A DNA stretch of 64,000 bases, from positions 620,001 to 684,000 of the forward strand of contig NZ_CP015103.1 of NCBI RefSeq assembly GCF_002214505.1, given 5' to 3'. Below the pieces are notes generated by a model. It worked only from the letters and a program-made list of their open reading frames with translations. It was not told the origin of the DNA and made no database searches. This DNA is from Thermococcus siculi. Its GTDB lineage: Archaea > Methanobacteriota_B > Thermococci > Thermococcales > Thermococcaceae. Positions 1 to 64,000 of the stretch are shown one piece after another (the first letter of the stretch is position 1; the number at the start of each line of letters is the position of its first letter). Position numbers and translations under genes: made by a program.

Positions 1-351
1 GGGGACATCTCCTACATCCCGGACACAGCCTACTTTGAGGAGCTCCGGGACTGGCACGAGGGGGCGAGGCTCCTAATAGCGGCCGTAACGAGGCCGAGGG
101 ACATGGGGATACCGTACCACCTCAGCACCGACGACATCGTGGACATGCTCAAGAAGATGGAGAAAAAGCCCGAAGCGCTGATAATCAGCCACATCGGTAT
201 GAAGATGCACTTCGCGAACCCCTACAAGGAGGCCAAGTACATCGAGAACGTCACCGGCGTCAAGACCTACGTGGCTAAGGAAGGTTTCCGGGTGATGATG
301 GAAAAGGAGAGAATCGCTGTGAGAACCCTCAGGCCCGCGAGGTTCGTTTAG
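1..351 (+). CDS. MBL-fold metallo-hydrolase, C-terminal part (5' truncated by window)
   Basis: The frame is open from base 1 to the TAG at 349-351, so only the last 116 residues of a longer protein are present. The visible part has an SYIPDTA stretch near its start and ISHIGMKMH near residue 63, which look like the late metal-ligand Asp and His regions of a metallo-beta-lactamase-fold hydrolase. The metal-binding HxHxDH motif would lie upstream of the window. It converges with the phosphohexomutase and the two reading frames overlap by 4 bases. Substrate cannot be told from this fragment. Confidence 0.7.
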   Translation, partial: GDISYIPDTAYFEELRDWHEGARLLIAAVTRPRDMGIPYHLSTDDIVDMLKKMEKKPEALIISHIGMKMHFANPYKEAKYIENVTGVKTYVAKEGFRVMMEKERIAVRTLRPARFV

Positions 352-1715
352 TTCTTTTCTTTCTTTACTGCCTCAACTGCTTTGCTGACGACTCCGTAGG
401 CGAACTCGAACAGTTCGTCGCGCCTCTTCTCGCTCGGCGCCTCAACCACCACCCTTATCTTCGGCTCGGTTCCGCTGGGCCTCACCAGGACCCACGAGCC
501 GTCGGTGAGGTTGAACCTCACCCCGGAGATTGTGAGAAGCTCCTTGGTCTCGTTCTCAAACCTCTCGCCCAGTATTTCTTTAACGCGTCCCATAACTTCG
601 CCCTTCAGCCTGTCCGGACAGGGGACGTTCTTCTTGGTCAGGTAGAAGTCCGGTATGTTCTCCCTGACTATCTCCGAGAGTGGTTTGCCCTCCTCGTCTA
701 TCATCTTTATTAGGAGTCCCATGGTGACGAAGCTGTCTATCCACGACCCGAACTTTGGATGGACGAGCTTCCAGGGTTCGGCCGCGAAAATGGCCTTATA
801 GCGCTTTATCCCGTCGTGGGGCTGTCCAAGCGGAATCCTGACCACTCTCCCACCGGCCTTCTCGACCACGTAGTCTATCCTCGAGCCAGTGTCTATGGAG
901 ACGACCACCGTTCCGCCGCCGTGTTCCTCTACATAGAGCTTGGCGAAGAGCGCTATTAGGGTATCCTCATTGAGGTAGTTGCCCCTCTCGTCGAAGACCG
1001 CTATCCTGTCGGCATCGCCATCCTGTGCTATGGCCAGATCAACGCCCAGCTCCTCCACCAGCTTTCCGAGGTAGGCTATGTTCTCGTACCTCGGCTCGGG
1101 CTTCCTCCCGGGGAAGTGGCCGTCCACGTGGGCGTTGATGCTGAAAACCTTCACTCCCATCTCCCTTAGGAGGTAGGGTGCGAGAACGCTCCCGGCACCG
1201 TTGGCTCCATCGTAGAGGACTTTGAGGTTCGTCTCATGGTCAACGAAGTCGAGAACCGCACCGATGTAATCCCTGATGACGTTGAGGTGCTTGACGGTCT
1301 TTATCTCGTCCCATCTGGCTTTTCTGAAGTTTCCCGAGAAGTAAAGCTCCTCAAGTTCCCTCTCCTGCTCCACGTAGAACTCCGTTCCGTCTCCGTTGAA
1401 GACCTTTATCCCGTTGTCCGTAGGCGGGTTGTGGGAGGCGGTTATCATCACTCCCCCGTCGGCGTGCTCCCTGGTCGCCCAGGCCAGCGCTGGAGTTGGA
1501 ATTAAACCGAGGTCGAGAACCTCTTTTCCTGCACTCAGAAGGCCGGAAATAATGGCGCTCTGGAGCATGACGCTGGAGGTTCTTCCGTCCCTCGCGACCG
1601 CTATCGTATCACCGTCAACGTAGCTCCCGACCGCCATCCCCATTCTCATGGCCAGTTCCGGCGTTACCTTCTCCCACAGCGTTCCGCGTATTCCCGCCGT
1701 TCCGAAGAGCCTCAT
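348..1715 (-). CDS. glmM: Phosphohexomutase (phosphoglucosamine/phosphomannomutase family)
   Basis: A 455-residue alpha-D-phosphohexomutase, full length for the family, which interconverts hexose 1- and 6-phosphates via a phosphoserine. All four family signatures are present: the catalytic TASHNP loop near residue 92, the Mg-binding DGDADR near 232, the substrate loop around residues 290-330, and the phosphate-binding RPSGTEPKIR near 415. A GGTGGTG site precedes the ATG. A TATA-like element (ATATTTAAG, about 1737-1745) sits in the 30-base gap after the UPF0146-like gene, so it may have its own promoter as well as read-through from the maltodextrin operon. Choice between glucosamine, mannose and glucose phosphate is inference; glmM is the symbol most often used for archaeal members. 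Confidence 0.85.
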   Translation of the reverse strand: MRLFGTAGIRGTLWEKVTPELAMRMGMAVGSYVDGDTIAVARDGRTSSVMLQSAIISGLLSAGKEVLDLGLIPTPALAWATREHADGGVMITASHNPPTDNGIKVFNGDGTEFYVEQERELEELYFSGNFRKARWDEIKTVKHLNVIRDYIGAVLDFVDHETNLKVLYDGANGAGSVLAPYLLREMGVKVFSINAHVDGHFPGRKPEPRYENIAYLGKLVEELGVDLAIAQDGDADRIAVFDERGNYLNEDTLIALFAKLYVEEHGGGTVVVSIDTGSRIDYVVEKAGGRVVRIPLGQPHDGIKRYKAIFAAEPWKLVHPKFGSWIDSFVTMGLLIKMIDEEGKPLSEIVRENIPDFYLTKKNVPCPDRLKGEVMGRVKEILGERFENETKELLTISGVRFNLTDGSWVLVRPSGTEPKIRVVVEAPSEKRRDELFEFAYGVVSKAVEAVKKEKN

Positions 1716-1745
1716 TCACACCACCGTATCTAATTCAGCGCCCTC

Positions 1746-2147
1746 TTAAATATCTTTGGCGTAGATGGCTAGCCCTCTGAAGTTGACGAGCCTCATGCCC
1801 CTGGGCATCGCGTCCCCAGTCAGGGGGAGGATGTAGACTGGAACACTGAGCTTCCTTCCAAGTTCCAGAATGGGTTTCACTATCTCCGGACTCGGCCTGA
1901 CGGAGTAGAGGGCCTTAACCCCGCGGTAGAGTTCGAGGTTTGGAGCAAAGAGGTCGTCCCGAACGGCGTTGATGCCCAGCTCCCTCGCCCTCTCAACTGA
2001 TGCGGGATTCCAGTCGACTGCGAGGACATCGTAGCCTAGCTCTTTAAGCCTGAGCGCCACCTTGAACTGGAAGCCTATCCCAAGCTCGGCTATCCTCCCC
2101 TCTGGAACATTCCCGGTCAGAAAATCCGCGAAATCCTCGATAGGCAT
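1746..2147 (-). CDS. UPF0146-like small protein with Rossmann/methyltransferase-type core
   Basis: 133 residues resembling the archaeal UPF0146 family. The N-terminal half has a glycine loop (IAELGIGF) followed by a strand ending in an acidic residue (VLAVDWNP), as in SAM-binding Rossmann folds, but the protein is only about half the length of a normal methyltransferase and no catalytic motif is obvious. Function is unknown. A TTTTTAAA box at about 2167-2174 lies about 24 bases from the ATG and no ribosome site precedes it, suggesting a leaderless transcript in addition to possible read-through from malK 32 bases upstream. Confidence 0.75.
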   Translation of the reverse strand: MPIEDFADFLTGNVPEGRIAELGIGFQFKVALRLKELGYDVLAVDWNPASVERARELGINAVRDDLFAPNLELYRGVKALYSVRPSPEIVKPILELGRKLSVPVYILPLTGDAMPRGMRLVNFRGLAIYAKDI

Positions 2148-2179
2148 AGGAGAAAATTGGAGAGGGGGTTTAAAAAGCT

Positions 2180-3298
2180 TCAGAAAACAGCTTTCCCGCT
2201 TCCCTTCTCGAAGACGTGGGCCTTCCTCATATCGAAGACGACGTCTATCTCCTGGCCCTCCTGGACCTTCGACTCAGAGCGGAAGGAGCCGAGGAAGGTC
2301 ACGTCGCCAACGCGCAGGTGGACTATCTTCTCGCTTCCGAGGTTCTCTATGATGTCCACCATGGCCCTCACCATGTTCTCCCCTGGGACCTTCACCTGGG
2401 CGAACATGGCGTCGTAGAGGTCCTCCGGGCGGATTCCGAAGATGACTTCCCTTCCGATCAGGTTGGCATCCCTGAGAACCTCCACCTGGTCGGGCAGGAG
2501 CTTGAGTTTGAACTCTCCGAAATCGACGAAGCCGTCCTCCGTAACGGTCGCGTCCATGAAGTTCATCGGTGGGGAGCCTATGAAGCCAGCAACGAAGGTG
2601 TTCGCCGGCCTGTCGTAGACCTCCTCGGGCGTTCCGACCTGCTGGAGCTGGCCCGCGTTTATCACCGCTATCCTGTCGCCCATCGTCATTGCCTCCACCT
2701 GGTCGTGGGTGACGTAGATCGTGGTGACTCCAAGCTGTCTCTGCAGTCTCTTCAGTTCGGCGCGCATCTTCACCCTGAGTTTGGCATCCAGATTGCTCAG
2801 CGGCTCGTCCATCAGGAAGACCTGGGGTTTTCTGACTATGGCCCTCCCGAGGGCTACCCTCTGCCTCTGTCCGCCCGAAAGCTCTCTCGGCTTTCTCTTG
2901 AGCAGTTCGGTCAGGCCCAGCATCTCCGCGACTTCCCTGACGCGCTGGTCGATCTCCTGCTTCGGAACCTTCCTCAGCTTGAGCGGAAAGGCTATGTTGT
3001 CGTAGACGGTCATGTGCGGATAGAGGGCGTAGCTCTGGAAGACCATGGCTATGTCCCTGTCCTTCGGGGGCACGAAGACCCCCTTCTCCGGATCCGCGAC
3101 AAGCTTGTCCCCTATGTAGATCTGGCCCTTCGTGGGTTCCTCAAGGCCAGAGATCATCCTCAGCGTGGTCGTCTTACCGCAACCGCTCGGCCCGAGGAGT
3201 ATCATGAACTCGCCATCCTTGATTTCGAGGTTCATCTCCCTGACCGCTGTGAACTCTCCAAACTGCTTCCAGACGTTGATGAGCTTCACTCCTGCCAT
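2180..3298 (-). CDS. malK: Maltodextrin ABC transporter ATPase MalK
   Basis: 372-residue ABC ATPase that energises sugar import. Walker A (GPSGCGKTT, near residue 38), signature LSGGQRQR (near 136), Walker B (VFLMDEP, near 157) and the switch His (VTHDQ) are all present. A C-terminal regulatory OB/MOBE-type domain (about 240-372) is typical of the MalK/UgpC class that serves carbohydrate importers. It is the distal gene of malE-malF-malG-apu-malK, starting 28 bases after the amylopullulanase stop, so it most likely provides the ATPase for the MalFG permease. Length and motifs are normal. Confidence 0.93.
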   Translation of the reverse strand: MAGVKLINVWKQFGEFTAVREMNLEIKDGEFMILLGPSGCGKTTTLRMISGLEEPTKGQIYIGDKLVADPEKGVFVPPKDRDIAMVFQSYALYPHMTVYDNIAFPLKLRKVPKQEIDQRVREVAEMLGLTELLKRKPRELSGGQRQRVALGRAIVRKPQVFLMDEPLSNLDAKLRVKMRAELKRLQRQLGVTTIYVTHDQVEAMTMGDRIAVINAGQLQQVGTPEEVYDRPANTFVAGFIGSPPMNFMDATVTEDGFVDFGEFKLKLLPDQVEVLRDANLIGREVIFGIRPEDLYDAMFAQVKVPGENMVRAMVDIIENLGSEKIVHLRVGDVTFLGSFRSESKVQEGQEIDVVFDMRKAHVFEKGSGKAVF

Positions 3299-3326
3299 TC
3301 TACCACCTCAATAAAATTTGAAAGGA

Positions 3327-6300
3327 TCAGCGCCTCCTCCTGAGGAGGAGAGGCACTAGCGCCAGTCCGAGCAGCGCCGCCGGTCCGCAGATTCCTCCAC
3401 CGCCAGTAGTGGTGGTCGTGGTTGGGCTGGGTGAGCTGGTTGTTGGGGAGGTCGTGGTTGGTGAAGTCGTTGACGTTGGCTGGGTAGTCGTGCTTGAGGG
3501 AGTGCTTGTGGTGCTGCTCTCGCTGGTGGTCGTTGTCGTCTCCGTCGGGGTCGGCTCCTCGCCGCCGCTTCCCTTCACGAGCGGTATCATTAGCACGGTG
3601 GCGAGCTTCATGTTATCCGCGTCGTAGCTGCTCAGCTGCTCCTCCTGGGTCGGCTTGAAGTCCGATGGAACCAGCTCGTCAACGACCCTCGGGGCCACAC
3701 CGTTGATGACCGCGTCCGGCTCCGCTCCGCCGAGCTTCCACTGCTCTGCCTCAACGGCGACGGGCCTCCACTTGTCCGGACCGTAACCATCCTGTGAGCC
3801 TACGAGCACTGCCGAATAAAGCCCGTAGTCGCCTATTTCGGGCAGGTACCTCTTCGGAAGCTTGACCACTATGGCGTTCTTGGTCGGATCCGCCGAGATC
3901 TGAAGCTCACCCTGTATCGCGGTTCCGTTTGGAAGGACGACGAGGTTACCGTAGTCCCAGCCTGCTATTCTGAGCGCCAGATCCCACGGATGGGTCGGAT
4001 CAAGGTTCACGTTGCTTCCTGGCCCGTCCGGGAACATCTTTATCGCGCTGGTGTTGCCTCCATCCTTGTAGTCGAAGTATACCTCGATTATCTGGAGGCT
4101 GAACCCGTTCGGTCCGTTCCATGGGTTTCCTCCGAGGTCCTTGAAGTAGAACTCCAGCGTCCAGGCGTCGTCTCCCTCTGTCATCTTGAACTTGAGGAGG
4201 TCTAGGTGGCCCGGAACGAAGACCCCGTCGGTCGGGTAGGTGTAGGTTCCCGGACCGTGGTCGTCTCCCTCTGGGTCGTTCACGACTATGCCCTGCTTGA
4301 GGAGCGGTATCGCCTTGATCGTGGCCAGCTTTACCGCGTTGGCATCGTAGGAGCTGAGCTGCTCTTCCTGTGTCGGCTTGAATCCTTCGGGGACGAGTTC
4401 GTCAACCACTCTGGGTGCCACGCCATTGATTACAGCCTGAGGATCGGCACCGCCGAGCTTCCACTGTTCGGCATCAACCGCCACCGGTCTCCACTTGTCC
4501 GGCCCGTAACCGTCCTGGCTGCCGGTTATTATCTCTCCCCAGAGACCGTAGTCCTCGTTTATCTGGATGTACTTCTTGGGAACCTTCACGATTATGGTAT
4601 TGCTGGCCGGATCGGCGCTTATCTGCATCTCTCCCTGAAGGACGGTACCGTCGGGGAGGACAATGAGGTTTCCGTAGTCCCAGCCTGCTATCCTAAAGGC
4701 AACGTCCCACGGGTGGTCGGGATCAACGTTGACGTTTGAACCCGGCCCATCAGGGAACATCTTCAGAGGTGAGCTGTTTCCACCGTCCTTGAAGTCGAGG
4801 TAGACTTCTATTATCTGCAGGCTGAAGCCGTTCGGTCCGTTCCACGGATTGCCTCCAAGGTCCTTGAACTTGAACTGCATGACGTAGCTGTCGGTCTGCT
4901 CGATGAGCTTGAACTCCAGGAGGTCGAATACTCCCGGTTTGAACACTCCATCCGTCGGGTAGGTGTACGTTCCCGGCCCGTGGTCGTCTCCCTCCGGATC
5001 CTTTATGTCCGCTATGACGACTCCCTTGACCTCCGTCGGGAGCTTTAGCTCAACGGGGGTTGTTATGACGTCGAGGTTGCCGTTGGAATCGACCGTTGAG
5101 GTTGCGAAGTAGAAGTCGTTGGGGGTCTCGATGTAGCTGAACGGAACGGTTATCTCAACGGAATTTCCTTCCTTCTTGACCTCGAGGTCTCCGAGCTTCT
5201 CGCTGCCCTCGTAGCCGGTGGCGTTGTAGACCTCGGCCTTTCCGTCCTTGTAAACCAGGTGCTTGGTTATCATGAGGCCCACGCTGTCGGCCGAGTACGG
5301 CCAGAGGGAGTAGCGCAGCTCGTCCGGTTTCTTCTGGATCATCGTGAAGGTGTTTCCGGTTCTCTTTCCTGCCTCGTAGATGCTCACCTCGAACTCGTTA
5401 ACGTTGCCGTTGACGACGAAGTGAATGCCGTTATCGTCGAAGTAGACGCTCACGTTCTTTGCCTGCGGCGAGAGGCTGGAGTACGTCTTCACTTCGCCCT
5501 TCTTGAGGCCAACCGGGCCGAGCTTCTGGTAGGGCTGGCCGTCGGGGTAGTAGTTGCCGTAGAGGTAGCTCGGCGGCTCGACTCCGGCAAGCTTGTACAT
5601 CTCGTAGAGGTATGTCTTCAGGTAGCGGTCGAAGCTGTAGTCCTGCCCGCTGTCCTGGTCGCTCCCGTACCACCAGAACCAGTCGCTTGCCTCAGCCCTC
5701 AGCAGGTACTCGTGGGCCTTCTCCCAGTCTTCCTGGCTCATGCTTCCCCTCTTCTCCATGAGGGTCTTTCTGGCCTGGTAGAGCCAGTACCAGCCGTAGT
5801 TCTCCTGGGGTTCTCCTATCCAGGTGGAGAGGGTTCCGTCTATCCAGCTGCTCTCCGGCCACTGCATGTTCTCCTTGACCCCAATCATGTCATAGAGGTC
5901 TCCGAGGCTCTGGGCCTTGAGGAGCGCGTTGACGTTATCTCCCGTGAGGTCAAGGCGCTCCATCATCTTGGGTGTGAGCTTGTTGGCCTTGTCTCCGTAG
6001 AGCTGGATGTACTCGCTCGGGGTAACGGTCCTTATGAGGCCCTGCTCCTGAAGCTCCTCCAGCTTCTTGTAAAGCTCCGTCAGGAAGAGCTTGCCGTCGT
6101 ACGGATAGTGCTCCCACGCGTTTTCGCCGTCGAGGGTCACGACGTAGACGAGTGAACCGTCGTAGTTCTCCTTCTGGATCTTGAGAAGCTCGTTTACGAA
6201 GTCCTCAACAGCTTCGTACTGGTTCATCCCACCGTAGGTGAAGCCGACGCGGTCGCTGAGTGCATGGTCGCGCGGGAAGAGGTATATCTTCTTCCCGTTG

Positions 6301-7391
6301 AACTCGGCCACCCAGGGCTTGTAGTAGTTCTCGGTGGTCTTCTCGACGCCGAGCCTGTCGAGGACGAGCTGGTCCGTCATGACCCACTGCCAGCCGTTCT
6401 CGGCGAGTATCTCGAGGGTCTTGTCGTTGAGCGCGCTCTCAGCGGCCCAGCCACCGACAGGAGTTACCTTTCCATCTCCGAGGTACTGCTTGTAAAGCTC
6501 GTGGGATCTCTTTACATGATCGTCGAAGTCCTCCTCCCAGCCCAAGTCGTTGAGTATCGGTCCTATCGGGTGGGCGTAGGGGACGACGGTGACCTCGACG
6601 TTGCCGTTGCCGAGGAGGTAGTTTATCTTCTCGTGCTCCTCGAAGGTGTGGTTGAGAAGCCACATCTGGTGGGTAAGAACGGTTTTAACGTCGTCCCTGG
6701 TGTAACCTCCCTCGTCGACCTTCTTGTAGAGTTCCCTCAGGGCCGGAGTGTCCATTATGTACCTGTAGTCTATCCAGGCGAGGTTGAAGAGAACCGCCAG
6801 GTCGATGTAGTCCTGCTCGGTGAACTCGTTGGTGACCGCGACCTTCTGCTGCTCGAGCGGCAGGTTCGCGTACTTGGCCTTGGCAGTCTGCATCTTGTCC
6901 TTCAGCTCGGTGTACCTGTCCCAGAAGTCCCTTATCGGGTTTCCGTTCGGGTCGGTTATCGGCTCGCCGTTCCAGGGGATGGTGTGGTCGAAGAACCCTC
7001 CAGGTGCCTGGAGCATGAACCACTTCTCGTCAACGGTCAGCGGCTCCCCGTTCGCTATCTTCTCGGTTATTATCTGGAGCGTGTCCTTCTTCCCGTTCAT
7101 GTAGTCCGCTATCTGGGCTATGAGCGACCCGGAGAGGTCTATCGCCACGTGCACATCGGGGTACTCGCTAAGGTAGTGGGCCATCTTCCAGTAGTCGTTC
7201 GCCGCGTGGAGCCTCACCCACGGCCTCGTGTAGATGTCCTGTATCGGGTCGTAGTAGTAGGGCTGGTGCTGGTGCCATACTATTATGACGTTGAGCGGCT
7301 TCGGTTCGGCCGCTCCGACGGTCTTGAGGTTCGCTCCGAATATGCTTCCGACAACCAAAATGGCAAGGAAAAGGGCAACCACCCGCTTCAT
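3327..7391 (-). CDS. apu: Secreted amylopullulanase, GH57, with CGP-type C-terminal anchor
   Basis: 1354 residues; hydrolyses alpha-1,4 and alpha-1,6 bonds of starch and pullulan outside the cell. Order: signal peptide (about 1-27), GH57 catalytic domain beginning with WHQHQP (residue 39), nucleophile Glu318 in GWAAES, acid/base Asp421 in TLDGEN, then beta domains. From about residue 790 there are two tandem copies of a roughly 235-residue module resembling the glucodextranase C-terminal binding domain, a Ser/Thr-rich linker, and a terminal ICGPAALLGLALVPLLLRRRR, the CGP-CTERM-type processing signal known from Thermococcales. Subtracting 27 residues of signal peptide gives catalytic residues 291 and 394, which matches my recollection of numbering for Thermococcus hydrothermalis pullulanase. 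It lies 9 bases after malG and upstream of malK, coupling degradation to uptake. Confidence 0.95.
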   Translation of the reverse strand: MKRVVALFLAILVVGSIFGANLKTVGAAEPKPLNVIIVWHQHQPYYYDPIQDIYTRPWVRLHAANDYWKMAHYLSEYPDVHVAIDLSGSLIAQIADYMNGKKDTLQIITEKIANGEPLTVDEKWFMLQAPGGFFDHTIPWNGEPITDPNGNPIRDFWDRYTELKDKMQTAKAKYANLPLEQQKVAVTNEFTEQDYIDLAVLFNLAWIDYRYIMDTPALRELYKKVDEGGYTRDDVKTVLTHQMWLLNHTFEEHEKINYLLGNGNVEVTVVPYAHPIGPILNDLGWEEDFDDHVKRSHELYKQYLGDGKVTPVGGWAAESALNDKTLEILAENGWQWVMTDQLVLDRLGVEKTTENYYKPWVAEFNGKKIYLFPRDHALSDRVGFTYGGMNQYEAVEDFVNELLKIQKENYDGSLVYVVTLDGENAWEHYPYDGKLFLTELYKKLEELQEQGLIRTVTPSEYIQLYGDKANKLTPKMMERLDLTGDNVNALLKAQSLGDLYDMIGVKENMQWPESSWIDGTLSTWIGEPQENYGWYWLYQARKTLMEKRGSMSQEDWEKAHEYLLRAEASDWFWWYGSDQDSGQDYSFDRYLKTYLYEMYKLAGVEPPSYLYGNYYPDGQPYQKLGPVGLKKGEVKTYSSLSPQAKNVSVYFDDNGIHFVVNGNVNEFEVSIYEAGKRTGNTFTMIQKKPDELRYSLWPYSADSVGLMITKHLVYKDGKAEVYNATGYEGSEKLGDLEVKKEGNSVEITVPFSYIETPNDFYFATSTVDSNGNLDVITTPVELKLPTEVKGVVIADIKDPEGDDHGPGTYTYPTDGVFKPGVFDLLEFKLIEQTDSYVMQFKFKDLGGNPWNGPNGFSLQIIEVYLDFKDGGNSSPLKMFPDGPGSNVNVDPDHPWDVAFRIAGWDYGNLIVLPDGTVLQGEMQISADPASNTIIVKVPKKYIQINEDYGLWGEIITGSQDGYGPDKWRPVAVDAEQWKLGGADPQAVINGVAPRVVDELVPEGFKPTQEEQLSSYDANAVKLATIKAIPLLKQGIVVNDPEGDDHGPGTYTYPTDGVFVPGHLDLLKFKMTEGDDAWTLEFYFKDLGGNPWNGPNGFSLQIIEVYFDYKDGGNTSAIKMFPDGPGSNVNLDPTHPWDLALRIAGWDYGNLVVLPNGTAIQGELQISADPTKNAIVVKLPKRYLPEIGDYGLYSAVLVGSQDGYGPDKWRPVAVEAEQWKLGGAEPDAVINGVAPRVVDELVPSDFKPTQEEQLSSYDADNMKLATVLMIPLVKGSGGEEPTPTETTTTTSESSTTSTPSSTTTQPTSTTSPTTTSPTTSSPSPTTTTTTGGGGICGPAALLGLALVPLLLRRRR
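3597..5020 (-). repeat. Tandem duplicated binding module inside amylopullulanase
   Basis: Two direct protein repeats, roughly 4300-5020 (first) and 3597-4293 (second). Each begins with DPEGDDHGPGTYTYPTDGVF and ends with PRVVDELVP followed by KPTQEEQLSSYDA. Identity between copies is high over about 235 residues, pointing to an internal duplication. The sequence resembles the C-terminal carbohydrate/surface-binding module of glucodextranase; role in binding is inferred. Confidence 0.8.
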
Positions 7392-7400
7392 ACTATCACC

Positions 7401-8648
7401 TCATTCCTTCAGGCCTCCAACGGTGAGGCCGCTCCTTATGTAGTTCTGGGCGAGCATGAACATTATGAACACCGGCAGGGCGAAGAGCAGAGCAGCTGCT
7501 GCGAAGTAACTCCAGTCTATTCCCCTGCCTATGCCGCCCATGAGCAGGTATATCCAGACCGAGAGGGGCTGGTTGTTCTGGGTCAGCAGCAGGCTGGCTA
7601 GGATGAACTCCGTCCAGCCGCCTATGAAGGCGAATATCGCAACGGTCGCTATTCCCGGCAGCGCCATCGGCAGGAGCACGTGCCTGATGATCTGCAGGTA
7701 GCTCGCCCCGTCGACCAGCGCCGCCTCGTCGAAGTCCGGGCTTATGGAGTCAATGTATCCCTTGAGGAGCCAGGTGTTGAATGGAACGCTTCCGGCGGCA
7801 TAGATGAAGGCCAGCACGGGCAGCTTGTCGTAGAGGCCCAGCTTGACGACCATACCGTAGAGCGCTATCAACCCGGCTATTCCAAGACCCCCTGCGACCT
7901 GCGTGAACATCAGGTAGAAGTACAGCACGTGCTCCCTTCCGAAGAACTTCATGCGCGAGAACGCGTAGGCCGCTGGAACGACGAAGAACAGGGAAAGCAG
8001 CACCGTCAGGGTTGCGAGTATGAGGCTGTTCTTGAGGTAGCCGAAGAACTTCGAGTTGACGAACTTTCCGAGGTTGGTGAAGTGAACCGTTCCCGCGTTC
8101 CTGATGACCGCGTACCTCTCCATCGGCCCCGAGACCTTAACACTTTCCAGGGTACCGCTCTCAAGGGTGACGTTCCTGAGGAGGGCGAAGCCTATCGTCC
8201 CGTCCTCGTTGACCCTGGTTATGACGAAGATGCCGCTGACCTTTCCCTCCAGCTTCCCCTGGGCGTTTTCCTGGCTCTGGACGTCAAAGACGAGGCCGTG
8301 GACTGGCACCTCGAAGGAAATCCCCGTGAACGGCCCGTACTTGACCTCGCCCTTCACCGTCCCCTGCACGACGTAGAGCTTGCCGCCCTCCATGTGGGCG
8401 CTCCCCTCGATGGTTCCAGCGAAGTCCTCGCTGAGCTTGCTTCCCGAGAACCCGAAGAGGACCTCCCTGTAGGAGTCGAGGCTCACGTTCCTCGGTATCA
8501 GGTGGAACTCCGTGGTTGCCAGGCTCGATCCGGGGGTTATCGACACCGTGAAGATGTAGTACACCGGGAAGAGTATGATGAACATCACCAGTATCGCCAC
8601 GAGCGTGAGGGCGAAGCTCTTGAGTATCTCACCCTTCCTCGGCTTCAT
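7401..8648 (-). CDS. malG: Maltodextrin ABC permease MalG with enlarged extracellular loop
   Basis: 415-residue inner-membrane permease subunit. The EAA loop that contacts MalK is EAALVDGAS near residue 308, and six membrane spans are visible. An insertion of about 140 residues, rich in beta-like sequence (about residues 45-185), lies between the first and second spans and therefore faces the outside; bacterial MalG lacks a loop of this size. Its ATG overlaps the malF stop as ATGA, so translation is coupled. It partners with MalF, lipoprotein MalE and MalK. Confidence 0.92.
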   Translation of the reverse strand: MKPRKGEILKSFALTLVAILVMFIILFPVYYIFTVSITPGSSLATTEFHLIPRNVSLDSYREVLFGFSGSKLSEDFAGTIEGSAHMEGGKLYVVQGTVKGEVKYGPFTGISFEVPVHGLVFDVQSQENAQGKLEGKVSGIFVITRVNEDGTIGFALLRNVTLESGTLESVKVSGPMERYAVIRNAGTVHFTNLGKFVNSKFFGYLKNSLILATLTVLLSLFFVVPAAYAFSRMKFFGREHVLYFYLMFTQVAGGLGIAGLIALYGMVVKLGLYDKLPVLAFIYAAGSVPFNTWLLKGYIDSISPDFDEAALVDGASYLQIIRHVLLPMALPGIATVAIFAFIGGWTEFILASLLLTQNNQPLSVWIYLLMGGIGRGIDWSYFAAAALLFALPVFIMFMLAQNYIRSGLTVGGLKE

Positions 8649-9556
8649 CCCTTAGCACCCTCCTGGAGCTTTGTTATGCGAACGTTGATGTACATGTAGA
8701 CGGCCAGTATCAGCGTGGCGATTATCATGACGGCCGAGGCCCTTCCGTAGTGCGGGCTGGCTCCGAAGGCTTTCCTGAATCCGTAGAGCAGCAGGAACCT
8801 GTTCTCGAAGAGGCCGGCGTTGTAGATATACGGTACCATGAAGTACTGGAAGCTCGCGGCGCTGGTGAGTATTGTCGCGAAGGCTATGGGTTTGCCGACT
8901 ATGGGAAGAACCACGTGCCTTATCCTCTGCCAGTAGTTCGCACCGTCTATGATGGCCGCCTCGACGAGCGTGTCCGGAACGGACTGGAGCGCCGCCGTTA
9001 TCACGGTGATCATGAACGGGTAGGCCAGCCACACCTCGATTATGTTGAGCGCTATAAAGGCCCAGAGGGGGTCGTTAATCCAGTTGGGCAGGCTCTGGGG
9101 AGAAACGCCGAGTGATTTGAGTATCTGGTTTATCGGCCCGAAAATCGGGTCGAACATGAACTTCCACACGGTGACCGAGAAGAGGAGCGGCAGCGCCCAG
9201 GGGATTATCAGGAGCGAGCGGTAGAGCATCTTGCCCTTGACGTACTTGCTGTTGTAGAGCAGGCTCAGGAAGATTCCGGCGAGTACCTTCAGTGTAACGC
9301 TCGTGAAGACGAATATCCACGTCCACTTGAAGGCCTCCTGGAATCCTTCATCCCCCAGTATCCAGCGGAAGTTCTCAAGCCCGACGAACTCTAGCGGACC
9401 TGCAGCGCTCTCCGGGTTGTATATCGGGAAGTTTCCGAGCTGGGCGTTGGTGAAGGCCAGGTAGATTGAGTAGATTATCGGCCACAGGTTGAAGAACAGG
9501 AACGCGGCTATCCCTGGCAGTATGAGAAGCAGGGCAATCGTGGTGATCTTCTTCAT
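8645..9556 (-). CDS. malF: Maltodextrin ABC permease MalF
   Basis: 303-residue permease with about six transmembrane spans and the EAA motif EAAIIDGANYWQR near residue 205. The start is placed at the ATG encoding MKKITT because GGAGGG lies just before it; the longer frame to 9595 would run into malE without a ribosome site. It is much shorter than E. coli MalF (514 residues) because it lacks the large periplasmic P2 domain, the usual archaeal form. It lies between malE and malG in the operon. Confidence 0.92.
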   Translation of the reverse strand: MKKITTIALLLILPGIAAFLFFNLWPIIYSIYLAFTNAQLGNFPIYNPESAAGPLEFVGLENFRWILGDEGFQEAFKWTWIFVFTSVTLKVLAGIFLSLLYNSKYVKGKMLYRSLLIIPWALPLLFSVTVWKFMFDPIFGPINQILKSLGVSPQSLPNWINDPLWAFIALNIIEVWLAYPFMITVITAALQSVPDTLVEAAIIDGANYWQRIRHVVLPIVGKPIAFATILTSAASFQYFMVPYIYNAGLFENRFLLLYGFRKAFGASPHYGRASAVMIIATLILAVYMYINVRITKLQEGAKG

Positions 9557-9594
9557 TTGAATCCCTCCAAAAAGGTTGAGAAAAGGAAAGGACA

Positions 9595-13025
<3,431 letters not shown>

Positions 13026-13039
13026 TTTCCCCACCCAAG

Positions 13040-13084
13040 TATCACTACTGATGAGTAAACTTTGGCAAGTGAAACTTAAAAAGT
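13040..13084 (-). promoter_or_regulatory. GH13 promoter with partial glycolytic-motif operator
   Basis: In the 72-base divergent gap the minus strand carries a CTTTTTAAG box (about 13083-13075). About 25 bases downstream is a site with one perfect TATCAC half (13040-13045), a 5-base spacer and a weak second half. Overall 9 of 12 motif positions match. Placement overlaps the predicted transcription start, as at malE. Confidence 0.45.
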
Positions 13085-13097
13085 TGGAGGTCTCGGT

Positions 13098-14123
13098 ATG
13101 CACGAGGAAGAAATCGTTGAGAAGCTTCAGAAGCTCGGCCTTACGAAGTACGAGAGCCTCGCCTACATAACGCTCCTCAAACTCGGCCCCAGCAAGGCGA
13201 CCGACATCACAAAGGAGAGCGGGATTCCCCACACGAGGGTTTACGACGTTCTCAGCTCCCTCCACAGGAAGGGCTTCGTTGATGTGATGCAGGGTTCTCC
13301 GAGGCTGTACAAGCCCGTCAACCCGGAGGTCGTTCTGGAGAAGATAAAGGAAGACTTCATCGAGGACATCGAGAACCTCAAGGTGGCATTCCTCGACCTC
13401 TACCGCGAGGTTCACGGGGAGGATTTGCCGGAGATATGGACGATACAGGGCTTTGACAACACGGTCGAGCGCGCCGAGTACGTTATAAGGACCGCCAAGC
13501 ACGAGGTTCTCATCAACACTCCCTTTGAGTTCCTCAAGCTCCTCAAGAGCGAGATCCGCGCCAGGAAGGACGTCCTCTTCGTCATAATAAGCAACTTCGA
13601 GGACGAGATACCCGACTGGCTGAGGGGGAACAACATAATCCTGGCCAGGACAGGCGGTGCCCCCTGGCTCATGGCGAGCTGGATAATCGGCGACATCGAC
13701 TACGCGCTCTTCTTCGGCGCTCTTCCAAAGGACAGGAGGCGGGAGAAGTTCTACTCCTTCTGGGCCAAGAGTCCCAAGATAATCCAGAACTACATGCACT
13801 GGTTCTACACCATCTACTTCGACAACAGCGAGGTCATAAAGCCGCTCAACTACGAGAAGCTCTCCAAACCGCTCTCCCTCGTTAACATAAGGACTCTGAT
13901 CACGGTTCTCAAAGCCGCGGGGCTGCCCCGGAGGGCCGAAATAGTCGGCAGGATGGTCGACACGAAGGAGCCGGTCACCCTCGACGGAAGAATCGTGGAG
14001 TACGAGTACACTCCCCTCACCGCCAACATAACCTTCCGCTACAACGGCAGCGAGCTTAAGGTCGGCGGCATAGGCAGCTACTTCGAGGACGTCGAGGGAG
14101 AGAAGTTCATCCTCCTCGACTGA
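13098..14123 (+). CDS. TrmB-family transcription regulator (Tgr/TrmBL1-like)
   Basis: 341 residues. The N-terminal winged helix-turn-helix (about 5-75, LTKYESLAYITLLKLGPSKA...SGIPHTRVYDVLSSL) is the TrmB DNA-binding domain. A short coiled region follows, then a sugar-binding C-terminal domain of TrmB_C type (about 110-340). GGAGGT lies before the ATG. In Thermococcales this regulator binds TATCAC-N5-GTGATA, represses glycolytic and maltodextrin genes, activates gluconeogenic genes and is released by maltotriose/maltose. Its position beside malEFG-apu-malK and GH13 matches the Tgr locus of Thermococcus kodakarensis as I remember it. Confidence 0.9.
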   Translation: MHEEEIVEKLQKLGLTKYESLAYITLLKLGPSKATDITKESGIPHTRVYDVLSSLHRKGFVDVMQGSPRLYKPVNPEVVLEKIKEDFIEDIENLKVAFLDLYREVHGEDLPEIWTIQGFDNTVERAEYVIRTAKHEVLINTPFEFLKLLKSEIRARKDVLFVIISNFEDEIPDWLRGNNIILARTGGAPWLMASWIIGDIDYALFFGALPKDRRREKFYSFWAKSPKIIQNYMHWFYTIYFDNSEVIKPLNYEKLSKPLSLVNIRTLITVLKAAGLPRRAEIVGRMVDTKEPVTLDGRIVEYEYTPLTANITFRYNGSELKVGGIGSYFEDVEGEKFILLD

Positions 14124-14171
14124 GCTTTCTTTTCTTCCAATCCACGTTTAACTCCAAGGCGGGTGATCGAG

Positions 14172-15524
14172 ATGAAGGTTCTTATTCTGGGCTTCGAGTA
14201 CCTCCCGGTGAAGGTCGGGGGCCTCGCAGAGGCCATAACGAGCATAGCCGAGGGACTGGCCGAACTCGGCCACGAGGTCGTCGTTCTAACCCCCGACCAC
14301 GGAAGAAACCTCGGGGAACCCGTGAGGACGTTTAAGGTGGCCTCTTTCGGGGAGGACGTGAAGATCGAAGTGAGAAAACGCGAGCAGAATGGTGTAACCG
14401 TTTACTCCCTCGCCGGGGGTTTACTCAGCGAACCCGACGTCTATGGCCCCGACTGGGACGGCCTGCTGAGAAAAACGGTGCTCTTCGGCAAGGCGAGCGC
14501 CGGGCTTCTGAACAATCTCATATGTGAATTCAAGCCCGACGTCGTTCACGCCCACGACTGGCACACGGTCTTTGCCCTGGGTCTTTTGAAGAAGTACTTC
14601 GGGATAAGGAGTGTTTTCACCATTCACAGGCTCAACAAGGCAAAGGTTCCCGCGGAGTACTTCCACGAGGCGAATCTCAGCGAGCTCGCCCCCTATCCCG
14701 ACCTCGACCCCGAGCATACTGGCGCCTACATAGCGGACATGGTGACCACCGTCAGCAGGAGCTATCTCTGGGAGGAGTGGGACTTCTTTGGGCACTTTGG
14801 GGGCAAAGTTACCCACGTCTTCAACGGTATCGACTGCTCCTTCTGGAACGAGGAACTCATAGAAAACAGGAACCTGCCGAGAAATGAGCGCAGAAGGCTC
14901 GTTCTGGAGCGCTTCGGACTCTCCGACGGTAAGACCTTCATGTTCATAGGCCGCTTCGACAGGGCACAGAAGGGCGTTGACACACTTCTCAGGGCGATAG
15001 AGATACTCTCAATGGACCCTGCCTTCGGAGATATGCGCTTCATCATCATAGGGAAGGGCGATCCGGAGCTTGAGAGATGGGCCAAGGCCGTTGAGAACCG
15101 CTTCCCTGAAAACGTCAGGGTCATAACCGAGCTGCTTTCCAGGGAGACCGTCCGCGAGCTTTACGGTTCCGTGGACTTCGTGATAGTTCCGTCGTACTTC
15201 GAGCCGTTCGGACTGGTTCAGCTCGAGGCGATGTGCCTCGGGGCGATTCCCATAGGCAGCGCCGTCGGCGGGATCAGGGACACGGTTGTCGACCTCGATT
15301 CAGATCCGGAGAACGCCACCGGCATGCTCGTGCCCCCGAGGGACGCCTTCGCGCTGGCAAAGGCCATGATACGGGCAAAGAACCTCGACGATTCAACCCT
15401 TGAGAGGCTCAGGGAGAACGGCAGACGGAGGGGAAGGGAGGACTTCACCTGGCGGAAGGCGTGCGAGAGGTACGTCAGGGCTTACCTCAACGAGGTGGAC
15501 AGGGCGATTTCATTTTTGAGGTAG
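14172..15524 (+). CDS. glgA: Glycogen synthase, GT5
   Basis: 450-residue GT-B glycosyltransferase that elongates alpha-1,4-glucan from ADP- or UDP-glucose. The N-terminal KVGGLAE loop (near residue 17) is the GT5 equivalent of KxGGL; the HAHDW motif lies near 125; and the C-terminal ExxFE nucleotide-binding motif appears as PSYFEPFGLVQLEAM near 343. Start is the ATG behind GGTGAT; a GTG three codons earlier overlaps that site. It follows the regulator by 48 bases on the same strand, and links maltodextrin supply to storage polymer. Confidence 0.9.
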   Translation: MKVLILGFEYLPVKVGGLAEAITSIAEGLAELGHEVVVLTPDHGRNLGEPVRTFKVASFGEDVKIEVRKREQNGVTVYSLAGGLLSEPDVYGPDWDGLLRKTVLFGKASAGLLNNLICEFKPDVVHAHDWHTVFALGLLKKYFGIRSVFTIHRLNKAKVPAEYFHEANLSELAPYPDLDPEHTGAYIADMVTTVSRSYLWEEWDFFGHFGGKVTHVFNGIDCSFWNEELIENRNLPRNERRRLVLERFGLSDGKTFMFIGRFDRAQKGVDTLLRAIEILSMDPAFGDMRFIIIGKGDPELERWAKAVENRFPENVRVITELLSRETVRELYGSVDFVIVPSYFEPFGLVQLEAMCLGAIPIGSAVGGIRDTVVDLDSDPENATGMLVPPRDAFALAKAMIRAKNLDDSTLERLRENGRRRGREDFTWRKACERYVRAYLNEVDRAISFLR

Positions 15525-15531
15525 TTTTCCA

Positions 15532-15537
15532 TTTTTT
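15532..15537 (+). terminator. T-run terminator after glycogen synthase
   Basis: A TTTTTT run 8 bases after the glgA stop, preceded by a T4 run; archaeal RNA polymerase terminates at such runs. It separates the glucan genes from the next promoter. Confidence 0.5.
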
Positions 15538-15570
15538 GTAAACTTTCGTGTAAAGTAATCAAAATCCGAA

Positions 15571-15608
15571 TAGAAAATCTTTAAGAACTTTAGACCGCTA
15601 ATTCTCCT
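15571..15608 (+). promoter_or_regulatory. Promoter of the SBP-like surface protein
   Basis: GAAAATCTTTAAG (15573-15585) matches a BRE/TATA element. The predicted start near 15608 leaves a leader of about 27 bases containing GGGGGTGG before the ATG at 15635. Confidence 0.5.
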
Positions 15609-15634
15609 AAATTACTAATGGGGGTGGCTTAAGT

Positions 15635-18600
15635 ATGAAACGTGGGGTAGGTATGATACTCGCGGTTCTGATGCTGGGGTCTCTACTCTGGATTCCTTCT
15701 TACGGGGCCTCGGAGGGAACTCTCAGATCGGTTCACTATGGTATTGCTTCCCTGGGACTTGCATACTATTCAAGCCCTGAGAAGCTGGCCCCACTCATGA
15801 ATCTGACAAACGAAGAGCTGGGCGAATTGCTTTCCTCAGGAGAATACAAACTCCAGAATCCTGTGATGGTAAACTACGGTAATGAATGGTACAAGATAAA
15901 TCAGCCTCAGGCCATTGAGGGGACAACGTGGGTCATTACCGTTCTGGACATAAATATAAATGAGAACAGCGCGCTCGTGGTGGTCTCCGATTCCATAACC
16001 GGGAAACAGAGCGATCAGACACTGCTTCGCAGGGATGTTCCGGTTGATATCTTTGGAGATGGTTCGATTATTCTCACGCTGAAGGACACCTTCGTGGGAA
16101 TTGATGGTAAACTCCTTGCCTTAATTGAAGCACATTCCAAAGTGAGTATCCTTAGGCTGGTCTCTAAGGATCAGTACTGGGATCTTCAGAAGCTGGGGCT
16201 TACCATGGGGATACTGGATGGTGTCAGGATTTTCCTCGCGGAAGAATGGGAACTCTACCCGGTTAACAAAAACCGTGTATCCGGTATTTATGCCCTCACG
16301 CGTGCGGGCATCGATAACCGCTGGAGCCTCATGAGTGCGAGTACCCCCGATGGCCACCTTAACGTATCATTTCTTACCAGCGATCGGTTGCTCTGGTCCC
16401 CCTGGAATCCCCTGAATTCACTCGATTCGAATTCATACCTCGTATGGAGCCTTGTGAGTGATTCCGGGGGGTACTACGGGTTTGATGGGTTCTATCACCC
16501 CTACCGTTGTACCTGGACAGTGGAGAGGGGTAACTTCGTGGTTCCGAACAACGCGGTTATCTACAACCAGACCCGCGGGTGGATCTCGCCCAATACCGGG
16601 AAGAACGCCACGGTTAAGATTACATACCACTGCGACTTTGGCCAGTGGCACAACGGTATCTCCGGAGGTATGGATGATCTCAAGAACTACATCGCGTTCC
16701 TCTACACATGGGGGTATCGTGATTTCGATGGGGACCCCTACTATGACCAGTTAAGAGATTTCTGGGATGTTCTGCCCCACACCCTTGGGTTCCAGTGGCT
16801 TCAGGATGGCTACGTTGTGTACGGGAACTACACGCATCCAATCGATGACAACGTGACGGCCCAGTATTACCTGTTCTATCCACAGTTTCCGTGGGAACTC
16901 TACTGGGCCATCGGAGAGCTTGTGGCTAACGGACAGGCCTACGGTGTCTCTAACTCCTACTACTTCGTGGACTGGAAAGATGGTGCTCAGCAACTTGACC
17001 TGCTGAACGGAACTCACTGTGGAGACCTTGAGAAGGTGATGAGCGCTATAGCCTCGGGCAACGCCGGGGCTTCGTTCCCGGGCATTAACTGGGGTTCCGC
17101 CGCTTCGCGCCTCAACTCGGACATTGCCTTTTACAGGGCTCACGGCCACTTCGTTATCAGCAACGGCCCATACATCCTAGCCGAATACGTGCCCACCAAG
17201 TACATAAAACTGGAGAAATTCACGGGTTCCAGAACAATCTTCGCAAATTATCCGCACATGCCGCTGACGGGTAACTCGAATGTCATTGAATTCGTTCCAT
17301 CCGGGAATTTTGACAGTGCGGTTCAGGAGATAGCCCGGGGCAACGTGGATATAGGGATGTTTGGCTTCGGATGGTACAGGTTTGAATCCCTCGGAAGTGA
17401 TGCCCTCCAGGCGCTTGAGCTATATCCAAAGACTGTGGGTTCTTTTGACCTAACTGTAAACCCATACCACGATCCAGATAAGGACGCCCCCATAGTTACC
17501 AACGCCAGTGGGGTCTATTTCAACCCGTTTGCAATCAGGGAGGTCCGTTTTGCTTTGAACTACCTCGTAAACAGGAGCTACATTGTTAACAACATCCTGG
17601 GTGGGGTCGGCACTCCAATGCTGGGTGGAATAAGCCAGACGGATCCAGCGTACCCATACATCCCTCCAGTATACCGCTCCCTGGGACTCGTTCCGGACGG
17701 GGATATCGCCTACGCCCTTGCGCTCGTGGAGAGGGGCATGGAAAAGGCCCAACAGGAGGTTGTCAAGTACGGCCACACGCTCGAGAGGAGGGACGATGGC
17801 TTCTGGTATTTTGACGGCCAGCCTGTTGAGGTCAAGTTCATCATCCGTATCGAGGACGAGAGGCACGATATCGGTCTGTACGTGGCGGACTTGCTTGAAA
17901 AGAGAATGGGTTTCAGGGTTAAGCGGCTTTTCTGGGATAGGCTGAAGGCCGGGCAGGTTGTCTTCGGCAAACCGCCCAGCAACTACGAGTGGAACATCTA
18001 CACCGGCGGATGGGGCACCAGCGGCATCGAGGAGATTTATCCTGACGGGATGATTTCTTGGTGGTACTCTTCCAGTGGATACTATCCGTCTGCAGTTGGC
18101 CCCAACCATGAGTCTAACATAACGGTTGAGGCCGCATTGGCCTTTTTGGGGACCCAGTATGGGGACATGGGGACTTATCCCTCGGCGATTCAGAACGCCA
18201 GTAAGGTTTACTTCGTCTTTAACAACCTTGGAACCCCCGATTCGTTCTCGGCAAGCCAGTACATATCCCGCACGGTACCCATCAGCGTCCGTACAGTCTC
18301 AATGCTGGCGGATGAGTTCAACATCACCAGTGCAGGTTCAAGCGATGTGATCGTTTCCGTCGGCGGTCCGCTGGTAAACAGGATAACTGCAAAGTTTGAT
18401 AGCATGGCACTTGTTCACATGGGAATAGAACCTGGAAGGATAAGGATACTCACACCTAACGGGGAGTTCATCTGGAACGTTCCGAAGCCGTGGTGGAACG
18501 TCACCGAGGGCTACTTTGTCATTCAGTTCTTCAATGACAGAACGACAGGAGCTCTTGTGGTGACCATTTACGGTACCGACGCGGATAGCACCGCCGCTGG

Positions 18601-18781
18601 GGCCTATTACTTTATGTCCCAGGTGTATCCTAACATAGACTTCTACAGCGGTCTCAACTACATGGTTGGCCTCTGGCAGGATACAGAAACCGGAGCGGAC
18701 ATCCCACTTCCGGGAGCCGGACAGGGCGACACAAGTGGCTTCAGTGCAGGCGACAGTATAACAATAGTGGCCCAGGGATGA
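15635..18781 (+). CDS. Secreted solute-binding-like protein (family 5 type) with surface-domain modules
   Basis: 1048 residues. Signal peptide 1-24; a module at about 70-170 that is also found in the protease at 30143-33031; a body from about 230 to 820 resembling oligopeptide-binding (SBP_bac_5) proteins, for example RFALNYLVNRSYIVNNILGG near residue 640; and a C-terminal domain (about 845-1048) shared with three other proteins here. No ABC permease or ATPase is nearby, so transport is not supported by context; a surface-displayed binding or structural role is equally possible. Many N-x-S/T sequons. GGTGGC precedes the ATG. Codon use is less G/C-rich than in neighbours. Confidence 0.75.
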   Translation: MKRGVGMILAVLMLGSLLWIPSYGASEGTLRSVHYGIASLGLAYYSSPEKLAPLMNLTNEELGELLSSGEYKLQNPVMVNYGNEWYKINQPQAIEGTTWVITVLDININENSALVVVSDSITGKQSDQTLLRRDVPVDIFGDGSIILTLKDTFVGIDGKLLALIEAHSKVSILRLVSKDQYWDLQKLGLTMGILDGVRIFLAEEWELYPVNKNRVSGIYALTRAGIDNRWSLMSASTPDGHLNVSFLTSDRLLWSPWNPLNSLDSNSYLVWSLVSDSGGYYGFDGFYHPYRCTWTVERGNFVVPNNAVIYNQTRGWISPNTGKNATVKITYHCDFGQWHNGISGGMDDLKNYIAFLYTWGYRDFDGDPYYDQLRDFWDVLPHTLGFQWLQDGYVVYGNYTHPIDDNVTAQYYLFYPQFPWELYWAIGELVANGQAYGVSNSYYFVDWKDGAQQLDLLNGTHCGDLEKVMSAIASGNAGASFPGINWGSAASRLNSDIAFYRAHGHFVISNGPYILAEYVPTKYIKLEKFTGSRTIFANYPHMPLTGNSNVIEFVPSGNFDSAVQEIARGNVDIGMFGFGWYRFESLGSDALQALELYPKTVGSFDLTVNPYHDPDKDAPIVTNASGVYFNPFAIREVRFALNYLVNRSYIVNNILGGVGTPMLGGISQTDPAYPYIPPVYRSLGLVPDGDIAYALALVERGMEKAQQEVVKYGHTLERRDDGFWYFDGQPVEVKFIIRIEDERHDIGLYVADLLEKRMGFRVKRLFWDRLKAGQVVFGKPPSNYEWNIYTGGWGTSGIEEIYPDGMISWWYSSSGYYPSAVGPNHESNITVEAALAFLGTQYGDMGTYPSAIQNASKVYFVFNNLGTPDSFSASQYISRTVPISVRTVSMLADEFNITSAGSSDVIVSVGGPLVNRITAKFDSMALVHMGIEPGRIRILTPNGEFIWNVPKPWWNVTEGYFVIQFFNDRTTGALVVTIYGTDADSTAAGAYYFMSQVYPNIDFYSGLNYMVGLWQDTETGADIPLPGAGQGDTSGFSAGDSITIVAQG

Positions 18782-18793
18782 TTCTCTCCTTAT

Positions 18794-19162
18794 TTATTTC
18801 CACCCGAACTCGGCTAAGAACTTCCTCTTCAACCTTTTTATCGTCCCTGAAACGCCGAGGGTTCTGAAGATCGCCCTTGAACCGTTGATGTTCGTGACCA
18901 GGGTTAGAGCGAACCGCAGCTCCTCGACGTGCTTCCTGTCGACGCGGACTATCCCGGTCTGGCTCTTCTCGTCGAACTTTATGAACCACGTCTTTGCCCT
19001 CGCCGAGCCGAGGGTTCCCAGTGTCGAGAGGCTCGCGTCCCAGATGGCCCTCTTTATCTCGTCCTTCGTGAATGCCCTCTCCCCTATAACCTGGAAGGCT
19101 ATGTAGCGGTGCTTGTCCCTAAGTGTCGGTGGCAGGTACTTCGGCTTCTCCCTCATCTTCAC
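18794..19162 (-). CDS. rnp2: RNase P protein component 2 (Pop5)
   Basis: 122 residues, normal length for archaeal Pop5, a protein subunit of the ribonucleoprotein that removes 5' leaders from pre-tRNAs. The N-terminus [18 protein letters not shown] is the characteristic Pop5 start, and the [17 protein letters not shown] strand-helix is conserved. The basic C-terminus (IKRLKRKFL) fits RNA contact. It converges with the SBP-like gene (12-base gap) and diverges from the radical SAM gene. Confidence 0.93.
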
Positions 19163-19229
19163 ACCTTCCCGGATTTGGCCACCAACCTTTTTAAGCCATG
19201 CCCCGACTCGGGAACTGGTGAGAGAATTG

Positions 19230-20312
19230 GTGCGAGAGACGCCCTACTTTTCATACGCCGTGAGAGAACTGCCGAAGGGCTGTCAGCTCTGCGTCAGGGG
19301 CGAGAAGCTAGTCCTATTCACTACGGGAGTCTGCCCGAGGGACTGCTTCTACTGTCCGCTCAGCCCCTGGAGAAGGGAGGATGTTGTTTACGCCAACGAG
19401 AGGCCGGTCAAGCGCGTTGACGACATCATCGAGGAAGCTTCTCTGCAGGAGGCAAAGGGTGCGGGAGTTACGGGGGGTGACCCGCTGGCGAGACTCGACA
19501 GGACGGTCGAGTACATAAAACTGCTGAAGGAAAACTTCGGGGAGGACTTCCACGTCCACCTCTACACCACGGGTGCTCTGGCAACGAGGAAGAACCTGGA
19601 GAAGCTCTACGACGCCGGGCTCGACGAGATACGCTTCCACCCCGATCTGTTCAATCCTAACTCCAGGCTCTTCAAGGTTGAAATCGAGAACATGAAGAAT
19701 GCCTTCGACTTCGACTGGGATGTCGGCGGCGAGATTCCCTCGATCCCAGGCCAGTTCGAGGGGATGAAGTGGTACGCCGAGTTCCTGGACAACCTTGGCG
19801 CGAAGTTCCTCAACGTGAATGAGCTGGAGTTCAGTGAGAGCACCCTCAAGACCTTACTGGATAGGGGCTTCCAGCCGGTGAGCGACGAGAGTGCCGCTAT
19901 AAAGGGTTCCCTTGAGCTGGGCCTCAAGCTCCTCGAGTGGGGCGAGGAGAACACTTCCCTGAGCTACCACCTCTGCACTGCCAAGCTGAAGGACGCGGTT
20001 CAGCTCAGGAACCGGCTGAAGAGGATGGCGAAGAAGATGGCGAAGCCCTACATGGAGATAACGGAGGAGGGAACGCTGCGCTTCGGCATTGCCGAGTACG
20101 GGGACTTAGACGAGCTTTACGAGTTCCTCGTTGAAGAGGCGGAAGTTCCGGCCGAGTGGCTCTACGTTAACCGCGAGAAGGGCAGGATAGAGATGCCGGA
20201 GGAGGTCGCGGTTGAGCTTGCCGATGCTGTGGAAGGGGACGTTAAGTTCTTCATCGTCGAGGAGTACCCGACGTGGGACGGGCTTGAGGTGGAGAGGATC
20301 CCTCTGCCGTGA
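19230..20312 (+). CDS. Radical SAM protein
   Basis: About 360 residues. CPRDCFYC (Cys 35, 39, 42) is the CxxxCxxC cluster of radical SAM enzymes, preceded by a further cysteine pair (CQLC, residues 18-21). GGDPLARL is the glycine-rich SAM-binding motif. The C-terminal third looks like a separate domain. Start is GTG 19230 or TTG 19227, both within range of GGTGAG at 19217-19222; the longer frame to 19113 runs antisense into rnp2. Reaction and substrate are unknown; similar proteins are widespread in Thermococcales. Confidence 0.8.
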
Positions 20313-20313
20313 G

Positions 20314-20326
20314 TTTTTACTTTTTT
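20314..20326 (+). terminator. T-run terminator after radical SAM gene
   Basis: T5 (20314-20318) and T6 (20321-20326) begin one base after the stop codon. Confidence 0.5.
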
Positions 20327-20343
20327 AGTTCTGGTCACAGGGG

Positions 20344-20358
20344 TGTAAGTAACTTACA
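20344..20358. repeat. Perfect 15-base palindrome TGTAAGTAACTTACA
   Basis: Seven-base arms around a central A, in the gap between the radical SAM terminator and the vapB promoter. It could be a regulator site upstream of the TATA element at 20386; no function is proven. Confidence 0.4.
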
Positions 20359-20380
20359 GGGACATAAGCTGGAGGGACTT

Positions 20381-20415
20381 CGAAAGATTTATCTATTTCA
20401 TGCATGCATGCACTT
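20381..20415 (+). promoter_or_regulatory. vapBC promoter with TGCATGCATGCA palindrome
   Basis: CGAAAGATTTATCTA (20381-20395) is a good BRE/TATA element. The self-complementary TGCATGCATGCA at 20401-20412 lies just before the predicted start (about 20415). VapB antitoxins usually autoregulate by binding such palindromes, so it is a candidate operator. The distance to GTG 20420/ATG 20423 implies a leaderless or very short-leader mRNA. Confidence 0.55.
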
Positions 20416-20422
20416 ATAGGTG

Positions 20423-20659
20423 ATGCCCTTGGGCAAAACGATAACCATAGCGGATGATGTCTACTATGAGCTGGTGAAGATGAAGGGGAAGAAGAGCTTT
20501 TCAGAACTCCTCAGGGAGCTGATAGGCAAGAAAAAGAAGGGAAACCTGGACGTGCTCATGATGGCCTTTGGAACGAGAACCCCGGAAGAGCTCGAGGAGC
20601 TTAAGAAAGAGCTCAAGGAGGTCGAAGAATGGATGGACTCCTGGACACCAGCGTGGTGA
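20423..20659 (+). CDS. vapB: VapB-type antitoxin
   Basis: 78 residues with the archaeal VapB pattern: a short N-terminal DNA-binding strand-helix ([29 protein letters not shown]) and an acidic C-terminal helix ([13 protein letters not shown]) that would wrap the toxin. GTG at 20420 directly before the ATG is an alternative start. The end overlaps the start of the VapC frame by 31 bases, the usual layout for translational coupling. With a disrupted toxin it may now act only as a regulator or be in decay. Confidence 0.8.
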
Positions 20660-20999
20660 TAGAGCTCTTTGGGGGAACAAGAAGATCATAGAGGGTCTTT
20701 CCCCCGGTGGGACTTACGCGCTTCCCGTTATGGTCGTTTTTGAACTCTACTGCGGACGTTTGAAGGAGCGGGAAGAGCTAATGCTCGAGATGATGCCAAA
20801 GGTTGAATTCAACGAAGAGGCCGCAAAGATAGCGGGTACGATCTTCAAGGACTTAATGCGAAAGGGCCAAAGACTTCCCTTTAAAGATTTACTCATCGCC
20901 GCAACGGCAATAGCCCACAATTCAGTCCTCTTCACCTGCGATAGGGGATTCGAGCGCTTTAAGGAGTACGGGCTGAAGGTGAAAATTTTGGAAAAATGA
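20629..20999 (+). pseudogene. vapC: VapC PIN-domain toxin, frameshifted at a G5 run
   Basis: ATG at 20629 opens a PIN start ([14 protein letters not shown], with the first catalytic Asp) that hits TAG after about 20 codons. The rest of the PIN domain (YALPVMVVFELYCG with Glu, LPFKDLLIAATA with Asp, FTCDRGFERF with Asp) continues in another frame to 20999. The break is at GGGGG (20671-20675): one more G would restore a complete toxin of about 124 residues with all four acidic residues. So this is either a one-base deletion, a homopolymer sequencing error, or rarely a -1 ribosomal shift. Partner of vapB upstream. Confidence 0.8.
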
Positions 21000-21004
21000 G
21001 GGCC

Positions 21005-24000
21005 TCAGCCCTCAACCTTCTCAATCCCTATCTTTGCATCGACCTCGGGCCACTCGACGACGAAGCCCTTTGCCTCCTCGAACTTTACTTCAACCGCCCT
21101 GGTCTCCTTCATCACGTAGTCAAGGTTCTCCTGCAGGAGTTCGCGGTTCTCGTCGGTGGTCTCTATGGTGACCCTAATGCGGTCGTTGACGTCGAGATCG
21201 AGCCTCTTGCGCATCTCCTGTATCCTCCTGACGAACTCCCTGGCGAGTCCCTCTGCTAGAAGCTCCCTCGTGAGGGTCTTGTCGACGAAGACCCTTCCGC
21301 CCTCGAAGTCCTCAGCGACGAGGAAGTCCGGCAGCTTCTCCTCAATGACTATGTGCTCCCTAGTTAGGTGGAAGGTCTTGCCTTCTATCTCAACGTCCAT
21401 CTCGCCCCTCTCGTAGAGTTCCCTTCCGTGCTCGCCTATCCACTGGGTCACGAGCCTCGCGTCGCCCTTGAACTCCGGCCCGACCTTGGCGAAGTTCGGC
21501 TTTATGATCAGCTCACGCTCGACCTTTCCGACAGTTACTTCCTTGGCGTTGAGCTGGTCCTTGAGGAGCCTGTTAAGCCTCTCGACGGCCTTCTGGACTG
21601 TCTCGTCCTCAGTCTCGATGATTATCCTCCTGACCGGGTAGCGGAGCTTTATCCTGGCCTTCTGCCTCGCTGAGGAGCCTGCCTCAACGATTCTCCTCAC
21701 GTACTCCATCTCGCGCTCGAGATCCTCGTCGATGGCCTTCTCGTCCGGTGTGGGCCAGTCGAGCATGTGAACGCTCTCGACACCGACGAAGGGCCTCAGG
21801 AGGTTCTGGTATATCTCCTCGGCTATGTAGGGCGTGAACGGTGCCATGAGCCTGAGCAGGACGTCGAAGACCTTCCAGACGGTGTAGTAGGCCGCCAGTT
21901 TGTCCGGGTCGTCGCCCTCGACCCACATGCGCTTCCTGATGAGCCTTATGTACCACCTGCTCAGGTCTTCAACGACGAAGTTGTAGATTGCCCTCGTCGC
22001 CTTAGTAAGCCTGAAGGTCTCTATGCCCTCGGTCACGTCTCCTATCAGGCTGTTGACCCTGCTGAGTATCCACCTGTCTTCCTCGCGGAAGGGAAGCTCC
22101 TCCGGCTTGAGCCTGGTGGGGTCAAAGCTGTCGAGGCTCATGTATGTAGCAGAGAGCACGTAGACGTTCCAGAGTATGTTGAGCATCCTCTTGACCTGCG
22201 CCAGGCCCTTCCAGCTGAAGCGGAGGTTCTCCCAGGGGTTTGTCGCCCAGAGCATGTAGAACCTGAACGGGTCCCTTCCCTCCTTCTGGACGACCTCCTC
22301 AGGTCTTATGATGTTGCCGAGGCTCTTGCTCATCTTGTCGCCCTTCTCGTCCAGGACGTAGCCGTGCATTGCAACATGCCTGTACGGAACGGTGTCGAAG
22401 GCTATAACGCTTGCCGCCTGCTGGGAGTAGAACCACTTGGTGACCTGATCCTCCCCCTCAACGATGAAGTCAGCGGGCCAGAGCTTCCTGAAGTTCTCCT
22501 CCGTCCTCGGGTAGTCGAGGGATGCCCAGCTCGCTATTCCGCTGTCGAACCAGACGTCAACGACATCCTTGACACGGCGCATCTCCTTGCCGTTGACCTC
22601 TATGATGAAGGCATCCACGTAGGGCCTGTGGAGGTCTTCTGGGCCAAGCTTCTCCTCTATTACCTTCAGCTTCTCCTCGTAGCTCTGGGGAAGCTCAACC
22701 CGCTCGCCGTTTATCTCAAGGGCAACGCTCTTCTCGACCAGCTCCCTGAAGGAGCCGACGACGTATATCTCCCCATCGTCGGCCTGCCATATCGGGAGCG
22801 GGATTCCCCAGTAGCGTTGCCTGCTTATAACCCAGTCGCCGCTGTTCATGACGCCGTTGTCGTACCTGACTTTTACCCAGTCAGGATACCAGGTGACCTT
22901 CTCGTCGTTCTCCTTGATGATCCTGTCCTTGACCTTGCTGACCTTGAGGAACCACTGGTCGGTGGCGCGGAATATGAGCGGGGTCTTGCAGCGCCAGCAG
23001 TGCGGGTACTTGTGCTCTATCTCACCGGCCTTAACGAGGTAGCCCTTCTCGGTGAGGTGGGCTATTATCTCGGGGTCGGCGTCTTTCACGTAAACTCCCT
23101 TCCAGGAGCCCTCGGTGTACCTGCCCTCGTCGTCGACCGGACTGTAGACCGGAAGGCCGTACTGCCTCCCTACCTCGTAGTCCTCCTCACCGTGGCCCGG
23201 AGCGGTGTGAACGAGTCCGGTACCGTCGCCCAGAGTCACGTGCTCCCCGAGGATGACCCTGTGCGCCCACTCGTACTTCTCGCGGAACTCCCTCTGGGCA
23301 GGGTACTCGTCCATGAGGACGTGGACGTACCTAACTCCCTCAAGCTCCTCTCCCTTGAACTCCTCGACGATTTCACCCCTAACACCGACCTCGCTCAGAA
23401 CCCTCTCAACGAGGGCCTTCGCTATTATCCAGTACTCCTCTCCCTTCTCCGTCTCAACTCTAACCTTGGCGTAGTCGTACTCGGGGTGAACGGTAACGGC
23501 GAGGTTGGCCGGGAGAGTCCAGGGCGTCGTCGTCCAGATGAGCAGGTACTCGTTCTCCCTGCCCTCGACCGGGAACTTGACGTAGATGCTCGGGTCTTTC
23601 CGTACCTTGTACTCGCCGCGAACCTCGTGCTCGGCTAAAGCCGTCTCACAGCGCGGGCACCAGTGGAGAACCCTCTTGTCCTTCTCGAGGAGGCCCTTCT
23701 CCCAGGCCCTCTTGAGCGTGAACCAGCCCGATTCGATGTACTCGTTCTTTATGGTCATGTAGGGGTTGTCCCAGTCCATCCAGATGCCGAGCTGCTTGAA
23801 CTGCTCGGTCATGACCTTGAGGTTGTTGAGGGCGAACTCCTTGCACTTCCTGATGAAGTTGTCGACGCCTATCTCTGTCTCTATGTCCTTCTTGGTCTTC
23901 AGTCCGAGGGCCTGCTCGACCTTGACCTCTATCGGGAGGCCGTGCATGTCGAAGCCCGGCTGTCTCCTCACGTTGTAGCCCTGCATGCTCCTGAACCTTA

Positions 24001-24208
24001 TCACCATGTCCTTGATGATCTTGTTCCAGGCTGTACCGAGGTGTATGGCCCCGCTGACGTAGGGCGGCCCGTCAAGGAAGTAGTACTTCGGGCCGTTCTG
24101 GCGAGATGCCTTTACCTTCTCGTAGGTGTTGTTCTCCTGCCAAAAGCGCTCCATCTTTTCCTCAAGCTTTCCTGGGTTGTACTCCCTAAACTCCGGCTCT
24201 TTAATCAT
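21005..24208 (-). CDS. ileS: Isoleucyl-tRNA synthetase
   Basis: 1067 residues, class I synthetase charging tRNA-Ile. The HIGH-type motif is GAIHLGTAW near residue 54 and the KMSKS loop is DKMSKSLGN near 624. The editing CP1 domain lies between, with TTTPWTLPANLAV near residue 227, and an anticodon-binding C-terminal domain is present. It is a complete gene of the archaeal/eukaryal type. A TATA-like CTTATAAGG around 24333-24341 suggests a leader of about 100 bases on the minus strand. The vapC frame ends 5 bases beyond its stop, convergent. Confidence 0.97.
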   Translation of the reverse strand: MIKEPEFREYNPGKLEEKMERFWQENNTYEKVKASRQNGPKYYFLDGPPYVSGAIHLGTAWNKIIKDMVIRFRSMQGYNVRRQPGFDMHGLPIEVKVEQALGLKTKKDIETEIGVDNFIRKCKEFALNNLKVMTEQFKQLGIWMDWDNPYMTIKNEYIESGWFTLKRAWEKGLLEKDKRVLHWCPRCETALAEHEVRGEYKVRKDPSIYVKFPVEGRENEYLLIWTTTPWTLPANLAVTVHPEYDYAKVRVETEKGEEYWIIAKALVERVLSEVGVRGEIVEEFKGEELEGVRYVHVLMDEYPAQREFREKYEWAHRVILGEHVTLGDGTGLVHTAPGHGEEDYEVGRQYGLPVYSPVDDEGRYTEGSWKGVYVKDADPEIIAHLTEKGYLVKAGEIEHKYPHCWRCKTPLIFRATDQWFLKVSKVKDRIIKENDEKVTWYPDWVKVRYDNGVMNSGDWVISRQRYWGIPLPIWQADDGEIYVVGSFRELVEKSVALEINGERVELPQSYEEKLKVIEEKLGPEDLHRPYVDAFIIEVNGKEMRRVKDVVDVWFDSGIASWASLDYPRTEENFRKLWPADFIVEGEDQVTKWFYSQQAASVIAFDTVPYRHVAMHGYVLDEKGDKMSKSLGNIIRPEEVVQKEGRDPFRFYMLWATNPWENLRFSWKGLAQVKRMLNILWNVYVLSATYMSLDSFDPTRLKPEELPFREEDRWILSRVNSLIGDVTEGIETFRLTKATRAIYNFVVEDLSRWYIRLIRKRMWVEGDDPDKLAAYYTVWKVFDVLLRLMAPFTPYIAEEIYQNLLRPFVGVESVHMLDWPTPDEKAIDEDLEREMEYVRRIVEAGSSARQKARIKLRYPVRRIIIETEDETVQKAVERLNRLLKDQLNAKEVTVGKVERELIIKPNFAKVGPEFKGDARLVTQWIGEHGRELYERGEMDVEIEGKTFHLTREHIVIEEKLPDFLVAEDFEGGRVFVDKTLTRELLAEGLAREFVRRIQEMRKRLDLDVNDRIRVTIETTDENRELLQENLDYVMKETRAVEVKFEEAKGFVVEWPEVDAKIGIEKVEG

Positions 24209-24417
24209 CGAAAACCCCTCCAGAAATGATAGTTAAAGCTAACCCAGAACAGGGGGCTTCAGGCCGCGAAACGGGCGAAGCGAAGGATAAAACACTCCCC
24301 CCTCATGGGCATCGGGCCAAAGTTGGGAACTTCCCTTATAAGGTTTTTGGATGGACGGCGCCCCGTTCAAAGGTTTAGAATGACCGTCGGAAAACAATGA
24401 CGGATGGGGCACTGGCT

Positions 24418-24786
24418 TCACTCCTCGGAGCGCTCCTCCTCCGGCTCCCCTTTCCTCCTGCTCTCGTTCTTGATGACCTGTCTCACGTAGTCTATGAACT
24501 TCCTGACCTCCTCGAGATCTTCATCCGGGATATCTGCTATCTTCCTGTTCTTCGTCTTGTACGTGAGCAACTTGAGAAGTGCGAGCCTCCCGAGGGCCGT
24601 CTTGGTGCTTATCTCGCCCTCCTTCCAGTCACGCCATATCGCGTTAGCTATTCCATAGAACTCCGGTAGGCTGTCGAGTCCGGGATCGCCTACGTCTATG
24701 ACTTCCTTTCCGAGGTACTTGTAGCGCTTCTCCTTTTCTTCCTTGGTGAACTCTTTCGTGTTCTCCTCTATGTACCTCTTCACCAT
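24418..24786 (-). CDS. Conserved hypothetical protein
   Basis: 122 residues, not recognised. Highly charged: a Lys/Glu-rich N-terminal third, a middle helical segment (PEFYGIANAIWRDWKEGEISTKTALGRLALLKLLTY) and a basic/acidic tail ending in EEERSEE. No signal or membrane segment. Start at 24786 has GGGGTGAT immediately upstream; longer starts to 24864 would overlap the transporter gene's 3' end. The composition fits a small soluble helical protein, perhaps nucleic-acid or protein binding, but there is no evidence for a function. Confidence 0.7.
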   Translation of the reverse strand: MVKRYIEENTKEFTKEEKEKRYKYLGKEVIDVGDPGLDSLPEFYGIANAIWRDWKEGEISTKTALGRLALLKLLTYKTKNRKIADIPDEDLEEVRKFIDYVRQVIKNESRRKGEPEEERSEE

Positions 24787-24844
24787 TGCCATCACCCCTG
24801 AAGATTGATTGTGCTGGGTGTTTATTAACTTTTCGTTAGAAAAG

Positions 24845-25672
24845 TTAGTCCTTCCGCACTTCATTCCATATGCCCAGCATTATCAGGAGGGCACCTAGAT
24901 ATCCCTTTGGACTCAGGATCTCGTGGATGGTTAAAAACGCAGCTATATGGCCGAAGATGGGCTCTGAAGAGTATATCAAGGCGGCTTTATGGGCATTCGT
25001 GTTTCTCTGATGCTTCACCTGGAGGGTGAAGGCTACAACTGTGGCGAATACTGAGGTGTAGAGTATTCCCGCCCAGGGCAGGGGTTCCACCGGAAACACA
25101 AACGGCTCAAACAGCAGGGCAAAGGCGAGGGAAAAGACGAAGTTCCACGCTATCTGCCAGAATGCCAGGCTCAGGTAGTCCTTCTCCCCAAAGCGCTGGA
25201 CGAGGACTATCTGGAATGCGAAGCTGAGGGCACAGAGGACAGTCAACATGTCGCCGTAGTTGAAGTTCAGGCTCGCCCCCGAGATGAGATAGAGTCCCGC
25301 CAGCGCCACCGCCAGCGAAAGGGCATCCCTGGGCTTGAGCCTGTCTCCCAGCAGGAAATACGCTATGAAGGGCGTGAAAACGACGTAAAGGGACGTTATG
25401 AAGGCGGAATTAGAAGCGGTCGTGTATTCAAGGCCAACTATCTGGAAGCCGTGGCCGAAGAAGAGCGTTAGCCCGAGAACGAAGCCTTCCTTGAATGTCT
25501 CCCTTTTCAGAACCTTTGAGCGGAAGAGGAGGAGCATTAGGAGTGCCGCTATCCCGAAGCGGTAGGCCAGAAAGAGTATCGGCGGCATATAATCGAGGCT
25601 AACCTTCATCGCGGGAAAGGTAAAGCCCCATATCGCTGTTATTCCCAGGAGGATTGCCTCTGAGCGGTTCAT
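24845..25672 (-). CDS. EamA/DMT-family transporter
   Basis: 275 residues with about ten hydrophobic spans in two homologous halves (EamA domains), the drug/metabolite exporter fold; substrate unknown. The ATG at 25672 is chosen because a CTTATAAG box (about 25694-25701) lies 26 bases upstream on the coding strand, implying a leaderless transcript. The longer frame to 25729 would contain this promoter and overlap the upstream gene. Confidence 0.85.
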   Translation of the reverse strand: MNRSEAILLGITAIWGFTFPAMKVSLDYMPPILFLAYRFGIAALLMLLLFRSKVLKRETFKEGFVLGLTLFFGHGFQIVGLEYTTASNSAFITSLYVVFTPFIAYFLLGDRLKPRDALSLAVALAGLYLISGASLNFNYGDMLTVLCALSFAFQIVLVQRFGEKDYLSLAFWQIAWNFVFSLAFALLFEPFVFPVEPLPWAGILYTSVFATVVAFTLQVKHQRNTNAHKAALIYSSEPIFGHIAAFLTIHEILSPKGYLGALLIMLGIWNEVRKD

Positions 25673-25706
25673 CGACGGTGGTATGGGCGGGAGCTTATAA
25701 GCCTTC

Positions 25707-26015
25707 TTACTCCCCTGGTCCGTTGACACAGGACATATTCATCGCCAGGAGCATCTCAATGTAGCCGCTCTCGAGGTTCTCCTTTATCTTTCCGGCCAGG
25801 GATTTGAACTCCTCCAGAGTGAGCGGCCTTTTCGTTTTGAGCCATTTTATCTTCCCGTCGTTTTTGTCGAGGATCACAATCTCTCCGTCCGTGATGAGGG
25901 GCACGTAGTTCATCTTTACGCCGTAAAGCTCCTCCGCGAAGGCCAGCTTGGCCCTCATGAGTTCGAGGTAGTTCGCTAGGTCTTCCCCAAGGATCCGTCT
26001 AAATTCGCGCTCCAT
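25707..26015 (-). CDS. Conserved hypothetical protein
   Basis: 102 residues, not recognised. N-terminal helical half (EREFRRILGEDLANYLELMRAKLAFAEE), a central beta part with DGEIVILDKNDGK, then a helix and a tail with one Cys (MNMSCVNG). Soluble. GGTGGGAGG lies just before the ATG at 26015; an earlier ATG at 26042 has no such site. Upstream AATAAAG near 26045-26052 could be its TATA element. It diverges from the GH57 gene. Confidence 0.65.
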   Translation of the reverse strand: MEREFRRILGEDLANYLELMRAKLAFAEELYGVKMNYVPLITDGEIVILDKNDGKIKWLKTKRPLTLEEFKSLAGKIKENLESGYIEMLLAMNMSCVNGPGE

Positions 26016-26121
26016 CCTCCCACCGCTTAAAACTCGATGCACACCTTTATTAATCTATCGGGCATATCTGTGTAAGAATGCTCTCATTTTTGGGCCGAAA
26101 GGGAAATAAGGGAGAAGGATG

Positions 26122-26138
26122 TATCACCCTGGGTGAGT
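26122..26138 (+). promoter_or_regulatory. Glycolytic-motif-like operator before GH57 gene
   Basis: TATCAC-CCTGG-GTGAGT has the exact 5-base spacer and 10 of 12 bases of TATCAC-N5-GTGATA. Its second half doubles as the ribosome site (GGGTGAG), so part of the match may be imposed by translation signals. If real it puts the GH57 gene under the regulator encoded at 13098. Confidence 0.4.
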
Positions 26139-26142
26139 CACG

Positions 26143-27882
26143 ATGTTCATGAAGTACGGTCACCACTTCCACGCCTACCAACCTGGTGATATCGTTTACG
26201 TTCATGACGGCGATGGTTCAAAGCCGATAGAATACGAGGAAAGGAAGAGTCCCGTGGCGGTTAATATCCGCGGCGAAGAAGTCAAAGGAGAGAACTGGAC
26301 GAGGGCGATGCTCTACTCCTACGAGCACATCTCTGACACCCTCTCGCTCATGAGGGGAATAAGCGTCGACATCGAGCCATTCACCTTCCTCATGCTCCTT
26401 AAATACCACGGGAAGGCCTTCGAGGAAACGGTTGAGCTTCTCAAACGTTTCGATGCCGTTCCCACAACGCCGTTCCACCCCATAGTGCCGCACCTTGACA
26501 GTTTTGAGCAGAGGGTTCTTGCGAGGCTTTCTTTTGACTTCTACTCTCCCCTAATTGATGGGAGGGAGGTTATCGGATACTGGCTTCCCGAGGCGGTGAT
26601 AACGAGGGAGAGCGCCTCCCTGATTGAATCCTCCATCGACAAGAAGCTCGTCTTCCTCCTCGACGAGAGGCAGCTCCTCTACGACATTCCACAGGCCAAA
26701 CACTCCTGCAACCACTATCTGAACTCCTTCGTATTTGGGAGGGAGTGGCGCATAAGCGACGCCTTCGCCTTCAACACCCTCGACGTTCCGGGCCTTGTTT
26801 CCGCCACGTTGGCTTACAGAGACGACTACAAGGAAAAGCTCGGCGTCCCCTACCTCGTCTTCACGGCCAGCGATCTTGAGAGCCTCCTCGGGAATCCGAA
26901 ACAGCTCGACCGCTTCACCGCCTGGATGGAGGGCATCGAAAGGAACGGCGTGGAGCGCGTCTCGGCGATGGAGTTCGTCAGGAAAAAGCTCTCCGGCGAG
27001 TTCAAGGGCCTCGATGGGGAATGCTCCTTTGAGATGGGCGTCAAGGACTACTCCGCCTGGAGCGACTACTTTGATCTCACCCTCGACGGAAAAACGAGCG
27101 ATTCACGGTGGCTCGGCTACCGCAGGGCCGACGGAAAGGTCTTCGCGAGGGAGGTGAACGGGAGGAAGGTGAGCCAGTTATGGAAGGTGGCCTTCACGAG
27201 GCTCTTTGAGGAGTTGAACCGGGTTGTGAGGCTCGGAGTTCTTAAGGGCCTAGAAGACCTCGGCGTTGATTCTCAAAACGCCGAAGAGTTCCTCGTCCGC
27301 TATGCCAGGGTCTTCTTCAGGGACTACTACGATTACTTCAATATGGAGACTTCGCTCGACTACGTCCTTGAGCCGGTGGACGGGGATAGAAACGCCCTCA
27401 AGCTGGGGAGGATATACTACCTCATGCTCCTCTCCAACCACTCCTGTCCACGCTTCTGGGAGAACCTCGATACGAGGGTGGCCTTTGGCAACGTCTCGGT
27501 GATGGCGAAGGCCCTCATCGAGCTGATGTATTACTTCGATGGAAACGAGCTTCAGAGCCTCTTCATCGAGGCCTACCTGAGGCTCCTCAACTTCGAGAAC
27601 CTTTACCACCTCTGGAACCTCGGTTCGATGCCGTCACTGGAGGGATGGGAAACCACCAAAAAAGCCTGGGAGGAGGCCCTAAAACCGGAGGTTCCGGAGG
27701 GCGGCTACAACGTCCTCACGAGGGCGGCCCTGTACGTTGGAAAGCGTGACCTGCGGGGCGAGCTGAAGAACCTTATAGGGCACTACAACCTCGACCGGGC
27801 CATTGCCGACACGGGACACATACCGGGTGAGGTTCACGGGCGCTGGGAAAATCCGGAGTGGTGTGAGCACAGGGGACTATAG
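26143..27882 (+). CDS. GH57-family glycoside hydrolase-like protein
   Basis: 579 residues, cytoplasmic (no signal). The N-terminus MFMKYGHHFHAYQPGD contains the GH57 HxxQP motif; FHPIVPHLD near residue 111 and GYWLPEAV with putative nucleophile Glu150 follow the GH57 order. It belongs to the alpha-amylase-like GH57 branch whose members are poorly characterised, so specificity cannot be given. The C-terminal half is helical. GGTGAG lies 5 bases before the ATG. The gene stands alone between the divergent small gene and the convergent thpR-cca operon. Confidence 0.82.
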   Translation: MFMKYGHHFHAYQPGDIVYVHDGDGSKPIEYEERKSPVAVNIRGEEVKGENWTRAMLYSYEHISDTLSLMRGISVDIEPFTFLMLLKYHGKAFEETVELLKRFDAVPTTPFHPIVPHLDSFEQRVLARLSFDFYSPLIDGREVIGYWLPEAVITRESASLIESSIDKKLVFLLDERQLLYDIPQAKHSCNHYLNSFVFGREWRISDAFAFNTLDVPGLVSATLAYRDDYKEKLGVPYLVFTASDLESLLGNPKQLDRFTAWMEGIERNGVERVSAMEFVRKKLSGEFKGLDGECSFEMGVKDYSAWSDYFDLTLDGKTSDSRWLGYRRADGKVFAREVNGRKVSQLWKVAFTRLFEELNRVVRLGVLKGLEDLGVDSQNAEEFLVRYARVFFRDYYDYFNMETSLDYVLEPVDGDRNALKLGRIYYLMLLSNHSCPRFWENLDTRVAFGNVSVMAKALIELMYYFDGNELQSLFIEAYLRLLNFENLYHLWNLGSMPSLEGWETTKKAWEEALKPEVPEGGYNVLTRAALYVGKRDLRGELKNLIGHYNLDRAIADTGHIPGEVHGRWENPEWCEHRGL

Positions 27883-27977
27883 TTCCCTCCGGTTCCTTTA
27901 TTTGGCGTCCCTAAAATTTAAAACCTTGGTGCTCCATTTTGCAGTACTATGTAACGGCATAGCATGGGGGGATAAAA

Positions 27978-28196
27978 TTGCCGGGGTTAAAGTCAAGGGA
28001 GGAGGAGCTACCCGTTGTGTGGCAGCTCCTGATAAGGCTCGGCGGCAAGAACTATCTGAAGCTTAAACACGCTCTGGAAGAGGTTAAAAAGCACGACAGG
28101 GGAGTTAAATTACTCCTGCTACTCTCTCAGACCCCACTTCTCTCTACTCAGGAAGAGGTAGGCCTCTTTCTCCAGCTCCTTTGGAACGTAGTCTAG
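27978..28196 (+). CDS. Possible small helical protein, overlapping cca 3' end
   Basis: A TTG-initiated frame of 72 codons behind GGGGGGAT. A TTTAAAA box near 27916-27923 could serve as promoter. The first 50 residues look protein-like (LPVVWQLLIRLGGKNYLKLKHALEEVKKHD); the rest runs antisense through the last 78 bases of cca and may be fortuitous. It could be a small gene, a remnant cut by rearrangement, or chance. Not recognised. Confidence 0.35.
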   Translation: MPGLKSREEELPVVWQLLIRLGGKNYLKLKHALEEVKKHDRGVKLLLLLSQTPLLSTQEEVGLFLQLLWNVV

Positions 28197-29486
28197 CAGT
28201 ATCTCCGCCCGCTTCACCTTCTCCCTTATTCCTTTGCCCATTGCAACCTGGTTCTTCTCCAAGAGCTTCCCAAGAATATCGACGATGTGCTCGTCCGTCT
28301 TCTTTTCGGCGTAGAGCCGCTTCCCAACGAGCCACACCCTCTCGTTCTTCCTGTAGAAGTCCCACCCGCGCTCGGTAAAGAACTCGGGACCGGGCTTTAT
28401 CCTCACCCTCTCGCGCTCCAGTCTGTCGAGTTCTAGCATTATGAATGCCTTCCCTCCAGAATGGCCGACGTCCCAGCCGAGGACGGTGAAGTCCTCCCTC
28501 GACAGTGCCCTCTCAAAGCCCCTCGCACTCCTCTCGAGCTGGGGCAGGAGAATGTCGTCGATGAGGTTCGGTTTATCGAAGGTCAGGGTCAGCAGGTGGG
28601 TTCCCTTTCTTCTGAGTTCCTCCAGATAGTTTCCAATCCCCCGCTCCGACGGGAAGAAGAACTCAGCTGAGGGACCCTCGATGAAGCCCCTTGCCTTGAA
28701 GTAGAAGCGCCCGAACTTCTCCCAGCTTAAGTTCGCTGCGACGTTCCTTCTGGGATCCACGGGGTCAATAACGACCAGCGGCCTGTCCTCCTCTGCCTCG
28801 CGCTTCACGGTTTTCATTGCCGTTTCGTACTCCTTCCTGAGCCAGTTCCCGGGGTCGATTACCTTCTGCCTGAGCATGAAGTCGGCGTTCTTGAGAACCT
28901 CCAGGAAGGAGCCGTACTTTATCACGAGTATCTCTGCCAGATACCCTGAAAAGCCGCGGACATAGATCTCGCTGCCGTACGCGTTGATCCCCTTGAGGAA
29001 GCGTTTAAGCAGTCTAACCTCATCGTTTCTGCCTTTGAGGTTCTCGTTCACCCACTTTGTGTGAAGAATCGAACGGTCGACGGCGGTCCTGACGTCCTTC
29101 CAGTCCTTCACGTCGTAGCAGGGAACGAGGTCGACTTTGACGCCTTTATATCTGGCCCTCACGTACGGATGCTCCGCGTAGGCTATCTCATACGAGTCGA
29201 GCTTTTCTGCTATGGCCGTCCCAAGCTCCAGTCCCTTCTCTCTCAGTTCTTCAATGGGGGTATCGATTGGAAACGCGAGAAAGAGGTCGAAATCGTGGTC
29301 TCCGGCAAGGTACGTGTCCTTGGCGGTAGAGCCGACGAAGTAAGGATTGACGTCGAGGCCAAGCCCTTCGGCGGTTCCCCTTGCAACCTCTTTAAGTTCA
29401 TCCATCAGCGAGTGGACGAAGGCCCTCTCTTCCTCGGTTGGTCGTATGTTCTGGAGGACTTCGTTGATGACCTCTTCGAGCGTCAT
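28119..29486 (-). CDS. cca: Archaeal CCA-adding tRNA nucleotidyltransferase
   Basis: 455 residues, class I CCA enzyme that builds or repairs the tRNA 3' CCA end. The polymerase signature is [21 protein letters not shown] (near residue 52), with two catalytic Asp and a third in [10 protein letters not shown] near 110. The tail domains match archaeal length. Its ATG overlaps the thpR stop as ATGA, so the two are co-translated. Confidence 0.95.
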
Positions 29487-30052
29487 TCCTTCTCCTCCGG
29501 CTCTTTAAGCTCAAACCTTGCTACCGTCTCGTATATCGGTCCGCTAGGAGTCAGCGTGCTCTTCTTCAGCTCTATCGCCTCGACATCGAACTCTCCGAAG
29601 TCCTCGTTGGCGAGCTCTTTGAGTGCCATCGCCAGCTCGAGCTTATCGCGGACGAACTTTACCCTGCCTATGGTTATGTGGGCGACGAAGTCCTTCTCCT
29701 TCTTAAAGCCGAGCCGTCTCATGGCTTTTTCGACGTCCTCCGCTATCGCCTTTATCCCCTCGTCGTTCTCTATCCCCGCCCAGATAACCCTCACGTAGTT
29801 CGGGTTCGGGAAGACGCCTATTCCCTTCACCCTCGCCCTGTGCTTTTTGTGCTTCTTCGCTATCTCCGCGAGTGCCCTCTTGACCTCCTCCGCGGTCGCC
29901 TCGTCTATCTCCCCGAGGAACTTCAGCGTAACGTGAAAGTTCTCCCTCTCGACGAACTTTATCTTAGCAGCCTTGCTTCCTATCCTCTCCTGAGCCTTAA
30001 CGAGGTTGTCCCTGACGGCATCATTAACCTCTATGGCTATGAACGCCCTCAT
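29483..30052 (-). CDS. thpR: RNA 2',3'-cyclic phosphodiesterase (2H / LigT family)
   Basis: 189 residues with both HxTx signatures of the 2H superfamily: FHVTLKFLG near residue 40 and [10 protein letters not shown] near 128. These enzymes open 2',3'-cyclic phosphates, historically called 2'-5' RNA ligase. It is translationally coupled to cca, fitting a role at RNA 3' ends; this link is inference from context. Confidence 0.93.
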
Positions 30053-30115
30053 AGCACCACCGAGAAAAGTTGGGGGAAGGGGTTAAAGGAGTTTCGAGTT
30101 GTTCCTGAATCCTCT

Positions 30116-30129
30116 GAAAAATAAAAATG
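30116..30129 (-). terminator. T-rich terminator after the papain-like protease gene
   Basis: On the minus strand the stop at 30143 is followed within about 15 bases by CATTTTTATTTTTC, two T5 runs. Confidence 0.45.
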
Positions 30130-30142
30130 AGAGACGGTGTTT

Positions 30143-33031
30143 TTACCCTATGAATGTTATCTCTATTGCGTCTTCTGCGCTGAATCCACTCGTGTCACCC
30201 TGGCTTGCTCCTGGGAGAGGAATGTCGGCCCCAGCTTCTGTGTCCCTCCACTGGCCAACTATGTAATGAACATCGCGGTAGTTCGTGATGTTAGGATATA
30301 TTATGTTCATGAAGTAGTAGGCTCCAGCTGCAGTGCTGTCAGCATCTGTACCATAGATTGTAAACACAGTGGCGTTGATGGACTTGTCAGCGAAGCCTTG
30401 GATGACGAAGTAGCCCTCAGTGGCGTTCCACCAGGGTTTTGGAGCCTTCCACGTAACGTTACCTTGAGGAGTGACGATAGTTATCACGCCATTCTCAATG
30501 ACCATATGAACTGGCGAAACGTTGTCGTATCTAGCGGTTACTGGGTTCACCAGTGGACCACCTACGGACACGACTGTGTCTCCTGGTGAAACTTCACCGA
30601 AGTCAAAAGTACTAGCTAGTCTTGAGATTCTTCTTACATCATTTCCTGGTGCTGCCGTCGGCGAAACATAAAGGGCCGTTGAAAATGCGTCTGGGGTTCC
30701 GAGGTTGTTGAATACGAAAAACAGGCTGCTAGCATTTCCAACCGAACTCGGATAATCCCCTATGGGGTAGAGTGCGTAGTCTCCTACGGGAGTTAATACG
30801 GCATCTATGGTTCTCTCTTCCTGGTTCCCGAGATTGACGGAGGTTCTGTACGTTTCGTATCCGTGCTTTTCAATGGCGATGTTATAATCTCCGGCAGGTA
30901 CTTCAATTGTCAGCGGAGTTGTTCCGGTGTAGTTACCGTCTATGTAGACGCTGGCTCCCGAGGGTCTAGAGAGAATTCTCAGGGTTGCCACGGGATCTCC
31001 GAGGAGGGTAACCACTCTCTCTGGCATTGTTATCTCGTTGCCGTTGGTCAGGTTGAGGATGACTTGGTATGTGTAGTTGTCAGGCTCAAGCCCCGTCACG
31101 TTGATCGTGGCATAGTCCATGTTGTACTGATAGTCCGATCCCGTCCACATCCAGTATGTTGCACTCCAGCTATCTATTACTGCATGGATTGAAGCAACTG
31201 GATGGCCGTTGGCATCGACGAAGGTGTCCTCGAGAGTAAGTATAACTGAACCATCTCCAAAGATATCAACAGGATTGTATTTTTCAAGGGTGAGCTGGTC
31301 ACTCTCCTGGCCGGTGACGGCGTTCTTGACTATGACAATGGCCCTATTATTGTCAGCGTCTATGTCAATGACGGTAATTACCCAGTCAGTGCCCTCGATG
31401 GCCTGTGGCTGGCCAACCTGGTACCACTTAGTACCCTTATCATACCCACGTTTTGTGAGCACGAACTCGGCATTGTTTACATCGACGATGCTGTCTACTT
31501 CCACGTAAAGCCACGACTGAGCTAGGGTATCGCCATCAGAGGGTGTTGGAGACATATACTCAGCCAATGGAACTTCTATTAAAGCCACTAGATCTTTCCC
31601 CTCAGGTATTTGGGTGTATACCCCTTTTACCGTGTACCCCAGTGGTGTCAAAACTTCAACCTTATCAAGAGTGCCGGTAACTCCGTCCTGGTACTTGTCC
31701 TTGACCTTGATGTAAACTGGTACCGTGGGGGAGTTCACAACTTTAGATGCATTCTCGATAGCGTCAGTAATATCTAGATATATCGTGGTGTTAGGGAATG
31801 GATGAGCCTGATAACTGGATAAATCCGTGTAGTGACCCATGTAAAAATTGAAGTATTCTCTGCTCCAGATGGGGGAATTAGGATCGCCTATGCCGATCTC
31901 TATTCCTCCCTGCCCTATTATCTGTCCTCTCTTGGGATGATTTATCTTGAATCCTACAAAGGCCTTGGGCTGGTAATCGCGGGGAACAATGAGGTATGCA
32001 TAGCCCCGACTTAGCTTGTGGTTGGTGTCCTGTGCGGCTTGATAGGTGAGCCAGAAGTAACCACTGTCTCCCCAGTCTGTTCCCCAAGAGTTCACGAGAA
32101 GGAACGCTCCCTGACCATCGGGAGTTTGCTTAGTGTCGTCATAGCCAACTATTGTCACAGCGTGGCCACCTTTATAATCTTCATGGTCTTGATTAAGTGC
32201 ATACACGTTGTCGGGAAGTTGGTCATTGTGGAAATCATCATACACCTCAATTACGGTAAATGCAACGTAGCCTCTAGCTAGCAAATACTTAAAATACGTA
32301 AAGTTATCTTGGTTTGTTAGGTCAAGCACATAAACATCAAAACTTGTTGGATACCATGCTCGGTTATATGCGGCTTCAATCCACTGGGTATCGTTGGACC
32401 AGAGCCAGGCGTAATTGTCGGGATCCCCATAGGGGCCCTTGACGAACAACGGGAACGAACTGAGGGGGACTGCGCCAATTGTCGAGATTAGGTTTATCGC
32501 GTCAAGGGGATAACTCCCACTATCTGTCCCGTTGTTTATCAGGTTGTACGTGAAGGTTGGGTTCATTATCTCGTCATCATTCGAAGGGAAGCTATTCCAA
32601 TTCCACCAGTTCACCATGTACGTCCATGTGTAATAAGTTGAAGCCCATCCAACACATGAGCCCACTGGCCCTTGACTTCTGATAGGTGGGAGATAGCGGG
32701 TATTAACGATTTTTAACGGCAAATTAGGTGATGCCTCACTGGAGGAGTATGCCAGATTTTTTAGGGTTTCCTTTAGGGTCTCTGTAGATCTTCCGGGGTA
32801 CTCAGGGGCCCTTTCTATAAGCTCTAGGTAGTTCTCCGGAGTCAAGCGCTTAAACTTGAATCCAGTAACCCTCTCGTACTCTTCTGGAGAGACGTACAGA
32901 GCACCTAGGCCGTGCTTCTGTGTCATTGTGGGGTTACTTCTTGTAGTCTCAGAGGTTGCTGGAGTCGCATTAACAAAAACTAACGAAAAAGTGAGCATAG
33001 CCAGAATTAGAATTGCATATAGCCTTTTCAA
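30143..33031 (-). CDS. Secreted papain-like (C1A) cysteine protease with PEGA and surface-domain modules
   Basis: 962 residues if started at TTG 33031, which has GCAGGTGAT 4 bases upstream and opens a clean signal peptide (LKRLYAILILAMLTFSLVFV). Catalytic residues are visible: Gln120 and Cys126 in RSQGPVGSCVGWAS, His290 in GGHAVTIVGYD, Asn314 in NSWGTDWG. Next come the module shared with the SBP-like protein (about 31180-31475), a PEGA-like beta repeat (ILSRPSGASVYIDGNYTG) and the C-terminal domain shared by four proteins in this window. It would act outside the cell on peptides or surface proteins. Base composition is more A/T-rich than neighbours. Confidence 0.85.
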   Translation of the reverse strand: MKRLYAILILAMLTFSLVFVNATPATSETTRSNPTMTQKHGLGALYVSPEEYERVTGFKFKRLTPENYLELIERAPEYPGRSTETLKETLKNLAYSSSEASPNLPLKIVNTRYLPPIRSQGPVGSCVGWASTYYTWTYMVNWWNWNSFPSNDDEIMNPTFTYNLINNGTDSGSYPLDAINLISTIGAVPLSSFPLFVKGPYGDPDNYAWLWSNDTQWIEAAYNRAWYPTSFDVYVLDLTNQDNFTYFKYLLARGYVAFTVIEVYDDFHNDQLPDNVYALNQDHEDYKGGHAVTIVGYDDTKQTPDGQGAFLLVNSWGTDWGDSGYFWLTYQAAQDTNHKLSRGYAYLIVPRDYQPKAFVGFKINHPKRGQIIGQGGIEIGIGDPNSPIWSREYFNFYMGHYTDLSSYQAHPFPNTTIYLDITDAIENASKVVNSPTVPVYIKVKDKYQDGVTGTLDKVEVLTPLGYTVKGVYTQIPEGKDLVALIEVPLAEYMSPTPSDGDTLAQSWLYVEVDSIVDVNNAEFVLTKRGYDKGTKWYQVGQPQAIEGTDWVITVIDIDADNNRAIVIVKNAVTGQESDQLTLEKYNPVDIFGDGSVILTLEDTFVDANGHPVASIHAVIDSWSATYWMWTGSDYQYNMDYATINVTGLEPDNYTYQVILNLTNGNEITMPERVVTLLGDPVATLRILSRPSGASVYIDGNYTGTTPLTIEVPAGDYNIAIEKHGYETYRTSVNLGNQEERTIDAVLTPVGDYALYPIGDYPSSVGNASSLFFVFNNLGTPDAFSTALYVSPTAAPGNDVRRISRLASTFDFGEVSPGDTVVSVGGPLVNPVTARYDNVSPVHMVIENGVITIVTPQGNVTWKAPKPWWNATEGYFVIQGFADKSINATVFTIYGTDADSTAAGAYYFMNIIYPNITNYRDVHYIVGQWRDTEAGADIPLPGASQGDTSGFSAEDAIEITFIG

Positions 33032-33078
33032 ATAAATCACCTGCAAGGTTCTTGGAAGTAGAGACTTAAAAATCCTTC

Positions 33079-33118
33079 GGATATAAAACAAACTTTTTGT
33101 TTGAAAAGTCAAAAAAGA
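33079..33118 (-). promoter_or_regulatory. Terminator-like inverted repeat and protease promoter
   Basis: On the minus strand, just past the phosphoribosyltransferase stop, there is a T6 run, then CAAAC-AAAAA-GTTTG (33103-33089) followed by TTTTATATCC. This may terminate the upstream gene and supply the TATA element of the protease gene. Its predicted start is about 33058, giving a leader near 27 bases. Confidence 0.45.
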
Positions 33119-33122
33119 GACT

Positions 33123-33587
33123 TTACTCCCTAACCACAACCGGGAACTCCTCCCAGGGGAAAACTACCCACTTGTCGGTCCTAAATACGTAGAAGTCGGG
33201 AACGACCTTCGTCCACGGCTTCATGCTGAGGCAGGCAACCTTAACCTCGCTCGCCCCGGCCTTCTTGACTTCCTCAATGACGACCTCGAGGGTCTTTCCG
33301 GTGTCGCTGACGTCGTCCACTATAACGACTTTCTTGCCCTCGAACTCGCCGTAGAGGGGTATCGTTATTACGGGCTTCTCCATCCTCTCCTCGATGTCCT
33401 TGTAGAACTTAACGTCGATCACCTTGACCTCGATGTCGCCGAGGATGTGGCTGAGCCTCACCGCCGGTATGAGTCCGCCCCTCGCGACGCCGACTATCAC
33501 GTCTGGCGTGAAGTGCTTTCTCAGCTCATCAGCGAGCGCGAATATCGCCCTGTCAACCTGCCACCAGGTGAGATAAACCTTGTCCAT
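33123..33587 (-). CDS. Purine (xanthine/hypoxanthine-guanine-type) phosphoribosyltransferase
   Basis: 154 residues, type I phosphoribosyltransferase for purine salvage. The PRPP loop is VVIVDDVSDTGKTL near residue 86 and the pyrophosphate loop is ARGGLIPA near 35. The C-terminal KWVVFPWEE resembles archaeal and bacterial xanthine/guanine enzymes. Base specificity is not determined by these motifs. Confidence 0.88.
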   Translation of the reverse strand: MDKVYLTWWQVDRAIFALADELRKHFTPDVIVGVARGGLIPAVRLSHILGDIEVKVIDVKFYKDIEERMEKPVITIPLYGEFEGKKVVIVDDVSDTGKTLEVVIEEVKKAGASEVKVACLSMKPWTKVVPDFYVFRTDKWVVFPWEEFPVVVRE

Positions 33588-33920
33588 GTCAACACCTCCG
33601 AATATCCAGGGTTAACATCAGCCCCACTTAAGGCTTTCCTCTGAGTGGTAGAAGTTAAAACCCCAAGCTTAAAAAGGATGCTTTGACAAAATATTGTTAA
33701 AACAGCATATGTTTGAGCGTTAACGTTTGTGTGACCTACTATACACGTGAATTAGTCCCCGACTAAGTCAGGTGAAAGTGAAAGGAAAGTTTATATGATA
33801 TGATGTTCAAAAATGACTAGTTAAAGATGTAATGTGAGCCGCTGATCCTGTGAGTGCTTATATTTCCTTACCTGACTATTGGCCTCCGGGAGCGTTGAAT
33901 GCGGGAGGGGTGATTAATTG
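33588..33920. other. Intergenic region with two TATA-like elements
   Basis: 333 bases without a convincing gene, A/T-rich in the middle. Two forward TATA-like boxes are seen: AGTTTATATGAT near 33791-33802 and GCTTATATTTCC near 33856-33867. The second fits the membrane-protein gene at 33921 with a leader of about 35 bases. The first could start a short transcript, but I see no stable fold or box C/D set. Confidence 0.4.
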
Positions 33921-37068
<3,148 letters not shown>

Positions 37069-37242
37069 TTACAGTTGTCTATCGTTGTCCCCCTTGGTAA
37101 AAGCATCAGCTAACCGATAGGCGTTCACTCCTAAATATACCTTGCCCCATCGAAAGTTGCCGGGGTGACGAATTTACGCCCCGGAATTTGCACCCTGCGT
37201 GAATGGGTAGAAAAAGGAGATGTCGGATAATTTATCCAAATG

Positions 37243-37677
37243 CTAAAGTCCCTCGTAGAGCAGCTTGAGCCTGTAGGCGTGCTTAAGCTCCTCTCCGGCC
37301 ATCATTTTGAATATCTGCCCCAGGGAGCCGTCCAGAATCGAGGCGAGCTTCATATACAGCTCGTATGCGTGCTTCTCCCTTATCAGCGCCTCGAGAACCA
37401 ACTCCTCAAGGCTCTTTGGCTCGGCCCTAACGTCACCGAGCATCGGCTCAAGGGCTAGGGAGTCCAGGTAGTCTATGACCGCGGTTCCTTCGAGGGTTTT
37501 TCCGGACAGCATGTCCTCGAGGGTCTTCCTGTGTCTGAGTTCCTCCTCCGCTATCAGCCGGAAGACCTCAACCAGCTCGGGCCTCTCGAAGGTGGCGAAC
37601 GTTTCCCCCAGCTTGTGGAGGTTGTAGAGTTCGTTCTCCTGCCACACCAGCCTCTTCAAGAGTTCGTTAAGGTTCAT
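37243..37677 (-). CDS. Ferritin-like (rubrerythrin-type) diiron protein
   Basis: 144 residues, all helical. The four-helix diiron pattern is visible: Glu near residue 14, EEELRHRK near 43-50, EALIREKHAYELY near 95-107 and AGEELKHAYRL near 127-137, giving two ExxH pairs. No rubredoxin domain. Likely peroxide or iron handling; the substrate is inferred from family. The HAD gene stop overlaps its start by 4 bases (ATGA), so they form an operon. Confidence 0.82.
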   Translation of the reverse strand: MNLNELLKRLVWQENELYNLHKLGETFATFERPELVEVFRLIAEEELRHRKTLEDMLSGKTLEGTAVIDYLDSLALEPMLGDVRAEPKSLEELVLEALIREKHAYELYMKLASILDGSLGQIFKMMAGEELKHAYRLKLLYEGL

Positions 37678-38492
37678 GCCCCTTCCTCCAGCCTTATCCT
37701 GAGGTACTCAATTAGCTCCTTAACGCTCGGGAGCACGATGTCGGGCCTTATCTCGCTTTTTTCAACGTCTTCAAGGCCGTTCACTCCCGTCAAAACCATT
37801 ATCGCCTTCATCCCGAACCTCTTGGCGAATGCTATGTCGGTATCCAGCCTGTCGCCGACCATCCAGATTTCTTCCACGCCATCGAGCTTCCCTTTGGCCA
37901 CCTTGTAGGCCGGCTCGTTGGGCTTGCCGATGATTACTGGCTCGACCTCCGTTGCGGCTTTGAGCGCCGCTATTATAGCCCCTGCCCCGGGGTAGAGGCC
38001 CTCCTCCGCGGGATACGTCGTGTCCGGGTTCGTACCTATAAAGAGTGCCCCGTTCCTTATCGCCAGCGCCGCATACTTGAGCTTCTCGTAGGTTAGAGAA
38101 GGATCGAGGCCGACGACGACGTATTTGATCTCCCTCCAGCTTCCGTTACGGGCTTCTTCGATCCCAACGACACTCCAGCCGAGTCTCGCCATCTCCCTCT
38201 GCAGACCCTTACCGCCGATGACAAAGACCTTTTCGGGTTTGAAATGTTTCTCCATGTAGAGCCTCGTTGCAAGGCCGGAAGTGACTATTCTATCCTCAGA
38301 AACGTCTATACCCATCGAAAGCAGCTTCTCGCGGTACATAGAGGGGTCCTTCGTCGAGTTGTTGGTGAGGAAGATGAAGGGGATTTCCCTCTCCTTCAGG
38401 AATTTTATCAGCTCCCTCGCGCCCTTCACAGGCTCGCTCCCGCGGTAGATCACGCCGTCCATGTCGAAGATGAGGCCGATTCTTCCGGGCAT
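37674..38492 (-). CDS. HAD-superfamily phosphatase, NagD-like
   Basis: 272 residues. Motif I is DMDGVIYRG (nucleophile Asp near residue 10), motif II FLTNNST near 42, and motif IV MVGDRLDTDI near 208, with a C2-type cap between. This is the NagD/p-nitrophenyl-phosphatase branch acting on small phosphorylated metabolites; substrate is not predictable. Coupled to the downstream ferritin-like gene. Confidence 0.88.
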   Translation of the reverse strand: MPGRIGLIFDMDGVIYRGSEPVKGARELIKFLKEREIPFIFLTNNSTKDPSMYREKLLSMGIDVSEDRIVTSGLATRLYMEKHFKPEKVFVIGGKGLQREMARLGWSVVGIEEARNGSWREIKYVVVGLDPSLTYEKLKYAALAIRNGALFIGTNPDTTYPAEEGLYPGAGAIIAALKAATEVEPVIIGKPNEPAYKVAKGKLDGVEEIWMVGDRLDTDIAFAKRFGMKAIMVLTGVNGLEDVEKSEIRPDIVLPSVKELIEYLRIRLEEGA

Positions 38493-38575
38493 GAATGAAG
38501 AAATGGCGTGGGGTTTAAAAGTTCACTGCCGCCAAGTGTCGCCAAGCTTTGAGGTGTTTATGTCTAGTTTTCACT

Positions 38576-40696
38576 TTAAGAAGGTTGACCCGGTGGGGGC
38601 AGCATTTTGACTGAGTGCGTTTGACATATCCTTCCCACTACAGCTCTGCTATGTCCATCGTCATTGCCATTAACCGGTAGCCTCTCCTTTTTCTGTGGAT
38701 CCCAGAGACCGAGTCTAAGTTGATAACAACCTGCTAATGGAAATCGCAGGTAATATACCTCTATCACGTCCCTCCCAGCAATCCATGTGGATGTGGGGCA
38801 GGATCCAGCGCAGGGTTTGTGGTCCATCTGAAACACAGTGTTACCGTTTTCGTCTGTTATGTGGACAAATACGACGTAATCGCTCTCCATGTCTTTGAGG
38901 GGTTCCCAGTGGTACTCCAAAAGGTAGATCCCCTCCATCTGGTAAAGGCAGATCGCCTTCAGTTTTACTTGGTTGCCGAATATTGATCCCGGCTGCTGAC
39001 AGGTTACACTTACATCGCCATTTGTGGTGTTGGATGGCACAGGAACTTTGGGGAGACGTTTATAGAGTGTGCCTTTGGTTCCATCTGGGAACTCAAATTC
39101 CCTAACCGGGACGAAGGCCTTTGTAATGTTGTTGTATTTTATGAACAGCTTTCTGGCCAGCGTGGAGTGTTTAATCTCCCAGCGTGCTGAGTAGCTCTCA
39201 CTTTGGGTGTAGAGTATATAATCGGCAGAGAACTGTCCCGGTATCAGCTCATGGGTATTAGGTCGAATTACTGTCACGGTTTTTGTCCAGTTGATAGTTC
39301 GGTATCTGAGAGGATACGTCAGGACTGGATTGTTTGAGAGAACATACATTGAGATATGGCTTCTGTTGTCTTTTTCGAGGATTGAGAGGATTTCTTTTAT
39401 GTGCCACTCATCTTCTGTAGTGTTAAGGTTGAATGACCAGTAATACCCGGATAAATACAGATTACCTCCTGATATGGCCACAATGTTAGAGTTTTTTGCA
39501 ATTTTGACTATTGGAATTGCCTTTGTGAACGTTGCTACGTTCATAATTCCTCCGAAAAGCAGGATTACTATAAATCCAGCGAATATCTTGTTTCTGTTGA
39601 ATTCTCTGAGATAATCTATTGCCTTTCCAATGATCATGCCAAGAAATGGAATAATGGGCATTAGAAAACGTGGGTCTTTATTTCGGGTTAATGTGAACAC
39701 TATATACACAAACACCAGCTGTCCAATAACCAGTTTGGTATATGACGAGACTTTCCGTATTTTGATCAACAATAGGCCTAGACTAGCGAGGAAAAGACCT
39801 ATGATTACTGGGTTTAAATAGAAGTTGATAGCCGTGAAGAAATAATACAGAGCCGATTTAATACTGAAAATAGGAGGGTCCCCCTCAATCGCACCTGAAA
39901 TCTTGCTATTTTGGAGGATAGATCTGATTACAAGTCCTATGTTTGGTATATACCACCAGCCAGATACCAGTACTACAACGCCCGAGAATATGAGAATATC
40001 CTTTAGTATATTAAGAGTGGGCCTTATTCTTATCTCCCCGTCGTGATATTCAATATGAAGAGCTATTGCTAGCTCGTATAAAAGTGGAACTATAACGAAA
40101 AATATAAATGTCCACTTTGCCAGGATCCCAAGACCGAAAAATAGGGCACTCAATAGGGTATATCTACGGTCCGTGAATCCTTCTGACTTTAGGAGCAGGT
40201 ACCACTCCATTGCTACTACTGCGGTCAGAGGTATGTCTATCATGAACGTAATGGACTGATCCATAATAATGGGTGATGTGAGAGTAACAAACGTTGCCAC
40301 TATCGAGGTTTTTATCCCGAAATACTCAGAAAGCTTGTAGAGTGCCACGAGCAGTAATGCTATCGATAATGCGTTTTCTGTAAGGATTCCTATCTCGGGA
40401 GTGGCCCCAAATATTAAATACACCGGCACGGGTATTAGTGGACCTAGAGGCGGCCAATACCTATCGATGTAGGGCATGCTTTTCCAGTTCATGCTCTCTA
40501 TTGAGATGTAATACTTGACACTATCCATATAATGGGTGGCGGCATCCCATATAAGAGGTGGACTCGGTTGAAAGAATATCTTGTTGAGCATGACGACTAG
40601 AAATCCCGTGAACATCAACACAAGCGATAAAATGAGGAGATTCTGGTTTTTATCGATTTTGATTTTAATGTGATTGAATGAGCCTTTCAAGGGCAT
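38576..40696 (-). CDS. GT39-like membrane glycosyltransferase, A/T-rich
   Basis: 706 residues with about 12 membrane spans in the first 420 and a soluble extracellular C-terminal region. The first outer loop carries WDAATHYMDSVKYY, the position of the catalytic acidic motif in PMT/ArnT-type GT-C enzymes, which transfer sugars from lipid carriers to proteins or lipids. AGGAGGT lies 7 bases before the ATG at 40696. Base composition and codon use are clearly more A/T-rich than in all neighbours, suggesting recent acquisition. Acceptor unknown; AglB next door suggests surface glycosylation. Confidence 0.72.
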   Translation of the reverse strand: MPLKGSFNHIKIKIDKNQNLLILSLVLMFTGFLVVMLNKIFFQPSPPLIWDAATHYMDSVKYYISIESMNWKSMPYIDRYWPPLGPLIPVPVYLIFGATPEIGILTENALSIALLLVALYKLSEYFGIKTSIVATFVTLTSPIIMDQSITFMIDIPLTAVVAMEWYLLLKSEGFTDRRYTLLSALFFGLGILAKWTFIFFVIVPLLYELAIALHIEYHDGEIRIRPTLNILKDILIFSGVVVLVSGWWYIPNIGLVIRSILQNSKISGAIEGDPPIFSIKSALYYFFTAINFYLNPVIIGLFLASLGLLLIKIRKVSSYTKLVIGQLVFVYIVFTLTRNKDPRFLMPIIPFLGMIIGKAIDYLREFNRNKIFAGFIVILLFGGIMNVATFTKAIPIVKIAKNSNIVAISGGNLYLSGYYWSFNLNTTEDEWHIKEILSILEKDNRSHISMYVLSNNPVLTYPLRYRTINWTKTVTVIRPNTHELIPGQFSADYILYTQSESYSARWEIKHSTLARKLFIKYNNITKAFVPVREFEFPDGTKGTLYKRLPKVPVPSNTTNGDVSVTCQQPGSIFGNQVKLKAICLYQMEGIYLLEYHWEPLKDMESDYVVFVHITDENGNTVFQMDHKPCAGSCPTSTWIAGRDVIEVYYLRFPLAGCYQLRLGLWDPQKKERLPVNGNDDGHSRAVVGRICQTHSVKMLPPPGQPS

Positions 40697-40902
40697 TATG
40701 ATAACCTCCTGATTTAGGTCTCTATCTAAATCCATTAAGCCCGGTTCATAAGTTTTTTGAACAGATGCATTCTATGTCTGGGTAGTTGCCATAAATGGTT
40801 CTTCTGACCTTTTGTTGAATAAGAATCTCCACGATTTACTGGAGTGCAGTGAAAAGAGAACAAAACACGTGAATTTTTTACGGGACTATATGAGCAGTTT
40901 TG

Positions 40903-43275
40903 TTATTTCCTTCCACCAACGTCTTTTAGCCTGAACACACCCCTATCCAGAATTTCCCCCTTCATAATGTATGAGTATCTCACAACAGCACTCCCGTTCA
41001 GCTGGTCAGGAAGCACGAACTCTCCCACTCCGCTGACGTCGTAGTTCTTGAAGAACACCCGTGTCCCGTTGTCGAGGAAACCCTCAACCATCAGTCGGGT
41101 ACCCACGGGTTTGGTGAATCTCAGCACTATCTTATCCCCCTCGCGGATCACGGCCACGTTGGGGTGCTCAAACTTGAAAATCTTGATGTATCCCCCATCT
41201 GAATACACGAGGCTGTAATTTGGGGGATAGCTGTCGGTGAACATCAACCGTGCGAGAGTCGTTTCAAAGGATTTCCTGTTCATCAGCACCGCGTAGCCGT
41301 AGTTCAGGTTTATGTATACATATGCATCTGCCTTCTGGGTGCCGGTGATGTTGACCTCCCGGGGGCCGTTGGTTCCCTCCACGTAGGCCTCCACAGGGGA
41401 GAACGCGTTGTTACCTGCGCTTACGAGGATTTTCCACCCTTTCTTTCCTGGTTCCGCGGTTATGGAATAGCCGTTGACCGCAAAGACCAGAGTCTTCCCG
41501 CTGGTCTCTGTTAATGGCATCGGAATCATCGGATAATCCCCCACAGGGACGTTGGCCGTTTTCAGCACTGCCGGGAACTTTCTTACAGTATCATAGGAGA
41601 CAATAACGTAATCAATTCCTCTGGCCATCAGTTCCTTCTCATTCGTCATGTTCAGGTAGTATTTGGCCACGAACTCATCCGGGGCCCCATGTGAGGGGGT
41701 TCCTCTTTTGGAGTAATACATCGTCCAGTACCCCTGATCCCACCACGTCAAAATGATGGCGTTCTCGTTTGAGGCCTCTCTCAGGGTAGCGAGGGCGTTC
41801 TCCCATCCCTCGTTCATGAAAGGCCTCACGTTGATCGTGTTCTGAGTTGCCACCGCGGCCGTTGGGACAATCAGGAGCGCTATTATTGTGGTGGCGATCG
41901 TGGTGGAGAAGTACCTTTTTGAGAGCGTCCTCCCTTCTTTCACAGTATCGAGCAGTTCCCAAACCCCGACTCCCGCAAGGATTGCAACGGCCAGCGAACC
42001 GATGAAAAGAAACCTCGACCATACAAGGATCATAATCAGGCTGGGAACTGCGAATCCCAGGACGATGAAGTCGACCACCTTCACGCGGGAGGGCCTGAAT
42101 CTGAGGAGGAAGGGGGGAAGCACAAATATCAGCGTCCCATAGGATATCCAGACGTCGTGGAATGACGTCCTCCGTGTTTCTGCTATTGCCTCCTCTCCGA
42201 ACCTCTGGAGGAACAGCAGGAAGGCCCCCTTGATCAGGTGGTAGTACCGTATCCCCAGGAAGAGCACAAGGAGGACAAGTATCGATGTGACCACCAATTT
42301 TCCCCTGTAACTTTTAATAAACCTCGATGCTCCAAATAGGATTATTATCCCCAGAATTGCCGCGGGAACGGCGTACTCTAGGTAAACGAGCAGAAACGCA
42401 TCCTTTATGAACCCAAACTGGAGTCCGAGAGCCTTTGCTGCCTCAATTCCATCCGGCCTGTTCCATCCGAACATGCCGTAGCCCAGCCTCGACCCGATGG
42501 TGTTGGCCATCAGCGCCCCTAGAATCGTTGAGACCGTTAATGCGGTTGAGTCGAGGAATGCCCACTCTTTCCTGAGGAGAAACGCACCAATCGCAATGAA
42601 AACTGCGTTTGCAATCAGAAACACGAACATCAGGTAGTACGCGCTCCAGAATGCCGCAGCTGCCCCTGCCGCGAGTCCGGGAATAACGTAGAGGGCCAAC
42701 CGTTTATACTCCCACCCAGCTTTACCCCGGAATTCCACAGCCAGACCTAATCCAAGGAGCGCCAGAGAGTACCAGAACAGAAGGTAGTTGTCGCCCCTGT
42801 AGTAGTTCGTCATGGAGCGGAAGACGTGGCCGAAGCTGATTGCCATGAAGAGCGAGGAAAGCACGGCGACTTCGTCGTTGTAGAGGCTTTTGACTGCAAA
42901 GTACACCGCAATTATTGTTAAGATGCCAACAACGGCGGGGGTTATCTTGAAAGCGGTATCAATCGATACTCCAAAGGGCGAGAGGAGGGCGTGGAGGTAC
43001 GCGGGCGGCATCCAGAATCCCTTGGGGTGAAACTGGTCTATGAGCATTCCCCAGGGGGCGTTGGCGTAGGGGAAGAAATTCACCCACTCTCCCATCATGG
43101 TCGAATACTCCACGTAGGCCGCGTGAAAGTACGTGTCGTAGCCCAGGAGGTACCTGAAACGGAGGGGTATCAGGCGGAGTGCGAGGCCCACGAAAATCAG
43201 GATTGGGAGAAAGCATCCCGTTCTCATGATGCATCCCAGCTTCTTTAGGATTCTTCTGCCGGCACTGGATGACAT
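40903..43275 (-). CDS. aglB: Archaeal oligosaccharyltransferase AglB (STT3 family)
   Basis: 790 residues. About 13 membrane spans fill the first 470 residues. Acidic loop motifs GYDTYFHAAY (near 45) and YRGDNY (near 155) match the metal-binding DxD positions, and the hallmark WWDQGYW (near 510, a WWDxG motif) begins the outer catalytic/binding domain. It transfers lipid-linked glycan to Asn in N-x-S/T. The ATG at 43275 has GAGGGGT upstream, with an internal ATG 16 codons later as alternative. Divergent from the glycosyltransferase genes and close to the sequon-rich 1955-residue protein, its likely substrate. Confidence 0.93.
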   Translation of the reverse strand: MSSSAGRRILKKLGCIMRTGCFLPILIFVGLALRLIPLRFRYLLGYDTYFHAAYVEYSTMMGEWVNFFPYANAPWGMLIDQFHPKGFWMPPAYLHALLSPFGVSIDTAFKITPAVVGILTIIAVYFAVKSLYNDEVAVLSSLFMAISFGHVFRSMTNYYRGDNYLLFWYSLALLGLGLAVEFRGKAGWEYKRLALYVIPGLAAGAAAAFWSAYYLMFVFLIANAVFIAIGAFLLRKEWAFLDSTALTVSTILGALMANTIGSRLGYGMFGWNRPDGIEAAKALGLQFGFIKDAFLLVYLEYAVPAAILGIIILFGASRFIKSYRGKLVVTSILVLLVLFLGIRYYHLIKGAFLLFLQRFGEEAIAETRRTSFHDVWISYGTLIFVLPPFLLRFRPSRVKVVDFIVLGFAVPSLIMILVWSRFLFIGSLAVAILAGVGVWELLDTVKEGRTLSKRYFSTTIATTIIALLIVPTAAVATQNTINVRPFMNEGWENALATLREASNENAIILTWWDQGYWTMYYSKRGTPSHGAPDEFVAKYYLNMTNEKELMARGIDYVIVSYDTVRKFPAVLKTANVPVGDYPMIPMPLTETSGKTLVFAVNGYSITAEPGKKGWKILVSAGNNAFSPVEAYVEGTNGPREVNITGTQKADAYVYINLNYGYAVLMNRKSFETTLARLMFTDSYPPNYSLVYSDGGYIKIFKFEHPNVAVIREGDKIVLRFTKPVGTRLMVEGFLDNGTRVFFKNYDVSGVGEFVLPDQLNGSAVVRYSYIMKGEILDRGVFRLKDVGGRK

Positions 43276-43305
43276 GGGGACCCCTCGCTGGAATACCTTC
43301 GGCTG

Positions 43306-43368
43306 GAGTATTAAAAAGGGTTGTGTTTGGCGGTTTGCTCATCTTTCAATGGATAGGTTTAAATCGTC
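43306..43368. promoter_or_regulatory. Divergent promoters of aglB and the glycosyltransferase operon
   Basis: In the 121-base gap the minus strand has CTTTTTAATAC (about 43316-43306), about 35 bases before the aglB ATG. The plus strand has AGGTTTAAATC (about 43357-43367), about 35 bases before the ATG at 43397. Both imply short leaders. Confidence 0.55.
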
Positions 43369-43396
43369 CCTTACTAAACCGAGTTGGGAGTTCGTG

Positions 43397-44521
43397 ATGA
43401 GGATAGCCTTCATATACGATGCCCTGTATCCGGAGGTCAAGGGCGGTGTTGAGCGCAGGCTCTACGAACTTGGAAGACGTTTGGCCAGAAAACACGAGGT
43501 TCACTGGTACACGTTTGGCTGGTGGGGCGACTCGAAGACGCTTGAGCGGGAGGGCATGGTTCTTCACAACCTTGGGCATCCCCTTGAGCTGTACCGGGGG
43601 AACGTCAGAAACCCCCGGGAGGCCCTAGTTTTCTCCTGGAGGATTCTTCGGCACAAAGTGGGTCAATATGACGTCGTTGACTGTCAGGAGTTCCCGTACC
43701 TCCACGCCTACCCCTCCAAACTAAAGTTCTCTGGGTCGGAGACCTTTGTAATCACCTGGCACGAATACTGGGGCGATTACTGGGAGGAGTACCTGCCCAA
43801 TGGGTCCGGCCTTGGGAAGCTGGCTGAAAGCGGCCTTCTAAAACTGACCGACAATCACCTGGTCGTTTCCAGACACACTCTCGGGCGACTGGTGGAAGTT
43901 AGAAGGGGAAACTTTGGACTCGTGCCGAATGGCATTGATTTCGATTTCATTCGCTCCGTTGATCCTCATCCGGGGCTGGACTACGATTCGGTCTTTGTGG
44001 GGAGACTAATAGGACATAAGAACGTGGAGCTCCTCCTGAGGGCTTTGAGGCTCATCGTTAGGGACGTTCCTTCTTTCAGAATCGGGATAATCGGGGACGG
44101 TCCCCAGCGGGCCGAGCTTGAGACCCTCGCGCGGCGTCTGGGGGTTGGGGACAACGTGGAGTTCCTCGGTTTCCTCCCGCGCTTTGAGGATGTCATATCT
44201 GTGATTAAGTCCTCACGGGTTTTCGCTTTCCCTTCCCTCAGGGAGGGCTTTGGAATCGCCGTCATTGAAGCCAATGCCTCCGGCGTTCCCGCCGTTGTCG
44301 TGAATGCTCCTATGAACGCCTCCGTTGACCTTATAGTGGAGGGAAAGAACGGTTACATCAGCGATGGTTCACCAGAAGACTTCGCGGAGAAACTTTTATT
44401 AGCATGGGAGAACTCCTCGAGGATGAAGCGTCCTTCCCTCTCGATTGCGAAAAAATACGACTGGGATAACATCGCAGATAAGCTTGAGAGGTACTACAAA
44501 GGTGTTGCCGATGGATCCTGA
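43397..44521 (+). CDS. GT4-family glycosyltransferase
   Basis: 374-residue GT-B enzyme. N-terminal MRIAFIYDALYPEVKGGVERR contains the glycine loop of GT4; the C-terminal half has VFVGRLIGHKNVELLL and the ExxxxxxxE motif (REGFGIAVIEANASGVP). No membrane segment; it probably adds a sugar from a nucleotide donor to a lipid-linked glycan on the cytoplasmic face. First gene of a three-gene operon; overlaps the next by 11 bases. Confidence 0.85.
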   Translation: MRIAFIYDALYPEVKGGVERRLYELGRRLARKHEVHWYTFGWWGDSKTLEREGMVLHNLGHPLELYRGNVRNPREALVFSWRILRHKVGQYDVVDCQEFPYLHAYPSKLKFSGSETFVITWHEYWGDYWEEYLPNGSGLGKLAESGLLKLTDNHLVVSRHTLGRLVEVRRGNFGLVPNGIDFDFIRSVDPHPGLDYDSVFVGRLIGHKNVELLLRALRLIVRDVPSFRIGIIGDGPQRAELETLARRLGVGDNVEFLGFLPRFEDVISVIKSSRVFAFPSLREGFGIAVIEANASGVPAVVVNAPMNASVDLIVEGKNGYISDGSPEDFAEKLLLAWENSSRMKRPSLSIAKKYDWDNIADKLERYYKGVADGS

Positions 44522-45629
44522 AGTCACAGTCGTGCTGCCCACAATGAACGAGGAAGAGGCCATCTCGGTGATGCTCCCCCGTATCAAGGACGTTCTGGAG
44601 CGCATGGGGGTCTCGTACGAGATAGTGGTCGTCGACAAGAGCGACGATAGAACGCCCGAGATAGCGAGGAATCTGGGCGCCCGTGTGATACGGCAGGAGG
44701 GGAAAGGGTACGGCGATGCGTACCTGACGGGGTTCAAGCACGCCCGGGGAAAGTTCATCGTCATGATGGATCCAGATGGGAGCTACGATCCGGAGGACAT
44801 CCCAAAGCTCCTCCAGCCCCTGTTTGAGGGCCGCGCCGAGTTCGTCATGGGTACCCGGCTGAAGGGCGAGATGGACAAAGGAGCGATGCCCTGGCTTCAC
44901 AGGCGTATCGGAAATCCCCTTCTCACGTGGGTCCTCAACGTGCTCTTCAAAGCGGGCATAAGCGACGCCCACTGCGGTATGAGGGCCATAAGAAAGGACG
45001 CCCTCGAGAGGCTTCCCCTCAAATGCAAGGGCATGGAGTTCGCTAGCGAGATGGTGATTGAAGCTGCGAAGAAGGGGCTTAAGACCGTTGAGGTTCCCAT
45101 AAAGTATCACCCCAGAATAGGGGAGTCGAAGCTGAGTTCTTTCAAGGATGGCTGGAGGCACCTCCGCCTCATGCTCCTCTACTCACCGTCTTACCTGTTT
45201 CTCCTGCCCGCGGTCATCTTCGTGATTGCTGGAATCTGGTTCATGGGATACGCATACATCCTCAAACCCGAGAGGCTTCACACCCTCATACTGGGGAGTG
45301 CGTTGCTCCTCCTTGGGTTTCAGATACTGGGGTTTGGAATTTCGGCCAAGGTCTACGCCGTCAAGGAGGGCCTTGAGGAGCCTGGCAGGCTGACGAGGTT
45401 CTTCATGAGGTATTCCGTCCTGGAGGAGGGTCTGCTAGTAGGGGGGCTTATGTTCGTCGTGGGGCTTGCCCTGGGTCTGTACATCTTCCTGAAGTGGAGG
45501 GCGAGCGGTTACGGGGCGCTCTTCATGATACGGGAGGCCGTGCTGGTTCTGACCCTCACGACCCTCGGCCTTTCGGTCATCTTCTTCTCCTTCTTCGTCA
45601 GCATCTACATGCTCAAGGGTGAAGATTGA
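44511..45629 (+). CDS. GT2 dolichol-phosphate sugar synthase-like, with C-terminal membrane domain
   Basis: 372 residues. The GT2 domain begins VTVVLPTMNEEE, with DPDGSYD as the metal-binding DxD near residue 86. The second half has about four membrane spans from residue 220. This is the DPM1/GtrB-like arrangement that makes polyprenyl-phosphate mannose or glucose, the donor for GT-C enzymes such as those at 38576 and perhaps 54814. GGTG lies before the ATG at 44511. Overlaps both neighbours. Confidence 0.85.
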   Translation: MDPEVTVVLPTMNEEEAISVMLPRIKDVLERMGVSYEIVVVDKSDDRTPEIARNLGARVIRQEGKGYGDAYLTGFKHARGKFIVMMDPDGSYDPEDIPKLLQPLFEGRAEFVMGTRLKGEMDKGAMPWLHRRIGNPLLTWVLNVLFKAGISDAHCGMRAIRKDALERLPLKCKGMEFASEMVIEAAKKGLKTVEVPIKYHPRIGESKLSSFKDGWRHLRLMLLYSPSYLFLLPAVIFVIAGIWFMGYAYILKPERLHTLILGSALLLLGFQILGFGISAKVYAVKEGLEEPGRLTRFFMRYSVLEEGLLVGGLMFVVGLALGLYIFLKWRASGYGALFMIREAVLVLTLTTLGLSVIFFSFFVSIYMLKGED

Positions 45630-46690
45630 TGGGGAGGGTTCTCGTAGTTTCTCCCTATTTTTATCCCGAGGGAGGGGGGCTGGAGAGGTACGCCTTTTCG
45701 ATGGCCAAGAAGCTTTCGGAGGAACACGACGTTGAGGTTCTCTGCATGACCCGGGGCGAGGAGAGGGTGGATGAGATTGAAGGTATGAGGGTTTACAGGA
45801 TTAAACCTGCCCTAATAGTCTCCAACACCCCGCTCAGCATTAAGTTCGTTCTGAAGACCGCGAAGATGGTGAAGAACCGGGATCTCGTGATAGCCCACAC
45901 GCCGGTTCCCTTTGCAGCCGACGTGGCCGCTTTATTCGCAAAGCTCCGGGGTCTCCCGATTAGGATAGTCTACCACACCGTGGGCCTTGAGAAAGGGGCG
46001 GGTTTACTTGACCTCATAGCGAGGATCTACTCCGCCACTGTTGAGAGGCTGACCCTGAGGGGGGCAGAGATAACCGCTGTTTCTCACGTGGTCTGGGAGT
46101 ATCTGAAGGGGCGCGGCTACAACTCCGAGGTCTCTTATCCCCCCATGAACCTCGACATCGGTTTGAGCGAATCCACGTCACGTGGGAAAGTGATACTCTT
46201 CGTGGGCCAGCTTGGGAGGTATCACCGCTTCAAGAACGTTGGCATGCTCATCCGTGCCTTTGCGGGGGTAGCCCCCCTGTTCCCAGACTGGGAACTCTGG
46301 ATCGTTGGGGAGGGGGATATGAAGAAGGACTACGCTCATCTGACCTCCCGCCTCGGAGTCTCTGAGAGGGTTCGTTTCCTCGGCAGGGTTGATGATCCCA
46401 AAAGGCTAGCGGAGGTTTATTCCTCTGCGGGGATTCTCGTGCTTCCCTCTGCCTTTGAGTCCTTTGGTATGGTGATCCCTGAGGCCCTGAGGTTGGGGAC
46501 CCCCGTGGTGGTCTCCCCCAGTGTGGGTGCCAGAGTGCTGGTAAGCGATGGGAAGAACGGCCTCGTCCTCGGTGGACTCTCCCCAGAGGCCCTCGCAACT
46601 GCCCTCGAACTCCTGCTCGGAAATCAGAAGCTCCTGAGAAAGATGGGCCGAATTGCCGCCTCTTCGGCGGCATCATATGCGTCCCTTTAG
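45629..46690 (+). CDS. GT4-family glycosyltransferase, short C-terminus
   Basis: 353-residue GT-B enzyme with VVSPYFYPEGGGLERYAFSM at the start, LFVGQLGRYHRFKNV at the nucleotide-sugar domain and the ExxxxxxxE motif in AFESFGMVIPEALRLG. Its ATG overlaps the previous TGA by one base. The protein stops abruptly at AASSAASYASL, where GT4 enzymes normally continue with a helix returning to the N-domain, and it overlaps the convergent gene by 18 bases; the end may be truncated. Confidence 0.82.
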   Translation: MGRVLVVSPYFYPEGGGLERYAFSMAKKLSEEHDVEVLCMTRGEERVDEIEGMRVYRIKPALIVSNTPLSIKFVLKTAKMVKNRDLVIAHTPVPFAADVAALFAKLRGLPIRIVYHTVGLEKGAGLLDLIARIYSATVERLTLRGAEITAVSHVVWEYLKGRGYNSEVSYPPMNLDIGLSESTSRGKVILFVGQLGRYHRFKNVGMLIRAFAGVAPLFPDWELWIVGEGDMKKDYAHLTSRLGVSERVRFLGRVDDPKRLAEVYSSAGILVLPSAFESFGMVIPEALRLGTPVVVSPSVGARVLVSDGKNGLVLGGLSPEALATALELLLGNQKLLRKMGRIAASSAASYASL

Positions 46691-47653
46691 TTTCAGCCGG
46701 GATATGGCCTTTTTCAGGAGCAGTCCCTCGTCTTTCTTTGGCCGTAACCCTAACCTGCCCTCTATGCTCGCGATCTCCTTTGTTATCTCCTTCTTCGAGC
46801 GGAGTTTTTCCCTATCCTCGTCATCTATAACCCACCAGGGAACCTTGATCAGGTTGGCGTTTCGCCCTATGCCGTGGCCGTAGACCTTTATGGGGAGCAG
46901 GCGAGTTACCTGTTCGCCGAAGAGTTCGCCGTGATCTGCCGTGACCACGGTTCTCCCTCTGAGCCTGTGGAGCAGAAGCTCAACGTAGGGCATCACGGCT
47001 CGGAGGTTCTCCCTGTAGGCCCATATCAGCTTTCTTATGTGGAACTGGCCGTAGATGGGGGAGAGATACAGCTCGTTGAGCGGCTCGTTCTGGACGGTGT
47101 CCATTTTGAGCCTTCCCTCGCTGATGGAGTCCCTGATGACCCTCATCGTCCTGTCTCCGAATTTGAGAACGAAGTAGGGGTGGTGTGGCTGGAGAAAGTG
47201 GACGATCAGCTTTTTGCCTGGGTAGCTTTTCAGGGCTTTTACGGCTGCATCATAAACTGCCCTGGGGGGAACAGTCTGATATCTCTCGTCCCAGCCGGTT
47301 TTCCAGACTGATATTATCGCATGGAACTTTCCGCTTAGGTATTTGTCAACGAAGGGGTTTGACGTTATGAAAACCATGTCCTCGTATTTTTCCTCTGGAA
47401 AGTTCTTTATGAGGAACTCTCCCGTCCACGAGCCGAGGGAGAACTTCCACCCGAGTTTGCCGGGAAGGTTTCTCTCCCGAAACCCCGCCTCAAAAAAATC
47501 GAACCTGCAGTCATCCAGGATTATTAATTGATCCCATTCTTCTGAAAATATGCTCTCCCCAGGATTTCCGTGGAGGGTTTCTACGATTCCCTTTAGAGCG
47601 TATTCTTTGATCTTGTGTGTGATCTGGATGACCCGGGTCTTCTGCGACTCCAT
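46673..47653 (-). CDS. Alkaline-phosphatase-superfamily (sulfatase-like) protein
   Basis: 326 residues, cytoplasmic (no signal). LIILDDCRFDFFEAG near residue 44 is the metal/nucleophile position and VVTADHGELFGE with a later GHG (near 230-260) supplies the other metal ligands. The CxPSR formylglycine signature of true sulfatases is absent, so it may be a phosphatase, phosphodiesterase or phosphoglycerol-type transferase; such genes are common in archaeal surface-glycan clusters. A CTTTTTTAGG box near 47684-47693 could be its promoter. Confidence 0.7.
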   Translation of the reverse strand: MESQKTRVIQITHKIKEYALKGIVETLHGNPGESIFSEEWDQLIILDDCRFDFFEAGFRERNLPGKLGWKFSLGSWTGEFLIKNFPEEKYEDMVFITSNPFVDKYLSGKFHAIISVWKTGWDERYQTVPPRAVYDAAVKALKSYPGKKLIVHFLQPHHPYFVLKFGDRTMRVIRDSISEGRLKMDTVQNEPLNELYLSPIYGQFHIRKLIWAYRENLRAVMPYVELLLHRLRGRTVVTADHGELFGEQVTRLLPIKVYGHGIGRNANLIKVPWWVIDDEDREKLRSKKEITKEIASIEGRLGLRPKKDEGLLLKKAISRLKLKGRI

Positions 47654-48093
47654 GGTTCTGTAAGTGCCGCCCCAACCTAAAAAAGTATCGGGACGCTGTA
47701 CTTAGTTGGCCTGCGTGGTCAATGGTATAATTTGCTCATGTATTCAGTGTGTATCTGGTTAGATATTGTATCCATTTTTATTGACTTCTTAGTAATATCC
47801 GGCCAATTTATATTGAGATGTGTACTTTTGTACTATAATCCCATCTACATGTCACTTATTGAATTATTCTGATTGGAAGTATTTTGGAACTTATGGCTGT
47901 TTTTCAAACATAAAAAGAATTTGGACGTTGTTTTGGATAACTTTTTTAACATAATGTATTCAAGCACACAACAGCGCTATTTGTCAAGTTAATCTATTAA
48001 TAACGAAAGATTTATATTACTAACCGCATTAATACTTTAATGGCCTACGAGGCCGGCCTCTCTACAGGCAAAAGAAATGGTAGGTGAAGAGAT
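47654..48093. other. Long A/T-rich promoter region of the surface-protein gene
   Basis: 440 bases, strikingly A/T-rich, with no coding frame of note. It holds the sulfatase-like promoter on the minus strand, a GTAC-TTTT-GTAC inverted repeat near 47822-47833, and the surface-protein promoter near 48005. The length and composition suggest a strongly used or heavily regulated promoter. Confidence 0.6.
48005..48060 (+). promoter_or_regulatory. Surface-protein promoter and 5'-leader hairpin
   Basis: CGAAAGATTTATATTAC (48004-48020) is a strong BRE/TATA element. The predicted start near 48039 is followed at once by GGCCT-ACG-AGGCC (48042-48054), overlapping the palindrome GAGGCCGGCCTC (48049-48060). 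The mRNA would begin with a GC-rich hairpin about 40 bases before GGTGAAGAG and the ATG at 48094. Confidence 0.6.
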
Positions 48094-51000
48094 ATGGATA
48101 GGCGCAGAAAAGCGCGCTTTTTGAGCCTGGTCCTGGCACTGTTTATGTTGTTGGCAGTGGTGCCAGGGTTCACACCAGGCGGAATGAATGCAGTGACTGC
48201 ACAGACGTATCCAACAACCATCAAGATCGTGGGGAATGCCACAAATTGTGGGGCCAAGCTGTTCCAAGGGTTCCCCTACGAGATAGTGATGAACATATCG
48301 TACTTGGATACTTCAGGCAATGTGACTGATATAAGTAGCAACGTTTATGCCCACTTGGATTACTACAACGCCAGCAGTGGATCTTGGATACATGTGTATG
48401 ATACTCCCGATCCTGGATTCTCGGTTCAGCATGGTAACGCCACAATTATCATCAACTCAACATTGAGCCCCGGATTTGTCAGCGATGAGTACAGGGAAAT
48501 CCCACAGGGAATTACAAAAATAAGAGTTACACTCCACGATCCGGTATACAATGTAACCAACAGCACGGAGTTTGATGTGCTCTTCCCGTACATCGTTACA
48601 ACGAACATAACAAGCTCAGTACCGTACTTGAATGGAACCTGGATGAACGACAGGGCCTTTAAGGAGATACCATTCAACCTAACGGTGAACGTTACCTACG
48701 ACTCCGATGCAGTGGCGTGCTTTGGGATCTCAATACCCTCAAACGTGACAGTGGATATAACGATGCCCAACGGTACAGTTCTCTCTGACTTAATGTCCCT
48801 AAGTGGAGGAACCGGTGAGAAAGTCTACACTTACCTCAAGTCCTCGATTCCGGGAACTGGTAACGTGGTGGTTACCGACACGGCCAATGGGCTTGTGGCT
48901 CCTCCGGAGTACTTCCAGGTCTATGACTGGACAATAAACTTTGTCGTCGTCGGCTTCAGCTTGGTAAATCCGCCATATTCGTGGATTCCGTTCAATATAA
49001 CCGGAACAATTAATGCGCTCACCACATTGGGCGGACTTGGACTGTACACACTGGGAGTCAATGACACTCTATCCCTTGAGATACTGGGTACAGGCTACAC
49101 TGGAACTGCAACCATGACAAACGGAACGGCACCATTCAACATGACCGACATAACCCTACCCGCTGGTACATACAACCTCCAGGCCAGCTTGGACAGCTAC
49201 ACCCCGACGACCATCTACGGCTTTAATGTTGCAGAATGGAACATAACCATAACCCCGACCATAAACTGCACCACATGTCCCTCATGCACCGAGTTCTACG
49301 CCGGCGTCAACCAGACCCTTAACATAACCATTGAGTATCCGGTTGAGCCATACAACATTACCTCCATCGCCAACTACAGCATACTCCTAAACGGTATTGA
49401 GGTTTACACCGGAACCATAAACGTCGTCAACAACACGGGCTCGGTGGTTCTCCCCGTTAACTTCCCGGAGAGCGGCACCGTTGAGATACGCGTCTGGGAT
49501 GAGACTTATCACCCCGACTACAACAGCACCACGATACCCGTGTCCGACTGGGACCTCATTGGAGGCTACATTGTTACCCAGTACCCTGGTACCTGGTACG
49601 AGACTTACGATAGTAACTTCTACGTGGGAATACCGGGAGCGCTTAACCTAACGGTTTTATACAACGAGCCCTGTCCGGTTAACTCCACGCTCAACATAAC
49701 AGTGGAACTTCCAAACGGAACGGTTCTCAACTACTACCCGGTTGCAGTCGTAGACAACAACTCGGTCAACTTCACAGTTCCGGAGGAGTTCCTGTTCAGC
49801 GAGCCTGGATATGTCCACGTGACCATAACGGACGAGAGCCTCAACAAGACCGTTACCCTTGATGTCCCGATCAAGGACTGGGGAATCTTCGTCGACGTCT
49901 CACCCGAGGAGCTCGTTGAGAACGAGAGCACCAACGTCAACGTGTTCGTTGTTGAGTCACTGTACTTTGACTGGCCTGGAACCAGGGATGTTAACGTCAC
50001 CTTGGAGCTTCCTGATGGGTACACGGTCACCAAGAACCTCACACTGGAGGCCAACGATGATGTGTACTACGGCCAGGGCGGCTACCAGGGAATAGTGACC
50101 TTCGAGAACGTAACTCCAACAATTCCTGGCCTTGGATGGGTCACAGTCACTGACGTCCTCAGTGGCAAGACTGTCAGGATGCCCGTTGAGGTTAAGGTCC
50201 CCACCGACTACGTTGGAACTGTGGTTGTTGCCACAGTAACCCCCGAGGACTCACCGGTCTACGCCTACATCCCGAACAAGCTGAACATAGACATCAAGTA
50301 CTACGTTAGGGACGCTCAGGGCGGCCTCACTGACGAAGAGCACGACCACGACGCTAGGGTAATAGTCTACGACGCGGACGACATGCACACCCCCATTTAC
50401 AACAGTACCGTCCACGTTCCAAACGGTCACTACATCATGCCTCCAGTGACGGTTCCTGTAAACGGCATCCAGAACATAGTCGTCGAGGTCATAGACCTGG
50501 CTAACAACAGTGTCAGGAGCACTGCTGAAATCCCTGTCTCCCAGTGGAACGTTACCTTTGACTTCGCCACTGACGGCCCTGTCTGGAAGTACGTTGACAA
50601 CACCCTCAACGTTACCGTCCACGTTAACGGCCCAGATAAGGCAGTCAACGTCAGCATCAACGGAGCGCCTGCTGGCACATACAACGACGGTGACGTTATA
50701 CAGGTTAACCTAGTCGATCCGCAGGGAACGCTTACCTTCAACGTCATCGCCACTTACAACGGTCACCAGGTTGGAAGTGACAGCTACACCATAACCCCGG
50801 AGGAGTGGAACGTTACCTTCGACTTTAGCGTTAAAGACCATGCGACTGGAATCCCGGAGCTCTACCAGTGGTTCGACGGTGACCTCATGGGAACGGTTCA
50901 CGTTAACGGTCCGAACGTTCCGGTCAACGTCACTCACGTTACCTGGGCGTGGATGATGGGCACTTACTACGATGGCCAGAACTTCGGATTCGGATGGAGT

Positions 51001-53961
51001 CCGGTGCTTGACCACGACACTTGGGACTTCGTCGCCACCTACAACGGCCACACCGTGGGAACCGCTACCCTCGAGTACTATGGAGAACCGTGGGAGACCG
51101 TTGTCTCAGCTCCGAGCGAGCTCTACTACCTGCCCGATGGCTACACCAACAAGAACGTCGAGATCGGCGTCGACCTTGAGGGCCTCCCGGAGATAATCAC
51201 CGAGGGCTACAACGTCACCATAGAGCTTAACGTCACGCTCCCGAACGGTACCGTCATGATCAAGACCGTTAACGGAACCAACAGCACGGTCTTCGACCTT
51301 GGAGACCTCACCTTCAACGAGAGCGGAACCATAACATACCTTGTTGCTATATACAAGTACGCTTGGGGTAGCTGGAGCATGATCGACAGCGAGAGCGGAA
51401 GCATCCCGATCAAGCTGGCACTCAACGCCAGCATACTTGGAACCTACTACGAGAACATCCCGGTGGACGTTAGCATAAGCGTCGACTCTATCTCTGCCAG
51501 CCCGAACCTTACAATAACGATCGAGGGAACCAACTACACGATCTCCTCCGACCACGATGGACCCCTGGTCATTCCGGACGTCGAACTTCCTGCCGGCAAC
51601 TACACGGTGACCATCCACGACAGCTCGCTTAACGCCACGATAATCAGAACCCTTGAGGTACGCGGATGGGACATCTACGTTACCGTCAACCCCGACGAGA
51701 TAACTGCCGGAAGCGTCTACAACGTTGACTTCACGATCGACCTGAAGGACTACTACGGACAGCCCGTTGCGGTTAACGACAAGCTCAACCTCCTCCTCGA
51801 GTTCAGCGACACCGGCATAATCCCGAGCGGGTTCTACAACCTCACCTACACCATAACTCCCAGCGACATGGGTCACCTGGAGCGCACTCTAAGCGTGTTC
51901 TCACCGGTCGCTGGAACGTTCCAGGTCATCGTCTCGGACAAGTACGGCAAGGTCAACGACACCGAGCAGATACTCGTGGACCAGCCCAACCCGAACGACC
52001 TCACCTACGTGTACGTCAACATCAGGAAGCAGGGTTCACTCAGCCCGCCCGACGAGCCGGTCAAGCTCTACTGGGGTCTTGAGCTTGGCGGAGTCAGGAA
52101 GTACTTCCCGGTCTTCAACGCGACCATCAGCGAGGACTACTCGGAGGCCATGTTCACGCTCTACCCGCGGACCCCGTTCAGCCTCTACGTCATAGCCGCT
52201 CCGCTCAACGTTACCGCCCCGATACTCACAGAGGGCCAGACCTGGGCCCACAAGGTCGTGGTCCAGAACGATACCATCACCACCTACACCAAGAACGTCA
52301 CGGTCACCCCGATGGACGGTGGCTGGGACATCTCGGTCAGCGTTTACAAGGCGACCCTCAACAACGTCACCGTGGACTACTACACCTACAAGCCGCCTAG
52401 CACTCCGGGTGTCATCGAGCTTGAGCCAGGTTCAGCCTCGGTGCAGGGTAACGCCATCTACACCGGCATTGACGTGGAGACCGAACACTCCGAGGACTAC
52501 ATCTTCGGTCCCTACGAGACCTCCAACTCGACCGAGATAACCATCGTGCCAAACGAGCTCACACTCGAGCTCCTCGACAGCACCACGCTCAAGCCCACCC
52601 AGGAGGGCGAGCACTTCACCTTCAAGGCCATGCTCAGCATAACCAATGCAGAGGAGCAGTTCGACGCCCAGTGGACTCCGTTTGAGGGCTGGCTGAGCAG
52701 CATACCGTTCCTCACCGACGACGAGAAGGAGGAGCTTGTCAGCGAGATACTCGACCAGATCGGCGACGTCTCTGCCGTCAACGGACCGGTAGCCAACGAG
52801 ACCCTCGACTTCCACATCGACAACACCGCAATAGCCTACCTCGATCCAACGAACGCCACCACCGATGCCGACGGAAGCGCCACCTTCATGGTGTACACGA
52901 AGGCCACCGGTGACATGACTCCTGAGGAGCTCATGAACCTCATGGGTGCCGTCAAGGCCTGGGCGACCTACGACAGCCTCATCAGCAACGACATCACCGT
53001 CAACTTCGGCGGTGCAGGCTCAATCTCCGGCGATATCACCGACGACAGCGGAATGCAGATTCCGGGTGCCACCGTCGTCGTCAAGATGTGGAACGGTACC
53101 GCATGGGTCAACGCCACCGACTTCGCCGGCAACGTGCTCATGGCCGTGTCAGCCGACGACGGACACTACTCAATAAGCAACGTCCCGGCTGCCGTGGAAG
53201 GCACCAACTACATGGTCGTCGCCACCAAGGGTAACCTCACCGGCTACGCCTATGTCACGGTCTATCCGTTCGCCACATCGACCGCCGACGTCAAGCTCCG
53301 CGGAGTCTCAGAGAACAGCGGGTTCGCGGTCTATCCTGAGAGGGTCGACAACGCCGAGACGGTCTACTTCGTCTTCAACAACCTCGGAACGCCCGACGCG
53401 TTCTCGGCCAGCCAGTACCTGAGCCGCACCATACCCGCGGACGTCAGGACGAAGAGCGTCCTCGCCAGCGAGTTCGACATGGACCAGGTTACAGCCAACG
53501 ACGTCGTCATCTCAGTCGGTGGACCGCTGGTCAACCCGGTCACCGCCGCCTACGAGGACATGGCGCCGGTTCACATGGCCGTCAACGGAAGCACCATAAC
53601 CATAGTCATGCCTGAGGGCAACCTCACATGGACCGCTCCGAAGCCGTGGTGGAACGTCACGGAGGGCTACTTCGTCATCCAGATGTTCGAAGACGACAGC
53701 GGCGCCCTCGTCGTGACCATCTACGGTACCGACGCCGACAGCACCGCCGCCGGAGCCTACTACTTCCTCACTGAGGTCTATCCGAACATCGACGACTACA
53801 ACGGCGTTAGCTACCTCGTCGGACAGTGGGTCGACACCGAGCCCGATGCGGACATACCGCTTCCAGGAGAAAGCCAGGGCGACACCAGCGGCTTCAGCGC
53901 GAACGACGAGATCTGCATAATCGCCCCGGCCGCTCTGGCGACCTGTGCGGTCCCGATCTGA
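48094..53961 (+). CDS. Giant sequon-rich surface (S-layer-like) glycoprotein
   Basis: 1955 residues, secreted: a basic N-terminus, hydrophobic stretch and Ala cleavage region by about residue 37. The body is a string of Ig-like beta repeats of about 100 residues joined by linkers with a conserved Trp (DWTINF, EWNITI, DWDLIG, DWGIFV, QWNVTF, EWNVTF, GWDIYV at residues 279, 382, 486, 596, 818, 905, 1192). A carboxypeptidase-regulatory-like domain follows near 1640-1740, then the C-terminal domain shared with three other proteins (about 1745-1955). Dozens of N-x-S/T sequons mark it as an AglB substrate. The first kilobase has more A/T-rich codons than the rest. It lacks the CGP-type tail and any terminal membrane segment. 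GGTGAAGAG precedes the ATG. Confidence 0.88.
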   Translation: MDRRRKARFLSLVLALFMLLAVVPGFTPGGMNAVTAQTYPTTIKIVGNATNCGAKLFQGFPYEIVMNISYLDTSGNVTDISSNVYAHLDYYNASSGSWIHVYDTPDPGFSVQHGNATIIINSTLSPGFVSDEYREIPQGITKIRVTLHDPVYNVTNSTEFDVLFPYIVTTNITSSVPYLNGTWMNDRAFKEIPFNLTVNVTYDSDAVACFGISIPSNVTVDITMPNGTVLSDLMSLSGGTGEKVYTYLKSSIPGTGNVVVTDTANGLVAPPEYFQVYDWTINFVVVGFSLVNPPYSWIPFNITGTINALTTLGGLGLYTLGVNDTLSLEILGTGYTGTATMTNGTAPFNMTDITLPAGTYNLQASLDSYTPTTIYGFNVAEWNITITPTINCTTCPSCTEFYAGVNQTLNITIEYPVEPYNITSIANYSILLNGIEVYTGTINVVNNTGSVVLPVNFPESGTVEIRVWDETYHPDYNSTTIPVSDWDLIGGYIVTQYPGTWYETYDSNFYVGIPGALNLTVLYNEPCPVNSTLNITVELPNGTVLNYYPVAVVDNNSVNFTVPEEFLFSEPGYVHVTITDESLNKTVTLDVPIKDWGIFVDVSPEELVENESTNVNVFVVESLYFDWPGTRDVNVTLELPDGYTVTKNLTLEANDDVYYGQGGYQGIVTFENVTPTIPGLGWVTVTDVLSGKTVRMPVEVKVPTDYVGTVVVATVTPEDSPVYAYIPNKLNIDIKYYVRDAQGGLTDEEHDHDARVIVYDADDMHTPIYNSTVHVPNGHYIMPPVTVPVNGIQNIVVEVIDLANNSVRSTAEIPVSQWNVTFDFATDGPVWKYVDNTLNVTVHVNGPDKAVNVSINGAPAGTYNDGDVIQVNLVDPQGTLTFNVIATYNGHQVGSDSYTITPEEWNVTFDFSVKDHATGIPELYQWFDGDLMGTVHVNGPNVPVNVTHVTWAWMMGTYYDGQNFGFGWSPVLDHDTWDFVATYNGHTVGTATLEYYGEPWETVVSAPSELYYLPDGYTNKNVEIGVDLEGLPEIITEGYNVTIELNVTLPNGTVMIKTVNGTNSTVFDLGDLTFNESGTITYLVAIYKYAWGSWSMIDSESGSIPIKLALNASILGTYYENIPVDVSISVDSISASPNLTITIEGTNYTISSDHDGPLVIPDVELPAGNYTVTIHDSSLNATIIRTLEVRGWDIYVTVNPDEITAGSVYNVDFTIDLKDYYGQPVAVNDKLNLLLEFSDTGIIPSGFYNLTYTITPSDMGHLERTLSVFSPVAGTFQVIVSDKYGKVNDTEQILVDQPNPNDLTYVYVNIRKQGSLSPPDEPVKLYWGLELGGVRKYFPVFNATISEDYSEAMFTLYPRTPFSLYVIAAPLNVTAPILTEGQTWAHKVVVQNDTITTYTKNVTVTPMDGGWDISVSVYKATLNNVTVDYYTYKPPSTPGVIELEPGSASVQGNAIYTGIDVETEHSEDYIFGPYETSNSTEITIVPNELTLELLDSTTLKPTQEGEHFTFKAMLSITNAEEQFDAQWTPFEGWLSSIPFLTDDEKEELVSEILDQIGDVSAVNGPVANETLDFHIDNTAIAYLDPTNATTDADGSATFMVYTKATGDMTPEELMNLMGAVKAWATYDSLISNDITVNFGGAGSISGDITDDSGMQIPGATVVVKMWNGTAWVNATDFAGNVLMAVSADDGHYSISNVPAAVEGTNYMVVATKGNLTGYAYVTVYPFATSTADVKLRGVSENSGFAVYPERVDNAETVYFVFNNLGTPDAFSASQYLSRTIPADVRTKSVLASEFDMDQVTANDVVISVGGPLVNPVTAAYEDMAPVHMAVNGSTITIVMPEGNLTWTAPKPWWNVTEGYFVIQMFEDDSGALVVTIYGTDADSTAAGAYYFLTEVYPNIDDYNGVSYLVGQWVDTEPDADIPLPGESQGDTSGFSANDEICIIAPAALATCAVPI

Positions 53962-54109
53962 GGTCTTCCAACCTTTCTTTCTTCTACTTTGATTTACTGT
54001 TTTCTGGCTTCTCCTGGCCTCTATGTCCTGAAAGACCTCTGTATCAAGTTTCTGTTCCCGATTCCTCCCAAAGATTTTTAATTTCCTTCCCCAACTATGT
54101 GGGGGGATA

Positions 54110-54811
54110 ATGGTGAGGCGGGAAACGTACCTTCTGACCATAATTGTGATCCTGCTCCTGGGGACGGCGGTTGTCATAACCCACCGCTCCTCCGGAGGGT
54201 TCTCGGTGGTTTACTTCGATAACTCAACCCTTCCCGCTCACTTGAGTCCTGGAAACGTCAGTACAATCGTTTTTGTGATCGAATCCCACGAGAACGGTGA
54301 GGTCGGATACTCATTTGAAGTTTCCCTCGACGGGAGGATCATAAAGAACGGGAGTGTCTCCCTTAGCCCCGGGGAGAGTGTGCAGGTTCCCGTTGAGGTA
54401 TCGGTTACCAACGTGACCTACGAGAAGGTCCCTCTGTGGAATATGACCTCTGTCTACAACGTGAGCGGAGCGTTAAATATAACTGGCAACTGTGTTGCCG
54501 TTAATTCGAGCGGTCGTTCGTGGGTATGCCTTCCGGCCTCGTACAAGGGCCCCTCCGACCTCAATTTTCTGCTCAACACGAATGGAAACGTCAGCGTTGT
54601 AGAGTTCTCCACCAACAACTCGGCTACCGGGAAAGTGACCACAAGGTTTGAGCTTGACATACTCAAAATGGGGGAGGAGAGATATCTGGTCACGGTCAGG
54701 GAAACCCGGATCATGTACGCTCCCAAAAACGTCCTCCTCGAGGTTACCGTTGAGTCCTCCAGGGGGAAGGTCTACCACCTGACCAGGAGCTTTCCGGTGG
54801 TGGGTGGCTGA
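54110..54811 (+). CDS. Membrane-anchored beta-domain protein (DUF1616-like)
   Basis: 233 residues: one N-terminal membrane anchor (about 6-25) and an outside beta domain with many sequons. The stretch about 40-95 (LSPGNVSTIVFVIESHENGEVGYSFEVSL...SLSPGESVQVPVEV) resembles the extracellular part of archaeal DUF1616-type proteins. Two Cys (CVAV, VCLP) may form a disulfide. GGGGGGAT lies before the ATG and the next gene starts 2 bases after its stop, so the pair is an operon, probably acting together at the surface. Function unknown. Confidence 0.65.
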   Translation: MVRRETYLLTIIVILLLGTAVVITHRSSGGFSVVYFDNSTLPAHLSPGNVSTIVFVIESHENGEVGYSFEVSLDGRIIKNGSVSLSPGESVQVPVEVSVTNVTYEKVPLWNMTSVYNVSGALNITGNCVAVNSSGRSWVCLPASYKGPSDLNFLLNTNGNVSVVEFSTNNSATGKVTTRFELDILKMGEERYLVTVRETRIMYAPKNVLLEVTVESSRGKVYHLTRSFPVVGG

Positions 54812-54813
54812 GG

Positions 54814-57027
54814 ATGGAATGGATCGGTGTAATCCTCCCCTTTCTTGCGATCCTTGCGGCGGTTTACATTGTGTCCAGCGGTGAGGCCGGGCGCAAAATA
54901 TCCCTGCTCGTTCTCTCTGTTCTTTCCGCGGGTGTTGTCCTCTACGTGAGACTGAGTTTCGGGAGGTACTTCACGACCATCGATGAGTCCTACTACGTCT
55001 CCCTTCTTGGCGATCCCCGGTGGTATCGAACCTCAATAGTGTCCGGCTACGTTACCCCGTTTCTCCTTCATGTATTTAGGTCACTGTTTGCCACTCCTGT
55101 CGATGAGGTCGTGTGGTATTCGGCGATAGCTGCCGTGGTCTACATCCTGTTAATATTCTGGGTCTATAAGGCCGTTGGACTCTCTTCCAGACACTCGCTG
55201 ATTTCCCTGCTGATCCTTCTGATGACCCCCCTCTACATCTGGTCCGTCATCCAGGTTAGGCCCCAGCAGGCCGGTTTGCTCGTTGGTCTTCTTATAATTG
55301 CCCTGTTTGTACGTTTAAAGCCGGGAAAGGCCCTTTTCTTTGGTGGAAGTGCCCTCTACGTTCTCCTTGTCTTTTCCCATGTCCTGTCATTCATAGTCTA
55401 CTCCCTTCTCCTCGTCTCCTACCTCTCCGTTCTGGTACTCTTCGGGGAGGAGATGGCGTACCGTAAAAAATACCTCGTTCTTGCGGGTTCAGTAATCCTG
55501 TCATGGATCGTTTTCCTGCTTTTCCCCTACTCGCGGCCCATACTCAAGAACATGACGTGGCTTTTCAACAATCTTTTCCACGTGGGCCTGTCTGTGAAAG
55601 CCTTCTCAGCACTCTCGGCCGGAATGCTGGTGATACTCCTGCTCGGGTGGTATCTGATCCTCATCCATATCCCGGGACGTCTCACGGGAACCCTGTCCGC
55701 AATAGTGGGGTCTATGGAGAAAGTTGAGGATGCCTACCGCAGGGTGGATCATAAATTGTTCGCGCTGTTGGCCCTTATGCTGGTATTTGGCGTTCTCTAC
55801 GTCCAGTTCATGCTCGGGGCTCAGGTTTACGCCCGTGTCTATCAGGGTTCTCCTCTGGCCCTGCTCCTCTTTCAGATGGGAAACCTGGTCTTTGCCCTCC
55901 TGTACCTGAGGGGTGTTTTCCTGAGCACCATCAGAGGGCGCTTCGGTGACCTGGAACTTCTCTCCCTCCTGATGATCCCGATAGCCGGTGCCTTTCTCCT
56001 CGTATCTTTCTTCATGCCCCGCGGAAACGGCATCTGGGGTTTCCACAACTGGCTCATCAGGGCCCTGCAGTACTTCGTGCCTCTAGCTGCACCTCTCGTT
56101 GGGCGGCAGATAATGGAAGACGTAGATTCAGCCAATATTGAATGGGAGAGGGTCCTCGTTTCTGTTTTCCTGGCCTTAATAATCATGATCAGTGTCCTCA
56201 ACACGGCGAGAATCCCGGGGGTGTACGATTACGATGCCGTTTGGAGCCACGAGCTGGTAGAACTCTGCGGAGACTTTGGGGGGATATACGTCCCCCGGGG
56301 TGAGTCCTCACTATATTCCAGCTTCGTCGAGAACAACCTCCTCAAGGCCTGCGGAAACGGCCTCTCACTGGACGAACGGGGCCCTCTGGTGGTTTCATCT
56401 GATGGCTTCTACATCAGTCCCACCCGGTACTCCACCTTAACCATAGGGGAGTTCGGAGGGCTTGCCTCGGATTACGCCGGCCGGCTTGTGGTAATGTCCG
56501 GGGGTGATGCCTTCAGAAGCTCCTACGTGGTGTCCCTGTTACCCGGTTCCGTCTTCCTCCCTCTGGATCCTGACGATTGCCCCCTTGGGAAGCCCTGGCT
56601 GAGTCGTCCCGTGTTGCTGATTGGTGGCCCGGTTTCGAACCCCTGCACCCGCGAGCTGGAGAAGGTGGGTGCCCTGAAGGTTGGCCTGGGGAACAATTAC
56701 GTTACCACGCTCCACTCCGCGTATTCAATCCCTGCTCCGGAGAAGTGGTGGGACGTTAGGGAGGGCCTTTTTGTGATTCATTCCCTACGTTACAAAGGCG
56801 TGCCCATCTTACTGGTGGAGGGCACCAACCTCGATGCCACCCTGGCCGGGGTTTACTACCTCATGAACGCCGTCTACCCCAGGATGGGGTACTACGGCAG
56901 CGTTCACTACATCGTTGGTAAGTGGGAGGAGACGGACGGAATGGTGATCGATGCCGCAAAGGGCGTCCCCACGGATACTAACGGCTTCAGTCCAGGTGAC
57001 AGGATAACCGTGTTAGAGACCGGATAG
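54814..57027 (+). CDS. Polytopic GT-C-like membrane protein with C-terminal surface domain
   Basis: 737 residues. About 13 membrane spans fill the first 470 residues. The first outer loop has TIDESYYVSLLGDPRWY, an acidic pair placed as in PMT/ArnT GT-C glycosyltransferases. The outside C-terminal part (about 595-737) carries IGGPVSN, KWWDVREGLFVI, EGTNLDATLAGVYYLMN and DTNGFSPGD, a divergent copy of the domain ending the 1955-residue surface protein. It is translationally linked to the preceding gene. A surface-layer-specific glycosyltransferase or a membrane docking partner are both plausible. Confidence 0.72.
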   Translation: MEWIGVILPFLAILAAVYIVSSGEAGRKISLLVLSVLSAGVVLYVRLSFGRYFTTIDESYYVSLLGDPRWYRTSIVSGYVTPFLLHVFRSLFATPVDEVVWYSAIAAVVYILLIFWVYKAVGLSSRHSLISLLILLMTPLYIWSVIQVRPQQAGLLVGLLIIALFVRLKPGKALFFGGSALYVLLVFSHVLSFIVYSLLLVSYLSVLVLFGEEMAYRKKYLVLAGSVILSWIVFLLFPYSRPILKNMTWLFNNLFHVGLSVKAFSALSAGMLVILLLGWYLILIHIPGRLTGTLSAIVGSMEKVEDAYRRVDHKLFALLALMLVFGVLYVQFMLGAQVYARVYQGSPLALLLFQMGNLVFALLYLRGVFLSTIRGRFGDLELLSLLMIPIAGAFLLVSFFMPRGNGIWGFHNWLIRALQYFVPLAAPLVGRQIMEDVDSANIEWERVLVSVFLALIIMISVLNTARIPGVYDYDAVWSHELVELCGDFGGIYVPRGESSLYSSFVENNLLKACGNGLSLDERGPLVVSSDGFYISPTRYSTLTIGEFGGLASDYAGRLVVMSGGDAFRSSYVVSLLPGSVFLPLDPDDCPLGKPWLSRPVLLIGGPVSNPCTRELEKVGALKVGLGNNYVTTLHSAYSIPAPEKWWDVREGLFVIHSLRYKGVPILLVEGTNLDATLAGVYYLMNAVYPRMGYYGSVHYIVGKWEETDGMVIDAAKGVPTDTNGFSPGDRITVLETG

Positions 57028-57080
57028 AATTCTTGAAGTTATTTCCGGAAGTTGGCCAAAAATTTTGTAGAAGATAAAAG

Positions 57081-57097
57081 CAAACCTTTATATAGTT
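57081..57097 (+). promoter_or_regulatory. Promoter of the predicted non-coding RNA
   Basis: CAAACCTTTATATAG is a strong BRE/TATA element with no forward coding gene downstream. The predicted start, about 57116, coincides with the 5' end of the structured RNA described next. Confidence 0.65.
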
Positions 57098-57116
57098 AAA
57101 GACCTAGAGGTATCTG

Positions 57117-57272
57117 AGGAGCACTGTAAGGGAAGACTGAAGTGAAAGCGCCTCCTGACACGGACTGGAACTGGATCGTGATTCATCGTTCGTGAAGGCG
57201 GTGGGTTGCATTTAACGGCGAAAGCCTGTGGCGGGTGGAACTTCATTCCCGCCTTCCTGATGCAGTGCCCCT
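57117..57272 (+). ncRNA. Predicted structured non-coding RNA, about 155 nt
   Basis: The ends pair: GCACTG (57121-57126) with CAGTGC (57263-57268), and GGAAG (57131-57135) with CTTCC (57253-57257). Inside are a 7-bp stem (57159-57165 with 57188-57194), then an asymmetric TCCTGA/AA loop resembling a kink-turn, then CGCC/GGCG (57149-57152 with 57197-57200). There is also a GGC-GAAA-GCC tetraloop hairpin (57217-57226) and GGCGGG/CCCGCC (57230-57235 with 57248-57253). A strong TATA box is positioned to start it at the closing stem. It converges with the nucleotidyltransferase gene. It could be an H/ACA-like guide or a Thermococcales-specific RNA; I do not recognise it. Confidence 0.6.
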
Positions 57273-57289
57273 CACTATTCTGTTATCCT

Positions 57290-58285
57290 TCACTCGCCCC
57301 TCTGTATCTTGGCGTGCCCACCGACCAGGCTCTTCCTAAGCTCCAGGTTCCTTATCTCGCACTTCTCGTCTATTATGGAGCGCCATATCGTTGAGTTCCT
57401 TATCACGGTTTTCCTAAATATTATGGAGTCGCTTATATCGGAGTTCTCTATGACGCACTCCTCACCTATGTAGGCGTAGGGGCCTATCATTGACCTCCCC
57501 AGAATCTTTGCACCCCTCTTTATCACGACCGGCGGGATTATCTTGGCGTAAGGACTTATCTGTATCTCCTCGACGTGGCTCTCCTTGAGGAGGGTTCTCA
57601 GGGCCTCGAGGTAGCTGTCGGCTGAGCCTATATCGTACCAGTACTCGGAGAAGCGGTAGGCCCTTATCTCCTCACCCTTCTCAAGGAGCCACTGCAGGAA
57701 GTAGCCCGGTGAATCGCGGTTTCCGTTCGAGAGGTAGTCGTCTATGCGCTCCATGACCTCCCGTGGGAAGACGTAGACGCCGGTACTGACCAGAGTGGAG
57801 CGGGGCTGTGGCGGCTTCTCCTCGAAGGATATTACCCTGTCCCCCTCGAGGACGACCACTCCATACCGCCTGGCCAGTTCTGGGTCTCCAACGTCATAGA
57901 CGGCTATGAGGGTTCTCCCGTCGTACGCCCTCAGGAAGTCCCCCAGGGAGAATGAGAACAGGTTGTCACCGGCGATGACGAGGTAATCATCCAGCCCCAG
58001 CTCGTCGACGGCCTTCTTCATGGCCCCTATGGTTCCTAGCTTCTCTTCCTCGTGGAGCGTGTCCTCCACTATCAATCCAATGCCGTGCTTCTCCGCGTAG
58101 GGCCTGAACTGGGCCTCGAAAAAGCGGTTGGTTGAGATGTAAGTCTCGATTTCAAGCTCCTTAACCTTCTCGATTATGTAGTCGAGTATGACCCTGTCCC
58201 CGACTGGGAGAAGGGCCTTGGGGTTGTCCTTGGTTATCGGCCAGAGCCTCGTCGCGTAGCCGCCGGCCATTATGAGGGCCTTCAT
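57290..58285 (-). CDS. Sugar-phosphate nucleotidyltransferase
   Basis: 331 residues. N-terminal MKALIMAGGYATRLWPITKDNPKALLP is the nucleotide-binding loop of NTP-sugar transferases, which make NDP-sugars from sugar 1-phosphates. The C-terminal 80 residues form left-handed beta-helix hexapeptide repeats (YAYIGEECVIENSDISDSII). Glucose-1-phosphate or mannose-1-phosphate are both possible. Likely donor supply for the surface glycosyltransferases. It starts 1 base after the HepT gene stop. Confidence 0.85.
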   Translation of the reverse strand: MKALIMAGGYATRLWPITKDNPKALLPVGDRVILDYIIEKVKELEIETYISTNRFFEAQFRPYAEKHGIGLIVEDTLHEEEKLGTIGAMKKAVDELGLDDYLVIAGDNLFSFSLGDFLRAYDGRTLIAVYDVGDPELARRYGVVVLEGDRVISFEEKPPQPRSTLVSTGVYVFPREVMERIDDYLSNGNRDSPGYFLQWLLEKGEEIRAYRFSEYWYDIGSADSYLEALRTLLKESHVEEIQISPYAKIIPPVVIKRGAKILGRSMIGPYAYIGEECVIENSDISDSIIFRKTVIRNSTIWRSIIDEKCEIRNLELRKSLVGGHAKIQRGE

Positions 58286-58714
58286 TCAATCCACCTCTCG
58301 GAGTTTTTTACGGAGGTTGTATAAAAACTCTTCAATGTCACCAACGTTTTCGGTAATGATCCTGTATATCATCCTATCGTCCACGTCCCAGTATATGTGA
58401 ACGAGCCGGTTTCTGAAACGGGCCATCAGGATCAAACGACGTGCCAGCTCCTTGTCTATGATGTCGTTCTCTTCGAGAACCCTAAAGGAGTCCGCGTAGT
58501 CTCTTGGCAGTCTGAGCTTGTTTTTGGATATTAGGTGGTACGCAATGTCTATGCAGGCCTCGATGGCGACCAGAAGGTTGTACTTGGCACTTGATACGTA
58601 GTGCTTGTTTTTCAGGAACTCTTCCTCATCGAGTCCTGCCAGTTCGTGGATGTTCTGGAGGGCGTTCTGGGCCTCTGCCATTAGTCTGGTCATTCTCTCT
58701 ATGTCATATTCCAA
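58286..58714 (-). CDS. hepT: HepT-like (DUF86) RNase toxin
   Basis: 142 residues, helical, with the HEPN-type catalytic motif RFRNRLVHIYWDVD (Rx4-6HxY) near residue 101. HepT is an RNase toxin neutralised when MntA adds AMP to its Tyr. The start is TTG 58714 behind GGAGGGAGG, overlapping the mntA stop by 11 bases; the longer frame to 58783 starts inside mntA. Complete, unlike the VapC at 20629. Confidence 0.85.
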   Translation of the reverse strand: MEYDIERMTRLMAEAQNALQNIHELAGLDEEEFLKNKHYVSSAKYNLLVAIEACIDIAYHLISKNKLRLPRDYADSFRVLEENDIIDKELARRLILMARFRNRLVHIYWDVDDRMIYRIITENVGDIEEFLYNLRKKLREVD

Positions 58715-59111
58715 GTGCCTCCCTCCTGTAAAGTTCGAGGTAATATGATTGGTCATGGTACTCGGCCATCGTTCTCTCCTCAAAGCGGCACCTCGTCTTT
58801 TCGTCCTTCGAGAAGAGAAGCTCCCCTCCTATTGCCCGGAATCTGAAGGTAAGGGGGGCATCGTTTAGGACTCTGATGTCCACTGGAAAACCGATGAGCC
58901 TCGTGAGTTCTTCTTCCAGATCCTCCTCGTAAAACCTCCCTATGTTGCCGTTCACATAGACTGCGACGTCAATGTCTCTGAACGGACCGTCCGTTAGGAA
59001 GGAACCGTGGAGGTAGGCGAACAGAATCTCCTTCCTCTTGATGAGAGCCTTCCGGAGCTTTTCTTTTATTGCCTCCTTTTTGTCCCCGGGGAGCCGATAG
59101 ATTTCCATCAT
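58704..59111 (-). CDS. mntA: MntA-like nucleotidyltransferase antitoxin
   Basis: 135 residues with the minimal nucleotidyltransferase motif GSFLTDGPFRDIDVAVYV (GSFx7-10DxD) near residue 36. In characterised pairs this protein AMPylates HepT to silence it. ATG at 59111 or the adjacent ATG at 59108 are both possible. Precedes hepT with overlap. Confidence 0.85.
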   Translation of the reverse strand: MMEIYRLPGDKKEAIKEKLRKALIKRKEILFAYLHGSFLTDGPFRDIDVAVYVNGNIGRFYEEDLEEELTRLIGFPVDIRVLNDAPLTFRFRAIGGELLFSKDEKTRCRFEERTMAEYHDQSYYLELYRREALGI

Positions 59112-59193
59112 GGTTCTAACTCAATCTCCCAAAGTAAAAAGCTTTTCCCCAAAGTTTAAGAGCATTGATTCGGTAGCATACTCGGTGGTATCG

Positions 59194-60147
59194 ATGAAGG
59201 TTCTCGTCACGGGCGGCGCTGGCTTCATAGGCTCCCACCTGGTTGATAAACTGATGGAATCTGGAAGTGATGTCAGGGTTCTCGACGACCTGAGCGCCGG
59301 CAGTCTGGATAACATCGGGCGCTGGATGGATAACGAGCGCTTCGAGTTCATAAGGGGCGACATGAGGGACTTGGAGGTCGTCAAAGGGGCCGTTGGGGAT
59401 GTTGATGCTGTCTTTCATCTGGCCGCGAATCCCGAGGTCAGGATAGGTTCCCAGAGTCCGGAACTGCTCTACGAGACCAACGTCCTGATAACCTACAATC
59501 TCCTCAACGCGATAAGGGATTCCAGCGTTGAATACCTCGTCTTCACGAGTTCCTCAACGGTCTACGGCGACGCTGAGGTTATCCCAACCCCCGAAGATTA
59601 CGCCCCTCTCGAACCGATAAGCGTTTACGGTGCCGCGAAGCTCGCGGCGGAGGCCTTAATCAGCGGCTACGCCCACACCTTTGGCTTCAGGGCTTTGATC
59701 TTCCGCCTGGCCAACATAATAGGCGAGCGCTCAAACCACGGCGTCATCTACGACTTCATTAATAAACTCCGGAAAAACCCCGAGGAGCTTGAGATACTCG
59801 GCGACGGGACGCAGAGGAAGAGCTATCTCCACGTGAGCGACACCGTTGAGGGGATGCTTCACATCTTCGAGCACTTCAGGAGCGGGGGCAAAACCGTCGA
59901 CTTTTACAACCTGGGCAACGACGACTGGATAACGGTGAAGGAGATAGCGGAGATTGTGAGTGAGGGCATGGGGCTTAAGCCGAAGTTCAGGTTCACCGGA
60001 GGAGTTGACGGCGGCCGCGGCTGGAAGGGCGACGTCAAGTTCATGCGCCTGAGCATTGAAAAGGCCAAAAAAACCGGCTGGAAGCCGGGGCTGAACAGCT
60101 ACGAGGCGGTGGAGAGAACGGTCAGGGAGTTGCTCTCGACGATCTGA
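59194..60147 (+). CDS. NAD-dependent sugar epimerase/dehydratase (UDP-glucose 4-epimerase type)
   Basis: 317-residue extended SDR enzyme. GGAGFIGSHL (residue 7) binds NAD; catalytic Ser in TSSSTVYGD and SVYGAAK (YxxxK near residue 150) are intact. Archaeal enzymes of this type interconvert UDP-glucose/galactose or related sugars. Start is the ATG with GGTGG 5 bases upstream, and GTTTAAGAG near 59149-59157 may be the TATA element. Divergent from mntA-hepT-nucleotidyltransferase; all probably feed glycan synthesis. Confidence 0.85.
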   Translation: MKVLVTGGAGFIGSHLVDKLMESGSDVRVLDDLSAGSLDNIGRWMDNERFEFIRGDMRDLEVVKGAVGDVDAVFHLAANPEVRIGSQSPELLYETNVLITYNLLNAIRDSSVEYLVFTSSSTVYGDAEVIPTPEDYAPLEPISVYGAAKLAAEALISGYAHTFGFRALIFRLANIIGERSNHGVIYDFINKLRKNPEELEILGDGTQRKSYLHVSDTVEGMLHIFEHFRSGGKTVDFYNLGNDDWITVKEIAEIVSEGMGLKPKFRFTGGVDGGRGWKGDVKFMRLSIEKAKKTGWKPGLNSYEAVERTVRELLSTI

Positions 60148-60158
60148 TTCTCTACCCA

Positions 60159-60398
60159 CTATTTTATTACCTCGTACACCTTTCTGGCCACGATGAAGGC
60201 GAAGGCCAGCAGGAGCAGGTATGCTGAGAACTTCAGCGAGTCCTTCACGTCCTTCGGGAGATAGAACTCTCCAATCTCCAGGGCTATGAGGATGCCTATG
60301 AGCGCTATCGTGAGGAATATGCCCGTTGATGGGCTTAATATGGCGGAGATAACCACCCAAACTGCCAGGAACAGTATTACGTTCTCCCTCATAGCCAT
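60159..60398 (-). CDS. Small membrane protein of unknown function
   Basis: 79 residues with two to three hydrophobic spans (about 7-24, 28-42, 57-73) and a charged loop (EIGEFYLPKDVKDS). Not recognised. It overlaps the upstream gene by 10 bases, so the two are co-expressed. ATG at 60398 or two codons later (MRENVI). Confidence 0.6.
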   Translation of the reverse strand: MAMRENVILFLAVWVVISAILSPSTGIFLTIALIGILIALEIGEFYLPKDVKDSLKFSAYLLLLAFAFIVARKVYEVIK

Positions 60399-61108
60399 TT
60401 CTCTACCCCGCCGAGCGGCTCTAGGACGAGCTTTACGTGGTCGTTGGCCCTCTCTGATGACTCGATCTTGAGAACCTGACTCATCCCCATTGCCACGCCA
60501 ACGAGGAGCGCGGACACCACCGGGTCAGCGTAAAACGGGCCGTTGCAGAGGGGTTTCACGAAGACCTCTATTCTGCCGTCCTCCCTCTCGAAGGCCTCCC
60601 CCGAGCCTATACCCAGGGCACTCAGAACGGATGAGACTGCCGAAGAAGCATAGCCGATCCCCGTCCCGGATAGCTCCCCCACGTTCTCGGTGGTGTACTC
60701 GATAATCTTCCACCCCGGGGGTGGACTAACAAGGATACCGCTCTCCTCCTCGGTTCCGGTTATAAAAACTGTCCCCTCGCCAAACTTTCCGAGCCTGAGG
60801 GAGAAGTTCTTGGCTTTCGGGAGGAATATCCCTCCCTTTGGAAGGTTTTCGTAGGGTGGCACGACGACGGGGGAACCCTCGAGATCGAGTTCTTCCTTCA
60901 TATTCCCGATGAAGTCGCAGAAGCTTCCGCAGGTCATGGGGAGGGTTTCTCTATCGACATAACCCCTCGAGGGCATTGCGGCGAGCACGAGTCCGAGAAT
61001 TATGGCACCTATACCGAGATTGACGAGGGAGACGCTCCCCTCGGTCCCCCCGTAGTACCACAGCCCTATTCCAGCGACCGCGAGTATACCTCCCCACAAA
61101 CGGCCCAT
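60389..61108 (-). CDS. Membrane protein of unknown function
   Basis: 239 residues: two N-terminal membrane spans (about 4-20, 25-45) followed by a soluble domain with a CGSFC cysteine pair near residue 61, a beta-rich middle and a C-terminal alpha/beta part (ALLVGVAMGMSQVLKIESSE). Resembles uncharacterised archaeal membrane-anchored proteins. GAAGGTG lies 6 bases before the ATG; the frame remains open to 61207 but overlaps the divergent promoter. Function unknown. Confidence 0.65.
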   Translation of the reverse strand: MGRLWGGILAVAGIGLWYYGGTEGSVSLVNLGIGAIILGLVLAAMPSRGYVDRETLPMTCGSFCDFIGNMKEELDLEGSPVVVPPYENLPKGGIFLPKAKNFSLRLGKFGEGTVFITGTEEESGILVSPPPGWKIIEYTTENVGELSGTGIGYASSAVSSVLSALGIGSGEAFEREDGRIEVFVKPLCNGPFYADPVVSALLVGVAMGMSQVLKIESSERANDHVKLVLEPLGGVEKWL

Positions 61109-61166
61109 TTTAACACCTTCAATGAATAAACTTAAAAGGTTTTTATGCCTTATGGGTGTGATGGCC

Positions 61167-62924
61167 ATGAGAAGGGTTTCGGTTTTAATAATCCTCCTTC
61201 TAATCATCGGTTCCCTTCCGGTTACTTCTGGGAAGGCCGTTCCGGAGCCGACCCAGAGGGACGTCTTTCTGTACGAGTACTTCTCCCAGGTTCTGGCGAG
61301 GTTTGACTACTCCCTCAGGTACGCCCTCGCCAATGAGAGCTACTCCGTAAAACTGGCGAACCTCACGCTGAACGAGCTTGAGCTGATAAGGGATGAGAGC
61401 CTCTATTACCAGGAGAAGGGCATCAACGCCACGGTTATGCGTGTCATACCTCCATTCTACGACTTCGCGAGTCAACTCGTGCTCCTCACCCAGCTCACCC
61501 TCCAGTTCCAGAGGAACCCCACCCCTGCGCTCGCCTCGGGGATACTTAGTACGGTCGATTCCATGGAGCGAACCCTCGGCGTTATAGAGACGATGAAACT
61601 GAGGAACGGGACGAAGGTTCTGACCTTCAACACCGCCAAGGTGAGAACCCACCTCGAGGCCATAAGGAAGATGGCATCAAAGCTCCCCCCTCAGGAGGGG
61701 TTCGTAATAGGGGTTTCCGAGGATAACCCCATACTAAACCAGACGGTCACGATATTCGGCTCTTGCCCGGGCAACGGCTCAGTAACGGTTGTCATCGAGG
61801 GTGAGGGTTCCACCTCCCTGCTACTTGTCAAACCTGAGAACGGCCTCTTCTCGACGGCTTACCGCTTCGATGAGCTGGGCACCTACGGGATATACGCAGT
61901 CCAGGGGAACGAGACCTCCAACAGGGTCATGGTCAACGTGAGGAAAATCCCGACGGCTTTCATCGTCGACGACTCCTACAGCGCCTTCCTGAATCAGACG
62001 GTTCTCGTCTCCGGCAGGCTCGTGGACTTCTACGGCAACCCCCTGGGTGGAAGAGAGATAGTGATCGGAAACTCCACCCTCGTCACGGATCCCAATGGGG
62101 GCTTCTCGAAGAGATACTTCTCCTCCAGGGCCGCCAGCTTCAAAATAACCCTTAGGTTCCCCGGCGATGATGTCCACGCCGGAACTACGAAGACGGTCAA
62201 GATAACCTTCAGCAGGTACCCGGTTTCCATAACCCTGAACGGCCCCACCGAAGTAATCCTCGGAAAAACTGCCATGTTCACCGGCACAATGGAACCCTCC
62301 CTGGCACTTCCGGTGACGATCTACGTGGCCGGAAAAAAATACCTCACACTCACCCCTGAGAACGGAACCTTCTCCTTTGAGCTGAAACCCAACGAGACCG
62401 GTGAGTTTAAAATCTATGCGGCCTTCGATGGGAACGAGAGATATGGAAAGGCGACCTCCAACGTGCTCGCCCTCAGAGTCCTCCCTCCGGAGAACATGAC
62501 GCCCCGATACGTTGCGATAGCCGTCCTCGCCGTTCTGATGATTATTGGCATCGTTATCATCGAGAGGCGGAAGGGCGGGAGGAAAGTCCCTGCCGGGAGG
62601 AAGGGAACCATCCCCGCCGAAGGAACCCACACCGGGGGCACCGGCGAAACTTCGCCGATTTCATCCTCAATCGAGGTTCCCGAGGACGTGGGTGAGGCCT
62701 ACACCCTCCTCAGGGAGCGTTTGAGGGACGCCTTTGGAATAAGTGAGAGCATGACGCCTAGGGAGGTTCTGAGGGTTCTGAGGGACTGGGGCCTTTATCC
62801 ACACCTCGAGCGTGTCACCCTGCTCCACGAGAAGGCCGTCTACGGTGAGATGCACCTCGATCCCGGCGAGAAGGCGGAGTTTAAGGCGGCCATGGAGGCC
62901 CTCCTTGGGGGTGTGACGGCATGA
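61167..62924 (+). CDS. Exported Ig-like protein with C-terminal membrane span and DUF4129-like tail
   Basis: 585 residues. Signal peptide (about 1-25); a helical region to about 190; then Ig-like beta repeats (NPILNQTVTIFGSCPG, NQTVLVSGRLVDFYGNPLGG, GKTAMFTGTMEPSL); one membrane span near 455-470; and a cytoplasmic helical domain (VGEAYTLLRERLRDAFG) like DUF4129. GGTGTG precedes the ATG. Its stop overlaps the next start by 4 bases. DUF4129/DUF4350/MoxR genes often form one operon in archaea and actinobacteria; role unknown. Confidence 0.75.
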   Translation: MRRVSVLIILLLIIGSLPVTSGKAVPEPTQRDVFLYEYFSQVLARFDYSLRYALANESYSVKLANLTLNELELIRDESLYYQEKGINATVMRVIPPFYDFASQLVLLTQLTLQFQRNPTPALASGILSTVDSMERTLGVIETMKLRNGTKVLTFNTAKVRTHLEAIRKMASKLPPQEGFVIGVSEDNPILNQTVTIFGSCPGNGSVTVVIEGEGSTSLLLVKPENGLFSTAYRFDELGTYGIYAVQGNETSNRVMVNVRKIPTAFIVDDSYSAFLNQTVLVSGRLVDFYGNPLGGREIVIGNSTLVTDPNGGFSKRYFSSRAASFKITLRFPGDDVHAGTTKTVKITFSRYPVSITLNGPTEVILGKTAMFTGTMEPSLALPVTIYVAGKKYLTLTPENGTFSFELKPNETGEFKIYAAFDGNERYGKATSNVLALRVLPPENMTPRYVAIAVLAVLMIIGIVIIERRKGGRKVPAGRKGTIPAEGTHTGGTGETSPISSSIEVPEDVGEAYTLLRERLRDAFGISESMTPREVLRVLRDWGLYPHLERVTLLHEKAVYGEMHLDPGEKAEFKAAMEALLGGVTA

Positions 62925-63919
62925 ACAAGACCGTTAAGTACATGATACTTCTCCTCCTGCTCTTCGCCCTCATAACGATGCCCCTGACGGTGCCGGTGTT
63001 CAAGAGCTCCACCCAGTACAGCATGTTCAACAAGAACTGGGACGGTACCTCAAGGTTCGCAAAGCTCGCCTATCTAAAGGGTAAAGAGGTCGTCCCCATC
63101 TTTGAGTCCTTCGATCTTTCCAACATCAGCGAGAGGAACGGCGTTCTCCTCATAATCGGTCCCAACATGACCTTCACCGGGGCTGAAATAGAGCAGATAA
63201 AGCTCTTCCTTGAGCGGGGAAACACCCTCTTCATAGCGGACGACTTCGGAACCGGGAACGAGATACTCCGCGCCCTCAACGTTCCCGTTGGCATATCCAA
63301 CTACCCGCTCTGGGACTTCTTCTACGAGAACGACGACAGGTTAGTGGTCTCGGTGAGGATAGAGGACCCGCTCCTGGCCAGAAACGTGACGAGGGTGATA
63401 ACCAACGAGCCATCTGGCATAATAGTCACGAGGAAGGGTGAGGCCTACGTTAGCAAGGTGGCCATGATAAACCTCCACAGGAGGATGTACCCGATAATGA
63501 CGGAGCTGAAGTACGGGAAGGGCAGGATAGTGGTGCTCTCAGACCCCGACGTCCTCGCGAACATGCAGTTCAAGGAGAACAGGCAGTTCCTGAGCAACCT
63601 CGTCGATTACCTGGGGGGCGACGTCTTCTACTTCGACGAGGCCCATCACCCGGACTTCAACCTCTACACCGCCGGAACCGTCACGATAACCCGCGTCCTC
63701 CCGAGGGATAGGGCCATAAAGCTCATACTTGGCATAGCGACGCTCATACTGCTCTGGGAACTCGGTGTTTTCAGTCTCTTGGGAGGGTTTATCAAGAGGT
63801 TCATCTCACGCTTCTTCCATAGGAAGGTTGACGTTGATGAACTTGCCCTCTCCCTGGCCAGGGAGAAGGGCTGGGATGAGAATGAGGTTATGGAGATGCT
63901 GAGGAGGATGGGTGGTTGA
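62921..63919 (+). CDS. DUF4350-like membrane protein
   Basis: 332 residues: N-terminal span (about 7-25), an outside alpha/beta domain with LLIIGPNMTFTGAEIEQIKLFLERG, a second span (about 265-285) and a basic cytoplasmic tail. The alpha/beta part matches the glutamine-amidotransferase-like fold of DUF4350. Overlaps the preceding stop by 4 bases and is followed at once by the MoxR gene, so all three should act together. Confidence 0.78.
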   Translation: MNKTVKYMILLLLLFALITMPLTVPVFKSSTQYSMFNKNWDGTSRFAKLAYLKGKEVVPIFESFDLSNISERNGVLLIIGPNMTFTGAEIEQIKLFLERGNTLFIADDFGTGNEILRALNVPVGISNYPLWDFFYENDDRLVVSVRIEDPLLARNVTRVITNEPSGIIVTRKGEAYVSKVAMINLHRRMYPIMTELKYGKGRIVVLSDPDVLANMQFKENRQFLSNLVDYLGGDVFYFDEAHHPDFNLYTAGTVTITRVLPRDRAIKLILGIATLILLWELGVFSLLGGFIKRFISRFFHRKVDVDELALSLAREKGWDENEVMEMLRRMGG

Positions 63920-63920
63920 G

Positions 63921-64000
63921 ATGATACTGAAGAAGATACAGGCCGAGGTCGGAAAGGCCCTGGTTGGAATGGATGATACGGTAGAGCTGATGACCATAGC
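63921..64000 (+). CDS. MoxR-type AAA ATPase, N-terminal fragment
   Basis: Only 26 codons are in the window: ILKKIQAEVGKALVGMDDTV is the conserved start of MoxR ATPases (KVGQ..VVGQEE type), before Walker A. ATG at 63921 has GGTGG upstream and lies one base after the DUF4350-like stop. MoxR proteins act as chaperone-like ATPases for membrane or surface complexes. Truncated by the window end. Confidence 0.7.
   Translation, partial: MILKKIQAEVGKALVGMDDTVELMTI

Follow-up and report, generated by a model that had tools for sequence, protein, structure and literature searches.

Within a stretch of 64,000 nucleotides of the Thermococcus siculi genome (hereafter the window), a secreted peptide-binding protein, a protease, a giant surface protein and a polytopic membrane protein all end in recognizably the same C-terminal domain of approximately 205 residues, abbreviated here as CTD. 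What does such a domain do on otherwise unrelated proteins? In the original prediction, which was made from the letters of the window, it was regarded as a docking or assembly domain that places different activities in the surface layer.

One C-terminal domain on unrelated hosts

A search of the complete 2.03 Mb genome with the copy at 53323-53961 as query returned exactly four places, all inside the window and none elsewhere (E = 3e-142 for the query itself, 2e-88 for the peptide-binding protein, 1e-81 for the protease and 2e-22 for the polytopic protein), which bears out the claim of a common C-terminal end on four proteins as well as its coordinates, with slightly refined limits. The query copy (53317-53928 after refinement, plus strand) covers residues 1742-1945 of a secreted, Ig-rich giant of 1955 aa (48094..53961, +), which is composed of a signal peptide, a beta-rich body, a CarboxypepD_reg domain and the CTD, followed by about ten extra residues up to the gene end at 53961. 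In the secreted 1048-aa peptide-binding-type protein P0001 (SBP_bac_5, hereafter SBP; 15635..18781, +), the CTD is located at 18164-18781 (+), where a membrane tail would be, and shares 64% identity with that of the giant. The corresponding value is 67% for the CTD (30143-30784, −) of the papain-like C1 protease P0002, encoded by an ORF of 998 aa (30143..33139, −) which also contains an S-layer central domain and PEGA; this ORF is listed from a TTG at 33139, while the true start probably lies further in, with a signal peptide near residues 37-66. The fourth, diverged copy (56374-57027, +), being 32% identical over 150 residues, forms the extracytoplasmic C-terminus of a polytopic GT-C-like protein of 737 aa (54814..57027, +).

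By the refined limits, the domain itself spans 18164-18778 in the SBP, 30146-30784 in the protease and 56374-57024 in the polytopic protein.

The series of sequence landmarks described initially holds for the three soluble proteins, whereas the polytopic copy lacks VYFVFNNLGTPD, the first of them, and has the others in diverged form, reading GGPVSN, EKWWDVREGLFVIH, EGTNLDATLAGVYYL and TDTNGFS. Similarly, an exclusively C-terminal position was claimed, which applies to 45 of 50 distinct hosts (with 0-11 residues after the CTD) but not to a family of ~840 residues, where a tail of 27-32 residues follows. A membrane tail is indeed lacking: the hydrophobic segments of the secreted hosts essentially correspond to the signal peptide, the start codons of two giants being mis-called or cut off in this check. 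Four aspects addressed below, namely the S-layer central domains, the substitution between CTD and membrane tail, the glycosylation-locus cassette and the GT-C copy as a separate branch of the family, did not form part of the original prediction.

In a survey of 115 genomes of the phylum, in which the relatives compared are close, the CTD is present in 24, all belonging to the family of the window's genome and distributed over four genera; hence, the domain is dispensable. It is also carried by L104, a metagenomic contig of 6.6 kb labelled Desulfurococcales, which is possibly mis-binned and was left out of the count beyond the family. At least nine unrelated N-terminal architectures were found, so that a confinement of the matches to one ordinary enzyme family, as considered alongside the original prediction, is rejected. 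Hosts comprise SBP_bac_5 proteins (window, G032, G013, G001 and G012), papain C1 proteases with PEGA (window and G045, with a broken one in G050 and one cut off in G123), a clostripain C11 with Big_7 (G017), NosD beta-helix proteins with PKD (G018) and without it (G032), proteins with VWA and PEGA (G126), CARDB (G123) or Big_13 (G060), Ig-rich giants of ~1900-2900 aa, the ~840-aa family and the polytopic GT-C-like protein. Among 19 cargo CTDs, 31 positions are invariant, including GG, N, W-x-x-P-x-x-WW, GY, YGTD-x-DST-x-A, GxW and D-x-x-GFS-x-x-D. Of 25 complete cargo CTDs, 23 have an N-glycosylation sequon (WWNx[ST]) at the WWN of the conserved aromatic motif PWWN..GYF, compared with 2 of 19 GT-C CTDs. 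The AlphaFold2 model of the giant's CTD, a fold prediction having been proposed as a check at the outset, is confident (pLDDT 87, pTM 0.87). No description of this domain was found in open-access papers.

Relation to S-layer proteins

The Pfam profile PF05124 (S_layer_C; curated cut-off of 23.9 bits) matches all four window copies weakly in hmmscan, with 20.9, 19, 17.7 and 12 bits. One window copy reaches 24.3 bits in a PF05124 scan of the genome and thus exceeds the cut-off, which is clearly surpassed by the family member L066 with 29.2 bits. The genome scan yielded eight places, made up of two in P0005, the CTD copies and two further proteins, P0005 being the genome's own S-layer protein, in which the S_layer_C domain is split between the N- and C-terminal ends. 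Compared profile against profile, 19 CTDs and eight S-layer proteins gave E = 1.6e-4 at a probability of only 51%, and the CTD aligned with the S-layer C-terminal lobe in the expected register, with GGPLVN opposite GGPVAN and GTDADST opposite GATRNET. Moreover, both the GGPxxN motif and the second G-x-[DT]...T-x-x-A motif occur in the CTDs in PF05124 order. In a sequence search of the CTD against the PDB, the sole match was 9FSA with E = 0.23, which is not significant alone; 9FSA in turn matches P0005 with E = 2e-18. This entry is a crystallised S-layer domain of Methanococcus voltae (residues 24-75 and 484-576) described as responsible for anchor dimerisation, and similar anchors have been predicted for P. 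abyssi, T. camini and T. thioreducens (PMC11410804). In a Foldseek search with the confident CTD model, the solved anchor 9FSA was absent from the 50 best matches, the top ones being BcsB of cellulose synthase (TM-score of only 0.45) and GH67 alpha-glucuronidase. The match to BcsB is a lead towards a glycan-binding role, too weak for a claim.

Judged from these sequence similarities, the CTD is likely a distant homologue of the PF05124 S-layer anchor domain. Both are extracellular and combine a GGPxxN strand-loop-helix element with a second strand-G-x-D/T-...-T-x-A-A helix, in addition to the distant profile similarity. Whereas the anchor is divided into an N- and a C-terminal part of the S-layer protein that lie ~400 residues apart, the CTD is contiguous and C-terminal, and it differs further by an extra WWN hairpin, a conserved DTSGFS end and its many unrelated hosts.

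Copies of another S-layer protein segment, the central domain, are found near the N-terminus of the SBP (15881..16144, +; residues 83-168, 61% identity, E = 2e-34) and in the protease (31166..31453, −; residues 564-656, 69% identity, E = 9e-42). The central domain is also contained in the proteases of G045 and G050, while the other SBPs are without it. An origin of the cargo's central domains in the S-layer protein of the same genome is not supported, as proteins of other species match equally well or better.

Within the genus, close CTDs coincide with S-layer proteins of 73-92% identity and diverged CTDs with S-layer proteins of approximately 40%, while the identity of isoleucyl-tRNA synthetase fails to separate the two sets (86-93% vs 91-92%). 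In G126, the CTD is 75% identical but the S-layer protein merely 46%, a mismatch which implies that any pairing between CTD and S-layer protein would not be strictly species-specific. With G126 and G113 breaking the rule, a tracking of S-layer-protein type by CTD type was not used as pairing evidence.

Membrane anchors and the AglB locus

If the CTD retains proteins on the surface, homologues lacking it should bear another anchor. In all five SBPs with CTD, the single hydrophobic segment is the signal peptide. Each of the four closest full-length SBP homologues without CTD (49-52% identity to the window SBP) ends in a Thr-rich linker, a TM segment and a basic tail, and the same Thr-rich/TM tail occurs in more distant SBP paralogues. 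With the NCBIfam model for CGP-CTERM, a motif hitherto reported from Thermococcales only (PMC4870337), three of these four homologues score above the cut-off. Likewise, the four closest papain homologues without CTD carry a C-terminal TM segment together with RRK or RRR. As the close CTD-less homologues of both hosts are thus TM-anchored, CTD and membrane tail take each other's place, a rule which is not universal since a second papain subfamily of 1,110-1,305 aa possesses neither of them. CGP-CTERM (TIGR04288) and other C-terminal anchors of Thermococcales hence occupy the same position on homologous hosts as the CTD and presumably do the same job; they are, however, hydrophobic tails residing in the membrane, while the CTD is soluble and folded.

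Altogether, we consider it about 60% probable that the CTD acts as a portable, non-covalent surface-retention domain which derives from, or shares ancestry with, the archaeal S-layer anchor domain, a reading drawn from sequence comparison. The docking role put forward in the original prediction is retained on account of the PF05124 similarity, the anchor substitution in two host families and the S-layer central domains of the SBP and the protease. Placement in the surface layer itself is still inferred, with 9FSA outside the 50 best fold matches and the S-layer protein of G126 being 46% identical. A maturation or secretion module (foldase-like or a cleaved propeptide) with no role in retention would suit the C-terminal position on several enzymes, but is highly improbable in view of a well-folded model (pLDDT 87), conservation up to the last residues, the occurrence of the CTD on non-enzymes and a membrane protein, and its taking the place of the homologues' membrane tail.

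Within an AglB N-glycosylation locus, the genes of the giant and the GT-C protein make up a conserved cassette. This locus is headed by an AglB-type oligosaccharyltransferase with WWDQG motif (40903..43275, −), and three glycosyltransferases (GT4, GT2 and GT4; 43226..46690, +), whose GT2/GT4 order is kept in related loci, lie upstream of the cassette. A 233-aa protein encoded at 54110..54811 (+) comprises one N-terminal TM segment and an extracytoplasmic domain with weak similarity to DUF1616. Twenty genomes, all of them CTD-positive, encode the GT-C part of the polytopic protein. In all 20 loci examined (19 genomes), the gene of a secreted CTD protein is located upstream of the GT-C gene on the same strand; the two genes are adjacent in eight diverged-type loci (gap of −11 to 62 bp), and in the other 12 the GT-C gene is immediately preceded by one for a homologue of the 233-aa protein. 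All 19 full-length homologues of the GT-C protein retain the motif T-x-x-DE[SA]YY in the first extracytoplasmic loop, which is where the catalytic acid of GT-C enzymes is situated. No match of the polytopic protein to a Pfam GT-C family was obtained, and the membrane part of its model (pLDDT 54) is unreliable and too poor for a structure search. In G050, broken remains of the protease, of a second CTD protein and of a GT-C CTD are present, as if the whole system were decaying.

Wherever the flanking sequence is long enough, which is the case in 17 related loci, the cassette has glycosyltransferases of the AglB locus beside it, and nine of these loci extend as far as AglB itself. Such surroundings would suit a glycan-binding anchor, in which the CTD holds its host via a surface polysaccharide, an N-glycan or a lipid-linked glycan from the surrounding locus and the CTD of the GT-C protein binds the growing glycan. 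The conserved PWWN..GYF motif as well as the top structural matches, BcsB and GH67 alpha-glucuronidase, which both act on polysaccharides, point in the same direction, and C. difficile offers a precedent, as its CWB2 modules recognise the polymer PSII (PMC8881574 and a title cited there). Yet, the structural match is weak (TM 0.45), the profile links lead to S-layer proteins and not to carbohydrate-binding families, and no glycan is known, so that we rate this alternative as possible but rather unlikely.

The gene order would also agree with a CTD that serves as recruitment tag for the GT-C enzyme, whereby CTD-CTD pairing brings secreted proteins in for glycosylation and retention is secondary. 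The catalytic-type DE motif kept throughout and the richness of the giant in N-x-S/T sequons (71 vs 23 expected from shuffles) favor this explanation. At the same time, it leaves the replacement of membrane anchors unexplained, CTD cargo occurs without any GT-C gene in two genomes (G018 and G013), and the CTDs of GT-C proteins and cargo belong to distinct branches; we deem it unlikely, and more so than the glycan anchor.

In a maximum-likelihood tree of the CTDs, those of the GT-C proteins are placed jointly on one side, though not firmly (support 93/86). One shallow nested clade (97/91) unites the unlinked hosts SBP, C1, C11 and one NosD and lies inside a larger group with the giants of the cassette. 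Despite an unfixed root and several long branches, this tree is compatible with a spread from the cassette to unlinked genes.

Proposed surface retention and comparable systems

If the CTD is indeed the portable retention domain favored here, a CTD-ended protein would be exported by its signal peptide, fold outside and be kept on the cell by pairing of its CTD with an envelope component. For this role, the like-folded, dimerising S-layer anchor domain would be the likeliest candidate, as it is near-universal in the genus, belongs to the same superfamily and dimerises in M. voltae. The CTD of the GT-C membrane protein would be a second possibility, which cannot be obligatory given the cargo of G018 and G013 without a GT-C gene. 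The founding arrangement may have been the AglB-locus cassette, which combines a secreted, Ig-rich protein ending in a CTD with a CTD-bearing GT-C protein, frequently accompanied by a small TM protein, and in which the GT-C enzyme might glycosylate its neighbour. Later, unlinked enzymes and a binding protein would have taken up the CTD in place of their C-terminal membrane anchor. A tentative extension, to which we assign a low probability, is a two-part display system of the Thermococcaceae with its genes in the N-glycosylation locus, in which the CTD of the GT-C enzyme pairs with the cargo for glycosylation and then hands it over to the S-layer anchor. If true, acquisition of a single C-terminal domain would suffice for any secreted protein to become part of the surface.

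In archaea, C-terminal membrane tails or lipids are regarded as the main means of holding proteins at the surface, while bacteria also make use of portable S-layer modules such as SLH and CWB2. Like the CTD, the SLH domains of Gram-positive bacteria are portable terminal modules which place enzymes and S-layer proteins on the surface non-covalently; they are unrelated in sequence and their ligand is a pyruvylated cell-wall polymer, none of which is known to us in Thermococcales. C. difficile uses CWB2 modules to anchor both SlpA and the CWP proteins, and its S-layer includes 28 accessory cell wall proteins (PMC8881574). The CWP family resembles the CTD hosts in that varied effector domains are held at the surface by one module in common with the main S-layer protein, and an S-layer-linked sugar-polymer partner also exists there (PMC8881574). 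CWB2, by contrast, is an unrelated domain, occurs in three repeats and has a bacterial cell-wall polymer as ligand. Within Thermococcales, VARTIG modules (arCOG07710) offer a likeness in the form of a large Ig-domain surface protein heading an operon of membrane proteins, but the C-terminal motif of VARTIG proteins is DNNxxxGG, in many cases preceded by a hydrophobic stretch (PMC8416519). As this C-terminal motif is absent here, membership was rejected.

In the manner of SLH and CWB2, the CTD is one module on many unrelated secreted hosts and replaces other anchors in homologues. Portable modules in common with S-layer proteins are known in bacteria, and none was found described for Thermococcales in open-access papers, which would make the archaeal variant new. 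If the proposed function is true, Thermococcales would possess a portable surface module of their own, for which a genetic test is feasible because T. kodakarensis is transformable. It would account for an S-layer that carries enzymes, provide a ready display tag for hyperthermophile proteins, and offer a first way into the function of the GT-C enzyme and of the genes next to it in the AglB locus.

Genes adjoining CTD proteins in the window

The SBP_bac_5 protein carrying the C-terminal domain (CTD) is flanked on both sides by starch/glycogen genes (window 11079-15524 and 26143-27882), which encode a GH13 amylase, a TrmB-type regulator, a glycogen-synthase-like glycosyltransferase and a PSMA-like amylase. 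In the glycosylation locus, a 326-aa protein is encoded between the glycosyltransferases and the Ig-rich giant (window 46673-47653, minus strand) and is kept in the compared loci L044, L046 and L231. Its N-terminal start (LIILDDCRFDFF) is reminiscent of alkaline-phosphatase/sulfatase-like enzymes. A Pfam search returned no match below 0.01.

Cassette variants and other S_layer_C-like tails

In L051, L055, L062, L229 and L230, the giant's position upstream of the GT-C gene is held by a secreted protein of ~840 aa with weak DUF2808 similarity, whose CTD-like domain is followed by a tail of 27-32 residues, containing cysteine in both examples read. Elsewhere in the T. siculi genome, tails with weak similarity to S_layer_C (PF05124) occur in two secreted proteins. 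One, of 654 aa (L015:2695-4659, genome 33694-35658), is encoded next to a BtuCD-like transporter; the other, of 492 aa (L014:2900-4378, genome 830899-832377), is S-layer-like. Their C-terminal domains share GGP/GGW...N and AGxxRxET motifs and are distinct from the CTD. The genome may contain several independent S_layer_C-like tails.

Possible spread and decay of the CTD

A 6628-bp contig labelled Desulfurococcales (L104, JAMOOZ010000288.1) encodes a 2107-aa open frame ending in a CTD, reflecting either transfer beyond Thermococcaceae or mis-binning of the contig. In the otherwise complete genome G050, a protease with a CTD, another CTD-bearing protein and a GT-C CTD survive only as remnants (L052, L053, L226), and the co-occurrence of these three kinds of remnant suggests that the system decayed jointly.

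Follow-up and report, generated by a model that had tools for sequence, protein, structure and literature searches.

The window analysed here, a stretch of 64,000 nt from Thermococcus siculi (GCF_002214505.1, NZ_CP015103.1, positions 620,001–684,000 of the forward strand), holds a TATA box that is followed by no gene on the same strand, shortly ahead of a convergent sugar nucleotidyltransferase gene. This raises the question of whether the box belongs to a gene for a structured RNA and, if so, what such an RNA might do. The original prediction, made from the sequence alone, had proposed a structured RNA with its own promoter. As described below, the RNA structure and the promoter spacing were borne out by comparison with relatives, whereas a proposed kink-turn and the particular GNRA hairpin that had been singled out were not.

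The predicted RNA gene and its promoter

A covariance model made from 26 copies of the element (with E ≤ 0.01 as the threshold for genome counts) marked the RNA of the window at 57115–57275 on the plus strand with 108 bits (E 4.3e-25 in the window), compared with up to 163 bits for other copies. Its parts and neighbours are listed in Table 1; the stop codon of the convergent nucleotidyltransferase gene is located 15 bases past the RNA end. The plus strand contains no open reading frame of note at this place, in agreement with the predicted lack of coding content, and RNA lengths over the copies range from 156 to 182 nt, with all three residues modulo 3 represented and none of them preferred.

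The octamer TTTATATA at 57087–57094 is the only one of its kind on both strands of the window (0.53 expected under a first-order Markov model) and is 28 bases ahead of the RNA start marked by the covariance model. The agreement between TATA box and RNA start, on which the original prediction leaned, recurs throughout the family: the octamer starts 28 (12 copies) or 29 (31 copies) bases before the RNA in 43 of the 45 copies, the exceptions being L166 and L153. Alignments of the upstream regions also revealed AAAAGCAAA upstream of the TATA box in most copies that come from the window's genus. Past the RNA end, T makes up 54% and pyrimidines 75% of the first 10 nt in the set of 45 copies, and thirty extracted copies could be aligned from about 75 bases upstream through the T-rich end. 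The fixed promoter distance, together with the lack of a conserved reading frame as judged by the lengths, is as expected of a structured non-coding RNA gene. A scan for bacterial promoters and terminators, which is ill-suited to archaea, gave a single terminator-like site, on the other strand and at chance level.

Table 1. Features of the RNA locus and its surroundings (window coordinates)
Feature	Position	Strand	Basis
Structured non-coding RNA	57115–57275	+	Covariance model match; start predicted near 57115–57117
BRE-like element AAAAGCAAACC, 5' of TATA box	57076–57086	+	Sequence and upstream-region alignments
TATA box TTTATATA	57087–57094	+	Octamer count and spacing over copies
Closing stem P1, 5' arm	57115–57135	+	Covariation alignments
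Closing stem P1, 3' arm	57253–57274	+	Covariation alignments
Position of conserved GNRA hairpin P2 (UGAAGC GAAA GCUUCA in relatives)	57138–57153	+	Degenerate in window copy
Central arm P3 (three stacked helices in relatives)	57159–57230	+	Sub-alignments
GC-rich hairpin P4 with conserved loop motif UGGAACUUCA	57230–57253	+	Fold and alignments
T-rich tail TATTCT, likely termination region	57276–57281	+	Base composition over 45 copies
Convergent sugar nucleotidyltransferase (NTP_transferase and hexapeptide repeats), neighbour outside the RNA	57290–58285	-	Pfam on a relative
Upstream neighbour, membrane protein of 737 aa without Pfam family	54814–57027	+	ORF list, Pfam
AglB-like oligosaccharyltransferase, window's own glycan region	40903–43275	-	50% identity to AglB of L146, residues 12–783; weak Pfam STT3 core below cut-off

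With regard to folding, only 1 of 200 dinucleotide shuffles matched or surpassed the fold of the stretch itself (z −2.97), but when the flanks were included the z value was only −1.61 and 10 of 200 shuffles were equally good. Since folding alone is modest evidence, the case depends on the relatives.

Structure and compensating base changes

The closing stem P1 was paired in 94.9% of the cells over 42 copies, with two-sided changes in 9 of its 17 pairs. When P1 and P2 were taken together over the 42 distinct copies, 93.3% of the cells were paired, as opposed to 34.7–53.6% when the partners were slid by one to three columns; the two-sided changes numbered 78 against 4–44 for slid partners, and the covariation score was 0.371 against 0.073–0.177. 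All of 500 column shuffles stayed below the observed values of pairing percentage, two-sided cells and covariation score, while the count of further pair types was unexceptional (reached by 56 of the 500). Compensating base changes, the hallmark of a structured RNA, are thus present beyond both the column-shuffle and the slid-partner controls, and the covariation of paired arms that had been named as a test is there in the relatives. The closing stem and the GC-rich hairpin, both of them already seen in the window sequence, are conserved among relatives.

Similar results were obtained for the full structure within two subfamilies. In a 23-copy sub-alignment that includes the window, 88.3% of the cells were paired (40–47% when slid) with both-side changes in 25 of 58 pairs, and in the 16 copies of the other subfamily 90.8% were paired (33–49% when slid) with both-side changes in 31 of 67 pairs. 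For the covariation counts the structure came from single members, and this gives the unslid version an advantage. Much of the change falls in the central arm P3, where two-sided changes affect 7 of the 9 pairs of helix 3 and 8 of the 14 pairs of helix 5 in the first subfamily, and 19 of 32 pairs in the second. P2 and P4 behave differently: neither has a single two-sided change in the 23-copy subfamily (0 of 6 pairs each), their sequence being conserved. By computation, the copies are homologous and share a structure maintained by compensating change, in addition to the promoter spacing given above and the linkage to glycan genes given below.

The conserved GNRA hairpin of the family is UGAAGC-GAAA-GCUUCA, that is, a different one from the hairpin GGC-GAAA-GCC (57217–57226) of the original prediction; the latter does exist in the window sequence, but it is not conserved, and relatives pair this segment within the central arm. 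The suggested kink-turn found no support, as the stem of the bulged P2 was seen by eye to have no GA on its 3' strand. The P2 motif GAAGCGAAAGCTTC occurs 34 times in the 94 family genomes, and 31 of these occurrences are inside the RNA, which argues against P2 being a protein site shared across the genome. The others are found in G030, G048 and G088; at these sites the covariance model matched the motif alone in G030 and G088, and nothing in G048. Conserved unpaired runs (P4 loop, junction GAC) are short, the longest being about six nucleotides by inspection, and this makes a simple antisense regulator less likely. In the minimum-energy folds of L142 7909–8075, L149 7915–8078, L157 8003–8164 and L168–L172, the 3' strand of P2 is paired with the 5' strand of P4, and it is conceivable, from these modelled folds, that such alternative pairing could be a switch.

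The window copy itself departs from the consensus. It retains 17 of 20 consensus pairs in P1, 7 of 9 in P3a, 2 of 3 in P3b, 10 of 14 in P3c and 6 of 6 in P4, but only 3 of 6 in P2, so that the otherwise nearly invariant P2 hairpin is lost. The minimum of its unconstrained fold, to which the GGC-GAAA-GCC hairpin belongs, is 14.6 kcal/mol lower than the energy obtained when the consensus fold is imposed. With P2 broken, the window copy may be decaying or losing its function. In the tree it pairs with the copy of G027, which has no TATA box, and the lineage of these two may be losing the RNA.

Distribution and repeated loss

A nucleotide search of 94 family genomes gave long matches in several of them, and in many more genomes there were two separate matches, one to the promoter with the 5' arm and one to the 3' arm. 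The covariance model placed the RNA in 41 of the 94 Thermococcaceae genomes and in all six genera, a count that includes one remnant (G022); among the good genomes 37 of 74 had it, i.e. half were without it. No match was found in a wider search of the phylum covering 21 further genomes (total 41 of 115), nor did the RNA model match two Archaeoglobales genomes that have a related nucleotidyltransferase. Most genomes have one copy only, and tandem copies are found in G026, G038 and G040. The tandem second copies (L148 8142–8298, L145 8173–8329 and L142 8233–8388) are located about 160 bases upstream of the first and form a separate branch of the family.

In G022 only the 3' part of the RNA remains, and the same applies to G060, where this part sits between the nucleotidyltransferase and AglB genes. 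These remnants and the promoterless copy of G027 indicate that the RNA is dispensable, and computation shows that it has been lost repeatedly in the family; the remnants point the same way as the state of the window copy. One genome that lacks the RNA but has both AglB and the nucleotidyltransferase is presumably that of T. kodakarensis. In the tree, drawn without support values, the Pyrococcus-type copy of G009 and the copy of G046 are placed outside their own genus.

Foreign sources were considered as well. A virus origin was rejected, as a single IMG/VR contig with the P2 motif (L240) gave 15.2 bits inside a phage protein gene, which we take to be a chance match, and so was a plasmid origin, as the plasmid search yielded only a 42-base match in Priestia. 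That the element is a mobile repeat of the MITE type, with terminal inverted repeats that mimic the closing stem, appears exceedingly improbable. Its inverted-repeat ends of about 20 bp, its length of about 165 bp, its one to two copies per genome and the tandem arrangement in three genomes would suit such a repeat, but the conserved promoter is not part of the inverted repeat and keeps a constant distance from it, the copy number is low, the inner arm covaries, the placement is non-random and no target duplications were seen by eye in the flanks of the aligned copies.

Association with glycan islands

Glycosylation-type clusters were found within 8 kb of 38 of the 41 RNA loci, whereas 5 of 40 windows of 16 kb, placed at random in 20 of these genomes, contained one. 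The test is biased, because the clusters themselves were picked from the surroundings of the RNA and because the relatedness of the genomes raises the count; the claim leans on the size of the difference. Within this distance, AglB was present at 19 RNA loci and ATP-sulfurylase at 23, against none of the random windows for either. L201, one of the five random hits, is part of the same island as the RNA of G014, from which its start is about 5 kb away. Conversely, L170, L171 and L173 have no glycosylation-type gene within 8 kb. By Pfam, the neighbouring clusters include nucleotidyltransferase, epimerase/dehydratase, ATP-sulfurylase, phosphodiesterase, TauE and UDP-sugar dehydrogenase, and a second set comprises glycosyltransferases and flippase. 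The name AglB is based on STT3-core matches below the cut-off (21.8 and 21.7 bits) and on a WWD-type motif recognised by eye, which we take to be a mark of AglB.

In the window, an AglB-like gene, two glycosyltransferase genes (44445–46690) and a gene for a 1955-aa protein are found upstream of the RNA; another AglB-like gene is located 9.5 kb past the right end of the window. The 1955-aa protein of this glycan region (48094–53961, plus strand) has a carboxypeptidase-regulatory-like domain and a weak match, below cut-off, to an S-layer outer domain. Between the sugar nucleotidyltransferase and the epimerase genes, a HepT-like (113 bits) and an MNT-type nucleotidyltransferase (Polbeta, 64 bits) gene form a pair (58286–59111, minus strand), which is a probable toxin-antitoxin system. 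The AglB-like gene beside the RNA of G014 (G014:C1:185558–187851) is split into parts matching query residues 17–630 and 635–777, and may, judging from the sequence, be broken or frameshifted.

At 34 of the 41 loci, the next open reading frame after the RNA runs on the opposite strand. This arrangement, and the proximity of the convergent stop codon in the window, could suggest a cis element, i.e. an antisense RNA or a bidirectional terminator for the convergent nucleotidyltransferase gene. We consider this very improbable: the convergent gene differs between genomes and comes from many unrelated clusters (0, 1, 7, 20, 27, 34, 48, 62 and others), which disfavours cis action on it, the RNA stops short of it, and at L152 and L160 what comes after the RNA is instead a same-strand glycosyltransferase gene. 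On the upstream side, AglB is divergent and just upstream of the RNA at 11 of the 41 loci.

Two genomes have the RNA at both ends of an island. In each, a pair of direct copies, spanning 27.8 kb in G042 and 22 kb in G039, brackets glycosyltransferases, a flippase, sulfation genes and AglB. The two copies of G039 differ from each other. Those of G042 (L152 7928–8087 and L153 7925–8084) share all 160 bases but have unlike flanks, and the TATA box of one is damaged; as read from this identity and the differing flanks, they appear to have undergone a recent exchange between the two. One explanation of such layouts would be that the gene acts at the DNA level as an island boundary, providing homology for the exchange or loss of glycan islands, with the RNA being secondary. 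The copies of G009 and G046 that fall outside their own genus in the tree (support values not shown) would also fit. Nevertheless, we find this quite unlikely, as selection on the RNA is needed to explain both the fixed promoter spacing and the compensating changes of P1 and P3, and most genomes have a single copy.

A further alternative, unlikely but deserving more weight than a passing mention, is a housekeeping or otherwise general structured RNA, such as an RNP scaffold, for which the glycan setting would be inherited synteny or a tolerant insertion site without a role in glycosylation. This would account for the RNA being absent from half of the genomes with glycan genes, for the wide variation of the immediate convergent neighbour and for the three loci that have no glycosylation-type gene nearby. 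On the other hand, the neighbours shift while the glycan setting persists (38 of 41 against 5 of 40), the second copies in G042 and G039 stand at the opposite end of the same island, and absence from half of the good genomes would be unexpected for a housekeeping RNA. AglB is present in 72 and the nucleotidyltransferase in 85 of the 94 family genomes, many of them without the RNA, so the RNA is accessory and not essential for glycosylation.

Proposed function

The reading we prefer, with a probability of roughly 0.55, is that the element is a stand-alone gene of an undescribed glycan-island family, whose product is a protein-bound RNA acting in trans in the service of the island, most likely as its regulator. 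The gene, with its own BRE/TATA promoter and T-rich end, would give rise to an RNA of about 160 nt (156–182 nt in the family), built from the closing stem P1 of about 20 bp, the GNRA hairpin P2, the long central arm P3 and the conserved-loop hairpin P4. P2 and P4 are conserved in sequence and not in pairing alone, and would therefore be the recognition sites, while P1 and P3 covary freely and would be the scaffold. That the gene is transcribed, that protein is bound via P2 and P4 and that the role is regulatory we infer. The family resides in surface-glycan islands, with their AglB, sugar-nucleotide and sulfate-activation genes, on which it might act.

A more far-reaching proposal, which we put forward as speculative and on balance doubtful, is that of a new archaeal RNA class for surface-glycan islands: a protein-bound four-helix RNA at the island edges that would control AglB and sulfation genes, and whose gene would also provide homology for island swaps between strains. 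To our knowledge, few archaeal RNA families besides guide RNAs have covariation support, and we know of none tied to protein glycosylation. Control of the AglB island by the RNA, if real, would give access to the means by which archaea change their surface coat. The hosts of the RNA seem to include T. onnurineus, T. barophilus and T. sibiricus, cultured species with published transcriptome data or genetics. In the genome that is presumably T. onnurineus NA1 (G026), the two copies are at 1723921–1724084 and 1724241–1724397 on the minus strand, and in the one that is presumably T. barophilus MP the copy is at G086:C1:1843491–1843662. The RNA is directly testable in cultured hosts, and the family is ready for an Rfam proposal.

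Comparison with known RNAs

Archaeal box H/ACA and C/D guide RNAs are small, stable and structured, and are encoded by genes of their own in comparable genomes. The new RNA differs from both. Box C/D guides were rejected since the C box RUGAUGA (RTGATGA) is found in 0 of 45 copies, and box H/ACA guides since ACA is found in the 3-nt end plus 8-nt tail of only 1 of 45. The comparison with Rfam that had been suggested at the outset (hgc/ssc and H/ACA families) left the Hgc, Ssc, H/ACA and C/D families all unmatched: Rfam 15 gave no match in the window at gathering thresholds, and the best match at loose thresholds within 56900–57500 was sR43 with 12.1 bits of the 45 required (E 2.1). At 12 loci with relatives there were 14 weak Rfam matches, none of them at the place and on the strand of the RNA. 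A scan for tRNA and tmRNA found none.

The SscA/sRk33 and Hgc RNAs of Thermococcales are likewise orphan structured intergenic RNAs. According to a study of P. abyssi, the basal stem of sRk33 covaries and its apical stem is conserved in sequence (PMC3124441). The new RNA differs from these in having no Rfam match to the Hgc/Ssc models (HgcC/E/F/G, SscA), and in its four-helix form of 156–182 nt, its patchy distribution and its tie to glycan islands. The same study describes sRk48, sRk49 and sRk52 as repetitive-locus RNAs of 130–220 nt, some with their own promoters, that recur across thermococcal genomes (PMC3124441, Table 1), and also connects some RNAs with OrfB elements (PMC3124441). In size, in having (for some of them) their own promoters and in recurring across thermococcal genomes, sRk48, sRk49 and sRk52 as described there resemble the new RNA, whose model, however, matches only G009 among nine g3 (Pyrococcus-type) genomes. 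One of the g3 genomes without a match is presumably that of P. abyssi. As to the OrfB-linked RNAs, the new RNA adjoins a TnpB-like gene, named by eye and facing the RNA, in L150 only.

The portions considered of PMC5316973, PMC4247193 and PMC3124441 do not describe this family; the supplementary ncRNA tables for T. onnurineus and T. kodakarensis may list it as an unnamed transcript. The RNA appears to represent an undescribed Thermococcaceae family of orphan structured RNA genes with an unusual genomic tie, possibly already present as an unnamed entry in an RNA-seq supplement.

A different kind of likeness is offered by JUMPstart/ops-type leaders, which are RNA or DNA elements at the edge of surface polysaccharide gene clusters. 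At L152 and L160 the new RNA similarly precedes a glycosyltransferase gene on its own strand, whereas at most loci no gene in the same direction comes after it, and unlike such leaders it has its own closing stem and T-rich end.
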